From Fibrobacter sp. (lineage in GTDB: Bacteria > Fibrobacterota > Fibrobacteria > Fibrobacterales > Fibrobacteraceae): a DNA stretch of 38,911 bases. A model generated the notes under the pieces. It was given only the letters and a program-made list of their open reading frames with translations. It searched no databases and was not told where the DNA came from. Positions 1 through 38,911 of this stretch are shown in pieces (the stretch's first letter is position 1; each line of letters opens with the position of its first letter). Both the position numbers and the translations under genes were made by a program. The stretch is taken from NCBI GenBank assembly GCA_024399065.1, contig JAKSIB010000032.1, positions 1-38,911 on the forward strand, written 5' to 3'.

Positions 1-388
1 GGTCAAGCGGTGTACGTTCTGTGCCATCTTCGTCAAGAGTTGGCGGTAACTGTTCATACACAAAGCCGATAGGCATGGTAGCGTCAAGATACAGCTGATA
101 CGGTGGCGGTGAGTCATCTGTGATATTGTAGTAGGTTCCGTTCAGTTTTTCGGCTTCTGGTAAGGCGTCGTATTCAGCCTGTGTAAGGTTGACTGACTGC
201 AGCGGGTTCATGCGGTCTACTACTGCCTGAAGACTGCTTTTACGGTAGGTATTCTGACTTACGTCCTGAACCAGGATGACGTCATCAGGGTCAATGTCAT
301 CAAGATGCGGAAGCTGATTGATAGTTTTAATGTTAGCCGGTGTCAACGGCTGCCCGGTGGTATTTTCCGGTGTGGTTGGATCACTCAT
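1..388 (-). CDS. Short tail/fibre-type protein, N-terminal part (continues across the window ends to 38814)
   Basis: The frame opens with ATG at 388 (MSDPTTPENTTGQ) and is still open at base 1. It encodes about 129 residues: a Pro/Thr-rich start, then a segment reading INQLPHLDDIDPDDVILVQD, then an LTQAEYDALPE stretch. Low-complexity starts followed by such short beta segments are typical of phage tail-fibre or tail-tip accessory proteins. If the window is closed into a circle, the frame continues without a break into 38911-38814 (388 + 98 = 486 bases, exactly 162 codons) and ends with a Glu/Pro-rich tail. There is no clear Shine-Dalgarno sequence. A 13-base element also found before the portal gene ends 32 bases upstream. 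The tail role is inferred from position next to the 705-residue tail protein and from sequence style; I cannot name a family. Confidence 0.6.
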   Translation of the reverse strand, partial: MSDPTTPENTTGQPLTPANIKTINQLPHLDDIDPDDVILVQDVSQNTYRKSSLQAVVDRMNPLQSVNLTQAEYDALPEAEKLNGTYYNITDDSPPPYQLYLDATMPIGFVYEQLPPTLDEDGTERTPLD

Positions 389-419
389 ATCGTAAGTTTA
401 TGCTACGAATTGTAGGTAT

Positions 420-432
420 GTTAGATACCCTA
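420..432 (-). promoter_or_regulatory. 13-base element TAGGGTATCTAAC upstream of the tail gene
   Basis: On the minus strand the sequence TAGGGTATCTAAC begins at 432 and ends 32 bases before the ATG of the tail gene at 388. An identical 13-mer lies at 23777-23789, again 32 bases before the portal ATG. Both starts also share AACTT at -10 to -6 and lack a Shine-Dalgarno sequence. It is most likely a late promoter core or a leader element recognised by a phage factor. No conventional -35 box is visible at the usual distance. Confidence 0.5.
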
Positions 433-470
433 CTAGGCAGATTTAATCATGTGGGATTACAATTCAAGGC

Positions 471-1106
471 ATGAAAAGACTTACAACCTTACTTTTAGCC
501 TGTTGCGTTCTGTGTTCTTTGTATGCTACAGAAAAAAAGAATAACGCTATCTTTGCAGTTCAGTACGGCAAAACTTCTTCAAGCGGTCCATGTTTAGTTA
601 ACACCGGATATGGCATTGTTGATATTGATTACATGGTTGAACAAAGCGGCTTTGGAGTTTATCTTGGTGAAGACTTCTATCTTTCAGACACCACGTGGTT
701 ATATTTAAGGACAAATTACACTTTTGTGAACAAGTTCAGACAGCAGGTAAATAATGTGTATATTGACTGTAAAGATACTTTGTTTCTCCCCAATATGTCT
801 TTTAGGTTTGGGGTGGCTGCATATCTTCCAGTAAACAGTAAAAATAGCTTATGCATTGCGCCTTCCGTGTCGCTTGAATTGTACAGTGATGAAGATAGTT
901 ATGACGATTATGACTCTATTGATGGCCTTGGACTAAATCTTGATGTGTATACTTTAATTGACAAACTTGTATTAGGTTGCGATTTTACATATATGCCTAA
1001 TGCTGATATTTCTAACTCTGTCATATCCGGCTCTTACAGAAACCCTATTGCGGGAAAGTCTTTCAGTTACCATATATATGCCGGTTATATGTTTAAAGTA
1101 CGATAA
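471..1106 (+). CDS. Secreted outer-membrane beta-barrel-like protein (phage moron)
   Basis: The 211-residue product starts with a classic signal sequence: KR, a hydrophobic run LLLACCVLCSLYA, then a likely cleavage before TEKK. A lipobox reading (LLAC) is possible but the hydrophobic part before it is short. The rest alternates polar and hydrophobic residues with many Tyr, Phe and Gly residues and ends in HIYAGYMFKVR, as in small outer-membrane barrels. It is one of only two rightward genes, has its own terminator immediately after it, and faces the convergent tail operon. Such isolated genes usually act in the lysogen or modify the infected cell surface, for instance Lom-like proteins or superinfection exclusion; that role is inference. 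The start is fixed by an in-frame TAA shortly upstream. The ribosome site is poor (AAGG only one base away). Its AT-richer composition compared with neighbours hints at separate acquisition. Confidence 0.65.
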   Translation: MKRLTTLLLACCVLCSLYATEKKNNAIFAVQYGKTSSSGPCLVNTGYGIVDIDYMVEQSGFGVYLGEDFYLSDTTWLYLRTNYTFVNKFRQQVNNVYIDCKDTLFLPNMSFRFGVAAYLPVNSKNSLCIAPSVSLELYSDEDSYDDYDSIDGLGLNLDVYTLIDKLVLGCDFTYMPNADISNSVISGSYRNPIAGKSFSYHIYAGYMFKVR

Positions 1107-1145
1107 ACAAAAAGCCATAGGACATAAACCTATGGCTTTTTGTTT
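1105..1145. terminator. Bidirectional rho-independent terminator
   Basis: A perfect 17-base inverted repeat has arms at 1105-1121 and 1129-1145 with a 7-base loop. The arms carry A-rich outer ends, so each strand shows a GC-containing stem followed by a T run. It lies exactly between the converging beta-barrel gene and the 705-residue tail gene, and should stop transcription from both sides. Confidence 0.9.
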
Positions 1146-3261
1146 AGCTTAGATACGTTTCTCGTTTTGTAAACACAACGTCTATAATAGGATTGTACTC
1201 TGAAGCGTTTAGTCGTACTGTAGCAGTCTGTATCCTTCCCTTAGGCTCACCGCTATACATAATTCCATACACGCCTATAGAGTCACCTACATGAACTTCG
1301 TAATTTTCTATAGTCCTTGTTCTTGTTTCACCTGATGTTTCAGGTATATACATAAGTGGTGATGACATATCTTTGTTTTTTAATATCATCAACTCAGAGT
1401 CAAAACTTGTATTTTTGTTATATACGATTTCAAGATTGACATTACCTGAGAAACCAAATGTTATATACTCAATCTGATTACGTCTTGCAGCGTCAGTATA
1501 TTCATTTAAACCTTCGCAGCTTGTTATAGTTTCTTCTCCAGGTTCTACAATTACGTCAAACATAGTCGCTTTTACCTTTCCACGCACTTCAACGTCATTA
1601 AATTCTCCACGGCCATTACTTCCCAGATAAAAACCACTTTTCCCAGGTTCGTAATTACCGGCAATAAAGCCATCTTCTGATACTTCAATCTGATTGGTAA
1701 ACAGTTTATTGATTAACGCTCTGTTTACGGCAAGGTTGTTTACCAGTAATACAGCCATCGCGTTTGGATCCATACCCAGTAATGACTGTGACGCTTTTAG
1801 TGCGTCTGTTACTGTGGCCATTTCGTGAGAAGGGTTGTTGTCAATTTCCCAGTGAATGCCATTCCATTTATACGTCAGCCCATTCTTCCATATTGTTCCG
1901 TCAATACTTTGGCCGACAAAAAGTATGTAGTCACCGTTCTTTGCCTTTGGTAAATCAAGGTAGTTGTAATAGTATCCCAGATACCTACCGGTGTCTTCCT
2001 GAAGGTTTTCGCGCAGTTCTTCATGTTCGATGTTTGAATAATCAAATACTACTTCCTGCGTTTCTCCATCAAACTCACCCATAACGATAGTATCGTACTG
2101 GCCGTCAGGGATACCGATGATGATTGCATCATCACCTTCACCGATGCCGTATACAATACCGTCATCTGCGTCAGTAATTTCAACAAAAGCATTGAATGTA
2201 ACTTCGCCACTGCTTTCTATTTCTGCCGTTGGTGAAATAAGAATGTTATCGCCATCAGCCCGGAAGGACAGTCCGGTTACTTCGGGGAACTTACCCAGGT
2301 CGATAGGTCTTCTTTCAAGTCCGTCAAACCCCATTACAACAGTACGGAAATAGTTTTCAGCTGCCCGCGATTGGTTCACGCTTCCGTTGTAAAAAGTCTG
2401 GTACTTGTTAGACAAGTGCAGTGTGGTTCCGCTTTCCTTTGTTATGAAGTCAATTGTTTCGTTGTCGTAAATGATATTACCTAACTGGTCGTACATGACT
2501 ACGCGCAAACTGGTGGTATCAATAGGAATAGGATAGGACCCTGATAATTCTGCCTTACTGCTCTGATATACCGGTGTGTCTTCACCGTTGCGGAACACTT
2601 TGAAGCGTGTTTCATAGGCACGTGTTTCTTCGCCATGCTTCAGCAGTCCGTGGAATGATATATACCCTGGTTCATACTCTGTGTATTCCGGTGTTTCTGC
2701 CGTGTAACTGGTTACCATGACTACCGGTGCTGACAACTCCATGACTGGGATGGCGTTCTGATCCGTAAGCCCTGAGTACGATTCTGCGTATCCTTTGGTT
2801 ATTACGTCCTGAAGTTGCTGACGGCATTCATAGTACACCTGAAAGTACGCGTTGAAATTACTTCTACTGGGAATATCAGTACTGGCAGTCATATCGTCAA
2901 ATACGTGCAGATAGTTGGTAAGATACCTTGTAAGTGATGTATACGCGTCAATGTAGTTTACATATTCACCGGTGATGGTTACTCCGGCTGCTTCTGCGGA
3001 CCGGATAAAAAGCGGATACTCCGTTTCAATTACCAGTACTTCCTTTTTCAGTGTCTGCTTTTCTTCTGACGTGATTGTCTTATCGTCTGAAATATCCGTA
3101 TAACGTTCCTGGTTCTGGGATACTACAGTTACCTTCTGCTCCAGTTCGTCTATCTTCCGGTCGTAAGTAACGGCTCCGGCTCCGTTGAAACCGTTACTTT
3201 TAAGAATACGGATGCTGTCTACTACCAGTTCCTTGCCGGCCATGTTTTCTTGCTGAGTCAT
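1144..3261 (-). CDS. Tail protein, probable tail tip/receptor-binding fibre
   Basis: The 705-residue protein has a helical N-terminal region of about 180 residues (DELEQKVTVVSQNQERYTDI and following). A beta-rich central part includes segments such as EPGYISFHGLLKHGEETRAY. Near residues 555-590 there is a stretch reading SGFYLGSNGRGEFNDVEVRG. That last motif (a structured residue run, then EFNDVEVRG) is common in central tail-tip and fibre proteins of tailed phages, just before the distal receptor-binding part. The C-terminal 130 residues are beta-rich and may be the distal domain. It is separated by three bases from the giant virion protein upstream and has a GGAG ribosome site. Host range is its likely role; the precise family is not recognised. 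Confidence 0.65.
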   Translation of the reverse strand: MTQQENMAGKELVVDSIRILKSNGFNGAGAVTYDRKIDELEQKVTVVSQNQERYTDISDDKTITSEEKQTLKKEVLVIETEYPLFIRSAEAAGVTITGEYVNYIDAYTSLTRYLTNYLHVFDDMTASTDIPSRSNFNAYFQVYYECRQQLQDVITKGYAESYSGLTDQNAIPVMELSAPVVMVTSYTAETPEYTEYEPGYISFHGLLKHGEETRAYETRFKVFRNGEDTPVYQSSKAELSGSYPIPIDTTSLRVVMYDQLGNIIYDNETIDFITKESGTTLHLSNKYQTFYNGSVNQSRAAENYFRTVVMGFDGLERRPIDLGKFPEVTGLSFRADGDNILISPTAEIESSGEVTFNAFVEITDADDGIVYGIGEGDDAIIIGIPDGQYDTIVMGEFDGETQEVVFDYSNIEHEELRENLQEDTGRYLGYYYNYLDLPKAKNGDYILFVGQSIDGTIWKNGLTYKWNGIHWEIDNNPSHEMATVTDALKASQSLLGMDPNAMAVLLVNNLAVNRALINKLFTNQIEVSEDGFIAGNYEPGKSGFYLGSNGRGEFNDVEVRGKVKATMFDVIVEPGEETITSCEGLNEYTDAARRNQIEYITFGFSGNVNLEIVYNKNTSFDSELMILKNKDMSSPLMYIPETSGETRTRTIENYEVHVGDSIGVYGIMYSGEPKGRIQTATVRLNASEYNPIIDVVFTKRETYLS

Positions 3262-3264
3262 GTT

Positions 3265-6200
3265 TTATCTCCTTCCCCAAAGTGCTTCAGGATTAAAATC
3301 TAAACCTTCTTCGTTATCACCGATACCAAAAGTTCTTAGCAGTTCTTTTGTTCCGCTTACTGGCAGTCCCAGTGTGTAGGCTACGCCTTCTCCAAAGTCT
3401 TCAGCAGCTTTAGCGTAGTTGTCTTTTGCTACGTCAGATACTGTTTTAGTAAGTACGTCTACAACCGGGAATAAAGTACTGTTACTGTAGTATCCTTCAC
3501 CGGTAAGTACCTTCTGCACAACGTTGGTCAGCTGCTGTCCTACTACCGGCACTGAGTCAGTGAACTGGGTAGTGGCATAGAACACGGCACGCTTCAGCTT
3601 TTCTTCCGGTTCATCATCGCTTCCGTCCCCGGTAAGCAGTCCGCTTACTACTGCGTTAACAAGGATTCCGGCAGCGGTGTATCCGATGACTGCTCCGGCA
3701 GCCTGACGGTACTGGTGATTACGGATCTGATACGGCAGGTCAAAACGGATGTTCTGATAGATTACGTTCAGTGAAGTCTGGAACTGAAGCAGTATCTTTG
3801 CAATTTCAGCACTGTTCTTGAATACCGGTGATAGGTCTGCCTTGCGTCCTGACGGCTGAGTAAGCCGTACTACGTCATCTGCATAGGCAATGGCTTCTGT
3901 TTCAATGGCTTCACTGTCTTTGTATCCATCTGCCAGTGGATCCATGTTCTTCTGTGCCTTTTCGATTTCAGCAGTCTTCTGCTTGTATGCTGCATACCAT
4001 CCCGGTGCTACCGATACCCAGTCTGCCCATTCAAGTCCCTGCATACCTATCTTATTAAAACTGGCAAGACTTGCTTTTACCTTGTTGTCTGCGTTCATCT
4101 GAGCTTCTTTAATCAGGTCGATGATAGGGTCAATAGTACGGTTGGCCATAAATACGGACCGGCTTTTTACAAAGTCATTCATGCCGTTATAGTCTTTAAT
4201 AAACTCACCGATGGCTGTCAGATATTCTGCCGGTGATACATAAGCCATAAACGGCCATGGGCTTGTGCATAACTGCTTGATGATACCGGAAGTCTTCCAT
4301 GCAAGGTATGCCGGTGCAGTCTGTCCACGCATAACGTGTACCAGGGTATCAAGTGCAGTTTTCGGCTGTCCCTTATTAGGGTTGGCCAGTTCGTTGATAT
4401 ACTCCTTAATATAGTTGTTTGCGTCCTGGCCGTACCGTGATGCAATGGCTTCACGTGTAGCGGATGCTGCCTGAGAAGTATAGATTGCGTTCAGGTCGCG
4501 TACCAGTTCACCATAGGCAATGAAGTGTTCTGTCTTTTCCATACTGTCTGCCCAGGTCTTGAACAGTCCTAACTGGACCGGCTTCTGGTTAGTTGGTGAA
4601 ATTTCTACACGGTTCTTTGTCATGCCACGTCCCACGTAATTTGACGGTGTACCGGTAGTATTGGCAAGTATGTCTTTTGCTACCTGCTGTTCGTTGGTAT
4701 CGCCAGTCTGTTCAAGGCGGTACAGTGGTACGTAGGCAGATACACGGTTAACCGGTGAGTTGAACACGTCAATAGATACGCGGTTAAGTCGTTCGTACTG
4801 CTTTTCGTAGTCGTTCTCAATTACCTGAACAAGTCCCGCAAGGTCTTTGTCAGTATTGATGATTCTTTCAGCGTCCAGAAGTACACGGTTGAAGCGGTTT
4901 TCTGCATTGGCCATAAACCACTTAATTGCTTCCTTGTCTGCGTACTTCTGTTCATGCTGCTTTACTGACTCCTTTTCTTCGGCAGTCGTAAAGTTACCGT
5001 ACATAACGGCAGCCTGTGACATTTCGTCCATGTTGGCAATGTAAATGTACAGTAGTTCATCGGTGGTATAAGTCACGTCCTGACCGTCCATGAGTCCAGG
5101 ATATGTGTGCTTCTCTACCAGTTTTTCCATGGTGATACCATGTTCTTTCATGTAGTCCTGTACGTGACGGCTTCTTTCGTTGATAGCCTTCTGCTCATCA
5201 TCCCATGCCATGTATTCGCTGAAGCATAACGTGTCAGTAAATACGCCTTCGGTCCAGTTATCCATTACGCGTGCAAAACGTCTTACGTTTCCGGTTCCGC
5301 GGTCTGCTGCCATGAACTTCTCACGCATGGATCGCTTTTCAGCAGCTGAAGCAGCAGTACCTTTACCCTGTGTTCTGAGTCCCAGGATTTTAGCAATTTT
5401 CTCCTGCTTCTTCTTGATTTCTTCCGGTGTATCATCGTCTTCAATTCTGATACCGGTATCTTTAACTGCGTCCTGGATACGTCTTCTGAGTTCTTCGTAT
5501 CTGTCCCGGCGTAACTGCTGACGGCCTGCGTAAATCTTCTTTCCGTCTTCGTAGATGGCGTCAATGTACCGTGCCAGTTCTTCTGCCTGAGCAAGTGTCC
5601 ATTTATTCATTGGCGTATAGCGGATACGTGCAATAACATCCTTTGGCAGTGACTCATACACGGTCTTCATGTTTTCTTCAGTGACGGTACCGTTCTTTGC
5701 AATGAAACTGTGGATTGCTGACTGACGCTGCTTCTTCAGTGCGTCAAGGTTCAGTCTGATTACATGGTCGTTGGCTCCCAGTGCTTCGATAAGGTCGTTT
5801 TTCATCTTAGGCGTCCACTGACTGAAGGGCAGTCCTTCATCGTCTGACATTGCGTCCCTAAGATTACGCAGTACGCGCTGCCCCCTTGCTCCGGCTTTTC
5901 TACTGGTAAGCGTCTTGTCTACTTCATCACGGAAGTCGCTATCCATCGTGTACTGGTTATAGATTTCACTGGCAGTCACTTCTGCTTCACCTAACCACAA
6001 GTTAACGCCATTGCGTACCCAGTGGTCGATAAAGTTCTGAATAGCAATGATTTTCTTAGCTTCATCGTAGTTTACGTTGGTGAAGGATACTTTACGTACC
6101 ATGCGCTTAACGGTATTGGTACGCAGTTTCTTCATTTCGCGCAGTGCGTCTGCTTCTGCTTTCTTTTTCTGCTGAAGTACTTTCTGCTTCGCTCTTTCAT

Positions 6201-9200
6201 CAGCCTTTGTAATGATTGCTGCAGCGTCACGTTCACCGGCAAACATTTTCTTCAGGCTTGCGATACGGTCCATAACGGTGTTGTAACTTCCGTTTTCGGA
6301 AGCGTCTACTACATTACTGGTAGCCATAGCACCGGCTGAAAGTCCGGATGATACACGGCCGTTGCCTTTAAGGTTCCGGCCCTGCATTTCAGCAGCCATT
6401 TCCTGAAGCCGTTCGTATTCTTCAAGTAATGCTTTCTTCTGTGCATTGTTGATACGTGCAAGGTCTTCGCGATACTCTGACTTCAGTCTTTCAATTTCTT
6501 TCTTCAGTTTCTTGTTGTCAGTGTCTACTACCTTAATATAGCGGTCAAGTGTAGCGTCCATCGGAAGACTTCCTGACTCAATCTGCTGACGGATCTGCTC
6601 ATCTTCAACGGCTTTCACTGCTTCGCGTCTTTGTGCCGGTGTCATTGCGTCCAGTTCAAGTGCCATTTCTTCCGGCATTACTGAAGTGTCTACGGTGTAC
6701 TCCATACCTTCTGGTACTGCAAGGTTGGCGTCACCAAATACTTCAGCGTAGATTGCACGGTATTCACGCGGTGAACTTTCAATCATGGTAAGCAGTTTCT
6801 TTTTCTGCGTATCATCCAGGTCGTTGGTATAGTGTACCGGGTCCGCCATGACATTTCCGGTAAATCTCTGCATATCCCTGATACGGTCAAACTCTGCAGC
6901 TTCTGTTTCATCTGACGGCTGATCAAGCTGCATACCCATATAACGCCTAGCGCGTTCAAGGAAGTCTTCAAGGTATCCAGGCTTCTTGATAAGCTCTACA
7001 AATTGCTTGTCTTTGTCTGCCTGTAACTCAGGGTCTTCTGCCGGTTCTGCGTTATAGATTTTCTGTGCTGACTCCCATGCTGACTTAAACCAGTTCTGTT
7101 CTGATACGTCATCCCATGCTCCTGACAATACGCCATCGGTATCCATTGCCTTAGCATACTCATACCATTCTTCCCATGACGTAAAGTCTGCGGCTTCTTT
7201 CAGTGTATCTGCGTCAAGTTCGTCCTGAAGATACTGGAAAAGAATAGGTGTACTTTTAATGCTTTTTTCTTTTTTCTTGTTATCAAGGTAAGACTTTTCC
7301 TGTAACAACTTAACAAAGTCAACGAACTGTGCGGTAGTAAACTTGTCTTTATACCACTTATCTTCAAACTGGTATCTATTGTTAGTTGCCAGTACTCTTG
7401 TCCATTCAGTGAACTTTGCTACAAAGCGCGCAAATACTTCCTTGCTGCTCATGTCATATTCACTTGTTGCTTGAGCAACGTCTTCAATGCTATCAAGCAG
7501 AGTAAAGAAGTGGTTAAAGAATGACTTCAGGTCAGTATCTTCTATATCTTTTGTTGCTAAAAATCTGTTTTCGGTCAGATAGTCATCACGGCCAAGTAAT
7601 TCTTTTCCCCATTTATTGTCGATATAGTGTCCTGTTTCGTGGGCTACAGTATTCTGTCCGTCATGTCTGATATAGATGGTTTTTTCTGACGCTTTATAAT
7701 ATCCGGCAGCGTTGTTGTGCCCCGGTGTTTTATCATTGAATACGTATGTAAGTTCTGAATAGTCGATATGAGTATCAAGCGCAAGCATTGTGCTTACAAT
7801 GTAATTACGCTGCCATTCAGAGCTTTCACCTTCAATACCTTTAACCATATTACGCAATTCATCTTCAGTAATTGTCCATGATTTCAGAAGATGTGAGTTT
7901 TCAAGGCCGGTCCACTGATTAGCGCGCGAAACACCGTTATTAAACCGCATAGATGCTTCGCGTACTTTGTTTGGATATAAAGTCCACTGCTTAATTTTTG
8001 AGTTTACTTCAGACTGTGTAAGCCCTACTGTTTCTGCAAAATCAATATTATGTGCCTTTGTTACAAAGTCAGCCCTTGCTTTGTTTACTTCGTCTTTGTT
8101 TGTTTTTGTTACTCTTTGTGAAGCCTTTTTTAGCAGTTCTACACTATCTTCGTCAATTTCTTTTGGTGCATAAAACTTTTCGTCATTAGTATCAAACTCT
8201 TTTGACAGGTCGATAGTGCTTTTAAAAGCTTCTTCTTTTTTCTTTCCGGTAAGAGTTCCGTTTTTGTACGCTTCTACAATATCGTAGATTGTCATTTCTC
8301 CGTCATACAATTCCTGGAACTGTTTGTATAATGGATTGATATATTTATCCATTATCACATACTCGTTTTCAATGTACATTGCTACATCATCAACGCCTTC
8401 TCCGGCAAGCCATTCATCTCCATTTTTATACTGGCCGTCATACCACTGTTTGATATTGGATACAGCAAAAGTTCTCTGGATCATTTCTTTTGCTCTATCC
8501 ATTGTCATTGTCTGGTTTACTCTATCCTGAAAAGTATCTTCATTATCCTGGAACAGAATAGAGTCGTTTTCAGCGTCAAAGTTACCGTTGTTATCGGTGG
8601 CTGATTTAATCTGTGACGAACTGAATGAAACGTATTCATCATTTATGAAATTGCGTTTCATTTCTTCTTTTGGGTCTATGTTATGTTGATAGTCACCATA
8701 ATCGTTGTATACATTCCTGATTATGATTCCGTCATATCCTTCTTCACGTGCCTTATATGCTTCTTCATCAGTAAACGTATCAATTACGCTATCGCCATTT
8801 TCATTAAAACCCTGGAAGTCAGCACCGTTAAAGTCAATGACTTTAGGATTTTTAAGACTCATAAATGAAGCATAGATACCACGCTTATCCGTTCCGTTTA
8901 TTGCAATTTCTTCAGTGCCGGCATAACTTACGGCCTGTGCTTTATTTGGTGTAAAGAATGAAAGATTACCGTCTTCAAAGTTGAAAGTATCAAAACCGCT
9001 ATGCTCTGTTCCATGGTATACAACCATCGGCTCACCGTTTTCGTCTACAACTTTTGAAGCGTTTTGTGGGTCTGATTCCCAGTCACCAAACCAGTTCTTG
9101 AATGATTCAGTGCGTACCTGAAGCCACTGATTTTCTGACAGTTTTGTGTCTGCTCCGTTAGGTGCTTTCATCCACTGGTCGGTACCTTCGTACTGCGCTC

Positions 9201-12200
9201 TAACTGTATCAGATTCGCTTGAATTGTATTTTGACTCAATAGCCTTAGCAGTTCTGATATTGTCTTCAAAGCCATCGTAAGCAGATATAATATCTACAAG
9301 TGAGTTGCCTACAGCCGATGACGCAAGTAACTCTTTAAGTCTTTTGTACTGCTGAGCTTTGTTTGGCTTCTTGTTTTTACTCCACGATCCGCCATTCATA
9401 ACTTCACTAATAAATGATGGTATTCTTCCTGAAGCCTTGAATGCTTCGTAAGTATCTCCGATATTTCTTGCCCATTCCGGAAGGTCACTAATATCTACGT
9501 TATCAGACTTTGGTTTTTCTTTCAGTTCGTCCCAAAGGTTCTGAAGTGCAACGTCATAAGTAGTAGCATTTCCGCCAGTACCAGGTCTGTTGGTGTTTTT
9601 CTTTCCGCTTCTTAAATCATAGTCTTCATAGCCGTTAAGGCCATCATAACTTGGTGGAAGGTCGTGGTCTGAAATACGGATTTTTAATTCATCGACATTG
9701 TATTTACTTTCTTTTCCAGTTTTTTCTGAGTAGTTAGTAATAGTAATGTACTGACTATTGCTAAGGGTAGAAGCATCTCTGCGTGTTTCATATCCCCATG
9801 AGTTAAGTCTTTCTTCAAGATAGTCTGCAATGGCGATTGCTTTTGTAATGCCGTGTTTAATTCTTAACATACCATTACTATCGGTATCCTGCGTCTGAAA
9901 CAGATAGTTATTGTTTACAACGTCACTGAGCTTGTATGCTCTGCGCTGTGCTGCAGTCAGGTTCATTCTTCTCTGGGCAGCGTGTGCATTGCGTTCGTAA
10001 GGGTCAGTAAGGAAATACTGGACGATACCGCCATCGTCTACCAGGTCTGCGTAGTACTCTTTGTTGTTAAGTTCTACGGCTTCCATGGCGTAGTTAAGGT
10101 CACTAAAGAAGTCACCGTTGTATCCTGCTGTATTTACTTTAAGGTCAATGATGTGCTGCAGTTCGTGTACCAGTGCACCCTGAAGGTCTTCAAGGTTCTG
10201 TACGTAGGCAAGGTTTACGCCAATGCCACCTTCAAACTGTACGGCACGGATTCTGCGCGGATCATACACGTAGCCTACACGGATGTTCTTCAGTTCCGGC
10301 TTTGCGGTGTAGAGTTCACCGGCTTTGTAGATTTTTCCTACAGTGTTCTTGTCTGCGTTCAGCAGTTCAAGCTGCTTATCCATTGCGTACTGAAGCAGTT
10401 CAAGATTCTGGGCAGTTACTCCAGGGTTTGCCATTGCACGGCTCATAAATGAAGCAGCGTTGATGGCTTTCTGCATACCGTCACGGTCAATAATTTCGTT
10501 CTGACTGTCATCAAGTTCGTACTGGAATACACCGTCAGGACCTTCACTGTACCCAGTAAGCTTACGGATGGTTTCTTTATCTGCACCGTTATCGCGCATT
10601 TCTTCTGCACGGTCGTACAGTGTCTTTACACGGTCCGTCAGGTTCATTGCACCTTTAACGTCAATGAACTGGTACAGTTCGTTAAGTACGTCATCACCGG
10701 CTTTGTTGATTGCTTCTTCTACACGCTCTGATACGTCTGCATTTGTGTCATCGATTACGCTTTCATTTTCGTTCAGTTGTAAAGAATTATTTGACAACTG
10801 GTTCTGTGATGCGCGTTCATTCTGTTCTACGGCTCTCTGCGCCTGTGCAAGTGCAGTAGATGGGTCCGCAAAAAGCCCTTCGATAAAGTCTGACAGTTCA
10901 GGATTGAAGTCAATCTTACCCTTTAATGAATTGTATACACGTACCAGTGCCTGTGCCAGTTTACGGAAAAGTGGTTCTGCTTCGCCTACTGCCTTACCTT
11001 CAAAAGCATAGCCCTGAAGTGCATAGGCAAAGTCTTCTTCGTTCTGTCTGGTCCAGTTATGGTCGGTTACATTAAACAGTTTTTCAGCCTGCGCCATTTC
11101 ATCGGCAGTAAGCAGTCTGCGGAAAATATGTGCGTTTTCGTGCACAAAAGTAGTAGCGTCACCTTTCTTTGCAGCGTAGATAATGCCCTTTGTGCTTTTA
11201 CCCAGTTCTTCAATATCTACATAGCCACCTATATTGTCGGGATTCATACCCTGACTAAGTGCAGTTTCGTATGCTTCACGGCTTGCTTTATCAAGGAACA
11301 GTTTTCCGTTGAAAATATCCATGTCATATTCTGCAAGGGATTTTCCGTGCTTATTGGCAAAAGATTCTACCAGGGCGATGCCGGTACTGCGCTGCTCTGA
11401 AGTCATGGATGGAATTGCTTCACGGATCTGCCGGTCCCATGACATTCTTGTTTTCTGATTTGCTACTTCGTTTTTGTCAGCAAAGTAGTTCAGTCCGTTC
11501 TGACTGCCCCGTACATTGTTGTTTACCAGTGACTCACGTACTGACGCTGCAGTATTTCCGCGTGTTTCCCATTCGATATTACGGCCGGCAAACTTTTCAG
11601 CGAAGTCGGTGAAAACTTCCTGACGCAGATTTTCGCGTGTTGGTGACATGGTGAAGTCGCTGATAGTGATATTACCGTCAGCGTCTTCGTTGTACATGAT
11701 GCGTCCGTATTCCTGGTTGCCTTTACCTTTTACGATAAGCTGATTTTCAGTGCTTCCATCTTCGTTAGTGTCGTAAACACGGTCCACGTAGTTAAGGCTT
11801 CCGTCTTCGTTCCGGTATTCATCTTCGCGTACCACGCGTCCTGATTCATCGGTAACGGTTTCTTCTACATTGTCTGAAGTATCAATTACTTCTGCTATGT
11901 CTTCTGCCAGTGCACGTTCTGCTTCTGCGCGTTTGTTTCTCTGTGGTTCGTAAGCATTCCAGATTTGTTCCTGCGCTTCTGACTTTGCTTCTTTGGTCAT
12001 TCCTTCGTAAATAGGGCTGTCGGCAGTTTCTTTTTTGAATGCTTCCTTACTATCGATTGTTTCTGCCTTGTTTCCTACATTTGCAAAGTCTTCTACTGTT
12101 GCCTTTCCGTCAAAATACATATTAGGTACACCCAGTACAAGTGCACCCAGTACTCCGCCTTTGAAGTTTTCGATTGCTTCATTTGCAACGTCAAGAGATT

Positions 12201-13260
12201 TCAGTTTGGTCCACGCTGCACCGGTAGCGTCTTTAAGTGAATTGCTTTCTGCATATTTATCAATGGCTGTTGCCAGTGATTTTGCAAGGTCGCTAATAAA
12301 GCCCTGGGCAACTTCTTCCTTACCTTCACCAATTGCGTTCCAGATATATCCACCAACCGCAGACCCCGCAGTACCGGCAATTTTACCCATTGCTCCTGAC
12401 GTGTATACGTTCTGAAAGAATGTTTTAGTTATGTTGTTGTATGCCGATTTTAGTCCTGTGTTTGCTGCCTTTCCGGCTCCAAAAGTAGCAGCGTAAGCAG
12501 GCTGCAAACCGTCAAGCGATTCAACCATACCCTGGAATAACGCAGATACACTTGCGATATTCTTGCTAAGTTGTGGGTCGTGGCCATCAGCAGTAAGGTT
12601 AAGGTATTCTTCGCCTACCATTGCGTCATAACTTGTAAGTGTGCCCGCTACAATGCCACCGATAGGACCTAAAAGAAGGGATCCGGCTGCCTGAGCCATG
12701 ATACCTTTGGTAGTGAATGGTGCTGACATTGCTGCGGTTTTTAAGGCTTCGATAGGAAGGCTTCGTGCCTGTTCATCTGAGTACGCAGATATTTTAGCGT
12801 CAAGTTCTGCAAGTTCGTTCCTGAGTTCATTTACAGTACCGTATCCGTTGTTTTCTGCTTCCATCAGCTTTTTGCCAATATCATTGCGCTTTAACTGCAG
12901 CATACCGATATTGAAGTTATCTGATACTGCAATGAAGTTCGATTTAGGTGTTTTGGTGTCGGACCCACCAATATACTGAGTGTTAAGGGCTGAAAGATTG
13001 CTATATGCTTCTTCAAGCGGAATATCAAGCCATTTGCTATACTGAATTGCAGAAGCAACGTTATAACGCATATCTTCTGCTTCTTCAGGTGTAGAAGCGG
13101 TTGCCAGATAACTCTGAATTACTTCCCTTTCATTCGTGTTGAGTGGTACAAAATATGTGTCCAGTTCTTCTTGCTGTGCTTCATTTACAGCGTTGTATAA
13201 CTGTTTTGCACGTGCAAGTTTTTCGGTTGGTGTTTCAATTCTTTTGAGTTCGTCTGACAT
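3265..13260 (-). CDS. Giant polyvalent internal virion protein with zincin-like and ADP-ribosyltransferase-like domains
   Basis: This 3331-residue protein is encoded by 10 kb, a quarter of the genome. Three separate HExxH-type zincin motifs are visible: HENAH at residues 707-711, HELQH at 1032-1036 and HETGH at 1874-1878. Around residue 1375-1440 there is a block of the type called ART-PolyVal: KNWFGDWESDP, then VDENGEPMVVYHGT with His near 1416, then SFFTPNKAQAVSYA. Hydrophobic, Gly/Ala-rich stretches occur near residues 170-340 and near the C terminus (GYTAAGILVNAVVSGLLTG). Long charged helical segments lie around 2150-2450. Polyvalent proteins of this kind (Iyer and colleagues) are packed in the virion and enter the cell with the DNA, where they counter defences. 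Position directly downstream of two internal-virion-type genes fits a T7 gp16-like ejection role. Start: ATG at 13260 with a GGGG ribosome site. Exact domain borders are inference. Confidence 0.75.
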   Translation of the reverse strand: MSDELKRIETPTEKLARAKQLYNAVNEAQQEELDTYFVPLNTNEREVIQSYLATASTPEEAEDMRYNVASAIQYSKWLDIPLEEAYSNLSALNTQYIGGSDTKTPKSNFIAVSDNFNIGMLQLKRNDIGKKLMEAENNGYGTVNELRNELAELDAKISAYSDEQARSLPIEALKTAAMSAPFTTKGIMAQAAGSLLLGPIGGIVAGTLTSYDAMVGEEYLNLTADGHDPQLSKNIASVSALFQGMVESLDGLQPAYAATFGAGKAANTGLKSAYNNITKTFFQNVYTSGAMGKIAGTAGSAVGGYIWNAIGEGKEEVAQGFISDLAKSLATAIDKYAESNSLKDATGAAWTKLKSLDVANEAIENFKGGVLGALVLGVPNMYFDGKATVEDFANVGNKAETIDSKEAFKKETADSPIYEGMTKEAKSEAQEQIWNAYEPQRNKRAEAERALAEDIAEVIDTSDNVEETVTDESGRVVREDEYRNEDGSLNYVDRVYDTNEDGSTENQLIVKGKGNQEYGRIMYNEDADGNITISDFTMSPTRENLRQEVFTDFAEKFAGRNIEWETRGNTAASVRESLVNNNVRGSQNGLNYFADKNEVANQKTRMSWDRQIREAIPSMTSEQRSTGIALVESFANKHGKSLAEYDMDIFNGKLFLDKASREAYETALSQGMNPDNIGGYVDIEELGKSTKGIIYAAKKGDATTFVHENAHIFRRLLTADEMAQAEKLFNVTDHNWTRQNEEDFAYALQGYAFEGKAVGEAEPLFRKLAQALVRVYNSLKGKIDFNPELSDFIEGLFADPSTALAQAQRAVEQNERASQNQLSNNSLQLNENESVIDDTNADVSERVEEAINKAGDDVLNELYQFIDVKGAMNLTDRVKTLYDRAEEMRDNGADKETIRKLTGYSEGPDGVFQYELDDSQNEIIDRDGMQKAINAASFMSRAMANPGVTAQNLELLQYAMDKQLELLNADKNTVGKIYKAGELYTAKPELKNIRVGYVYDPRRIRAVQFEGGIGVNLAYVQNLEDLQGALVHELQHIIDLKVNTAGYNGDFFSDLNYAMEAVELNNKEYYADLVDDGGIVQYFLTDPYERNAHAAQRRMNLTAAQRRAYKLSDVVNNNYLFQTQDTDSNGMLRIKHGITKAIAIADYLEERLNSWGYETRRDASTLSNSQYITITNYSEKTGKESKYNVDELKIRISDHDLPPSYDGLNGYEDYDLRSGKKNTNRPGTGGNATTYDVALQNLWDELKEKPKSDNVDISDLPEWARNIGDTYEAFKASGRIPSFISEVMNGGSWSKNKKPNKAQQYKRLKELLASSAVGNSLVDIISAYDGFEDNIRTAKAIESKYNSSESDTVRAQYEGTDQWMKAPNGADTKLSENQWLQVRTESFKNWFGDWESDPQNASKVVDENGEPMVVYHGTEHSGFDTFNFEDGNLSFFTPNKAQAVSYAGTEEIAINGTDKRGIYASFMSLKNPKVIDFNGADFQGFNENGDSVIDTFTDEEAYKAREEGYDGIIIRNVYNDYGDYQHNIDPKEEMKRNFINDEYVSFSSSQIKSATDNNGNFDAENDSILFQDNEDTFQDRVNQTMTMDRAKEMIQRTFAVSNIKQWYDGQYKNGDEWLAGEGVDDVAMYIENEYVIMDKYINPLYKQFQELYDGEMTIYDIVEAYKNGTLTGKKKEEAFKSTIDLSKEFDTNDEKFYAPKEIDEDSVELLKKASQRVTKTNKDEVNKARADFVTKAHNIDFAETVGLTQSEVNSKIKQWTLYPNKVREASMRFNNGVSRANQWTGLENSHLLKSWTITEDELRNMVKGIEGESSEWQRNYIVSTMLALDTHIDYSELTYVFNDKTPGHNNAAGYYKASEKTIYIRHDGQNTVAHETGHYIDNKWGKELLGRDDYLTENRFLATKDIEDTDLKSFFNHFFTLLDSIEDVAQATSEYDMSSKEVFARFVAKFTEWTRVLATNNRYQFEDKWYKDKFTTAQFVDFVKLLQEKSYLDNKKKEKSIKSTPILFQYLQDELDADTLKEAADFTSWEEWYEYAKAMDTDGVLSGAWDDVSEQNWFKSAWESAQKIYNAEPAEDPELQADKDKQFVELIKKPGYLEDFLERARRYMGMQLDQPSDETEAAEFDRIRDMQRFTGNVMADPVHYTNDLDDTQKKKLLTMIESSPREYRAIYAEVFGDANLAVPEGMEYTVDTSVMPEEMALELDAMTPAQRREAVKAVEDEQIRQQIESGSLPMDATLDRYIKVVDTDNKKLKKEIERLKSEYREDLARINNAQKKALLEEYERLQEMAAEMQGRNLKGNGRVSSGLSAGAMATSNVVDASENGSYNTVMDRIASLKKMFAGERDAAAIITKADERAKQKVLQQKKKAEADALREMKKLRTNTVKRMVRKVSFTNVNYDEAKKIIAIQNFIDHWVRNGVNLWLGEAEVTASEIYNQYTMDSDFRDEVDKTLTSRKAGARGQRVLRNLRDAMSDDEGLPFSQWTPKMKNDLIEALGANDHVIRLNLDALKKQRQSAIHSFIAKNGTVTEENMKTVYESLPKDVIARIRYTPMNKWTLAQAEELARYIDAIYEDGKKIYAGRQQLRRDRYEELRRRIQDAVKDTGIRIEDDDTPEEIKKKQEKIAKILGLRTQGKGTAASAAEKRSMREKFMAADRGTGNVRRFARVMDNWTEGVFTDTLCFSEYMAWDDEQKAINERSRHVQDYMKEHGITMEKLVEKHTYPGLMDGQDVTYTTDELLYIYIANMDEMSQAAVMYGNFTTAEEKESVKQHEQKYADKEAIKWFMANAENRFNRVLLDAERIINTDKDLAGLVQVIENDYEKQYERLNRVSIDVFNSPVNRVSAYVPLYRLEQTGDTNEQQVAKDILANTTGTPSNYVGRGMTKNRVEISPTNQKPVQLGLFKTWADSMEKTEHFIAYGELVRDLNAIYTSQAASATREAIASRYGQDANNYIKEYINELANPNKGQPKTALDTLVHVMRGQTAPAYLAWKTSGIIKQLCTSPWPFMAYVSPAEYLTAIGEFIKDYNGMNDFVKSRSVFMANRTIDPIIDLIKEAQMNADNKVKASLASFNKIGMQGLEWADWVSVAPGWYAAYKQKTAEIEKAQKNMDPLADGYKDSEAIETEAIAYADDVVRLTQPSGRKADLSPVFKNSAEIAKILLQFQTSLNVIYQNIRFDLPYQIRNHQYRQAAGAVIGYTAAGILVNAVVSGLLTGDGSDDEPEEKLKRAVFYATTQFTDSVPVVGQQLTNVVQKVLTGEGYYSNSTLFPVVDVLTKTVSDVAKDNYAKAAEDFGEGVAYTLGLPVSGTKELLRTFGIGDNEEGLDFNPEALWGRR

Positions 13261-13270
13261 TTATATCCCC

Positions 13271-15610
13271 TTATTTTCCCATCATGTCTGCTAAGAATAC
13301 TTCAGGAAGGTTTTTTAACGTACTTTCGTATCTTCCAGGATAGTTATCCCTTAACCATTCCATGTACTGCTGTTTCTTTTGCTGAGTAGTTTCATTCCAC
13401 CAGTCCTTAAAGTTGGCTTCGTTCTTAGGTGCCAAAAAGTTAAGCTTATTCTTTTTAAAGAATGCGTCATAGAAGTATGGTACTTCTCCACGTTTATCAA
13501 GCGCGTTTACAACTTCAGAAGTCTTTGCATTTTTAATCTGCTGCTCTGTAGGTCCTGTATCATTTTTGCCATTAAGCGTCTGTTCAATCTGGAACTGCAT
13601 AGCATTACCGCCTACAACGTCTTCTTTCTTAATTCCTTCGTTGCCTACTGTAGTAACAGTTTCCCAGTCTTTGCTTCCTTTACTTCTCTTAACGATAGAG
13701 TATGTTTCTCCATCTTCTGACATTACCTTGTATTCATCACCGGTATTACGGTCAGTAAATACTGGGTTTGCAGAAACGTCTGTTGCTGAGTACTCATCAC
13801 GTGCAACCAGGTCAACGTTATCCCCAACGGCTTTGGTGATTGCTGCAGAGAAAACAAGTGTATTGTTTTCACGCTCTGCTTCTACTCCGTAGGCGTATCC
13901 TGCATTGCGCTTTCCGCTCCATAATGCGTCTGAGTCGTTGATAGTATAGGCAGCTTCATCCTTTTCAAGTGCATTTGCTACACGCGCAATACTTCTTGTT
14001 TCGCTCTCTCCCCATTTGCGTTCTATTTTGTATGCGTTCTTGTTATCTACGCGCGCTACATAAATAGTACCTACAAGATTTTTCATTCTGTCATGTGCGT
14101 TTTTTACTGCGTCAGGACTGTTCCAGTCAGTTTCTTTAACAATATCCCAGTACAATGTGCGAACTTTTGTCATTTCGTCTTCATAGTTGATACCGGCATT
14201 TGAAAGTGCGTCTACAACTTCTTTTTCACTGTACTTACCATTTTTGTCAGGTTTTATGCCGGCAAGATTACTGAAGTATTCGTCAAATAGTTTGTTGGTA
14301 TTTTCCATTTCTACGCCAACTTCTTTAGGTACATATCCTGCCTTTACTGCTTCTTTAGTAAAACTGTTGACTATTTCTGCGCCTTCGTTAATGAAGTCAG
14401 TATATGAATATTCATTCATGTCATATCCGGCTGACTTCATCTGATCAACGTAGTCTGAATAACTTATGATCGTAAATGCTTTCTGCGCAGCGTAAATGTT
14501 GTCATAATCGCCAGTACCCATAACAAGTTGATTAAGGAAAAGCTGCATATTGTCTTTAAGTATATTGCTTGCAGTTTCTACTTTTACTGCACTGTTTCCC
14601 CTTGGTGTTGTTTCGTTTGATGACGCTTTATTTTCTACTGAACTAAGCGTATCTGCCCAGTATTTCAGCCGTTTATCCGGCAATGTATCTGCGTTCATCT
14701 GTGACAGATATGATTTTGCATTTGCAAGGTTTTTGCTGAAGTCGCCATCACTTCCCATGGCTATCTGTACGTACAGTTCTTCCATACGGTTGTCGTTGTA
14801 TTCCTGGGTTTCTCTGCGTTTTGTTTCCCATTTTACTTTAAGGTTTTTCAGCGTACTTTCCGTAATTTTTTTACGGTCCACAAGTCCATTGGCGTCAACG
14901 GTACCGCTTGTTGGGTCAATGCGGTTTACCTTGTTACCGTATTCGTCAGTATCTTCATACACGCTGAATGAGTTGGTATCTACGATACGGAAGTCATATT
15001 CAGCATCCAGTACGCCTTTAGCAGCCTTTTCAACTTGTTCCCATGACGCGCCATTGCGGATAAGTTCACTTCCTGTGGTTTCTGCTTTTGTGGTGAGCGC
15101 ACTGGCAATGAAGGTTACGGCATTCTGTGTATACGCTTGTGGATCCATTGCACCGTTGGCAAGACATCCGTTAAGACTGTCTACACCCATTGAAGCAGCG
15201 TACTGCATATCTACATTGGAAGTAGCAAGCTGCTCCAGTGTTTTGGAAGCATTCTGTACGATGGCATTCTTCTGCGCCTGAAGCTGCATGGCGTTAACTT
15301 TCCATTTGGTGTCCTGGTAGTTCTGGTCAAGAAAATTACCTACAATGCGTGACGCATAAGGGCTTGATACCATGCCTTCAGCAGTGTTTCTGTACTGTGC
15401 ATAGAAGTCTTCGATGGTTTCGTCAAAGTTATTCCAGTCACCGCGCTGTGATAAGTCTGCCATGGTGGCGTTTAACTTATCATTGAAGTCTAACTGGATA
15501 TTTCTGATTTCTTCTTCTGCAATTTGCGTGTTCAGATAGTTCTTCTGCTGAAGGATTGCATTACCTAACTGTGTTGCTGACTGAAAAGCCTGTAAAATAT
15601 CTCCCGCCAT
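13271..15610 (-). CDS. Internal virion protein (T7 gp15-like position)
   Basis: This 779-residue protein is rich in Asn, Asp, Lys and Gln and predicted mostly helical, with long amphipathic stretches such as TQLGNAILQQKNYLNTQIAEEE near the start. No catalytic motif is recognised. It lies between the 296-residue protein and the giant polyvalent protein. That is the order internal core protein, second core protein, very large ejected protein, as for gp14, gp15 and gp16 in T7-type phages. Length is close to that of gp15 (about 750 residues). It would be ejected with the DNA and help form a channel. It begins at ATG 15610 with a good ribosome site (GGGG) and ends ten bases before the next gene. 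The function comes from gene order and size, not from recognised sequence identity. Confidence 0.6.
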   Translation of the reverse strand: MAGDILQAFQSATQLGNAILQQKNYLNTQIAEEEIRNIQLDFNDKLNATMADLSQRGDWNNFDETIEDFYAQYRNTAEGMVSSPYASRIVGNFLDQNYQDTKWKVNAMQLQAQKNAIVQNASKTLEQLATSNVDMQYAASMGVDSLNGCLANGAMDPQAYTQNAVTFIASALTTKAETTGSELIRNGASWEQVEKAAKGVLDAEYDFRIVDTNSFSVYEDTDEYGNKVNRIDPTSGTVDANGLVDRKKITESTLKNLKVKWETKRRETQEYNDNRMEELYVQIAMGSDGDFSKNLANAKSYLSQMNADTLPDKRLKYWADTLSSVENKASSNETTPRGNSAVKVETASNILKDNMQLFLNQLVMGTGDYDNIYAAQKAFTIISYSDYVDQMKSAGYDMNEYSYTDFINEGAEIVNSFTKEAVKAGYVPKEVGVEMENTNKLFDEYFSNLAGIKPDKNGKYSEKEVVDALSNAGINYEDEMTKVRTLYWDIVKETDWNSPDAVKNAHDRMKNLVGTIYVARVDNKNAYKIERKWGESETRSIARVANALEKDEAAYTINDSDALWSGKRNAGYAYGVEAERENNTLVFSAAITKAVGDNVDLVARDEYSATDVSANPVFTDRNTGDEYKVMSEDGETYSIVKRSKGSKDWETVTTVGNEGIKKEDVVGGNAMQFQIEQTLNGKNDTGPTEQQIKNAKTSEVVNALDKRGEVPYFYDAFFKKNKLNFLAPKNEANFKDWWNETTQQKKQQYMEWLRDNYPGRYESTLKNLPEVFLADMMGK

Positions 15611-15620
15611 CTACTTCCCC

Positions 15621-16511
15621 TTATAGCACGCCAAAGTGTGGTTTATAGCCCATGTTGCTGTATGTACTGTTGATTGTATTTAACTTGTTCGGTGTTATCG
15701 TTGTCTTCTGTCCAAAAAGATCACCCCAGTTAAACTGGAAATTGTTCAGGCCGGACCCAAAGTTATATCCCATTGACGCACCGGTAAACATACTGTTAAG
15801 AAGGTCCCATGTGTCAGCCTTGTTTATGTCATACAACTTTTCGTTAAGGTCAATCTGACGCTGATATGAAGTCTGGTCTATGGCGTTGTTGTTTGCAAGG
15901 TTGGTCAGGTTATTCTGTAACTGCCGGTAGTTTGCACCGCCTTCAAGGTATGAGCGTCTGAGTTCATTAGCCTGATAGCGTCCCGCGGTGATGTTATCTG
16001 CTGACTGCTGAAGCCCCATTGCAGCACGGTTGAGCTGAATATCTGACAGTCTGTCTGCCATATTACGGCTGAAGTCTAACTGCTTATCCATATAGGCTTT
16101 CTGCCGTCCGATAGCACCCATGACACTGCTTCCGCGTGTACCTGATAACGCCTGGCTTGAAAGCGCATTACCCATCTGTGAGTCAGCACCGATAATGCTA
16201 TCCTGAAGCCCCAGGATGTTCTGACGCTGACTAAGGCCCAGTTCTTCAAGTGCTGCGTTATAATCAGAAGACAAGTAGCCTTCGTTTTTCGTCAGCTGCT
16301 TATCTGCAAGGGCTGCGTTATCGTAGGCTACGTCTTTTGATATATCAAACTCGTTTTTTAGTGAGCGTACTTTTTCTTCGTATTTTTCCTGAGCGTCACG
16401 CTTCTGTGCTTCAAGTTCTTCCTGCTTTGCCCTTTGAGTGTCCGCAGCTTTCGCTGTTTTTCTGGCATAATTAAAAGCACCGATTGTAGCTCCGATTGCT
16501 AACCACCACAC
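15621..16511 (-). CDS. Internal virion protein (T7 gp14-like position)
   Basis: The 296-residue protein begins with a hydrophobic segment (WWLAIGATIGAF). A long charged coiled-coil region follows at about residues 25-60. After that comes a Ser/Gly/Ala/Gln-rich middle (SSQALSGTRGSSVMGAIGRQ) and an Asn-rich C-terminal part. A hydrophobic N terminus followed by an Ala/Gln-rich helical domain is the usual look of small podovirus core proteins that are ejected into the envelope. The start is GTG at 16511, chosen because GGAG lies eight bases upstream. It sits eleven bases after the tail-tube protein B gene. Confidence 0.6.
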   Translation of the reverse strand: MWWLAIGATIGAFNYARKTAKAADTQRAKQEELEAQKRDAQEKYEEKVRSLKNEFDISKDVAYDNAALADKQLTKNEGYLSSDYNAALEELGLSQRQNILGLQDSIIGADSQMGNALSSQALSGTRGSSVMGAIGRQKAYMDKQLDFSRNMADRLSDIQLNRAAMGLQQSADNITAGRYQANELRRSYLEGGANYRQLQNNLTNLANNNAIDQTSYQRQIDLNEKLYDINKADTWDLLNSMFTGASMGYNFGSGLNNFQFNWGDLFGQKTTITPNKLNTINSTYSNMGYKPHFGVL

Positions 16512-16521
16512 TGTCTACTCC

Positions 16522-18567
16522 TTACGCAAGGTTGGCGTTAACTGCCAGTACCGTAATTTTGTTTGGCTTCTTTGACTTGATAGTAAAGAACACGTCTGAA
16601 TCACTTGTGCCCGGATAGATAACTTTACGCAGTCCGCTATATGGTTCCGCAATTCCGGTGATATGCTCCGTTACGCCATTAGGGTTTACGATTTCCGGCA
16701 GATACGATTTGCTGAAGCGGATGACAATATCTGTGATACGCTTCTGCCCGGTAACGTTGTTATTGATTACCGGCATACTGGTCATAAGGCTTTCATACTC
16801 ATAACCTATATATACATTGTCCACGTACAGGTCTGCTTTGTTAGGTACTTCTGACAATTTTACTGCCGTAGTTCCGTCCCATACGATTGCGTCATCTGTA
16901 TACTGTGGCCACGTTTCGGCAGTGAACTTGCTCCAACTATCAAGGTATACCGGATTTGTTTCATCAAGGTTCAGTTCTTCCATGTATACTGCGTCATCAT
17001 ATTTGACTGCAGCGTACATGGTATCACTGGCGTTATTACCACGTACTACGGCCACTGACAGCACCTTTCCTTTACCGTGTTCGTACCGGCTCCACCCCAT
17101 AATGCCGGTAGATTTTTCGTACAGAAGTACTGCAATGGTTCCGTTTTTCTTGGTGATAAGAAGCCGTGAGTACGGATTGTTCATGTAGTCAAAGTCTACG
17201 GCTTCAGATTCTTCAAGTATTTCAGGGTTTGCAATGGTGATGTTATTTGCAGTGAATGCTTTTGAGTCTTCATTCCAGTAGTATTCACGTACTGCTCTTT
17301 TACCCTGGCTGAAAAAGATTACTGCTTCACCTACGTACAGTGACTGAATGTCATCACTGGAATGTCGCCCATGAAGCGACACGGATATACTGAGCGCGTC
17401 ACTACCTGACGGTACAACGTACTCACTGCTTTCAGTTCCGATGATAAGGTGCTGTGAAGGGCAGGTCCATTTAACCGTGTCATTCTGGTCTGAAGCAAGT
17501 TCAAAGTAGAATGAGTTGTCAGCGGTTGTCATATCAGTCTTCTGAATGTCGTACTCATAGTCATCACTGGTAGCACTTCCGGCTTCCTTCCATAACTGAA
17601 TTGTGATGGCTTCTGTATCTATCTTGCGTGTTGCCGGCTGACTGATAGTGATTGTGTCTTCAGTGATTGATACCACCTTGGTGCCTACTGGGATACCGTC
17701 AGCAGATACGTAGTAGTCGGTTGCTTCTTTCTTGATTACGTTTCTAAGGTCCTGGGTAACGCCAGTAATGGTAAATGAGCCTTGCTCAACGCTTCCGCTG
17801 AACAGGTGCAAGTCAGGGTCTTTAATTACGCGTGATACCGTCACGTAGTGGTTGAATGCTTCAAAAGTCGTGTATCGGTCACCTTTCTCGTCCGGTGCAC
17901 TGCTTGCCCATATCTTCTGTGGCTTACTGATTGTACTGCCTAGCCATAACCGGCCCTGATAGTACGCAACTACTCCAGGGTAATTGGTTGGCGTCTGGAA
18001 TGTTGTAATATCTTTTGGTGGTAGGTCCGGGTCTTCTTCCGGCTTGTACTGGCCATAGTCATCGATTACTTCAATGTTTGGTTCAAAGTCAAAAGTAAGT
18101 TTCTGAAGCGTGAATGCGGACCCGCTTGCAAGTGATAATTCAAACGGTGGGTAGTTCCGGTGTACAAAAATAATACGGTCAAAGTCCTGAACATACTGTA
18201 CTTCCCTGATTTCTGACAGTGTAAGCGGAAGCCAGTTCACTGTAGTTTCACCGGCAGTCTGTCCGTTATAGAAGTAGTGGTCAGCTGCTTCAGTCGGCTC
18301 AACCTTTACTCCGTTAAGCCATAAGTCAATGTATCCGGGACCCATCTCGATTACATATGACGTACTTTTGTTGATGATAAACGGTATCACCCTTGCTTCA
18401 CCAGTAAGCAGTCCGCAGCGTTTGAAGCCGTTGCGTCTTTCAATGCCACCAGTAGGGATGATGTTAAAGTTTTTCAGCCGGCTTGCTCCCTGATAATATG
18501 ACTGAAGGTCAGCACGACCGTATAATTTTTCAGACAGTTCACCGCTTGCAAAGTTAGTTATCAGCAT
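16522..18567 (-). CDS. Tail tubular protein B-like (tail nozzle)
   Basis: The protein has 681 residues from ATG 18567. The N terminus reads ITNFASGELSEKLYGRADLQ, followed by GASRLKNFNIIPTGGIERRNG. This is the hallmark opening of the gp12/tail-nozzle family of T7-like and BPP-1-like podoviruses: a gift of Phe-x-x-Gly-Glu-Leu, then Arg-x-Asp, then Gly-Gly-hydrophobic-x-Arg-Arg-x-Gly. The remaining sequence is beta-rich, as expected for the nozzle propeller. The ATG is preferred over the GTG three bases upstream because the GGGAG ribosome site is then six bases away and the start overlaps the preceding stop as TGATG. It acts in the virion tail, downstream of tail tubular protein A. Confidence 0.8.
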   Translation of the reverse strand: MLITNFASGELSEKLYGRADLQSYYQGASRLKNFNIIPTGGIERRNGFKRCGLLTGEARVIPFIINKSTSYVIEMGPGYIDLWLNGVKVEPTEAADHYFYNGQTAGETTVNWLPLTLSEIREVQYVQDFDRIIFVHRNYPPFELSLASGSAFTLQKLTFDFEPNIEVIDDYGQYKPEEDPDLPPKDITTFQTPTNYPGVVAYYQGRLWLGSTISKPQKIWASSAPDEKGDRYTTFEAFNHYVTVSRVIKDPDLHLFSGSVEQGSFTITGVTQDLRNVIKKEATDYYVSADGIPVGTKVVSITEDTITISQPATRKIDTEAITIQLWKEAGSATSDDYEYDIQKTDMTTADNSFYFELASDQNDTVKWTCPSQHLIIGTESSEYVVPSGSDALSISVSLHGRHSSDDIQSLYVGEAVIFFSQGKRAVREYYWNEDSKAFTANNITIANPEILEESEAVDFDYMNNPYSRLLITKKNGTIAVLLYEKSTGIMGWSRYEHGKGKVLSVAVVRGNNASDTMYAAVKYDDAVYMEELNLDETNPVYLDSWSKFTAETWPQYTDDAIVWDGTTAVKLSEVPNKADLYVDNVYIGYEYESLMTSMPVINNNVTGQKRITDIVIRFSKSYLPEIVNPNGVTEHITGIAEPYSGLRKVIYPGTSDSDVFFTIKSKKPNKITVLAVNANLA

Positions 18568-19334
18568 CACATACTCCCTACAATTTCGTCAGTCCAGTAG
18601 TTCTGGCCTGCCGGTTTGCTCTTTCCGGCTGCCTTGCTTGCCTTTGCTGCAGTCTGTTCAATAACACTGGCTTCGCTGAAAAGAAGGCTATATAACTGCA
18701 TATCTCCGGTAATTTTCAGTACCATCTTGGAAGCAATACGCGTTTCAACGTACTCCCAAAAGTTCGGATCATACTCCAAAGTCCGGTACCCTGGTATGTC
18801 TTCTTCAGGTTCTTCCGGGTCCGTATTTTCTTCAGATGGTTCTTCCGTCTGTTCGTTATTTTCTTCTTCACTTGGCTCTCCTTCTGGGACGGTGGTGTCT
18901 TCAATTTCGTCCGGACCGTTGTTATTACTGGGTTCGTTGGTGGCCGGTGGTTCTGCCGGAACTTCCACGGTACCGTCAATTTTTCCGTTGGTGATATACA
19001 GAAGGATAGGGTTTTCATCGTTTGTGTACAGATATTTGTCTTCTACAATGAATGGTTCACCGCTATTCAATTTCAGTGCACGTGCGCAGTCAACCGGAAG
19101 CGTGTACATATTTGCGTATACGCTAAGATTATCTGCGCCTTCAGTAAGTTCAAGCCGTGCGCGTGTTTTGGCACTGGTCCACGGTGTGCGTGTAAGGGTT
19201 TCTAGCATGGTACTGAGATAAAACTCTTTTACGGTTTTCCATGCTTCTGAGTTGTTTTCTATGTCTGCTTCAGTAAGTACCGTCTGTCCGGCTTTAAGCA
19301 GTGCGCGGTTTACAAGTTCTCTGTTAATAATCAT
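18567..19334 (-). CDS. Tail tubular protein A-like (head-tail adaptor) with acidic insertion
   Basis: The protein has 255 residues from ATG 19334. The first part (INRELVNRALLKAGQ, then KTVKEFYLSTMLETLTRTPW) matches the usual helical start of gp11-type tail tubular protein A: Ala-Leu-x-x-x-Gly near the start, then a Tyr...Leu...Pro-Trp segment. A beta strand region with YTLPVDCARALKL follows. Between about residues 120 and 185 there is a low-complexity stretch made almost only of Glu, Pro, Thr, Asn and Ser, followed by normal sequence again (YDPNFWEYVETRIASKM). The insertion is unusual for this compact protein and could project from the tail. The start is placed after the terminator hairpin with GGGG as ribosome site; the longer frame would begin inside the hairpin. 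Confidence 0.75.
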   Translation of the reverse strand: MIINRELVNRALLKAGQTVLTEADIENNSEAWKTVKEFYLSTMLETLTRTPWTSAKTRARLELTEGADNLSVYANMYTLPVDCARALKLNSGEPFIVEDKYLYTNDENPILLYITNGKIDGTVEVPAEPPATNEPSNNNGPDEIEDTTVPEGEPSEEENNEQTEEPSEENTDPEEPEEDIPGYRTLEYDPNFWEYVETRIASKMVLKITGDMQLYSLLFSEASVIEQTAAKASKAAGKSKPAGQNYWTDEIVGSM

Positions 19335-19348
19335 TTTTAACCCCATAA

Positions 19349-19384
19349 GAAAAAGCCGGGTACCACACATGGCAGTACCCGGCT
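19349..19384 (-). terminator. Rho-independent terminator between capsid and tail blocks
   Basis: On the minus strand a 10-base perfect stem (arms 19375-19384 and 19354-19363) is followed by TTTTTC. It stands directly after the 59-codon gene and 15 bases before the tail tubular A start. It probably tunes the capsid-to-tail expression ratio by partial termination, since no room for a separate promoter is left. Confidence 0.85.
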
Positions 19385-19389
19385 CTGGT

Positions 19390-19569
19390 TCATACTTCTA
19401 CCATATACCATGCTTTAAGTGACTCATCGCTTAACACGATAATGTCACCCGCTTCATGGTAGGTATTGTCTACGTAGCAGGCCTTGCTGATTTTGTACCG
19501 CTTCGGCTTCCTTTCCTTAGTTGGTACAAGTTCAAGGTTGTCTGATACTGAAGCTTTCTGTTTCGGCAC
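19390..19569 (-). CDS. Small conserved-looking head-region protein
   Basis: A GTG-started frame of 59 residues (MPKQKASVSDNLELVPTKE, ending WYMVEV). It has a GGAG ribosome site supplied by the last codons of the decoration protein gene, eight bases upstream. It contains a basic stretch (KERKPKRYKISKA) and a short fold with CYVDNTYHEAGDIIVLSD. The pattern of residues Tyr-x-Ala-Gly-Asp-hydrophobic-x-x-Leu followed by a short helix is often seen in small head-tail accessory proteins. Function is not recognised. Its tight spacing between decoration gene and terminator makes it a real member of the capsid operon. Confidence 0.7.
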   Translation of the reverse strand: MPKQKASVSDNLELVPTKERKPKRYKISKACYVDNTYHEAGDIIVLSDESLKAWYMVEV

Positions 19570-19571
19570 GG

Positions 19572-19931
19572 TTATACTCCGGTGTAGATTTCTGCTTCAG
19601 CGGTTCCGGTTTCACCGCTTGAACCTACGTATACGCATTTAAGGTAACGTTTGGTAACGCCAGTGATTACAACTTTTGCGCTGCCGGTTCCGGTAACGGT
19701 GGCGGTGGTTGCTACAACGGTGCCTTCTGCAGTAGCGGTGTCTGCCTGATACAGTTTTGCTGATACGGCAGCTTTGGACCCAGATACTGACAGAAGGAAG
19801 GTAGTTCCATTTACGTCCTGAGTATCAATGTCGATTACGTTTACACCGGCAGTGGTGGCAGTAGTAGGTACTACTTTACCAAAAGACAGCCAGTGGTCAG
19901 GGCGTGATACGGTATCAAAGTTTTTAGCCAT
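19572..19931 (-). CDS. Capsid decoration/cement protein (Bbp16-like position)
   Basis: The 119-residue protein is rich in Thr, Val, Gly and Ala and almost wholly beta in character (VTGTGSAKVVITGVTKRYLK). This is typical of capsid cement proteins. It follows the major capsid gene by 15 bases, with GGAG as ribosome site. In the Bordetella podovirus BPP-1 the capsid protein (Bbp17) is neighboured by the cement protein Bbp16, and a Bbp19-like protein is also present here, so a Bbp16-type role is likely. No enzyme motif is present. Assignment rests on composition and neighbours. Confidence 0.65.
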   Translation of the reverse strand: MAKNFDTVSRPDHWLSFGKVVPTTATTAGVNVIDIDTQDVNGTTFLLSVSGSKAAVSAKLYQADTATAEGTVVATTATVTGTGSAKVVITGVTKRYLKCVYVGSSGETGTAEAEIYTGV

Positions 19932-19946
19932 TCTCTTTACTCCTTA

Positions 19947-20915
19947 TTACAGTTTTGCTTCGGTGTTCAGAATTGCGTCACACTGACGGAAGCGCATATC
20001 GCGGATAGCGGTTACGCGGTTACCCCATGCGTCTTCCAGTGACAGTGCAAGGTTGGTTTTACCCAGGGTTGCAAGGTCGGTTTTAGCCATAACGGTCTTG
20101 TTACACAGAATTGAAACAGTGCCAGGACCTTCCGGCAGAACATAACTTGCTTCAATGATTTTCTTTACAATGTCTTCGCCTGAAGCGTTGGCGGGGATAT
20201 TGCAGATACGGATCAGGGCTTTTGGATGACGAACAGTCAGGCCGTAGTCAGCCTGGAAGTAGTTCTGATAAGCCTTGTATTTGTTTCCGTTTTCATCCAG
20301 TGCGTCTACTACACCATCGTCCTGACGGTGTACACCCAGGTCAGCAGCACCGCGTGGGTACAGCATATGAGCAAATACACGGCCCCATTTAACCAGATAT
20401 ACAGAAGTGTTGGTTGCTGCGGTATCGCCATCACCAAACTTGATACAGGTTTCATCGTCTACGATGCTGCGGCGTTTAGCCATACCGTCAATGAACTCAC
20501 TGCCTGAGTCGTGATCACCGTAGATAATATCCTGGGCCTGGCTCTGTCCCATTGCTGCTACAAAGGCGTCCAGTTCACCCTGAATAAATCCGGCTTTGTC
20601 GATTTCGCCATCTACGATGGTTTTATCAATCTGACTATAACCAGTCAGCTGACATACGTAGTCGTAGATTTCTTTAGTCTGTGAAGCACTGTTCGGAGTA
20701 CCTTCGTTGACTTTGCGGTGTTTAACTGCGGGCAGTGCAGTGCGCTGCAGTGTGCGGTTTACGGTACCGTTATTCGATTCAAATACCGGTGCGTCATATA
20801 ACATCTGGTTGGTTGATGCCAGGGTTTCGATGATCATGCGTGAATCATCATTAAAGCCGTCCCGGCGTGATGCTTCAAGCATAGTCAGTTTGTCGGTTAC
20901 AGATAATACTGCCAT
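19947..20915 (-). CDS. Major capsid protein (BPP-1/Bbp17-like)
   Basis: The protein has 322 residues. Recognisable are the N-terminal MAVLSVTDKLTMLEASRRDG, the segment LPAVKHRKVNEGTPNSAS, and FVAAMGQSQAQDIIYGDHDS. These are characteristic of the capsid family of BPP-1-like and related podoviruses: Arg-x-Val-Asn-Glu-Gly, then the helix with Gln-Ala-x-x-x-x-Tyr-Gly. It lies directly after the scaffold gene (16 bases) with a GGAG ribosome site and before the decoration protein. It has the HK97-type fold by family, about the usual length, and builds the icosahedral shell. Confidence is high because order, length and motifs agree. Confidence 0.85.
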   Translation of the reverse strand: MAVLSVTDKLTMLEASRRDGFNDDSRMIIETLASTNQMLYDAPVFESNNGTVNRTLQRTALPAVKHRKVNEGTPNSASQTKEIYDYVCQLTGYSQIDKTIVDGEIDKAGFIQGELDAFVAAMGQSQAQDIIYGDHDSGSEFIDGMAKRRSIVDDETCIKFGDGDTAATNTSVYLVKWGRVFAHMLYPRGAADLGVHRQDDGVVDALDENGNKYKAYQNYFQADYGLTVRHPKALIRICNIPANASGEDIVKKIIEASYVLPEGPGTVSILCNKTVMAKTDLATLGKTNLALSLEDAWGNRVTAIRDMRFRQCDAILNTEAKL

Positions 20916-20930
20916 TTGTGTTACTCCTTG

Positions 20931-21785
20931 TTAAAGTTTTACTGTGAAGCCGCCACCGTCACGCCTGCTCTTGTACGTGTTCAGTGCTCCGGTTCCGGCA
21001 GCATTTGTACTGCCTGATTCCGTTACGGCTTCACCCATCTTAATGAACATTTTTACGATGGCTTCGTTGAACATTGCGCCAGTACTGATAAGTACCTGTG
21101 CTACGTCATTGCCACCCCATGCTTTAAGCCCTTTATCAAGCATACGTTTCTTGGTTTCGTACTGCGGACCGTACTCGTCACGCAGATTTTTATCCACGGT
21201 TTCGTACTGGGTCTTCAGTTCTACGCGCTGTTTTTCCACCATCTCAATTCCCTTATCTTTAAGGGACTTGTAAACGGCAGAAGCCTGACTGTCAGTAAGG
21301 TTGGAAGCAAAAGCGATTTCGTTAAAATCTCCGGCTTCTTCTCCAGTACTGTATTCTTTAGCAGTCTTCGGTTTCCCTAACTTTGTCCAAAAAGCAGTAA
21401 GGGCTTCTTCGTCTGCGTCTTCTTTTGGCAATTCGATGCGGTTGCCCATAAGTTTCTGCAGCTCGGTGTAGCTTTTTGCAAGGTCTGAAACAGAATTAAA
21501 CTTGCTCAAGGTTTTGATGGTTTTTCCATCGCCTTTAAGTTCGTCCGTTAACTGGTCAGTCCAGGTAGGTACTTTTGGCTCGTCCTTTTTAGGTTCGCTC
21601 CCTTCTGTAGGTTTGGCAGTATCCGTAGCGGGTGCCTTGTCTTCAGTAGGCTTAGATCCATTCGGGTCGTATCCCATAGCCTGTGCAAGTGACAAACCTT
21701 CTCCGGTGGGATTTGTTCCGGCATTGGTTCCGTCTGTTACTGCTGAATTATCCACGGTCTGTGGGTTCTGCATGGTTTCTGGCAT
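20931..21785 (-). CDS. Capsid scaffold protein
   Basis: The 284-residue protein has a disordered N-terminal 80 residues rich in Thr, Pro, Asp, Asn and Gly. A helical segment DLAKSYTELQKLMGNRIELP follows; this pattern (Ala-x-Ser-Tyr-x-Glu-Leu-x-x-x-hydrophobic-Gly) is a good marker of podovirus scaffolding proteins. A charged helical C-terminal half follows. It acts inside the procapsid and leaves before packaging. The start codon overlaps the last base of the Bbp19-like gene's stop region, indicating translational coupling, and the capsid gene follows at once. Confidence 0.8.
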   Translation of the reverse strand: MPETMQNPQTVDNSAVTDGTNAGTNPTGEGLSLAQAMGYDPNGSKPTEDKAPATDTAKPTEGSEPKKDEPKVPTWTDQLTDELKGDGKTIKTLSKFNSVSDLAKSYTELQKLMGNRIELPKEDADEEALTAFWTKLGKPKTAKEYSTGEEAGDFNEIAFASNLTDSQASAVYKSLKDKGIEMVEKQRVELKTQYETVDKNLRDEYGPQYETKKRMLDKGLKAWGGNDVAQVLISTGAMFNEAIVKMFIKMGEAVTESGSTNAAGTGALNTYKSRRDGGGFTVKL

Positions 21786-22069
21786 TACTTATGCTCCTTG
21801 TTTATTGCTGATAACACGCTTTCCGTCATCGCGGTGGTATCTTCAAGTCCTAAGCGGATTCTGAGCAGCTTCTTCGCGTACTCGCATAATGCATAGTCCG
21901 CTTCTGTTTCTGCCGGTCTGTAGTACCGTAGGTCAGACAAAAGTACATTCAGCACTATCTTTCCGTCAGGTGTACTGAATACATTACGAAAAGCGCGCTG
22001 TACTGCTTTCATCTGTTCCTTGTTGTCACTGTTCTCGTATCCGTCTATACGGTATTCATGTCTGCTCAC
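21785..22069 (-). CDS. Bbp19-like head protein
   Basis: This 94-residue protein sits between portal and scaffold genes. The sequence includes AVQRAFRNVFSTPDGKIVLN and a later YALCEYAKKLLRIRLGL. It resembles the small phage family named after Bbp19 of BPP-1 (short helical protein with Phe-x-x-Pro-x-Gly-x-x-hydrophobic-Leu near the middle). The role is unknown but it is always found in the head gene block. The start overlaps the portal stop by four bases (ATGA). Confidence 0.65.
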   Translation of the reverse strand: MSRHEYRIDGYENSDNKEQMKAVQRAFRNVFSTPDGKIVLNVLLSDLRYYRPAETEADYALCEYAKKLLRIRLGLEDTTAMTESVLSAINKEHK

Positions 22070-23745
22070 TGGCTCATACTCCCGGCAAGCTGCTCGTTAA
22101 GATTGTTCATAATAGAGTTACCAACTTCCGGCTGATTTAACTGGCCGGCATTGTTCAGAATGTTCTTCTGCATTTCCATTGCCACAGCCTGTTGCTGCAT
22201 TGCTGCATTCTGTTCAGCGCGTGCCTGTCTGATTGCTTCCACATCCTTGTCTTCGCGGATGGCTGACTGTGGCATACCGTTACCGATAAGCAGTTTCTTC
22301 ATGGTTTCGTCCTGGTCGATAAGGTCCAGTGATTCAGGGAACAACTGTGCCATAGGTGCAAGGTACTGCAATGCAACGTTGATACCACCGGCCTGGTGAT
22401 AACGTTTCTGTGCCTGAGCAAGCGGACCCATAAACTCAACTTTAAGGGCTGAATTGCTTTCAGCCATGTTTTCCGGTGGTGCAGGGATTTTCCCTTCATC
22501 CCATAACAGATTGAAACTTCTCTGCACAATCTGCGTCAGCGTCTTGTTAAAAGACACAATAAGGTTTGAAAGTACTGCAGCCTTTTCACCCTGTAACTCT
22601 GAAACTTCGGTTGCGGTCATCTGACGCTGTTGGTGCTGAAGCATAAGAAAGAAGTCAACGTTAAACCAGTCTTTAACCGTCTGTTTGATTTTCTCCAGAA
22701 TATCGATGGTGATAGGATAGTTTGCGCCAGTCTGAAGCGGTTCAAGCATATCACCGTTCTTTACGTAGGTAATGCCGGCCGGACTGGTATCAATGTCCAG
22801 AATGTCTTCAGAAGCTATCATTGGCGGTCTTGATGATGTCTGCGCAATATCCATCGTTGCCTTATTGGCTTTGTTCAGAAAGATAATATCCTGCATTGCT
22901 GCCATTGCCGGTGACTCTGAGTACGCAGTACCAGGGATGTTATCCCATTCAAATACTGCATAGGGGAAGTCATTGTATCCGCTCTCCTGAATGATATGGT
23001 CTTCATCCAGTTCCACGTACACTGCAGCGTATGGCATATTCAGACTGTTAGGGATTTCCTTGTTATACTTGGTGCGTTTGAATACGGCAAAAAGAATTGT
23101 GATATTATCATTCCATCTGCGTCCGTGTTCTTCCTTGTATGCTTCCTGCAATTTTTCTGAAAGGTTTTCAAGTCCAAAGAAGTCAGCTGCCTTTTTCAAC
23201 GGCATCAGGTAGGTACGGTACAGTGTGGTTACTTCGTTGTACTCATCAGTATCAAGGTACACTTCATTCATGCGCTGAGCATTGAAGCGCAGTTTCTGCC
23301 GGTCATAGTCGTAATCTTCAAGCATGGTTCCGTGTCCGATTGTACACGCATTTTCTACGATTGCTTTTGCTTCTGAGTACAGGTTGGACCGGTTGAACTC
23401 TGCGTACATGATTTCTTCAACTTCATCAAGCCACCGTTTAACGCCATAGCGGTCCAACATTTTTTCATCTTCAAGGGTCAGCTTAAACCATGCGATATTG
23501 GGGGAAATAGAATATCCCAGTAAGCCGGAAGTCAACGTGTTCATGTAATTACACGGATCTGAACTGTAGCGGACCGGTGCTTTAGGAATGGCTTCAAGGG
23601 AAGCCCAGTCGTATACGCTTTTGGCTACGTAGTTCTGTGCTTCCCGCCATCTATCTTCAAACTTGGCTCTCTGGGTTTTCATGTAGGCTAACTGATATTT
23701 GATAAACTTCAACAGTTCGTCTTCATGTTCTGTCAACTCTTTCAT
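22066..23745 (-). CDS. Portal protein (podovirus head-to-tail connector)
   Basis: The 559-residue protein contains the marks of the Head-tail connector family of T7/BPP-1-like phages. These are RWREAQNYVAK near residue 30, then DPCNYMNTLTSGLLGYSISP, WLDEVEEIMYAEFNRSNLY and IGHGTMLEDYD near residue 140. In the C-terminal half it has QQRQMTATEVSELQGEK. It forms the dodecameric portal at the packaging vertex. The C-terminal 60 residues are Gln/Asn/Met-rich. The start ATG lacks a visible Shine-Dalgarno sequence but follows the 13-base element at 23777 by 32 bases. Gene order terminase, portal, Bbp19, scaffold and capsid supports the call. Confidence 0.9.
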   Translation of the reverse strand: MKELTEHEDELLKFIKYQLAYMKTQRAKFEDRWREAQNYVAKSVYDWASLEAIPKAPVRYSSDPCNYMNTLTSGLLGYSISPNIAWFKLTLEDEKMLDRYGVKRWLDEVEEIMYAEFNRSNLYSEAKAIVENACTIGHGTMLEDYDYDRQKLRFNAQRMNEVYLDTDEYNEVTTLYRTYLMPLKKAADFFGLENLSEKLQEAYKEEHGRRWNDNITILFAVFKRTKYNKEIPNSLNMPYAAVYVELDEDHIIQESGYNDFPYAVFEWDNIPGTAYSESPAMAAMQDIIFLNKANKATMDIAQTSSRPPMIASEDILDIDTSPAGITYVKNGDMLEPLQTGANYPITIDILEKIKQTVKDWFNVDFFLMLQHQQRQMTATEVSELQGEKAAVLSNLIVSFNKTLTQIVQRSFNLLWDEGKIPAPPENMAESNSALKVEFMGPLAQAQKRYHQAGGINVALQYLAPMAQLFPESLDLIDQDETMKKLLIGNGMPQSAIREDKDVEAIRQARAEQNAAMQQQAVAMEMQKNILNNAGQLNQPEVGNSIMNNLNEQLAGSMSQ

Positions 23746-23776
23746 GCTTAAAGTTAACCATAACAGTCAGCCATTC

Positions 23777-23789
23777 GTTAGATACCCTA
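23777..23789 (-). promoter_or_regulatory. 13-base element TAGGGTATCTAAC upstream of the portal gene
   Basis: This is the second copy of the element seen at 420-432, on the same strand and at the same 32-base distance from a start codon. Its first three bases also form the TAG stop of the preceding small membrane protein gene. It is a candidate late promoter or processing site that marks the start of the virion structural genes. Confidence 0.5.
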
Positions 23790-23975
23790 TTTTTCTTTTA
23801 CGCGTTCAGCAATAAAAGCAATAAGTGCTGATACTGCTGCTACAATGGCAGAAGTCAACACAAGTCCGTTAGACAATTCTTCAAGTGTTGCTCCACCGAT
23901 AATAAGTACTACTGTATCCAGTGCCAGTACCACCCATGCCACAATCTGTGTCCATTTGTTCTTTAGAAAGTCCAT
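23787..23975 (-). CDS. Small two-helix membrane protein (holin-like)
   Basis: The 62-residue protein has two hydrophobic segments (IVAWVVLALDTVVLIIG and VLTSAIVAAVSALIAFIA) joined by a short acidic linker and ending in a basic tail (ERVKEK). That is the architecture of class II holins. The start ATG at 23975 is chosen because GGAG lies seven bases upstream; the longer open frame in this phase overlaps the terminase gene and is not credible. It lies between terminase and portal, away from the lysis genes, so a packaging or head-associated membrane role is also possible. Confidence 0.6.
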   Translation of the reverse strand: MDFLKNKWTQIVAWVVLALDTVVLIIGGATLEELSNGLVLTSAIVAAVSALIAFIAERVKEK

Positions 23976-23991
23976 AAACTTCTCCTTTATA

Positions 23992-25464
23992 TCAATTACC
24001 GTATTCTCCGGTAAAAGTATCCCAGTTCTTCTGTCTGTGATTGTTCTGCCGTTCAAGGCTTCTGTTTTGTCTGTTGATATACCTTGCCGGTGTTTTAACG
24101 AACTCTGACATAAGTGCATACCGGCATTCATCGTAAATATGGTCTTCCATTGCGCTATCAATGTCTTCAGGTCTGTTCGGGTCCGGCAGAAGCAGTGGTA
24201 TGGTTTCGATAAAACCATAACAGTTCTGGAATACCATCAGCATAGGCCTGCCGTCTTCGTCCGTCTGTTTGAAATAGTCGTGTACCATCGCAATACCGTT
24301 CAGCCGGTCGTGGTTACCTTTAATCATCTCCCACCCGGCACTGGCGAACTTCTCTGCAATAGATAAGTCATCAGCATCCGTCTTACTCCATACGGCCGGG
24401 TCTGCAACCATATACTTTACGCCTTCTGCTACTGACAATTCCCATGCTCTCTGTGCTACCTGTGTGGCTGACTCTTTGGTACCTACGTTCCGCTGCCCTG
24501 GTTCGCAACCATACATTTCACGGTACCTGATTACACGGCCATGTGCATTTACTGCATACCATCCGATTGAATAGGGCTTACTGTATCCCCAGTCCATTGC
24601 AGCGAACTTAAACCATAAACCAGGTTCAAGGCTGAAAGGTTTTATAACGTGCTTCATTGTGTCAAACTCACTGAAAACTTGTCCGGCAACTACGTCCCAA
24701 CTACCCATACGCAGTGCTTTGTAAAGATAGTCCGGAAGCATACCCAGTGCGTTTTCATACTCCTTATCCTTCTGTATCAGGATTTGATTGTCATCAAGTG
24801 TAGATGGAATATAACACCGGCTCATTGTTCCACCGTTCTGAAGTGGTATGTGGTGGATAATATACGGCTCTAGCATTGCCCACCGTGCACGGATCCATCC
24901 GTGTCCTACACCGCCAGGGTTACACGTTGCAAGGGCTTGCGTATGTACACCGAAAGGACTGCGTAAACGGCTGAACATATAAGTCCAACAATAGTCCGTA
25001 GCGTAGTTACCCAGTTCGTCAAAACATATCCATGAGTACTGGTGTCCCTGATAGTGTCTTACGTCTTTATCGCGTTCAAGGTGGCGGAACTTCAGCGTAG
25101 CACCGTTAGGGAATGTGAAGGTAGGCTTTGTGTGAATACCCTTTGGTACTGCACCCATTGGCCGGTACAGTGCTTCTGCTCTGTCGATAAGTTCTTCAAG
25201 TTCTCCAACTTCCTGACGGAAACAGATTCCCCTGTGGGCATAACCGTATTTAGTGACGTTCTTGAGATAGTCACCCAGGGCCCCATCTGATTTACCGCCG
25301 CCTGCAGCTCCGCCATACATTCTGTCCTTTGCGGGACACGCCAGTAGTAACGCCTGTTTCGGTTGCGGTTTCCAGATAACGCGTCCCATATCGTAATTAA
25401 GTTCTACACCGTTGATGGCTGAGTAGTACGCTTCTTTCTGCTTCTCTGTCATCTTGTTTGTCAT
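23992..25464 (-). CDS. terL: Terminase large subunit
   Basis: The 490-residue protein has the ATPase and nuclease motifs of the packaging motor. Walker A is GGAAGGGKSD at residues 51-60, preceded by an adenine-binding QPKQALLLACP. Walker B is SWICFDELG around 144-152. The coupling motif is ATCNPGG near 179-185. The first nuclease aspartate lies in AAMDWGYS (Asp 291), with a further acidic site in MVADPAVW. It cuts and pumps phage DNA into the procapsid. It overlaps the small terminase gene by four bases, as usual. The C terminus is Asn/Gln/Arg-rich. Confidence 0.92.
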   Translation of the reverse strand: MTNKMTEKQKEAYYSAINGVELNYDMGRVIWKPQPKQALLLACPAKDRMYGGAAGGGKSDGALGDYLKNVTKYGYAHRGICFRQEVGELEELIDRAEALYRPMGAVPKGIHTKPTFTFPNGATLKFRHLERDKDVRHYQGHQYSWICFDELGNYATDYCWTYMFSRLRSPFGVHTQALATCNPGGVGHGWIRARWAMLEPYIIHHIPLQNGGTMSRCYIPSTLDDNQILIQKDKEYENALGMLPDYLYKALRMGSWDVVAGQVFSEFDTMKHVIKPFSLEPGLWFKFAAMDWGYSKPYSIGWYAVNAHGRVIRYREMYGCEPGQRNVGTKESATQVAQRAWELSVAEGVKYMVADPAVWSKTDADDLSIAEKFASAGWEMIKGNHDRLNGIAMVHDYFKQTDEDGRPMLMVFQNCYGFIETIPLLLPDPNRPEDIDSAMEDHIYDECRYALMSEFVKTPARYINRQNRSLERQNNHRQKNWDTFTGEYGN

Positions 25465-26063
25465 TGCGCAGCCTTCAGTCTTGACTGGTAGTCTGACACC
25501 ATCTGCTCATAGCCGGTTTCACTGTTCATCGGATTAACCATGATGATTGCACTGTCATCGGTCTGTATGTCTTCCGGTCTGATAAGTTCAAGATACTTCA
25601 TCATCAGTTCCAGGAACTTTTCACGCTTACAAAACTTTACCTTCAGTCCCATAAACTCGTCTTCGCTGAATACTGGCGTAACGTCTTCAATGGCCTTTGC
25701 CAGTTCTCCCAGTTCAGATAGCGGTACTTTCAGTATCCCACGGTCATCCAGGTAGTCTGATATATTCCAGTTACTGCATACTTCAATGGTCCGCAGTGTA
25801 CGATAACTGTTAAATGTGTCTGTTTTTGCTTGTGCTTTCTTCAGAATGAACTGGATACAACGGCTTACTTCATCTTCCTGAAGCAGTCTGTTGCCGTTAT
25901 CTGAAGCGTATTTGTCATCAGGTATTTTGTCTTTCTTTGTGTATGCTTTTTGATATGAAGTCTTTGGATTTAGCGCGGTTTCTTCATCACCGGCAGCATA
26001 ATATAAACAAAATAGCCGCTGCCGCGGTTTTAGTTTGAAGTCCTTCAGGTCCTGTATAGTCAA
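25461..26063 (-). CDS. terS: Terminase small subunit
   Basis: It lies directly upstream of terL with a four-base overlap. The N-terminal region LKPRQRLFCLYYAAG, then NPKTSYQKAYTKK and NGNRLLQEDEVSRCI, is the Terminase_2-type helix-turn-helix domain: Phe-Cys-x-Tyr-Tyr, Ala-Tyr, then Ala/Asn...Arg-Leu-Leu...Glu-Val. It binds the packaging site and recruits TerL. The TTG at 26063 is preferred because GGGAG lies six bases before it, giving 200 residues. A GTG at 26093 would add ten residues but has no ribosome site. Confidence 0.8.
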   Translation of the reverse strand: MTIQDLKDFKLKPRQRLFCLYYAAGDEETALNPKTSYQKAYTKKDKIPDDKYASDNGNRLLQEDEVSRCIQFILKKAQAKTDTFNSYRTLRTIEVCSNWNISDYLDDRGILKVPLSELGELAKAIEDVTPVFSEDEFMGLKVKFCKREKFLELMMKYLELIRPEDIQTDDSAIIMVNPMNSETGYEQMVSDYQSRLKAAQ

Positions 26064-26144
26064 TAATTGCTCCCTTTTGTTATCTTTTTTCACTAAAAAA
26101 CATTATTTCCGCATGAAAAAAGGCAAAAATCAGCAGTTTTTCTG

Positions 26145-26456
26145 CTATTTATTTGCTATTTTGTCGCAAATACTATCAAGTTTTGCTTCCAGTTTTTCGT
26201 TCTGCCGTACAATCGTCTGCATATTCTCATCCAGTCTTGCGATAAAAACGGCAGTACTTGTCATATCCTTTTCAAGGTCCGTTACCCTGATTTCCAGTGA
26301 CTTTACGTCACGCTTGCAGGCTGACTGCACCATATCAATCTGTTTAACAACTTCCCCATACTTTACCGATACGCTCATCAGCTTTGTAACAAGTGTTACC
26401 ATAAGCCCGGTAAAAGCAATGCACGCTGAGATGATGGCCACGTTACTCGCTGTCAT
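26145..26456 (-). CDS. Membrane-anchored coiled-coil protein in the lysis block (holin-like)
   Basis: The product is about 103 residues from ATG 26456 (a GTG two codons upstream is possible). One N-terminal transmembrane helix (VAIISACIAFTGLMVTLV) is followed by a long heptad-type coiled coil (VVKQIDMVQSACKRDV to LEAKLDSICDKIANK). The form is close to phage haemolysin-XhlA-like or class III holin-associated proteins. It immediately follows the outer spanin gene, whose stop it overlaps, so it belongs to the lysis operon. Whether it is a holin partner or a third envelope protein cannot be settled from sequence. Confidence 0.55.
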   Translation of the reverse strand: MTASNVAIISACIAFTGLMVTLVTKLMSVSVKYGEVVKQIDMVQSACKRDVKSLEIRVTDLEKDMTSTAVFIARLDENMQTIVRQNEKLEAKLDSICDKIANK

Positions 26457-26730
26457 AAGCACCGCCTTTCAGATACTCCTGAAGGGTTTGGGTATCGATG
26501 CAGTAGTCTACAATTTCAAGCCAGTAGTACAACGGCATAGATACCACGTCATTGTCATCAAGTGTCACTACGCTTTCATCCATCCGGTATGGATCCGGCA
26601 CCGGGATATACTCAAAGTCCGGGTATACGGTATGGGTTATTACTCTATTTTTTTGACTTATGCATGACGTCAATGCTATTAGCAAACTTAGTAGCATTGT
26701 CACCGTTGCGCATTTCGTTCTTTTCTTCAT
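26443..26730 (-). CDS. Outer-membrane spanin lipoprotein (Rz1-like)
   Basis: The protein has 95 residues from ATG 26730. It shows a basic start (MKKRTK), a hydrophobic run (MLLSLLIALTSC) with the lipobox LTSC, and a mature part containing PDFEYIPVPDPYRM, proline-rich as in Rz1 proteins. Its 5' third lies inside the 3' end of the inner spanin gene in another frame (86-base overlap), the nested arrangement known for Rz/Rz1. Together they would fuse inner and outer membranes after the wall is cut. It proves adaptation to a host with an outer membrane. The open frame extends upstream but the lipobox position fixes the start. Confidence 0.75.
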   Translation of the reverse strand: MKKRTKCATVTMLLSLLIALTSCISQKNRVITHTVYPDFEYIPVPDPYRMDESVVTLDDNDVVSMPLYYWLEIVDYCIDTQTLQEYLKGGAYDSE

Positions 26731-26908
26731 CTGCCTTTTCCTTCGCTTCCTTGTATCTTTTGTACGCGGTTTCCCTGCGTTCCATTTCTTCGTACATTTC
26801 AACGTTGATTGCTTTTTGTGCCTTGCTATCGGTAAAAGAATAGATAATGAGCATTACCATGATGATAAGCACAATAATGAAAAGAAAACTGAGAATAACT
26901 TCAAACAT
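26645..26908 (-). CDS. Inner-membrane spanin (Rz-like)
   Basis: The protein has 87 residues from ATG 26908, with GGAG six bases upstream. A single N-terminal transmembrane helix (ILSFLFIIVLIIMVMLIIY) is followed by a charged, coiled-coil periplasmic part (EMYEEMERRETAYKRYKEAK). This type II topology, length and the nested lipoprotein gene identify it as the inner spanin. It starts two bases before the stop of the holin-like gene upstream. Confidence 0.75.
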   Translation of the reverse strand: MFEVILSFLFIIVLIIMVMLIIYSFTDSKAQKAINVEMYEEMERRETAYKRYKEAKEKADEEKNEMRNGDNATKFANSIDVMHKSKK

Positions 26909-26909
26909 A

Positions 26910-27146
26910 TCAATCTCCAGTGGTTGTATGTGTCTTCGCATAGGTATTCCCACCGATATATGCCAGTCCGGTAGATGACAGTACACCGGCAAGCGTGATG
27001 GCTCCGTCAGGTACGTTGTATCCGGTAAATGAGCACGCAAATACTGCCAGTATGATGACTGACGCCATCAGCATGGCCCATACCGTCACGATCCATTTAC
27101 GGCTCTTGTACTTTGGATTTGTTTCTTTTTCCGCTGCGTCACTCAT
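26910..27146 (-). CDS. Holin-like small membrane protein
   Basis: The protein has 78 residues from ATG 27146, chosen because AAGGAG lies six bases upstream. A basic cytoplasmic start (KYKSRKW) precedes a hydrophobic helix (VWAMLMASVIILAVFACSF). A second, weaker hydrophobic segment (AITLAGVLSSTGLAYIGG) follows. It sits directly after the endolysin gene and before the spanins, the normal place of a holin. The likely role is to release or time endolysin access to the wall. Confidence 0.65.
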   Translation of the reverse strand: MSDAAEKETNPKYKSRKWIVTVWAMLMASVIILAVFACSFTGYNVPDGAITLAGVLSSTGLAYIGGNTYAKTHTTTGD

Positions 27147-27148
27147 AG

Positions 27149-27556
27149 TCATCTCCTTTCAAGGTATCCTAACAGGTAGTTTTTATCGCGATACTTCAGT
27201 TCCACGCCTTTCTGCGTAAAGCCATTCTGCTCAATAACAAGTAGCTGCGTACCCATATCTGCCAGTACGATTGCCACGTGTCCGTATTCGTTAGTTGGGG
27301 ATTTATCCCAGATTGCCACATATCCGGGTTCTGCTTTGGTGGGTGGACCTACACGGATGAAGTATTTTTTTTCAATTGGTAGGTTCTGGTAGTTACGCCA
27401 TAGGTCTTTTGCGCCTTCAACGGCACCGGTGTGCTCAGGGATTTCCAGTACGTCAACGCAGTACTGGCGGAACAGATCCACGCACTGTGCACCGTACGCG
27501 TGGTCGTAGTCTACTTTTAATTTAAGGTATGTATAAACAAAATTAACCAGTTCCAT
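27149..27556 (-). CDS. CHAP-domain endolysin
   Basis: The 135-residue single-domain enzyme has a CHAP/NlpC-type catalytic triad: Cys 25 in GAQCVDLFRQY, His 93 in NEYGHVAIV, and Asn 111 in VIEQNG. GYVAIWDK before the His strand is also typical. It is a cysteine amidase or endopeptidase that cleaves peptidoglycan peptides. There is no signal peptide, so it needs a holin for export. It is followed within ten bases by the holin-like gene. A 54-base spacer with a hairpin precedes it. Confidence 0.8.
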   Translation of the reverse strand: MELVNFVYTYLKLKVDYDHAYGAQCVDLFRQYCVDVLEIPEHTGAVEGAKDLWRNYQNLPIEKKYFIRVGPPTKAEPGYVAIWDKSPTNEYGHVAIVLADMGTQLLVIEQNGFTQKGVELKYRDKNYLLGYLERR

Positions 27557-27587
27557 AGAGTCAGTGTACTTTACCGTCTTAGCGGTT

Positions 27588-27612
27588 GTTAGGGTCTTTG
27601 CCCTAACTTTTT
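27588..27612 (+). terminator. Hairpin plus T run (plus-strand terminator form)
   Basis: GTTAGGG (27588-27594) pairs with CCCTAAC (27601-27607) and is followed on the plus strand by TTTTT. On the minus strand it would lie just after the 107-residue gene and before the endolysin, without a T run. It may block antisense transcription into the accessory genes, or act as an mRNA stabilising stem. Confidence 0.5.
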
Positions 27613-27934
27613 ACCGCCACTGTTCTACTTCTTCTTCTGTAGGTCTGTGCCCTTTTGTATCTTTCCATTTCCGGCATACTGCCAGGACCTGCGCTGCTTC
27701 CTTTAGGCAATTCCTTGCGTGTTCTTCTATGCCTTTCAGGTCCGCTTCTTCTATCGGGTGTCTGATTAAGTCAGCCATCATGTCTGCTTCAACGTAGGTT
27801 TCGTACACTTCTTCCTTCAGGACTACTGTGGCTTCGTCATCGTCTTTGTAGGTCGGTCCATGTTGGTCCCGTGCTGCAATGTACTCTGCCAGTACGGCCA
27901 TGTCTACGTATGTGTCACTCATTTCACTGAACAT
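27611..27934 (-). CDS. Hypothetical acidic protein
   Basis: The 107-residue acidic protein is mostly helical, with EADMMADLIRHPIEEADLKG and HARNCLKEAAQVLAVCRKW. The helical arrangement with spaced Glu residues is vaguely like MazG-type nucleotide pyrophosphohydrolases, but the EExxE...D signature is not clear, so no function is assigned. It starts at ATG 27934 with GGAG six bases upstream, overlapping the end of the radical SAM gene. Confidence 0.6.
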   Translation of the reverse strand: MFSEMSDTYVDMAVLAEYIAARDQHGPTYKDDDEATVVLKEEVYETYVEADMMADLIRHPIEEADLKGIEEHARNCLKEAAQVLAVCRKWKDTKGHRPTEEEVEQWR

Positions 27935-28874
27935 AATTCACTCCATTTAGATATTCTTCAAAAGTTTTTGTTTTCGCAAAAATAAAACGGTTGTTCACCC
28001 ACCTTTGCAATTTTAACAAGTTACTTCCTTTTGGTATGTTCTCTTTGTCATATAGCATTACATATGGCCAGTATCCTAAGTCACATAACGTATATATCCT
28101 TTTAAGGTCCTGCTCCATTGTCGTATCAAAATTGCATAGAACAAAAACTACAAGTCTGTGCTGACTTATTTTAGTTTTTTCTCGGAAGGTCTTAAACTTT
28201 GGTATTATCTGTTCTTTATCCTGGTATCTATCCCATGCAAAATACAGTTCCTTTATTTTGATTTTTGATAACATTTCAGCTTTTTCTTCCGTCATCAATC
28301 TAATATCAATACCCTGATTAAAATCTACATAAGCCTTGCTATCTATTAACTGCTGCAGAAGTTCCTTCCATTCTTTAGCTGCAAGTATGTTAGGGTCTGA
28401 CAGTACAATGTTTTTCTGTCCGTCCCAAAACTCAGATAAATCTGCTACCTTGTGAGAGCGTTTCCCTTCCTTTGACTCGACATGGCAAAAATTACAACCG
28501 CGTGGGCAGCCACGTGACAAAAAGCCATAGGCTGTATCTTTGGTCATATCAGGATAAAGTGAATAGTCAGGGTATATATGTTCTACTTCATAAGGTAAAT
28601 CTTTATCTTTCCCTTTATCGTATATTTCTTTGCCGTCTACATTTTCAATCGCATATCCGGATCCGCCTTTTATAACTTCATCTGCATCAACCGGGAAGCA
28701 GTAGTCAGCGGTAAAAGAAAAAACCTTTAACATATAGACTTTATCGCAATGGCCTGTAAGCAACGGGTCATACCATTCAACAGTATCACCTTTACTTTTA
28801 TGCCATGCGCTAAGTTTCATAAGTGGTAAGTTTGGGTAGTTATGGCCGTCAACGTCAATTAAACCGATTTTCAT
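27924..28874 (-). CDS. Radical SAM protein with B12-binding-like N terminus
   Basis: The protein has 316 residues from ATG 28874, which overlaps the preceding stop. The N-terminal 60 residues (MKIGLIDVDGHNYPNLPLMK) resemble the Rossmann-like B12-binding domain of radical SAM methylthio/methyltransferase families. The [4Fe-4S] motif is Cys 123, Cys 127, Cys 130 (RGCPRGCNFC, CxxxCxxC). The rest forms the partial TIM barrel (IDIRLMTEEKAEMLSK). It would cleave S-adenosylmethionine to a radical; the substrate is unknown. Similar stand-alone proteins occur in many gut phages. A role in modifying DNA, RNA or a host metabolite cannot be chosen from sequence. Confidence 0.8.
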   Translation of the reverse strand: MKIGLIDVDGHNYPNLPLMKLSAWHKSKGDTVEWYDPLLTGHCDKVYMLKVFSFTADYCFPVDADEVIKGGSGYAIENVDGKEIYDKGKDKDLPYEVEHIYPDYSLYPDMTKDTAYGFLSRGCPRGCNFCHVESKEGKRSHKVADLSEFWDGQKNIVLSDPNILAAKEWKELLQQLIDSKAYVDFNQGIDIRLMTEEKAEMLSKIKIKELYFAWDRYQDKEQIIPKFKTFREKTKISQHRLVVFVLCNFDTTMEQDLKRIYTLCDLGYWPYVMLYDKENIPKGSNLLKLQRWVNNRFIFAKTKTFEEYLNGVNYVQ

Positions 28875-29395
28875 TATTCTTCTGCTTTCCCTTCGTCTAT
28901 CGTTTCCGCTAACTCCCATTCATCGCATTTATGCTCATAGTTGGTTTGATTTCCCGTCAATCTGCACTCATTTATAAAATCATATTGATATATGTTTTTA
29001 TGCTTGCAGTTTACGCAATTTTTCGTTTTTTCAATCTGCACTTTCAGTTCATCAATCCATTTATTTAACGTGTCGTTATCTTCAAGGATTGCTTTATTCT
29101 GCTCTTTCAGGTTATCAATCTCATGCTTTAGCTCATCGATTCTGTAGCCTGCACGTGATACGTATTCTTTCAGTTCAGCGTTTTCTTTTTCCAGTTCTCT
29201 TATTCTTGCGCTTGTTTTCTTTTGAGCCTTTTCCGTTGCTTTCCACTGTTCTTCTTTACCTAACTTTCTACCTTCTGCAAGTCCATCAAGATAGGCTTGT
29301 TTTATAAAATCATCATTAGTTTTTAATTCGGGATTTCTTTCTTTAACTAAATCAAGATTATCACAATATTCTTCTGCTTTTTCTTCATCTGTCAT
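28874..29395 (-). CDS. Coiled-coil protein with C-terminal zinc-type cysteine cluster
   Basis: The protein has 173 residues from ATG 29395, preferred because GGAG lies eight bases upstream. The frame reaches 20 codons further upstream without a site. A short N-terminal helical part is followed by about 75 residues of coiled coil (RIRELEKENAELKEYVSRAG). Then comes a Cys cluster: NCVNCKH, then NECRLTG, then HKCDEWE. The cluster (CxxC...C...C) looks like a treble-clef or small zinc ribbon. Function is unknown; such proteins are common in phage accessory regions. Confidence 0.65.
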   Translation of the reverse strand: MTDEEKAEEYCDNLDLVKERNPELKTNDDFIKQAYLDGLAEGRKLGKEEQWKATEKAQKKTSARIRELEKENAELKEYVSRAGYRIDELKHEIDNLKEQNKAILEDNDTLNKWIDELKVQIEKTKNCVNCKHKNIYQYDFINECRLTGNQTNYEHKCDEWELAETIDEGKAEE

Positions 29396-29504
29396 CGTTA
29401 CTTCTCCGTTCTTCCCACATCTCGTGCAGCTTGTCATCATGCTTCTGCGCGTCAATCATTTCTTCTTTCATCAGGTCTTCATCAGTAAACTCGTATTCGT
29501 TCAT
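29385..29504 (-). CDS. Very small acidic protein
   Basis: The 39-residue frame (MNEYEFTDEDLMKEEMIDAQ...) starts with an ATGA overlap to the stop of the upstream gene and ends overlapping the start of the coiled-coil gene. It has a charged helical composition. No family is recognised, but the coupling on both sides supports translation. Confidence 0.6.
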   Translation of the reverse strand: MNEYEFTDEDLMKEEMIDAQKHDDKLHEMWEERRSNDDR

Positions 29505-29698
29505 TTTGCCATCCCATAAATTGCTACACCGTCTGCGCCATCGTACTCGTATATTCGGCTTATGTAGGTAAGCACGTTGATGACGTTAACAATCTCATAA
29601 AACTTCAAGCCGGTAGCGTCTGCCAGTTGTCTTGCAGTCATTTCCTGACTATCAAGCTGCGTTCGTACCTTTTCAACTCTGCTCCAGTCAATTTCCAT
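29501..29698 (-). CDS. Small winged-helix/HTH protein
   Basis: The protein has 65 residues from ATG 29698, with GTGGGG six bases before it; a longer frame to 29731 lacks a site. The core MTARQLADATGLKFYEIVNVINVLTY fits a helix-turn-helix followed by a beta wing (RIYEYDGADGVAIYG). It closely follows the same architecture as the 76-residue protein at 32237-32467. It is the first gene after the strong terminator at 29856 and may regulate the accessory operon or act on DNA. Confidence 0.6.
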   Translation of the reverse strand: MEIDWSRVEKVRTQLDSQEMTARQLADATGLKFYEIVNVINVLTYISRIYEYDGADGVAIYGMAK

Positions 29699-29855
29699 GC
29701 CATCCCCACACAAAACACCTGGAACTGCCAACGGCAGCCCAGGGACTTACCAAACAAAAACGACTCTAAACCGATGGTTTATCGTCTACATTTATGCCTA
29801 TTATTTCTCCCGGCATGGGATTTGATATTTTTAACCGGTAACACCGGTAATTTCC

Positions 29856-29885
29856 AAAAAGTCCGGAAGGGGTGAAGCCTTCCGG
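29856..29885 (-). terminator. Rho-independent terminator after the methyltransferase locus
   Basis: A perfect 8-base stem, CCGGAAGG (29885-29878) with CCTTCCGG (29870-29863), is followed by ACTTTTT on the minus strand. It ends transcription coming from the early block and the methyltransferase units. A new promoter must lie in the 160 bases before the HTH gene, where further inverted repeats (ACCGG-TAACA-CCGGT at 29834-29848 and TAAACC/GGTTTA near 29770) may be operators. Confidence 0.85.
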
Positions 29886-30192
29886 CTGCGTATCTAGTCC
29901 CGCATTACTGCCATACACCCTGTTACAGTCACTCCAGGTATGGTTCCGGTAGGTGATCTGGTTTCTACTTTACCGCTGTAGAATGGATACACGTGGTGTC
30001 GGACCGCGCTACGGTTGTGCGTCTACCGTAGGCACCAGTGCTGTATCCGGTTGCCGTATTGCTCACTTGCGCTTGATTCGGTTTTACAAGTGAGCACCAG
30101 TGACGGCATGGTTCGTGATTTTCAAAAACGTAATTTTAGGAGTCAGCTTTTTCGCCTGAAGCTGTAACGTACCTTTTCCCGGCAATGCCGGT
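29886..30192 (-). other. Structured non-coding stretch between the last TRD unit and the terminator
   Basis: There is no convincing long gene here. The main visible structure is a perfect 9-base inverted repeat GCTCACTTG/CAAGTGAGC (arms 30061-30069 and 30087-30095), extended by GCCGT/ACGGC pairing. The 9-mer GCACCAGTG occurs twice, once on each side. It could be a 3' untranslated RNA, a regulatory RNA, or a recombination site at the edge of the TRD-unit array. Confidence 0.4.
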
Positions 30193-30212
30193 TTATTTGT
30201 TTTTATCCCCAT
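30084..30212 (-). CDS. Possible small basic protein
   Basis: A 42-residue ATG frame overlaps the end of the last TRD unit (MGIKTNKPALPGKGTLQLQA...). It is basic with no cysteine or TRD core motif. No ribosome site is visible and its 3' end runs through the hairpin, so it may be chance. Confidence 0.2.
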   Translation of the reverse strand: MGIKTNKPALPGKGTLQLQAKKLTPKITFLKITNHAVTGAHL

Positions 30213-30369
30213 CAACGATAGGGTTATTAACTAAGTACCATGATCTGAATGAAGTAGTTACTGCCGGTGATACGGTGTCTGTTCTGTAAACTCTGTCTTG
30301 AAAAGAAGTTTCTGCCCCCCCCGGTCCAGTGTACAGATTTACGCATACCGGCTCTTTATCTTCGTTCAA
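30193..30369 (-). CDS. TRD mini-ORF unit 7 of the cytosine methyltransferase locus
   Basis: The frame of 58 residues starts with TTG at 30369, preceded by GGAG eight bases upstream, and overlaps the stop of unit 6 (TTGA). It begins MNEDKEPVCVNL, matching the start style of units 3 and 4 (MN[E/D][E/D]K). It contains the unit core RVYRTDTVSPAVTT followed by a strand (WYLVNN). This Val-Ser-Pro-Ala-Val-x-Thr pattern is that of target-recognition segments in phage cytosine-5 methyltransferases. A run of eight G (30322-30315) encodes Gly-Gly and is in frame here. One base more or less would disrupt the unit. It lies downstream of the C-terminal methyltransferase motifs, so it could only act as a separate or exchangeable module. 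Confidence 0.65.
   Translation of the reverse strand: MNEDKEPVCVNLYTGPGGAETSFQDRVYRTDTVSPAVTTSFRSWYLVNNPIVDGDKNK
30315..30322 (-). repeat. Poly-G tract (8 G) in TRD unit 7
   Basis: Eight consecutive G on the minus strand, inside codons for Pro-Gly-Gly-Ala. This is a slippage-prone tract; the present length keeps the unit in frame. Confidence 0.8.
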
Positions 30370-30545
30370 TTCATTATCTCCAATATCATGCAGTCTTTCT
30401 GAACAGTAGTAATTGTGTTCATTACGTTCTGCTTTTCGCTTATTTCAATCATTTGAATAAGCACACCGCCACCTGTCCTACTTCTGTCACTTCTGTTTTC
30501 AGGATTTCTTCCAATTTGCCTGCAAACAATTTTTTTCAGTTCCAC
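30366..30545 (-). CDS. TRD mini-ORF unit 6 of the cytosine methyltransferase locus
   Basis: The frame of 59 residues starts with GTG at 30545 (AAAGG nine bases upstream), overlapping the stop of the preceding C-terminal methyltransferase part. It reads VELKKIVCRQIGRNPENRSD and later MNTITTVQKDCMILE. The pair GRNPENxSDR...NTxTTVQKDxxxLE is a familiar stretch of the target-recognition region in many phage and bacterial C5 methyltransferases, normally located before motif IX. Here it stands alone and after motif X. No poly-G tract is present in this unit. Confidence 0.65.
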   Translation of the reverse strand: MELKKIVCRQIGRNPENRSDRSRTGGGVLIQMIEISEKQNVMNTITTVQKDCMILEIMN

Positions 30546-30911
30546 TTTTCTACACCTTTAATATTCAGCTGCCGGAACATGGCACACATAACGCCTACTA
30601 CGATTGAGTTGCCGGCCTGCTTATACATTTGAGTAGGTGAGTTGACTTCTGCCATCTTGTCAATGTCAGTTTCTTCTACATCCATCAGCCGTAAGCATTC
30701 ACGTTCTGTCAATTTCCTGATTCTGTATTCCATGATTGTCCCTTCTTCAATTCTGCATACTTCGCTTGTTGTCGTTATTGTTGGTGAGATCATACCCCCC
30801 CCCCTGGACCCTTCCGCGTCTTAACTCACTTGTCGGGTAAGCCAAATCAGCGACACCACCTACCTGGCACTCTATGTAACCTTGTTTAGTTGCTTGTCTT
30901 ACCAGTATCAT
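30536..30911 (-). CDS. TRD unit 5 fused to methyltransferase motifs IX-X; frame broken at a poly-G tract
   Basis: ATG at 30911 opens MILVRQATKQGYIECQ, then VADLAYPTSELRRGRVQ. After a run of ten G the correct continuation (MISPTITTTSEVCRIEEG) lies in another frame, so as it stands translation would end at 30747. With nine (or twelve) G the frame runs through to 30536 as one protein of about 124 residues. That protein carries unit core ISPTITT, motif IX (RIRKLTERECLRLM) and motif X (QMYKQAGNSIVVGVM). Motif X completes the fold of C5 methyltransferases, so this is the second subunit of the split enzyme. The out-of-frame part could also be started at the ATG just after the G run (30793). GAAG before ATG 30911 serves as a ribosome site. 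Confidence 0.7.
30795..30804 (-). repeat. Poly-G tract (10 G) in TRD unit 5
   Basis: Ten consecutive G on the minus strand between codons for ...GRVQ and ...MISPT. The length seen puts the two halves out of frame; nine or twelve would join them. This is the longest of the three tracts and a strong candidate phase-variation switch for the whole methyltransferase, because motifs IX and X lie behind it. Confidence 0.85.
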
Positions 30912-31057
30912 TCTTCACCAGTATGTGTGGCTCACGCCCCCCCCTGCATTGTTGTAAGTGCAGGACAGATACCTTTAAGGCTGTACACGCATCCCGCAAA
31001 GCCAGTTCCGTTGCCGTATAAACTGCCCAAAAATATTGCTACTTTGTCATCGTTCAT
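30886..31057 (-). CDS. TRD mini-ORF unit 4; frame broken at a poly-G tract
   Basis: ATG at 31057 overlaps the stop of unit 3. The product starts MNDDKVAIFLGSLYGNG and has CVYSLKGICPALTTMQ, a textbook target-recognition core. Then follows a run of eight G. In the present length the frame ends at 30932 after 41 residues. With seven or ten G it continues as REPHILVKNDTGKTSN to the TAA at 30886, giving 56-57 residues like its neighbours. The regained tail (NDTGKT) matches the tail of unit 1 (TDTGKT), which supports that the joined frame is the real one. The joined product overlaps the start of unit 5 by 26 bases. Confidence 0.65.
30937..30944 (-). repeat. Poly-G tract (8 G) in TRD unit 4
   Basis: Eight consecutive G on the minus strand between ...TTMQ and REPHIL. 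Seven or ten would keep the frame; eight truncates the unit. Confidence 0.85.
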
Positions 31058-31211
31058 CTTTCAATAAAAAAAATATTCCTTGCATTTTTACACCCAGTCC
31101 CGCGCATATAGTTGGACATAATCCACTTGTGTCATATACGCAATTACTCTGGTGCTTCCCATAACCTTGTTCCATGTAACCTACGTAGATAACTTTCTTT
31201 TCTTCATTCAT
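31047..31211 (-). CDS. TRD mini-ORF unit 3 of the cytosine methyltransferase locus
   Basis: The 54-residue frame starts with ATG 31211 inside ATGAATGA, overlapping the stop of unit 2. The product MNEEKKVIYVGYMEQGYGKH continues with SNCVYDTSGLCPTICAGLG and a hydrophobic strand (GIFFLL). Hydrophobic strand, Gly, then Val-Tyr-Asp-x-x-Gly-x-Cys-Pro-Thr-Ile-x-Ala is the repeated pattern of target-recognition regions in phage C5 methyltransferases. The unit is intact with no poly-G run. The ribosome site is weak, so translation probably relies on coupling to unit 2. Confidence 0.65.
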   Translation of the reverse strand: MNEEKKVIYVGYMEQGYGKHQSNCVYDTSGLCPTICAGLGVKMQGIFFLLKDER

Positions 31212-31383
31212 TTTCAACCGCCACAATTACAAGATTATCTTTATGACTTTCCAGTCCTTTGTAGTATCTTGATGTTACGGTACTAACAGTTGGTGTAAGC
31301 ACATCACATATCTTCGTATTATCCATGCTTGTCAGTTCTCCGTCAGGCATTTTGTCCAGTTTTGCCGGTATCAGTTTTTTCAA
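31204..31383 (-). CDS. TRD mini-ORF unit 2 of the cytosine methyltransferase locus
   Basis: TTG at 31383 with GGAG nine bases before it gives a 59-residue product, MKKLIPAKLDKMPDGELTSM, then ICDVLTPTVSTVTSRYYKGL and a closing strand (DNLVIVAVE). The core Leu-Thr-Pro-Thr-Val-x-Thr, followed by SRYYKGLxSHKDN, is typical of C5 methyltransferase recognition regions. The start resembles that of unit 1 (MKK...I). A stop (TAG) stands directly before the ribosome site, and the frame overlaps unit 1 by 41 bases. An internal ATG at 31350 is an alternative start. Confidence 0.6.
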   Translation of the reverse strand: MKKLIPAKLDKMPDGELTSMDNTKICDVLTPTVSTVTSRYYKGLESHKDNLVIVAVENE

Positions 31384-31516
31384 TTTCCAAAACTCCTAGC
31401 CGTCCGTACGTATTCCACCCTTTCCAATCTCTCGCAAGTATTGATGGTGATACATCAATAATCTGTTCAATTTTTTTGCAGTTTTCTGTAATAAGTATTC
31501 CTATTGTTTTTTTCAT
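31343..31516 (-). CDS. TRD mini-ORF unit 1 of the cytosine methyltransferase locus
   Basis: The 57-residue frame has an ATG overlapping the stop of the catalytic gene in ATGA, so it is translationally coupled. It reads MKKTIGILITENCKKIEQII, then DVSPSILARDWKGWNTYG and a strand (GVLEIEK), ending TDTGKTGQNA. Val-Ser-Pro-Ser-Ile-x-Ala-Arg-Asp-x-Lys-Gly is a common target-recognition signature of C5 methyltransferases. The motif order suggests that it docks beside the catalytic subunit. Its tail DTGKT recurs in unit 4. Confidence 0.65.
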   Translation of the reverse strand: MKKTIGILITENCKKIEQIIDVSPSILARDWKGWNTYGRLGVLEIEKTDTGKTGQNA

Positions 31517-32253
31517 GCCGTAGCCCTTTTTAGTACTTCCGGGTCAATCGACATAATGAGTTTTTCTGCTTTCTCGCTTGTCACGTAGTATTTTTCAGCA
31601 ACTTCTTCATCAAGGTAGTCAACTACGCTTTTTTCAAGGCGGATCGGCTTCGGAAAATCGTAGTACACGTCATCAAGGAAACTGAACATAAAAGCGCGTT
31701 CACGGTTCTGTGCTACGCCATAGTCCTTTGCGTTCAGTATCTGCAAAAAATTGTGGTATCCCTTGCTTTCCAGGAACTGCTGCCAGTCATTGAAGTCATC
31801 GATAGCACCGGTTCCGCAAACCTGGGGCACATTTTCCATGAACAGAATATCCGGCAGCTGATTGTCAGGCAGTTCATTCAGTATCCGTTCTACTTCCCAC
31901 AACAGTCCGCTTCTTGTTCCGCTACCTTTCTTCATACCCTGACGCTTGCCGGCCAGTGACAGGTCAACACAAGGAAAACTATATGACATGAAATAGCAGT
32001 ACTTATCCTTTTCAGTTATGTTCAGGTCTGCACCGTGCACGTTCTTAATGTCAGAAGTGCCGTAGTTTGTACCGTGAACTGCGTTATATGACTTGATTGC
32101 ATACTTGTCCCATTCGCATACAAAATGATGGTGGAACTTAGCCCCTATGCGCTTCATGGCCATAGACTGACTGCCATAGCCGGCAAAAAGTTCAATCATG
32201 GCAATTTCTTTTTCTATTTTTACGTCTTCGTTACTATCAAACAGTCCGCGCAT
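31513..32253 (-). CDS. DNA cytosine-5 methyltransferase, catalytic subunit (motifs I-VIII only)
   Basis: The 246-residue protein contains the cofactor motif I (IELFAGYGSQS, residues 20-30) and the catalytic Pro-Cys of motif IV (SFPCVDLSLAG, Cys 95). It also has motif VI (MENVPQ, Glu 140) and motif VIII (GVAQNRERAF, about 179-187). It stops shortly afterwards with KAEKLIMSIDPEVLKRATA. Motifs IX and X and any recognition domain are missing, and appear further downstream in separate frames. Split C5 methyltransferases are known (M.AquI), where the second chain carries the recognition domain and motifs IX-X. It transfers a methyl group from S-adenosylmethionine to cytosine, probably protecting phage DNA. 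The start at 32253 has GGGAG eight bases upstream and overlaps the HTH gene before it. Confidence 0.85.
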   Translation of the reverse strand: MRGLFDSNEDVKIEKEIAMIELFAGYGSQSMAMKRIGAKFHHHFVCEWDKYAIKSYNAVHGTNYGTSDIKNVHGADLNITEKDKYCYFMSYSFPCVDLSLAGKRQGMKKGSGTRSGLLWEVERILNELPDNQLPDILFMENVPQVCGTGAIDDFNDWQQFLESKGYHNFLQILNAKDYGVAQNRERAFMFSFLDDVYYDFPKPIRLEKSVVDYLDEEVAEKYYVTSEKAEKLIMSIDPEVLKRATA

Positions 32254-32467
32254 TTTTCAATCTCCCATAAATCGTCTTTCCGTTCGGTCCTTCAATTTCG
32301 TACACCAGTGCGTCATCAGGTATATGAGCAATCATGCTGTATACCTGATTCGGTGTAGCGTCTACTTGCTTGCACAGTTCACTGACACTCATATCCCTGA
32401 TTGCAAGTAGGTCCATAATCTGCTTCTTCTTTTCTCCCCATTTGGAGTCAAATACGATTTTTCTCAT
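32237..32467 (-). CDS. Small winged-helix DNA-binding protein
   Basis: The protein has 76 residues from ATG 32467 (ATGA overlap with the preceding stop). The HTH stretch KQIMDLLAIRDMSVSELCKQ, then DATPNQVYSMIAHI, is followed by a beta wing (LVYEIEGPNGKTIYGRLK). It resembles the other small wing proteins in this genome (32980-33195 and 29501-29698). It lies directly before the methyltransferase and could control it; this is inference from position. Confidence 0.65.
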   Translation of the reverse strand: MRKIVFDSKWGEKKKQIMDLLAIRDMSVSELCKQVDATPNQVYSMIAHIPDDALVYEIEGPNGKTIYGRLKNARTV

Positions 32468-32736
32468 TTCCACTTCCCTGAAAGAAAAAAGTCCACATGG
32501 CTACTAAGCAGCGTTACGTCTTCCTTAATGTTCCGGTCGTTCTCTGCCAGTGCTTCAAGCTCTGTAGTGATAATGTTGTTAGCTACTGACTGTTCTTTCA
32601 TAATCGCTTCACAAGTCTTTTCCATGCGTTTTACACGTCTGTTGGTTTCTACGATTGCAGTAAGCAGCAGTACAACGGTAAGGATAAATACCAGTACGAT
32701 TCCGGCCATTGCGTATGTAAAATCTGTCTTAGTCAT
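32464..32736 (-). CDS. Membrane-anchored coiled-coil protein
   Basis: The 90-residue protein has one N-terminal transmembrane helix (MAGIVLVFILTVVLLLTAIV) followed by a charged coiled coil (RRVKRMEKTCEAIMKEQ and on). No enzymatic motif is seen. It is encoded in the early block with four-base overlaps on both sides. Early phage membrane proteins of this kind often act on host division or superinfection, but nothing here decides that. Confidence 0.6.
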   Translation of the reverse strand: MTKTDFTYAMAGIVLVFILTVVLLLTAIVETNRRVKRMEKTCEAIMKEQSVANNIITTELEALAENDRNIKEDVTLLSSHVDFFLSGKWK

Positions 32737-33011
32737 CTCTTTCTCCCCAGGTTCTTAATCTCTTTCTTGTCACGCGTCCCCATGGCGTCACTCCATATCC
32801 CACCGGACCGGAACAGTGTCTTTTCCTTCAGCGTCATATCCTTGGTCTTCTTAATCTTGACTGGCGCGTAAACGTTGCAGTCAGGATTAATAGGACCTTC
32901 AAGCGGACCAAATACCGTGATATTCCGGTACACCCTGCATCTATGCACAAGGCACTTTCTCTTATCATCAGTCAGCAGCTTATAGTTCTGACAATTCAAA
33001 CAGTTCTTCAA
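32733..33011 (-). CDS. Small cysteine-rich protein
   Basis: The 92-residue protein contains NCLNCQNYKLL near the start, then KCLVHRCRVYRN and PINPDCNVYAP: a likely zinc-binding cluster of five cysteines and one histidine. The C-terminal half is basic (FRSGGIWSDAMGTRDKKE). Function is unknown. It overlaps the HTH gene upstream by 32 bases. Confidence 0.6.
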   Translation of the reverse strand: MKNCLNCQNYKLLTDDKRKCLVHRCRVYRNITVFGPLEGPINPDCNVYAPVKIKKTKDMTLKEKTLFRSGGIWSDAMGTRDKKEIKNLGRKR

Positions 33012-33195
33012 TTTTTTCTTCTCCGTTCAGCAGTGCCCATTTTCCCGGCACCGGGTTGTACACTGGCTCTGTCTGGCCGATGGTATCCATGACGCGATCA
33101 AGATTGCGTCTTGAAAGTGAGTATTTGTGTTTCAAATACGCAGTAGTTTTAGGTCCTTCCTTCAGTTCCGCCAGGATACTTTCTGCCAGTGTCAT
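32980..33195 (-). CDS. Small winged-helix protein
   Basis: The 71-residue protein has the pattern LAESILAELKEGPKTTAYLK, then YSLSRRNLDRVMDTIGQ and a wing (VYNPVPGKWALL), fitting a winged helix. It overlaps the DUF1064 gene by four bases (ATGA). It probably binds DNA as an early regulator. The family is not recognised more closely. Confidence 0.6.
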   Translation of the reverse strand: MTLAESILAELKEGPKTTAYLKHKYSLSRRNLDRVMDTIGQTEPVYNPVPGKWALLNGEEKIEELFELSEL

Positions 33196-33530
33196 ACTTC
33201 TTTAATCTCTATTCCGTAGCGGTCTAACATAAGTTTCCGCTTCAGAATGTATTCTTTGGTCCGCATACCCTTACTGTCTTCCACGATAAGATTGCCGTCT
33301 TTTTCATACTGGAAGTCTGCAAAGTAATACGCAGCTCGTTCCAGTTTTCCATCTTTCTTCCGGTGTGCCGGTATAAGTTCGTACTTAACCTGACGTTGTA
33401 AGCCGTGTATCTTTCCGGCAGTTTCCAGTAGCTTCAACTCTATCCACCGGCTTGCTTCCTTCTGGGAGTCAAACTTGATACCGTCAATGTACGTCTTCCG
33501 GTTTCCGTACTTGTTGTATCTTATGTACAC
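33192..33530 (-). CDS. DUF1064 protein (nuclease-like)
   Basis: The 112-residue protein has a hallmark start KYGNRKTYIDGIKFDSQKEA, then SRWIELKLLE, and later ADFQYEKDGNLIVEDSKG. These match the DUF1064 phage family, which is related to PD-(D/E)XK nucleases. Glu in QKEA, Asp in YFADFQY and the Glu-Asp-Ser-Lys of VEDSKG would form the active site. A Holliday-junction or replication-linked nuclease role is likely. It lies in the replication block, overlapping the helicase loader gene by ten bases. Length is normal for the family. Confidence 0.8.
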   Translation of the reverse strand: MYIRYNKYGNRKTYIDGIKFDSQKEASRWIELKLLETAGKIHGLQRQVKYELIPAHRKKDGKLERAAYYFADFQYEKDGNLIVEDSKGMRTKEYILKRKLMLDRYGIEIKEV

Positions 33531-34165
33531 CGTTGGTCTTCTCCCTTGGTTTCTATCAGCGTCCCTACACGCTGAAGCCGGCTCATTGCTGCACCGTCCA
33601 GTACCTTCAGGATTTCAGATCCGGAACAGTTACCCAGAATTATGGTTTTCCGTCCGTTTTCGATTCTCTCTGACACGATGTAGCTGATAACTTCGCGCTC
33701 TGACTGGTGAGCAGTTCTCATAACTTCATCGATTACCAAAAACTTGACTCCGGTATAACGTGCCAGTACGAATGACCGTTTTTCCTTGCCATACGCTTTC
33801 CCTGCGTCATCGTACTCGGAACATATATCCATGCTTTTCCGGTACAGTCCACCCAGTTCGCGGATACAACACGCTCCGGTCCAGGTCTTTCCGGTTCCAT
33901 TCTTTCCGCAGATTACCAGTGCTTTCATGGACCTGTTGTTAACCATCATCTTGCCGTAGGTGTATAACTGCTGTTGTTCTTCGGTGTGCCGGTTGTATCT
34001 GTCAAAACTGGCGTGCAGACTGTCATCGTTAAGGCCGGAACTGATAAACTCTGCATACAGTTTCTTCTTCCGCAGTTCTTCTTCGCGCCTTTCGGTCCGT
34101 CTTTCCAGTTCTGCAATTTCTTCCGCAGTCAGACTGAACATGGGTTTTCCGTTAGAAAATCTCAT
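33521..34165 (-). CDS. DnaC-like helicase loader ATPase
   Basis: The protein has 214 residues from ATG 34165, which overlaps the stop of the upstream gene; a longer frame to 34273 overlaps that gene and is not credible. A charged helical N-terminal part with ELERRTERREEELRKKK precedes an AAA+ core. Walker A is GKNGTGKT (87-94), Walker B is KFLVIDEV (141-148), and a sensor-like region is TIILGNCS. This is the domain order of DnaC/IstB-type ATPases that load the replicative helicase. IstB proteins partner with DDE transposases, so a role together with the recombinase at 37133 is a further possibility. Position next to the DUF6291 protein supports replication initiation. Confidence 0.8.
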   Translation of the reverse strand: MRFSNGKPMFSLTAEEIAELERRTERREEELRKKKLYAEFISSGLNDDSLHASFDRYNRHTEEQQQLYTYGKMMVNNRSMKALVICGKNGTGKTWTGACCIRELGGLYRKSMDICSEYDDAGKAYGKEKRSFVLARYTGVKFLVIDEVMRTAHQSEREVISYIVSERIENGRKTIILGNCSGSEILKVLDGAAMSRLQRVGTLIETKGEDQRCT

Positions 34166-35063
34166 TAGGGACCTGCCTTTCCGGTGCATACTCGGCCATA
34201 AACCGCGCCTTTGTTTTCTCGTTCTGTGCAAAAAACTTGTCAGCGTTCTGCATAAGTGCACGGTCGTTTTCAAGTATGTAGTTGCCGTTGATTTTTTCCG
34301 GTGGCGTTTCGTAACCGTTTACAAGGCGGTTGAATACTCCGGATGACAGAATGGTTTTTAGCAGAAAGCCACCACGCAGTACCCATGAGTCAGAAGCAGC
34401 CTTTCTAACTGCCAGTATCATCTGGTCTACGGTCACGCCATTCTTCAGGTGTTGCTTGATATGGGCACGGCACTCGGTCCACATACCGGAAGGTGGTTCC
34501 GGTGTCTGAACTACTTCTGCTTTGTAGAGTTCATCCCATTGCTGAAGGTATGCTTTTTCTACCGCTTCAAGTTCGTTATCAGGTTCTCTTTCACGCAGTG
34601 GTAGTTTTTTCGGTTTTGAAACTGGTGCAGGTTCTGCCGGTTTCGCAGCTTCAGCTGCTATATCAGCATTAGCATTTACATTTACATTTACATTAGCATT
34701 TACATTTACATTAGGGTTTTTATTTTCGCTATTTTCAAAACCCATAGGGTTATCTTTTTCTTCATTTTCAAAACCCATAGGGTTATTGTTTTCAGTATTT
34801 GGGTTTTCTTTTTTTGTATGGTGGGTTTTTGGTCTGCCACCCATTGCACCATATTTACCGTTGTCCTTACGCTGATTGTTTGCGTCAATCTGTGGACGCA
34901 TAAATGTGTATGCCATCTTAACAATAGGGTCTTCAAAAGATTCAGGTACTACACCGTTAAGCGCATATTCATTCAGTACGTACATGATTTTCCCATACTG
35001 TGATGGTTCAAGGTCTTTGCAAGCTTCGTGAAAACTGGTGTAAAAAACGTAACTTTCGTACAT
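34152..35063 (-). CDS. Replication initiation-type protein (DUF6291) with repeat linker
   Basis: The 303-residue protein has an N-terminal domain (SYVFYTSFHEACKDLEPSQY, then MAYTFMRPQIDANNQRK) matching the DUF6291 family. That family occurs in phages at the place of DnaD-like initiators. Residues 85-145 are a low-complexity linker: NPMGFENE twice, then alternating NVNANVN. A C-terminal helical part (HLKNGVTVDQMILAVRKAAS) follows. DNA in the linker consists of short tandem repeats likely to slip. It directly precedes the helicase loader, which suggests origin binding and loader recruitment. Confidence 0.7.
   Translation of the reverse strand: MYESYVFYTSFHEACKDLEPSQYGKIMYVLNEYALNGVVPESFEDPIVKMAYTFMRPQIDANNQRKDNGKYGAMGGRPKTHHTKKENPNTENNNPMGFENEEKDNPMGFENSENKNPNVNVNANVNVNVNANADIAAEAAKPAEPAPVSKPKKLPLREREPDNELEAVEKAYLQQWDELYKAEVVQTPEPPSGMWTECRAHIKQHLKNGVTVDQMILAVRKAASDSWVLRGGFLLKTILSSGVFNRLVNGYETPPEKINGNYILENDRALMQNADKFFAQNEKTKARFMAEYAPERQVPNEIF
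34669..34786 (-). repeat. Short tandem repeats within the DUF6291 gene
   Basis: Two repeat sets lie side by side. The first is a run of hexamers of the type CATTTA (34669-34714, interrupted by GCATTA variants) encoding the Asn-Val/Asn-Ala linker. The second is a 23-base direct repeat (34731-34753 and 34764-34786, containing AACCCATAGGGTTAT) encoding NPMGFEN twice. All keep the frame in multiples of three, so slippage would change linker length only. Confidence 0.75.
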
Positions 35064-35089
35064 GACTATCTTTTTCCTTCTATTAAAGA

Positions 35090-35162
35090 AGCACCGGAAG
35101 CCGGGTGGGATATTAGGAGTTATTTGTTCGCTATGTCCGTAGCGGATTTGACTCCCGGTGCT
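35090..35162 (-). ncRNA. Candidate structured RNA element in the leader of the DUF6291 gene
   Basis: The 110-base gap between the SSB-like gene and the DUF6291 gene contains nested inverted repeats. There is an outer stem AGCACCG/CGGTGCT (35090-35096 with 35156-35162), a middle stem GGAGT/ACTCC (35116-35120 with 35151-35155) and an inner hairpin CGCTA/TAGCG (35129-35133 with 35140-35144). No T run follows. It may be a leader structure controlling translation of the replication protein, or part of an origin. Confidence 0.4.
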
Positions 35163-35173
35163 GAATTACTGTT

Positions 35174-35644
35174 TTACTGCCATCCACCGTTACCGTATCC
35201 GTTATTCTGTGGATACTGCTGCTGTGGACGGTTCTGCTGCGGTGCCGGCTGATTTGAATCAGGAATCATTAGTGTTTTGAGATAGCACTTATTGATGGTT
35301 TTAACGGCACCCATTTTGTCGGTGTATGTTTCATCGCGGTGTGCAAACATACCCTTTCCAGCATGACCGATCCATGCCTGAAAATTAAAATCACCCAGTC
35401 TGATACTCATCGCGTCAAAGAAACGTGTAATGTTCTTGTTGAAATAGTCACCTTCTACGTAGTACTCGTAGTAGGGCACTGTAGGGCAGGACTTGCACTG
35501 GTAAGTGATTTCAATCATCTGCTTTCCGGTGTTTGACTGCTTAACTTTTGCTTCAACTACTTTGATGTCGTGAATACCATCTGGTACGTCAAAGTAGTTG
35601 CCTACGCTGTAGTCTTCTGGTTGATAGTTGTTGATAAATGCCAT
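35174..35644 (-). CDS. Single-strand DNA-binding-like protein
   Basis: The 156-residue protein has the beta-barrel-like section GIHDIKVVEAKVKQSNTGKQ, then MIEITYQCKSCPTVPYYEYY. Next come the strand-helix NITRFFDAMSIRLGDF, and a Pro/Gln/Asn/Gly-rich tail (QPAPQQNRPQQQYPQNNGYG) ending in Trp-Gln. This is the layout of phage SSB-like proteins of the DUF669 type, where a flexible tail recruits partners. It follows the Sak4-like ATPase, a common pair in phage recombination modules. Confidence 0.7.
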   Translation of the reverse strand: MAFINNYQPEDYSVGNYFDVPDGIHDIKVVEAKVKQSNTGKQMIEITYQCKSCPTVPYYEYYVEGDYFNKNITRFFDAMSIRLGDFNFQAWIGHAGKGMFAHRDETYTDKMGAVKTINKCYLKTLMIPDSNQPAPQQNRPQQQYPQNNGYGNGGWQ

Positions 35645-35662
35645 AGTTCTACTTCCTTTGCT

Positions 35663-36268
35663 TTATATTCCGTAATAACTGCGGATCTGCTGATCCACGG
35701 CTTTCAGGTCGTTATCAATAAGGGTCTGCTCAAACATACCCATAGGTGACTTAACGGTATCCATACCGTTAGTCTGTGTTGCAAACTGGTACCGGCCGTC
35801 TTTTACCACCGTTTTAAGGACGATAGTAAACAGACCTTCCAGTGTTACTTTTTCTGACAGAAGCTTGCCGATTGATTTGAAACTTTCGTTTCCAAACTGG
35901 TCGCGCTCAACGTGGCCCATGATGTACACAATCTTGTCATCAGGAAGGTTGATAGCAGTCTGAATCATGTCAAAAAAGTTCTTTGCCATATCTGTAAACT
36001 TCTGAAAGCCGGTGACTTTTGCAGTCCGCATAAACTCGTTAGTCATCAGGTAGGTTGCGTCATCAATAACCAGTGACTTGCTTTTTGATTTCTGCAGCAG
36101 GTCAGTGATTACCTTATAGTCATCTGTCTTAGCCACTGGAAGCTGATTTCTGAATGGAAGCGGCTTCTTGCTTACGTTGATTACTGAACACTCGCCTGGC
36201 TGAAAGTTGCGCAGTGAAGTACTTTTACCTGTTCCTGATTCTCCGTATACCATTACGATTACTGCCAT
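35663..36268 (-). CDS. Sak4-like RecA-family ATPase
   Basis: The 201-residue protein has Walker A VYGESGTGKST at residues 7-17 right at the N terminus and Walker B KSLVIDDATYL near 70-80. It also carries YIMGHVERDQFGNE and a later GRYQFATQTNGMDTVKSP. These are features of the phage nucleotide-binding/Sak4 family, a minimal RecA-like core that promotes single-strand annealing together with a phage SSB. It sits beside the SSB-like gene, supporting a recombination and replication-restart role in the cytoplasm. Confidence 0.8.
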   Translation of the reverse strand: MAVIVMVYGESGTGKSTSLRNFQPGECSVINVSKKPLPFRNQLPVAKTDDYKVITDLLQKSKSKSLVIDDATYLMTNEFMRTAKVTGFQKFTDMAKNFFDMIQTAINLPDDKIVYIMGHVERDQFGNESFKSIGKLLSEKVTLEGLFTIVLKTVVKDGRYQFATQTNGMDTVKSPMGMFEQTLIDNDLKAVDQQIRSYYGI

Positions 36269-36271
36269 AAC

Positions 36272-36664
36272 TCACTCCTTACAATACTTAGCAATACTTG
36301 GACGGCTGAAGGTGTCCATGTATGCCTTAGTCAGATTTGCGTCATTCTGACTGTTCATGCGCTGACGCTGATCATCCTTAGATGGCATAGGCTGTTCCCA
36401 TGGCAGTCTGTCCCAGTCACCACGCGGAAACATCTTTGGCACAACCCAGTTAAGCTGTTCTTCTGTGTAAGTGTAGTTATCTAGTTTCTGGATTCCTGTT
36501 CCCCAACTTTTCAAACCACGGCCTTCGTCATTAGTAAGGCTATACAATACTCCCCAGGCGTTTATCATTGCTTCATGTTCGCGAAAAGTGAGTTCGTTGT
36601 TGTGCACGAAACCGTGCAACCTATTGGCTATTTCTTTTAATTCGTTGATTTGTGCTTCAGTCAT
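36272..36664 (-). CDS. Early hypothetical protein
   Basis: The 130-residue, mostly helical and soluble protein has NRLHGFVHNNELTFREHEAM and a Trp/Pro-rich region FPRGDWDRLPWEQPMPSKDD. No family is recognised. It is translationally coupled to the first gene of the operon (four-base overlap) and ends three bases before the Sak4-like gene, suggesting a recombination or takeover function. Confidence 0.6.
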   Translation of the reverse strand: MTEAQINELKEIANRLHGFVHNNELTFREHEAMINAWGVLYSLTNDEGRGLKSWGTGIQKLDNYTYTEEQLNWVVPKMFPRGDWDRLPWEQPMPSKDDQRQRMNSQNDANLTKAYMDTFSRPSIAKYCKE

Positions 36665-36816
36665 TCTGCTTCTCCTACGGTCAGGTTGTTTGCTTTAATG
36701 CGATAACCGTCTGCAGCAGAAGCCCAGAAAGTAAACATTGAATAGTCGTGTGAAAGGAAATAAGCGTGAGCCAGGTTTTCGGCTCTATCTGCTTGTGAAA
36801 GGTAATATTCGTACAT
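36661..36816 (-). CDS. First gene of the early operon, small protein
   Basis: The protein has 51 residues from ATG 36816 (MYEYYLSQADRAENLAHAYF...), chosen because GGAG lies nine bases upstream. The frame is open further upstream to 36867, but that part is encoded by the terminator-like hairpin. It is a small helical protein rich in Ala, Tyr and Phe (HDYSMFTFWASAADGYRIKA). No family is recognised. Confidence 0.6.
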   Translation of the reverse strand: MYEYYLSQADRAENLAHAYFLSHDYSMFTFWASAADGYRIKANNLTVGEAE

Positions 36817-36834
36817 AGGTAACCGCTCCAGTAC

Positions 36835-36873
36835 AAAAAAAGCCGATTGGATTGTGCGTATATCCAACCGGCT
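36835..36873 (-). terminator. Terminator-like hairpin in the early operon leader (candidate attenuator)
   Basis: On the minus strand AAGCCGGTTGGAT pairs with ATCCAATCGGCT with one mismatch. It is followed by seven T. It lies between the early promoter and the first early gene, 20 bases before its ribosome site. Confidence 0.75.
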
Positions 36874-36993
36874 TTAGTTCGCAAGATTCGGTTACAACTA
36901 ACCGCCTTTGCGATCAAGGCGGTTAAGCAAACGCACATAACTTAACAGCCCTAATTCAACGCTTTAAGAAACTCCCTTGGCGTTGATAGTCTA

Positions 36994-37022
36994 AGGTTAC
37001 TGCGGTTCACCGATACTGTCAA
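36994..37022 (-). promoter_or_regulatory. Leftward early promoter
   Basis: A consensus TTGACA (37022-37017) is followed after exactly 17 bases by TAACCT (36999-36994), a weaker -10. Transcription would start near 36987, leaving a leader of about 110 bases that contains two hairpins before the first gene. It is the best sigma-70-type match in the control region. Confidence 0.5.
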
Positions 37023-37111
37023 TAGCCCTGAGATAGCTTAGACACAAAAAAAGATTTTTTTTACGTAAGATTTACTTATTTTGTGGTGATTTTTCTATTT
37101 TAAAAAATGAG

Positions 37112-37136
37112 CCATGTCGGTATTATGCCGGCATGG
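37112..37136 (+). promoter_or_regulatory. Inverted repeat covering the recombinase start codon
   Basis: CCATGTCGG (37112-37120) pairs with CCGGCATGG (37128-37136) over nine positions including one G-U pair. The ATG of the recombinase (37133) lies in the right arm. In RNA the start codon would be hidden; in DNA it could be an operator. Confidence 0.5.
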
Positions 37137-38386
37137 TTACAACTAAGAATAAGAAGGCATTGCCGCATTACCTTTCTGGCTTGTGTACCGGGAAGTACAC
37201 ATTACGTGAAGCTGCTGAAAGTACCGGTTATACACCTGAGTATCTGTGTACACTGAAAAAGAAGTTCAAAGCGGGATGGGACTGCAAGACTTACAACTAT
37301 AGGCGTACTGCACCGGCAAACAAAATCCCTAAGAAGCAGCGCGATATGATAGTCAATCTATACGTGACTGAGTATCAAGATTATAACTTCAGCTTCTTCC
37401 TGGACTGCCTGATAGAGTTTGAGAATATCAAGATTTCATACCACGCTATCAGGAACATAATGAAGGAATACGGTATCAAGTCACCAAACTGCCGTAGAGT
37501 CAAAAAGACTAAACCGGCCATACACCGTCCACGGCTACGTAGGGAAGCAGAAGGGGATCTGATTCAAATTGATGGTACACCGTACCAGTGGTTCAAGTGG
37601 TGTGGTGATAACAACTACTACTCCATCATGGGTGGTATCGATGATGCTACCGGCAAGTTATACGGCCTGTATATGTGTGAGAATGAATGTTTACACGGAT
37701 ACAATGAGATGATGCGCTACGGTATGAAGCGTTACGGTAAACCACGGTGTATATACTCTGATAAGGCTGCCATTTTCTGCCGGTCACCAAAAGATAAGTT
37801 CAAGCTGACGATAGCAGAACAGTTAGCCGGCCTGCATGAGTCACGGACCCAGTGGCAGCGTGAACTTAACCAGTTAGGTATAGTGCAGATTCTTGCTCAT
37901 TCTCCCCAGGCAAAGGGCCGTGTAGAGCGTATGTGGTCCACAATTCAGGGTAGACTTCCAGGGTTATTCAGGCGTTACGGCATACGTACAATCGCTGACG
38001 CAAACAAGTTCATGGCTGACTATTTCGTGGATTACTTCAATAAACGGTTCAGCGTTAAGGCGGTCCGTGACGATACCTTCTACCTGCCGGTAGATGACAA
38101 TCTTGATGACATTCTGTGTGCAAGGTTTCCCAAACGCACGCATAAAAACGGATTATTTAAGTTCCAAACCTATAACTTTGTTATCAAGGGTATAGATAGG
38201 GTGTCGTACATAGACTTTGAACTGGTTATATCTGAGCGTGGTATATACGCTGACGTAGGCGGTCAACACTGTGAGATAGAATGCACTGACTGGCTCACCG
38301 ATGCACGTGATGAAATTATGCCATTGTGCACCAGGAACATACTCTATGAGTACCTGTACCGTGACATGAAAGAAACTGCGGCTTAA
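37133..38386 (+). CDS. DDE recombinase/transposase, ISNCY (IS1202)-like
   Basis: The 417-residue protein has an N-terminal HTH (YTLREAAESTGYTPEYLCTL, residues 22-41) and a second basic helical domain (about 60-130). The rve-type catalytic core has IQIDGTPYQWF (Asp 147), IYSDKAAIF (Asp 210) and QAKGRVERMW (Glu 265), all three acidic residues present. A C-terminal beta domain follows. The residues around the triad fit the ISNCY/IS1202 group of transposases. Length is close to that family's 430-480. It runs divergently from the early operon and its stop overlaps the convergent small gene at 38383 by four bases. No insertion-sequence ends fit around it, so it looks like a resident phage gene for integration or transposition. 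No Shine-Dalgarno sequence is present and the start codon is within an inverted repeat. Confidence 0.85.
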   Translation: MVTTKNKKALPHYLSGLCTGKYTLREAAESTGYTPEYLCTLKKKFKAGWDCKTYNYRRTAPANKIPKKQRDMIVNLYVTEYQDYNFSFFLDCLIEFENIKISYHAIRNIMKEYGIKSPNCRRVKKTKPAIHRPRLRREAEGDLIQIDGTPYQWFKWCGDNNYYSIMGGIDDATGKLYGLYMCENECLHGYNEMMRYGMKRYGKPRCIYSDKAAIFCRSPKDKFKLTIAEQLAGLHESRTQWQRELNQLGIVQILAHSPQAKGRVERMWSTIQGRLPGLFRRYGIRTIADANKFMADYFVDYFNKRFSVKAVRDDTFYLPVDDNLDDILCARFPKRTHKNGLFKFQTYNFVIKGIDRVSYIDFELVISERGIYADVGGQHCEIECTDWLTDARDEIMPLCTRNILYEYLYRDMKETAA

Positions 38387-38634
38387 CTCTGCCGCTGTCT
38401 TTCGTATAATGTCATCGCTTCGTATACGCGCTTCTTTCTCTTTCCTATAGATGACTCTGCCATGCAGTGACGGTGTGCCAGTTCTTTATAACTGTAGCCG
38501 TGCAGAATATCGATAAGGAATAATCTGTCACTGTCAGATAGTGGGCTGTCGTTTATGATTGCTACCATTTCGCTTCTTGGCGTTGTCCGGATCCGTCTTG
38601 TCAGGTATGCTACGCCGGGTGATTTTTCACACAA
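38383..38634 (-). CDS. Small sigma-region-4-like HTH regulator
   Basis: The protein has 83 residues from TTG 38634 with GGAG nine bases upstream. The second half (SDRLFLIDILHGYSYKELAH, then RHCMAESSIGKRKKRVYEAM) matches the pattern of sigma region 4 or LuxR-type HTHs: a hydrophobic helix, then Gly-Tyr-Ser-Tyr-Lys-Glu-Leu-Ala and a recognition helix with Ser-Ser-x-x-Lys. No region 2 is present, so it is not a full sigma factor. It may switch on late genes, for example through the 13-base element, or repress the recombinase. It ends against the recombinase stop. Confidence 0.65.
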   Translation of the reverse strand: MCEKSPGVAYLTRRIRTTPRSEMVAIINDSPLSDSDRLFLIDILHGYSYKELAHRHCMAESSIGKRKKRVYEAMTLYERQRQS

Positions 38635-38692
38635 TAGACTGTTCTCCTTTCGTCCAGTCTAATAGCAGTGCCGGTTTGTGGTATCATCAGGC

Positions 38693-38710
38693 AGTCACCA
38701 GTAGTCACCA
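38693..38710. promoter_or_regulatory. Tandem AGTCACCA repeat upstream of the HTH gene (possible operator)
   Basis: AGTCACCA occurs at 38693-38700 and 38703-38710, a period of ten bases, which places both on one face of the helix. It is about 60 bases upstream of the HTH gene start and downstream of a terminator, a suitable place for a regulator. Confidence 0.35.
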
Positions 38711-38716
38711 TTGCGT

Positions 38717-38756
38717 CATAAAAGAAAAGCCACAAGTACCGGTTTCCTTGTGGCTT
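38717..38756 (-). terminator. Terminator after the tail gene that crosses the window ends
   Basis: A perfect 10-base stem, AAGCCACAAG/CTTGTGGCTT (38727-38736 with 38747-38756), is followed on the minus strand by TTCTTTTATG. It would end the leftward late transcript. Confidence 0.75.
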
Positions 38757-38813
38757 CAAAACCTTAGCGTACTACGCAAGTCCGCTTCAGCAACCGTTTC
38801 CGGTTTGTTTGTC

Positions 38814-38911
38814 TTACTCTACCGTATTTTCGGTAGGTTCTTCAACTGGTTCTTCTGGTGGCTTTCTGTACTCAATAATCTCATCAAGTATCCGCAGTTC
38901 CGTGTGGTGTG
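38814..38911 (-). CDS. Short tail/fibre-type protein, C-terminal part (continues from base 1)
   Basis: The open frame enters from the right window edge and ends with TAA at 38814. It encodes HHTELRILDEIIEYRKPPEE and a tail of Glu, Pro, Thr and Val. It has the right frame to be the end of the gene that leaves at base 1. Acidic Pro-rich ends are common in small tail accessory proteins. Confidence 0.6.
   Translation of the reverse strand, partial: HHTELRILDEIIEYRKPPEEPVEEPTENTVE

What the first reader, a model, noticed from the sequence alone, without database searches (positions are those of the whole stretch)
30193..32253. Split cytosine-5 methyltransferase with a seven-unit array of overlapping target-recognition mini-ORFs
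The catalytic gene (31513-32253) has motifs I, IV, VI and VIII but ends before the recognition domain. It is followed by seven consecutive units of about 54-59 codons (31343-31516, 31204-31383, 31047-31211, 30886-31057, 30911 onwards, 30366-30545, 30193-30369). Each unit is in a different frame from its predecessor, each overlaps it, and each carries the same core: hydrophobic, S/C/T/M, P/N, T/A/S, I/L/V, x, A/T, then a beta strand. Unit 5 is fused to motifs IX-X. Established: Bacillus phage enzymes such as M.SPRI carry several recognition segments in one chain, and M.AquI is split in two chains. What is seen here, recognition segments as independent mini-genes with two of them beyond motif X, is not a form I know. 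Inference: the catalytic subunit could pair with alternative recognition peptides to give several or changing specificities.
Basis: partly seen in the sequence, partly recalled or inferred. Interest (0 to 1): 0.95.

Follow-up and report, generated by a model that had tools for sequence, protein, structure and literature searches.

The report
Phage methylase with slip-switched recognition modules
A bacterial virus carries the gene of a predicted DNA-marking enzyme cut into a catalytic piece and a row of small recognition-type pieces that lie in alternating reading frames, and runs of the base G inside that row are likely slip-prone switches that would let the virus change which DNA sequences it marks.

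Summary
The layout is real: a 246-aa cytosine-5 methyltransferase core (31513-32253, - strand) is followed by seven recognition-type units and a motif IX-X piece, 8 of 8 in a frame different from the piece before. Two points need correction: units 4 and 5 are interrupted by poly-G tracts (8 and 10 G), and unit 5 is not in frame with motifs IX-X as assembled. The tracts are the key. The window's only G or C runs of 7 or more are the three in this array, though GGG is 6.7% of glycine codons outside it. In 66 related loci with recognised units, non-triplet repeats go with split frames in 29 of 31, against 6 of 35 without. Near-identical loci differ in tract length, and near-identical proteins show alternative readings after one repeat. 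Units keep third-position bias in their own frames in the informative pairs. Best reading: a phase-variable, modular phage methyltransferase. Switching in the window itself, changed specificity and assembly in trans are inferred. Five of the window's eight frame changes have no such repeat. Eight paper searches showed no description.

The parts
31513..32253 (-). catalytic subunit, cytosine-5 methyltransferase motifs I-VIII, 246 aa
   Evidence: PF00145 148 bits, TIGR00675 124.6 bits against cut-off 100.65; nearest solved structures M.MpeI and M.HhaI
31343..31516 (-). recognition unit 1; ATGA overlap with the catalytic stop; SD-like AAGG
   Evidence: ORF; TRD homologue E 2e-7 in single-chain enzyme L030; start site
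31204..31383 (-). recognition unit 2; TTG start with AGGAG 9 bases upstream
   Evidence: ORF; homologue in L070, E 8e-14; 58% identical to the recognition part of P0128; start site
31047..31211 (-). recognition unit 3; start overlaps the stop of unit 2
   Evidence: ORF open from 31226; homologue in L069, E 2e-18
30886..31057 (-). recognition unit 4, interrupted: ORF from ATG 31057 ends at 30932, the rest lies in another frame
   Evidence: homologue E about 1e-6 in L014
30937..30944 (-). poly-G tract, 8 G on the coding strand, inside unit 4
30747..30911 (-). recognition unit 5, first part, up to the poly-G tract, then out of frame
   Evidence: homologue E 1e-16 in L053; 67% identical to P0125 up to the glycine run
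30795..30804 (-). poly-G tract, 10 G on the coding strand, between the two parts of unit 5
30536..30793 (-). end of unit 5 plus motifs IX-X; second ATG at 30733 with AAGG upstream
   Evidence: PF00145 33 bits, profile 266-322 of 324; 85% identical to P0125 from the glycine run on; relatives fused or separate
30366..30545 (-). recognition unit 6, beyond motif X; GTG start with AGGTG 7 bases upstream
   Evidence: ORF; homologue E 6e-7 in single-chain L035
30193..30369 (-). recognition-like unit 7, beyond motif X; TTG start with GGAG 8 bases upstream
   Evidence: ORF; no homologue found outside the window, so its nature rests on position and core motif
30315..30322 (-). poly-G tract, 8 G on the coding strand, in frame inside unit 7

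Best explanation
This is a predicted phage cytosine-5 DNA methyltransferase whose recognition-type modules are laid out in successive, mutually out-of-frame pieces, and poly-G tracts inside three of the pieces are likely slip-prone switches that would bring single modules, and the motif IX-X piece, into or out of frame from one phage generation to the next. Shown: the pieces, their frames, the tracts, homology of units 1-6 to recognition units of other enzymes, and length variation of such tracts in near-identical relatives. Inferred: (1) tract length changes by slipped-strand mispairing in this phage too; (2) the catalytic piece would be completed by a separate polypeptide with a recognition unit and motifs IX-X, as in M.AquI; (3) different module states would methylate different sequences; (4) the phage gains a population with mixed methylation that can pass different host restriction systems. 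Units 1, 2, 3, 6 and 7 are open and may be made constantly as small proteins by coupled translation; units 4 and 5 are the interrupted ones, and unit 7 carries a tract in frame.
For: Tracts: the only G/C runs of 7 or more in 38,911 bases are the three in the array. GGG is 42 of 629 glycine codons in 23 genes outside the array, and none of their 23 Gly-Gly runs is pure GGG. Enrichment: in 66 loci (window included, 4 copies or near-copies dropped), G runs of 8 or more number 52 in 58,094 array bases against 24 in 449,093 other bases; 4-, 5- and 7-base repeats 12 against 10; A/T runs 5 against 54, not enriched. Association: split frames in 29 of 31 loci with such repeats and in 6 of 35 without; 10 of 76 loci had no recognised unit. 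Slippage: L023 and the isolate locus L061 are 97.8% identical over 3,428 aligned bases and differ at all three G tracts (9/10, 9/12, 9/11, the last with a T/G change beside it), with one other internal indel, downstream of the array; L025/L065 differ 8/9 G and 8/7 A, and agree (10/10) at a second G tract. Readings: of 101 parsed homologues (of 120 listed) 17 read the first TRD, 46 read past it out of frame into a second TRD, 8 stop after the repeat, 30 fit none of these; 35 overlapping pairs with a 96.5% or more identical core differ in state, some with different repeat types. L060 read in its three frames gives the tails seen in L060, in P0057 (core 98.8% identical) and in P0024 (94.4%). Window-type relatives: P0125 reads from a unit-5-like module straight into IX-X, joined at the glycine run; P0129 has the same IX-X (97.0% over 67 aa) as its own ORF. 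Selection: substitutions at codon positions 1/2/3 in the units' own frames 17/15/55 for L070/L069 (split frames; one unit did not align and was left out) and 0/0/10 for L065/L025.
Against: No near-identical copy of the window's own array was found as DNA (the collections may leave out records very near the window), so tract variation here is not observed. The window lacks the 4-5-base repeat that sits behind the core in L005, L006, L060 and others, and its junctions core-u1, u1-u2, u2-u3, u3-u4 and IX-X-u6 change frame without such a repeat (u3-u4 holds only a T8 run), so slippage cannot explain all of the layout. Over all loci, 38 of 84 frame-change junctions have no repeat and 27 of 73 junctions with a repeat keep the frame; of 54 G tracts in arrays only 27 lie in or at the edge of a recognised unit. 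Pair tests of selection: L061/L023 is uninformative (1/1/0), L060/L004 weak (64/69/110), and the units of L040/L038 (3/2/21) are in frame with the core in L040, so they do not test split units. Unit 7 has no homologue. No structure of the recognition units was obtained. The separate IX-X in P0129 could be a gene-prediction effect. No activity, specificity or assembly was measured.
Confidence: 0.68

Rival explanations
1. Constant mini-genes: the small units are translated all the time through overlapping stop/start sites and serve one catalytic subunit in trans, giving several specificities at once without any switch.
For: Units 1, 2, 3, 6, 7 are open with overlaps of 4-41 bases; SD-like sites at 6 of 8 piece starts; six loci (L004, L014, L044, L047, L050, L099) have split pieces without the counted repeats; C5-methyltransferase fragments complement in trans (PMC3404938, passages).
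Against: Does not explain the poly-G tracts breaking units 4 and 5, the repeat enrichment or the tract-length variation in relatives. Stand-alone relatives of unit 2 were not found within the limits.
Confidence: 0.2
2. Programmed slippage of ribosome or RNA polymerase on the G tracts makes fused and unfused products from every genome; no heritable switch.
For: Long G and A runs can slip (general knowledge); another gut phage gene, the Quimbyvirus reverse transcriptase, is split over three frames and suggested to use programmed frameshifts (PMC8008677, passages).
Against: 4-, 5- and 7-base repeats as in the relatives are not known to me as translational slip sites, and tract states differ between near-identical natural sequences. 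Both processes could coexist.
Confidence: 0.08
3. Decay or sequencing error: a former single-chain multi-TRD enzyme broken by random frameshifts or by miscounted homopolymers.
For: Homologous units occur in one chain in Dulem virus 39 (L002) and L030; the window is a draft contig and homopolymers are error-prone.
Against: In the window the breaks fall at unit borders or in a glycine run, and units 1-3, 6 and 7 are intact; third-position bias in split relatives; 29 split loci with repeats, some of them near-identical pairs; tract differences also involve an isolate assembly whose title gives 461-fold coverage (L061).
Confidence: 0.04

Closest known systems
Multispecific phage C5-methyltransferases (M.SPRI and kin)
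   Same: One catalytic core with several recognition segments; homologous units occur in one chain in Dulem virus 39 (L002:4983-6566).
   Different: Here the segments are in separate, alternating frames, some interrupted by slip-prone tracts, and two lie beyond motif X. M.SPRI itself is recalled; I did not compare its sequence.
M.AquI, two-subunit C5-methyltransferase
   Same: Core I-VIII and motifs IX-X in different polypeptides (description in PMC3404938, passages); eight relatives read (P0132, P0133, P0134, P0136, P0139, P0141, P0153, P0157) carry a unit-5-like segment plus IX-X as one small protein.
   Different: M.AquI has one recognition region; here several units are on offer and the unit-5 to IX-X link is out of frame as assembled.
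SSR-switched methyltransferases (Type III mod, Campylobacter Type IIG, Neisseria hsdS)
   Same: Homopolymer or tetranucleotide tracts inside a methyltransferase gene decide the frame.
   Different: Those are bacterial systems, seen here as titles and starts of abstracts, other details recalled, and mostly ON/OFF; here a phage C5 enzyme would be switched among recognition modules.
C-terminal phase variation in Helicobacter canadensis (PMC2823697)
   Same: Tract length picks one of three C-terminal readings (passages).
   Different: There most changes are a few residues; in the phage relatives the alternatives are whole recognition modules.

Membership tests
C5-methyltransferase (PF00145 / TIGR00675) | catalytic motifs I-VIII | tested here: met
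C5-methyltransferase (PF00145 / TIGR00675) | motifs IX-X present | tested here: met
   in a separate ORF, 33 bits against cut-off 22
C5-methyltransferase (PF00145 / TIGR00675) | methylates cytosine at C5 | not testable with these tools
   no activity data
M.AquI-type two-subunit enzyme | alpha with I-VIII, beta with recognition region plus IX-X in one chain | tested here: inconclusive
   separate IX-X ORF; unit 5 out of frame with it as assembled; P0125 is continuous
M.AquI-type two-subunit enzyme | both subunits needed for activity | not testable with these tools
   no activity data
Multispecific M.SPRI-type enzyme | several recognition domains in one chain | tested here: not met
   8 of 8 pieces in changing frames
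Multispecific M.SPRI-type enzyme | several methylated motifs | not testable with these tools
   no methylome
Phase-variable (SSR) methyltransferase | non-triplet repeat inside the coding region across which the frame changes | tested here: met
   G8 in unit 4 and G10 in unit 5
Phase-variable (SSR) methyltransferase | tract length varies between near-identical copies | tested here: inconclusive
   met for relatives; no near-identical copy of the window array held
Phase-variable (SSR) methyltransferase | methylation changes with tract state | not testable with these tools
   no methylome

The most novel reading that the evidence does not exclude
Gut phages carry a combinatorial specificity switch: slip-prone repeats of 1, 4, 5 or 7 bases placed between and inside interchangeable recognition modules, with some modules readable in two frames, so that one small locus yields many alternative methyltransferases, in one chain or assembled in trans, and a phage clone enters the next host as a mixture of methylation types.
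Probability: 0.5. Interest if true: 0.95.

Novelty: new variant of a known kind. Interest (0 to 1): 0.86.

Why it matters
Phase-variable methylation is known from bacteria, where it can shape defence against phages. A phage-side counterpart that varies specificity rather than an ON/OFF state would be a bet-hedging answer to host restriction. Among the relatives fetched here the pattern is common: 29 of 66 loci with recognised units have both repeats and split frames. It could also explain some of the short or frame-broken methyltransferase entries in gut phage data, and it offers a system for asking how small a transferable recognition module of a C5-methyltransferase can be.

Tried and rejected
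Led nowhere: the single-protein scan of viral contigs with the catalytic ORF and a DNA search of named phages with the array found nothing. Stand-alone relatives of unit 2: only an identical protein. AlphaFold2 of P0100, a single-chain relative with three units, left residues 250-350 under pLDDT 50, so the units have no model. No tRNA or Rfam match in the window. Of 80 genomes of the window's genus only its own has a match at E 1e-40. Scans with the terminase and radical-SAM genes gave 96 loci, 4 with a methyltransferase by my HMM (one on the contig of L005), none matching the window array as DNA.

Considered and rejected: that the host is Treponema, because the best named relatives (L060, L070) come from Treponema MAGs. 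A ClpB from the L060 genome is 76% identical in the L070 genome but only 50% in the window's genome, so I leave the host unnamed. A first count of split loci without repeats (11) was too high: five loci had a core match whose length is not a multiple of three; one search corrects it to 6. In one search one row started one base off; the frame listed there as the first 'other' frame is the IX-X frame. In one search the second IX-X start is 30733, one base from the coordinate typed.

Papers: PMC3404938, PMC2823697, PMC5476646, PMC8008677 and PMC7468147 were seen as passages only; all others as listings and starts of abstracts. I saw no description of this arrangement in the listings, which show the best-ranked papers only; most subscription journals and preprints are not held. 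Features of M.SPRI, mod, hsdS and Type IIG systems are otherwise recalled.
Full report
What is there. The window is one whole contig (C32) of a 118-contig genome and looks like phage: terminase, head-tail adaptor, major head protein, endolysin/amidase, Sak4-like annealing protein. On its minus strand lies a 246-aa ORF (31513-32253) that matches the cytosine-5 methyltransferase profile over its first two thirds (148 bits). Its predicted structure (mean pLDDT 78) matches M.MpeI and M.HhaI. Downstream come units 1-5, an ORF with motifs IX-X (33 bits), and units 6 and 7. With the core as the first piece, 8 of 8 following pieces are in a frame different from the one before.

Corrections to the observation. 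Units 4 and 5 are not whole. A G8 tract at 30937-30944 and a G10 tract at 30795-30804 (coding strand) leave their two parts in different frames, so unit 5 is not fused to motifs IX-X in this assembly. A third tract, G8 at 30315-30322, lies in frame in unit 7. These are the only G or C runs of 7 or more in the window. GGG makes up 42 of 629 glycine codons in 23 genes outside the array (the catalytic gene included), and none of their 23 Gly-Gly runs is pure GGG, so the tracts are not ordinary codon choice.

What the units are. Short seeds from the window find homologous units in other methyltransferase loci for units 1-6, not for unit 7. In Dulem virus 39 such units follow one another in one 527-aa chain between the core and motifs IX-X. 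They are therefore recognition-region modules by homology and position; no structure of them could be predicted and no specificity is known.

What relatives do. Fetched loci show the same modules with non-triplet repeats between or inside them: (CAGA)11 in L005, (AGAGC)8.6 and G10 in L006, (AACAG)11.4 and two G9 in L060, and six repeats of 1, 4, 5 and 7 bases in L070. Over 66 loci, window included, G runs of 8 or more are 0.895 per kb in arrays and 0.053 per kb elsewhere, while A/T runs are not enriched (0.086 and 0.120 per kb). Of 76 loci, 10 had no recognised unit; of the other 66, split frames occur in 29 of 31 with repeats (G or C runs of 8 or more, longer non-triplet repeats; A/T runs not counted) and in 6 of 35 without (Fisher p 1.2e-10; the loci are related and include near-identical pairs, so this p is too small). 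Junction by junction, 46 of 73 with a repeat change frame and 38 of 145 without one do. Of 54 G tracts, 27 lie in or at the edge of a recognised unit and 27 outside.

Evidence for slippage. L023, from a metagenome, and L061, from an isolate assembly, are 97.8% identical over 3,428 aligned bases and differ at all three G tracts (9/10, 9/12, 9/11); the one other internal indel lies downstream of the array. L025 and L065 differ at one G tract and one A run of the array and agree at a second G tract. L038 and L040 (88.7% identical) differ by one base where L038 has G9 and L040 an interrupted run. Among the 120 listed protein homologues, 101 could be parsed: 17 continue into a first TRD, 46 pass that TRD out of frame and reach a second, 8 stop just after the repeat, and 30 fit none of these. 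Thirty-five overlapping pairs with cores at least 96.5% identical differ in state; 25 were listed. The clearest case is L060: its three frames after the repeat spell, nearly letter for letter, the tails found in L060 itself, in P0057 (core 98.8% identical) and in P0024 (94.4%).

Evidence for function. Between L070 and L069 substitutions fall 17/15/55 on codon positions 1/2/3 in the units' own frames, although these frames differ from each other; one of six units did not align and was left out. L065/L025 gives 0/0/10. L040/L038 gives 3/2/21, but its units are in frame with the core in L040. L061/L023 (1/1/0) is uninformative and L060/L004 (64/69/110), with some units that may not correspond, is weak. 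In the pairs that can be read, the split units are under selection as protein.

The window's own case. It has the G tracts but not the longer repeat behind the core, and five of its eight frame changes have no repeat of the counted kind (one holds a T8 run). Those five are overlaps of stop and start (4, 41, 8, 11 and 10 bases), several with SD-like sites, which speaks for coupled translation of units 1-4 and 6. The tracts concern units 4, 5 and 7 and the link to IX-X. Relatives bear this out at the protein level: P0125 matches the window's unit-5 piece up to the glycine run (67%) and the IX-X ORF from there on (85%) in one chain, while P0129, from a contig of the same length (40,875) as that of P0001 (the 90% identical core), has the same IX-X as a separate ORF (97.0% over 67 aa). 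P0128 joins a unit-2-like module (58% identical) to IX-X, a sign of module shuffling.

How it would work. [quoted passage not shown] Inactive fragments of M.HhaI, M.BspRI, M.BsuRI and M.SssI reassemble; for M.SssI the best C-terminal fragments begin between motif VIII and the recognition domain (PMC3404938, passages). The cut here lies at that place. The likely scheme is a core completed in trans by recognition pieces, with slippage deciding which pieces are whole. That recognition states give different methylation, and that the gain is escape from varied host restriction, is inference from multispecific phage enzymes.

Comparison and novelty. Slip-switched methyltransferases, multispecific phage enzymes and split C5 enzymes are each known; C-terminal switching by tracts is described in Helicobacter canadensis (PMC2823697, passages). 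I saw no account of the combination in the listings of eight searches of the open library. I call it a new variant of a known kind.

Noticed in passing
L005, L006, L010, L060, L070 just behind the core: The first recognition unit lies in a stretch open in two frames: one frame encodes the unit, another runs through it and reaches the next unit. Third-position bias is weaker there (7/2/8 in L070/L069), as dual coding would predict.
   Followed up: partly
window 37133-38383, + strand: Transposase-like ORF (PHROG transposase families) near the end of the contig.
   Followed up: no
window 27924-28919, - strand: Radical-SAM phage protein (phrog_9298) with 47 relatives in viral contigs, up to 76% identical; in L169, on the same contig as L005, it lies just before a repeat-bearing methyltransferase array.
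   Followed up: partly
window 3265-13260, - strand: A 3,331-aa ORF, about a quarter of the contig, beside the structural genes.
   Followed up: no
L061:7524 and L023:5928: G15 and G8 tracts outside the methyltransferase array, perhaps a second slip-prone gene in these phages.
   Followed up: no
L210:6810: Another repeat-bearing array, (GACA)9.25 behind the core, found through the radical-SAM scan; not in the counts.
   Followed up: no
window 29770-30190, - strand: About 400 bases downstream of unit 7 with ORFs of at most 50 aa on this strand and no Rfam match.
   Followed up: no
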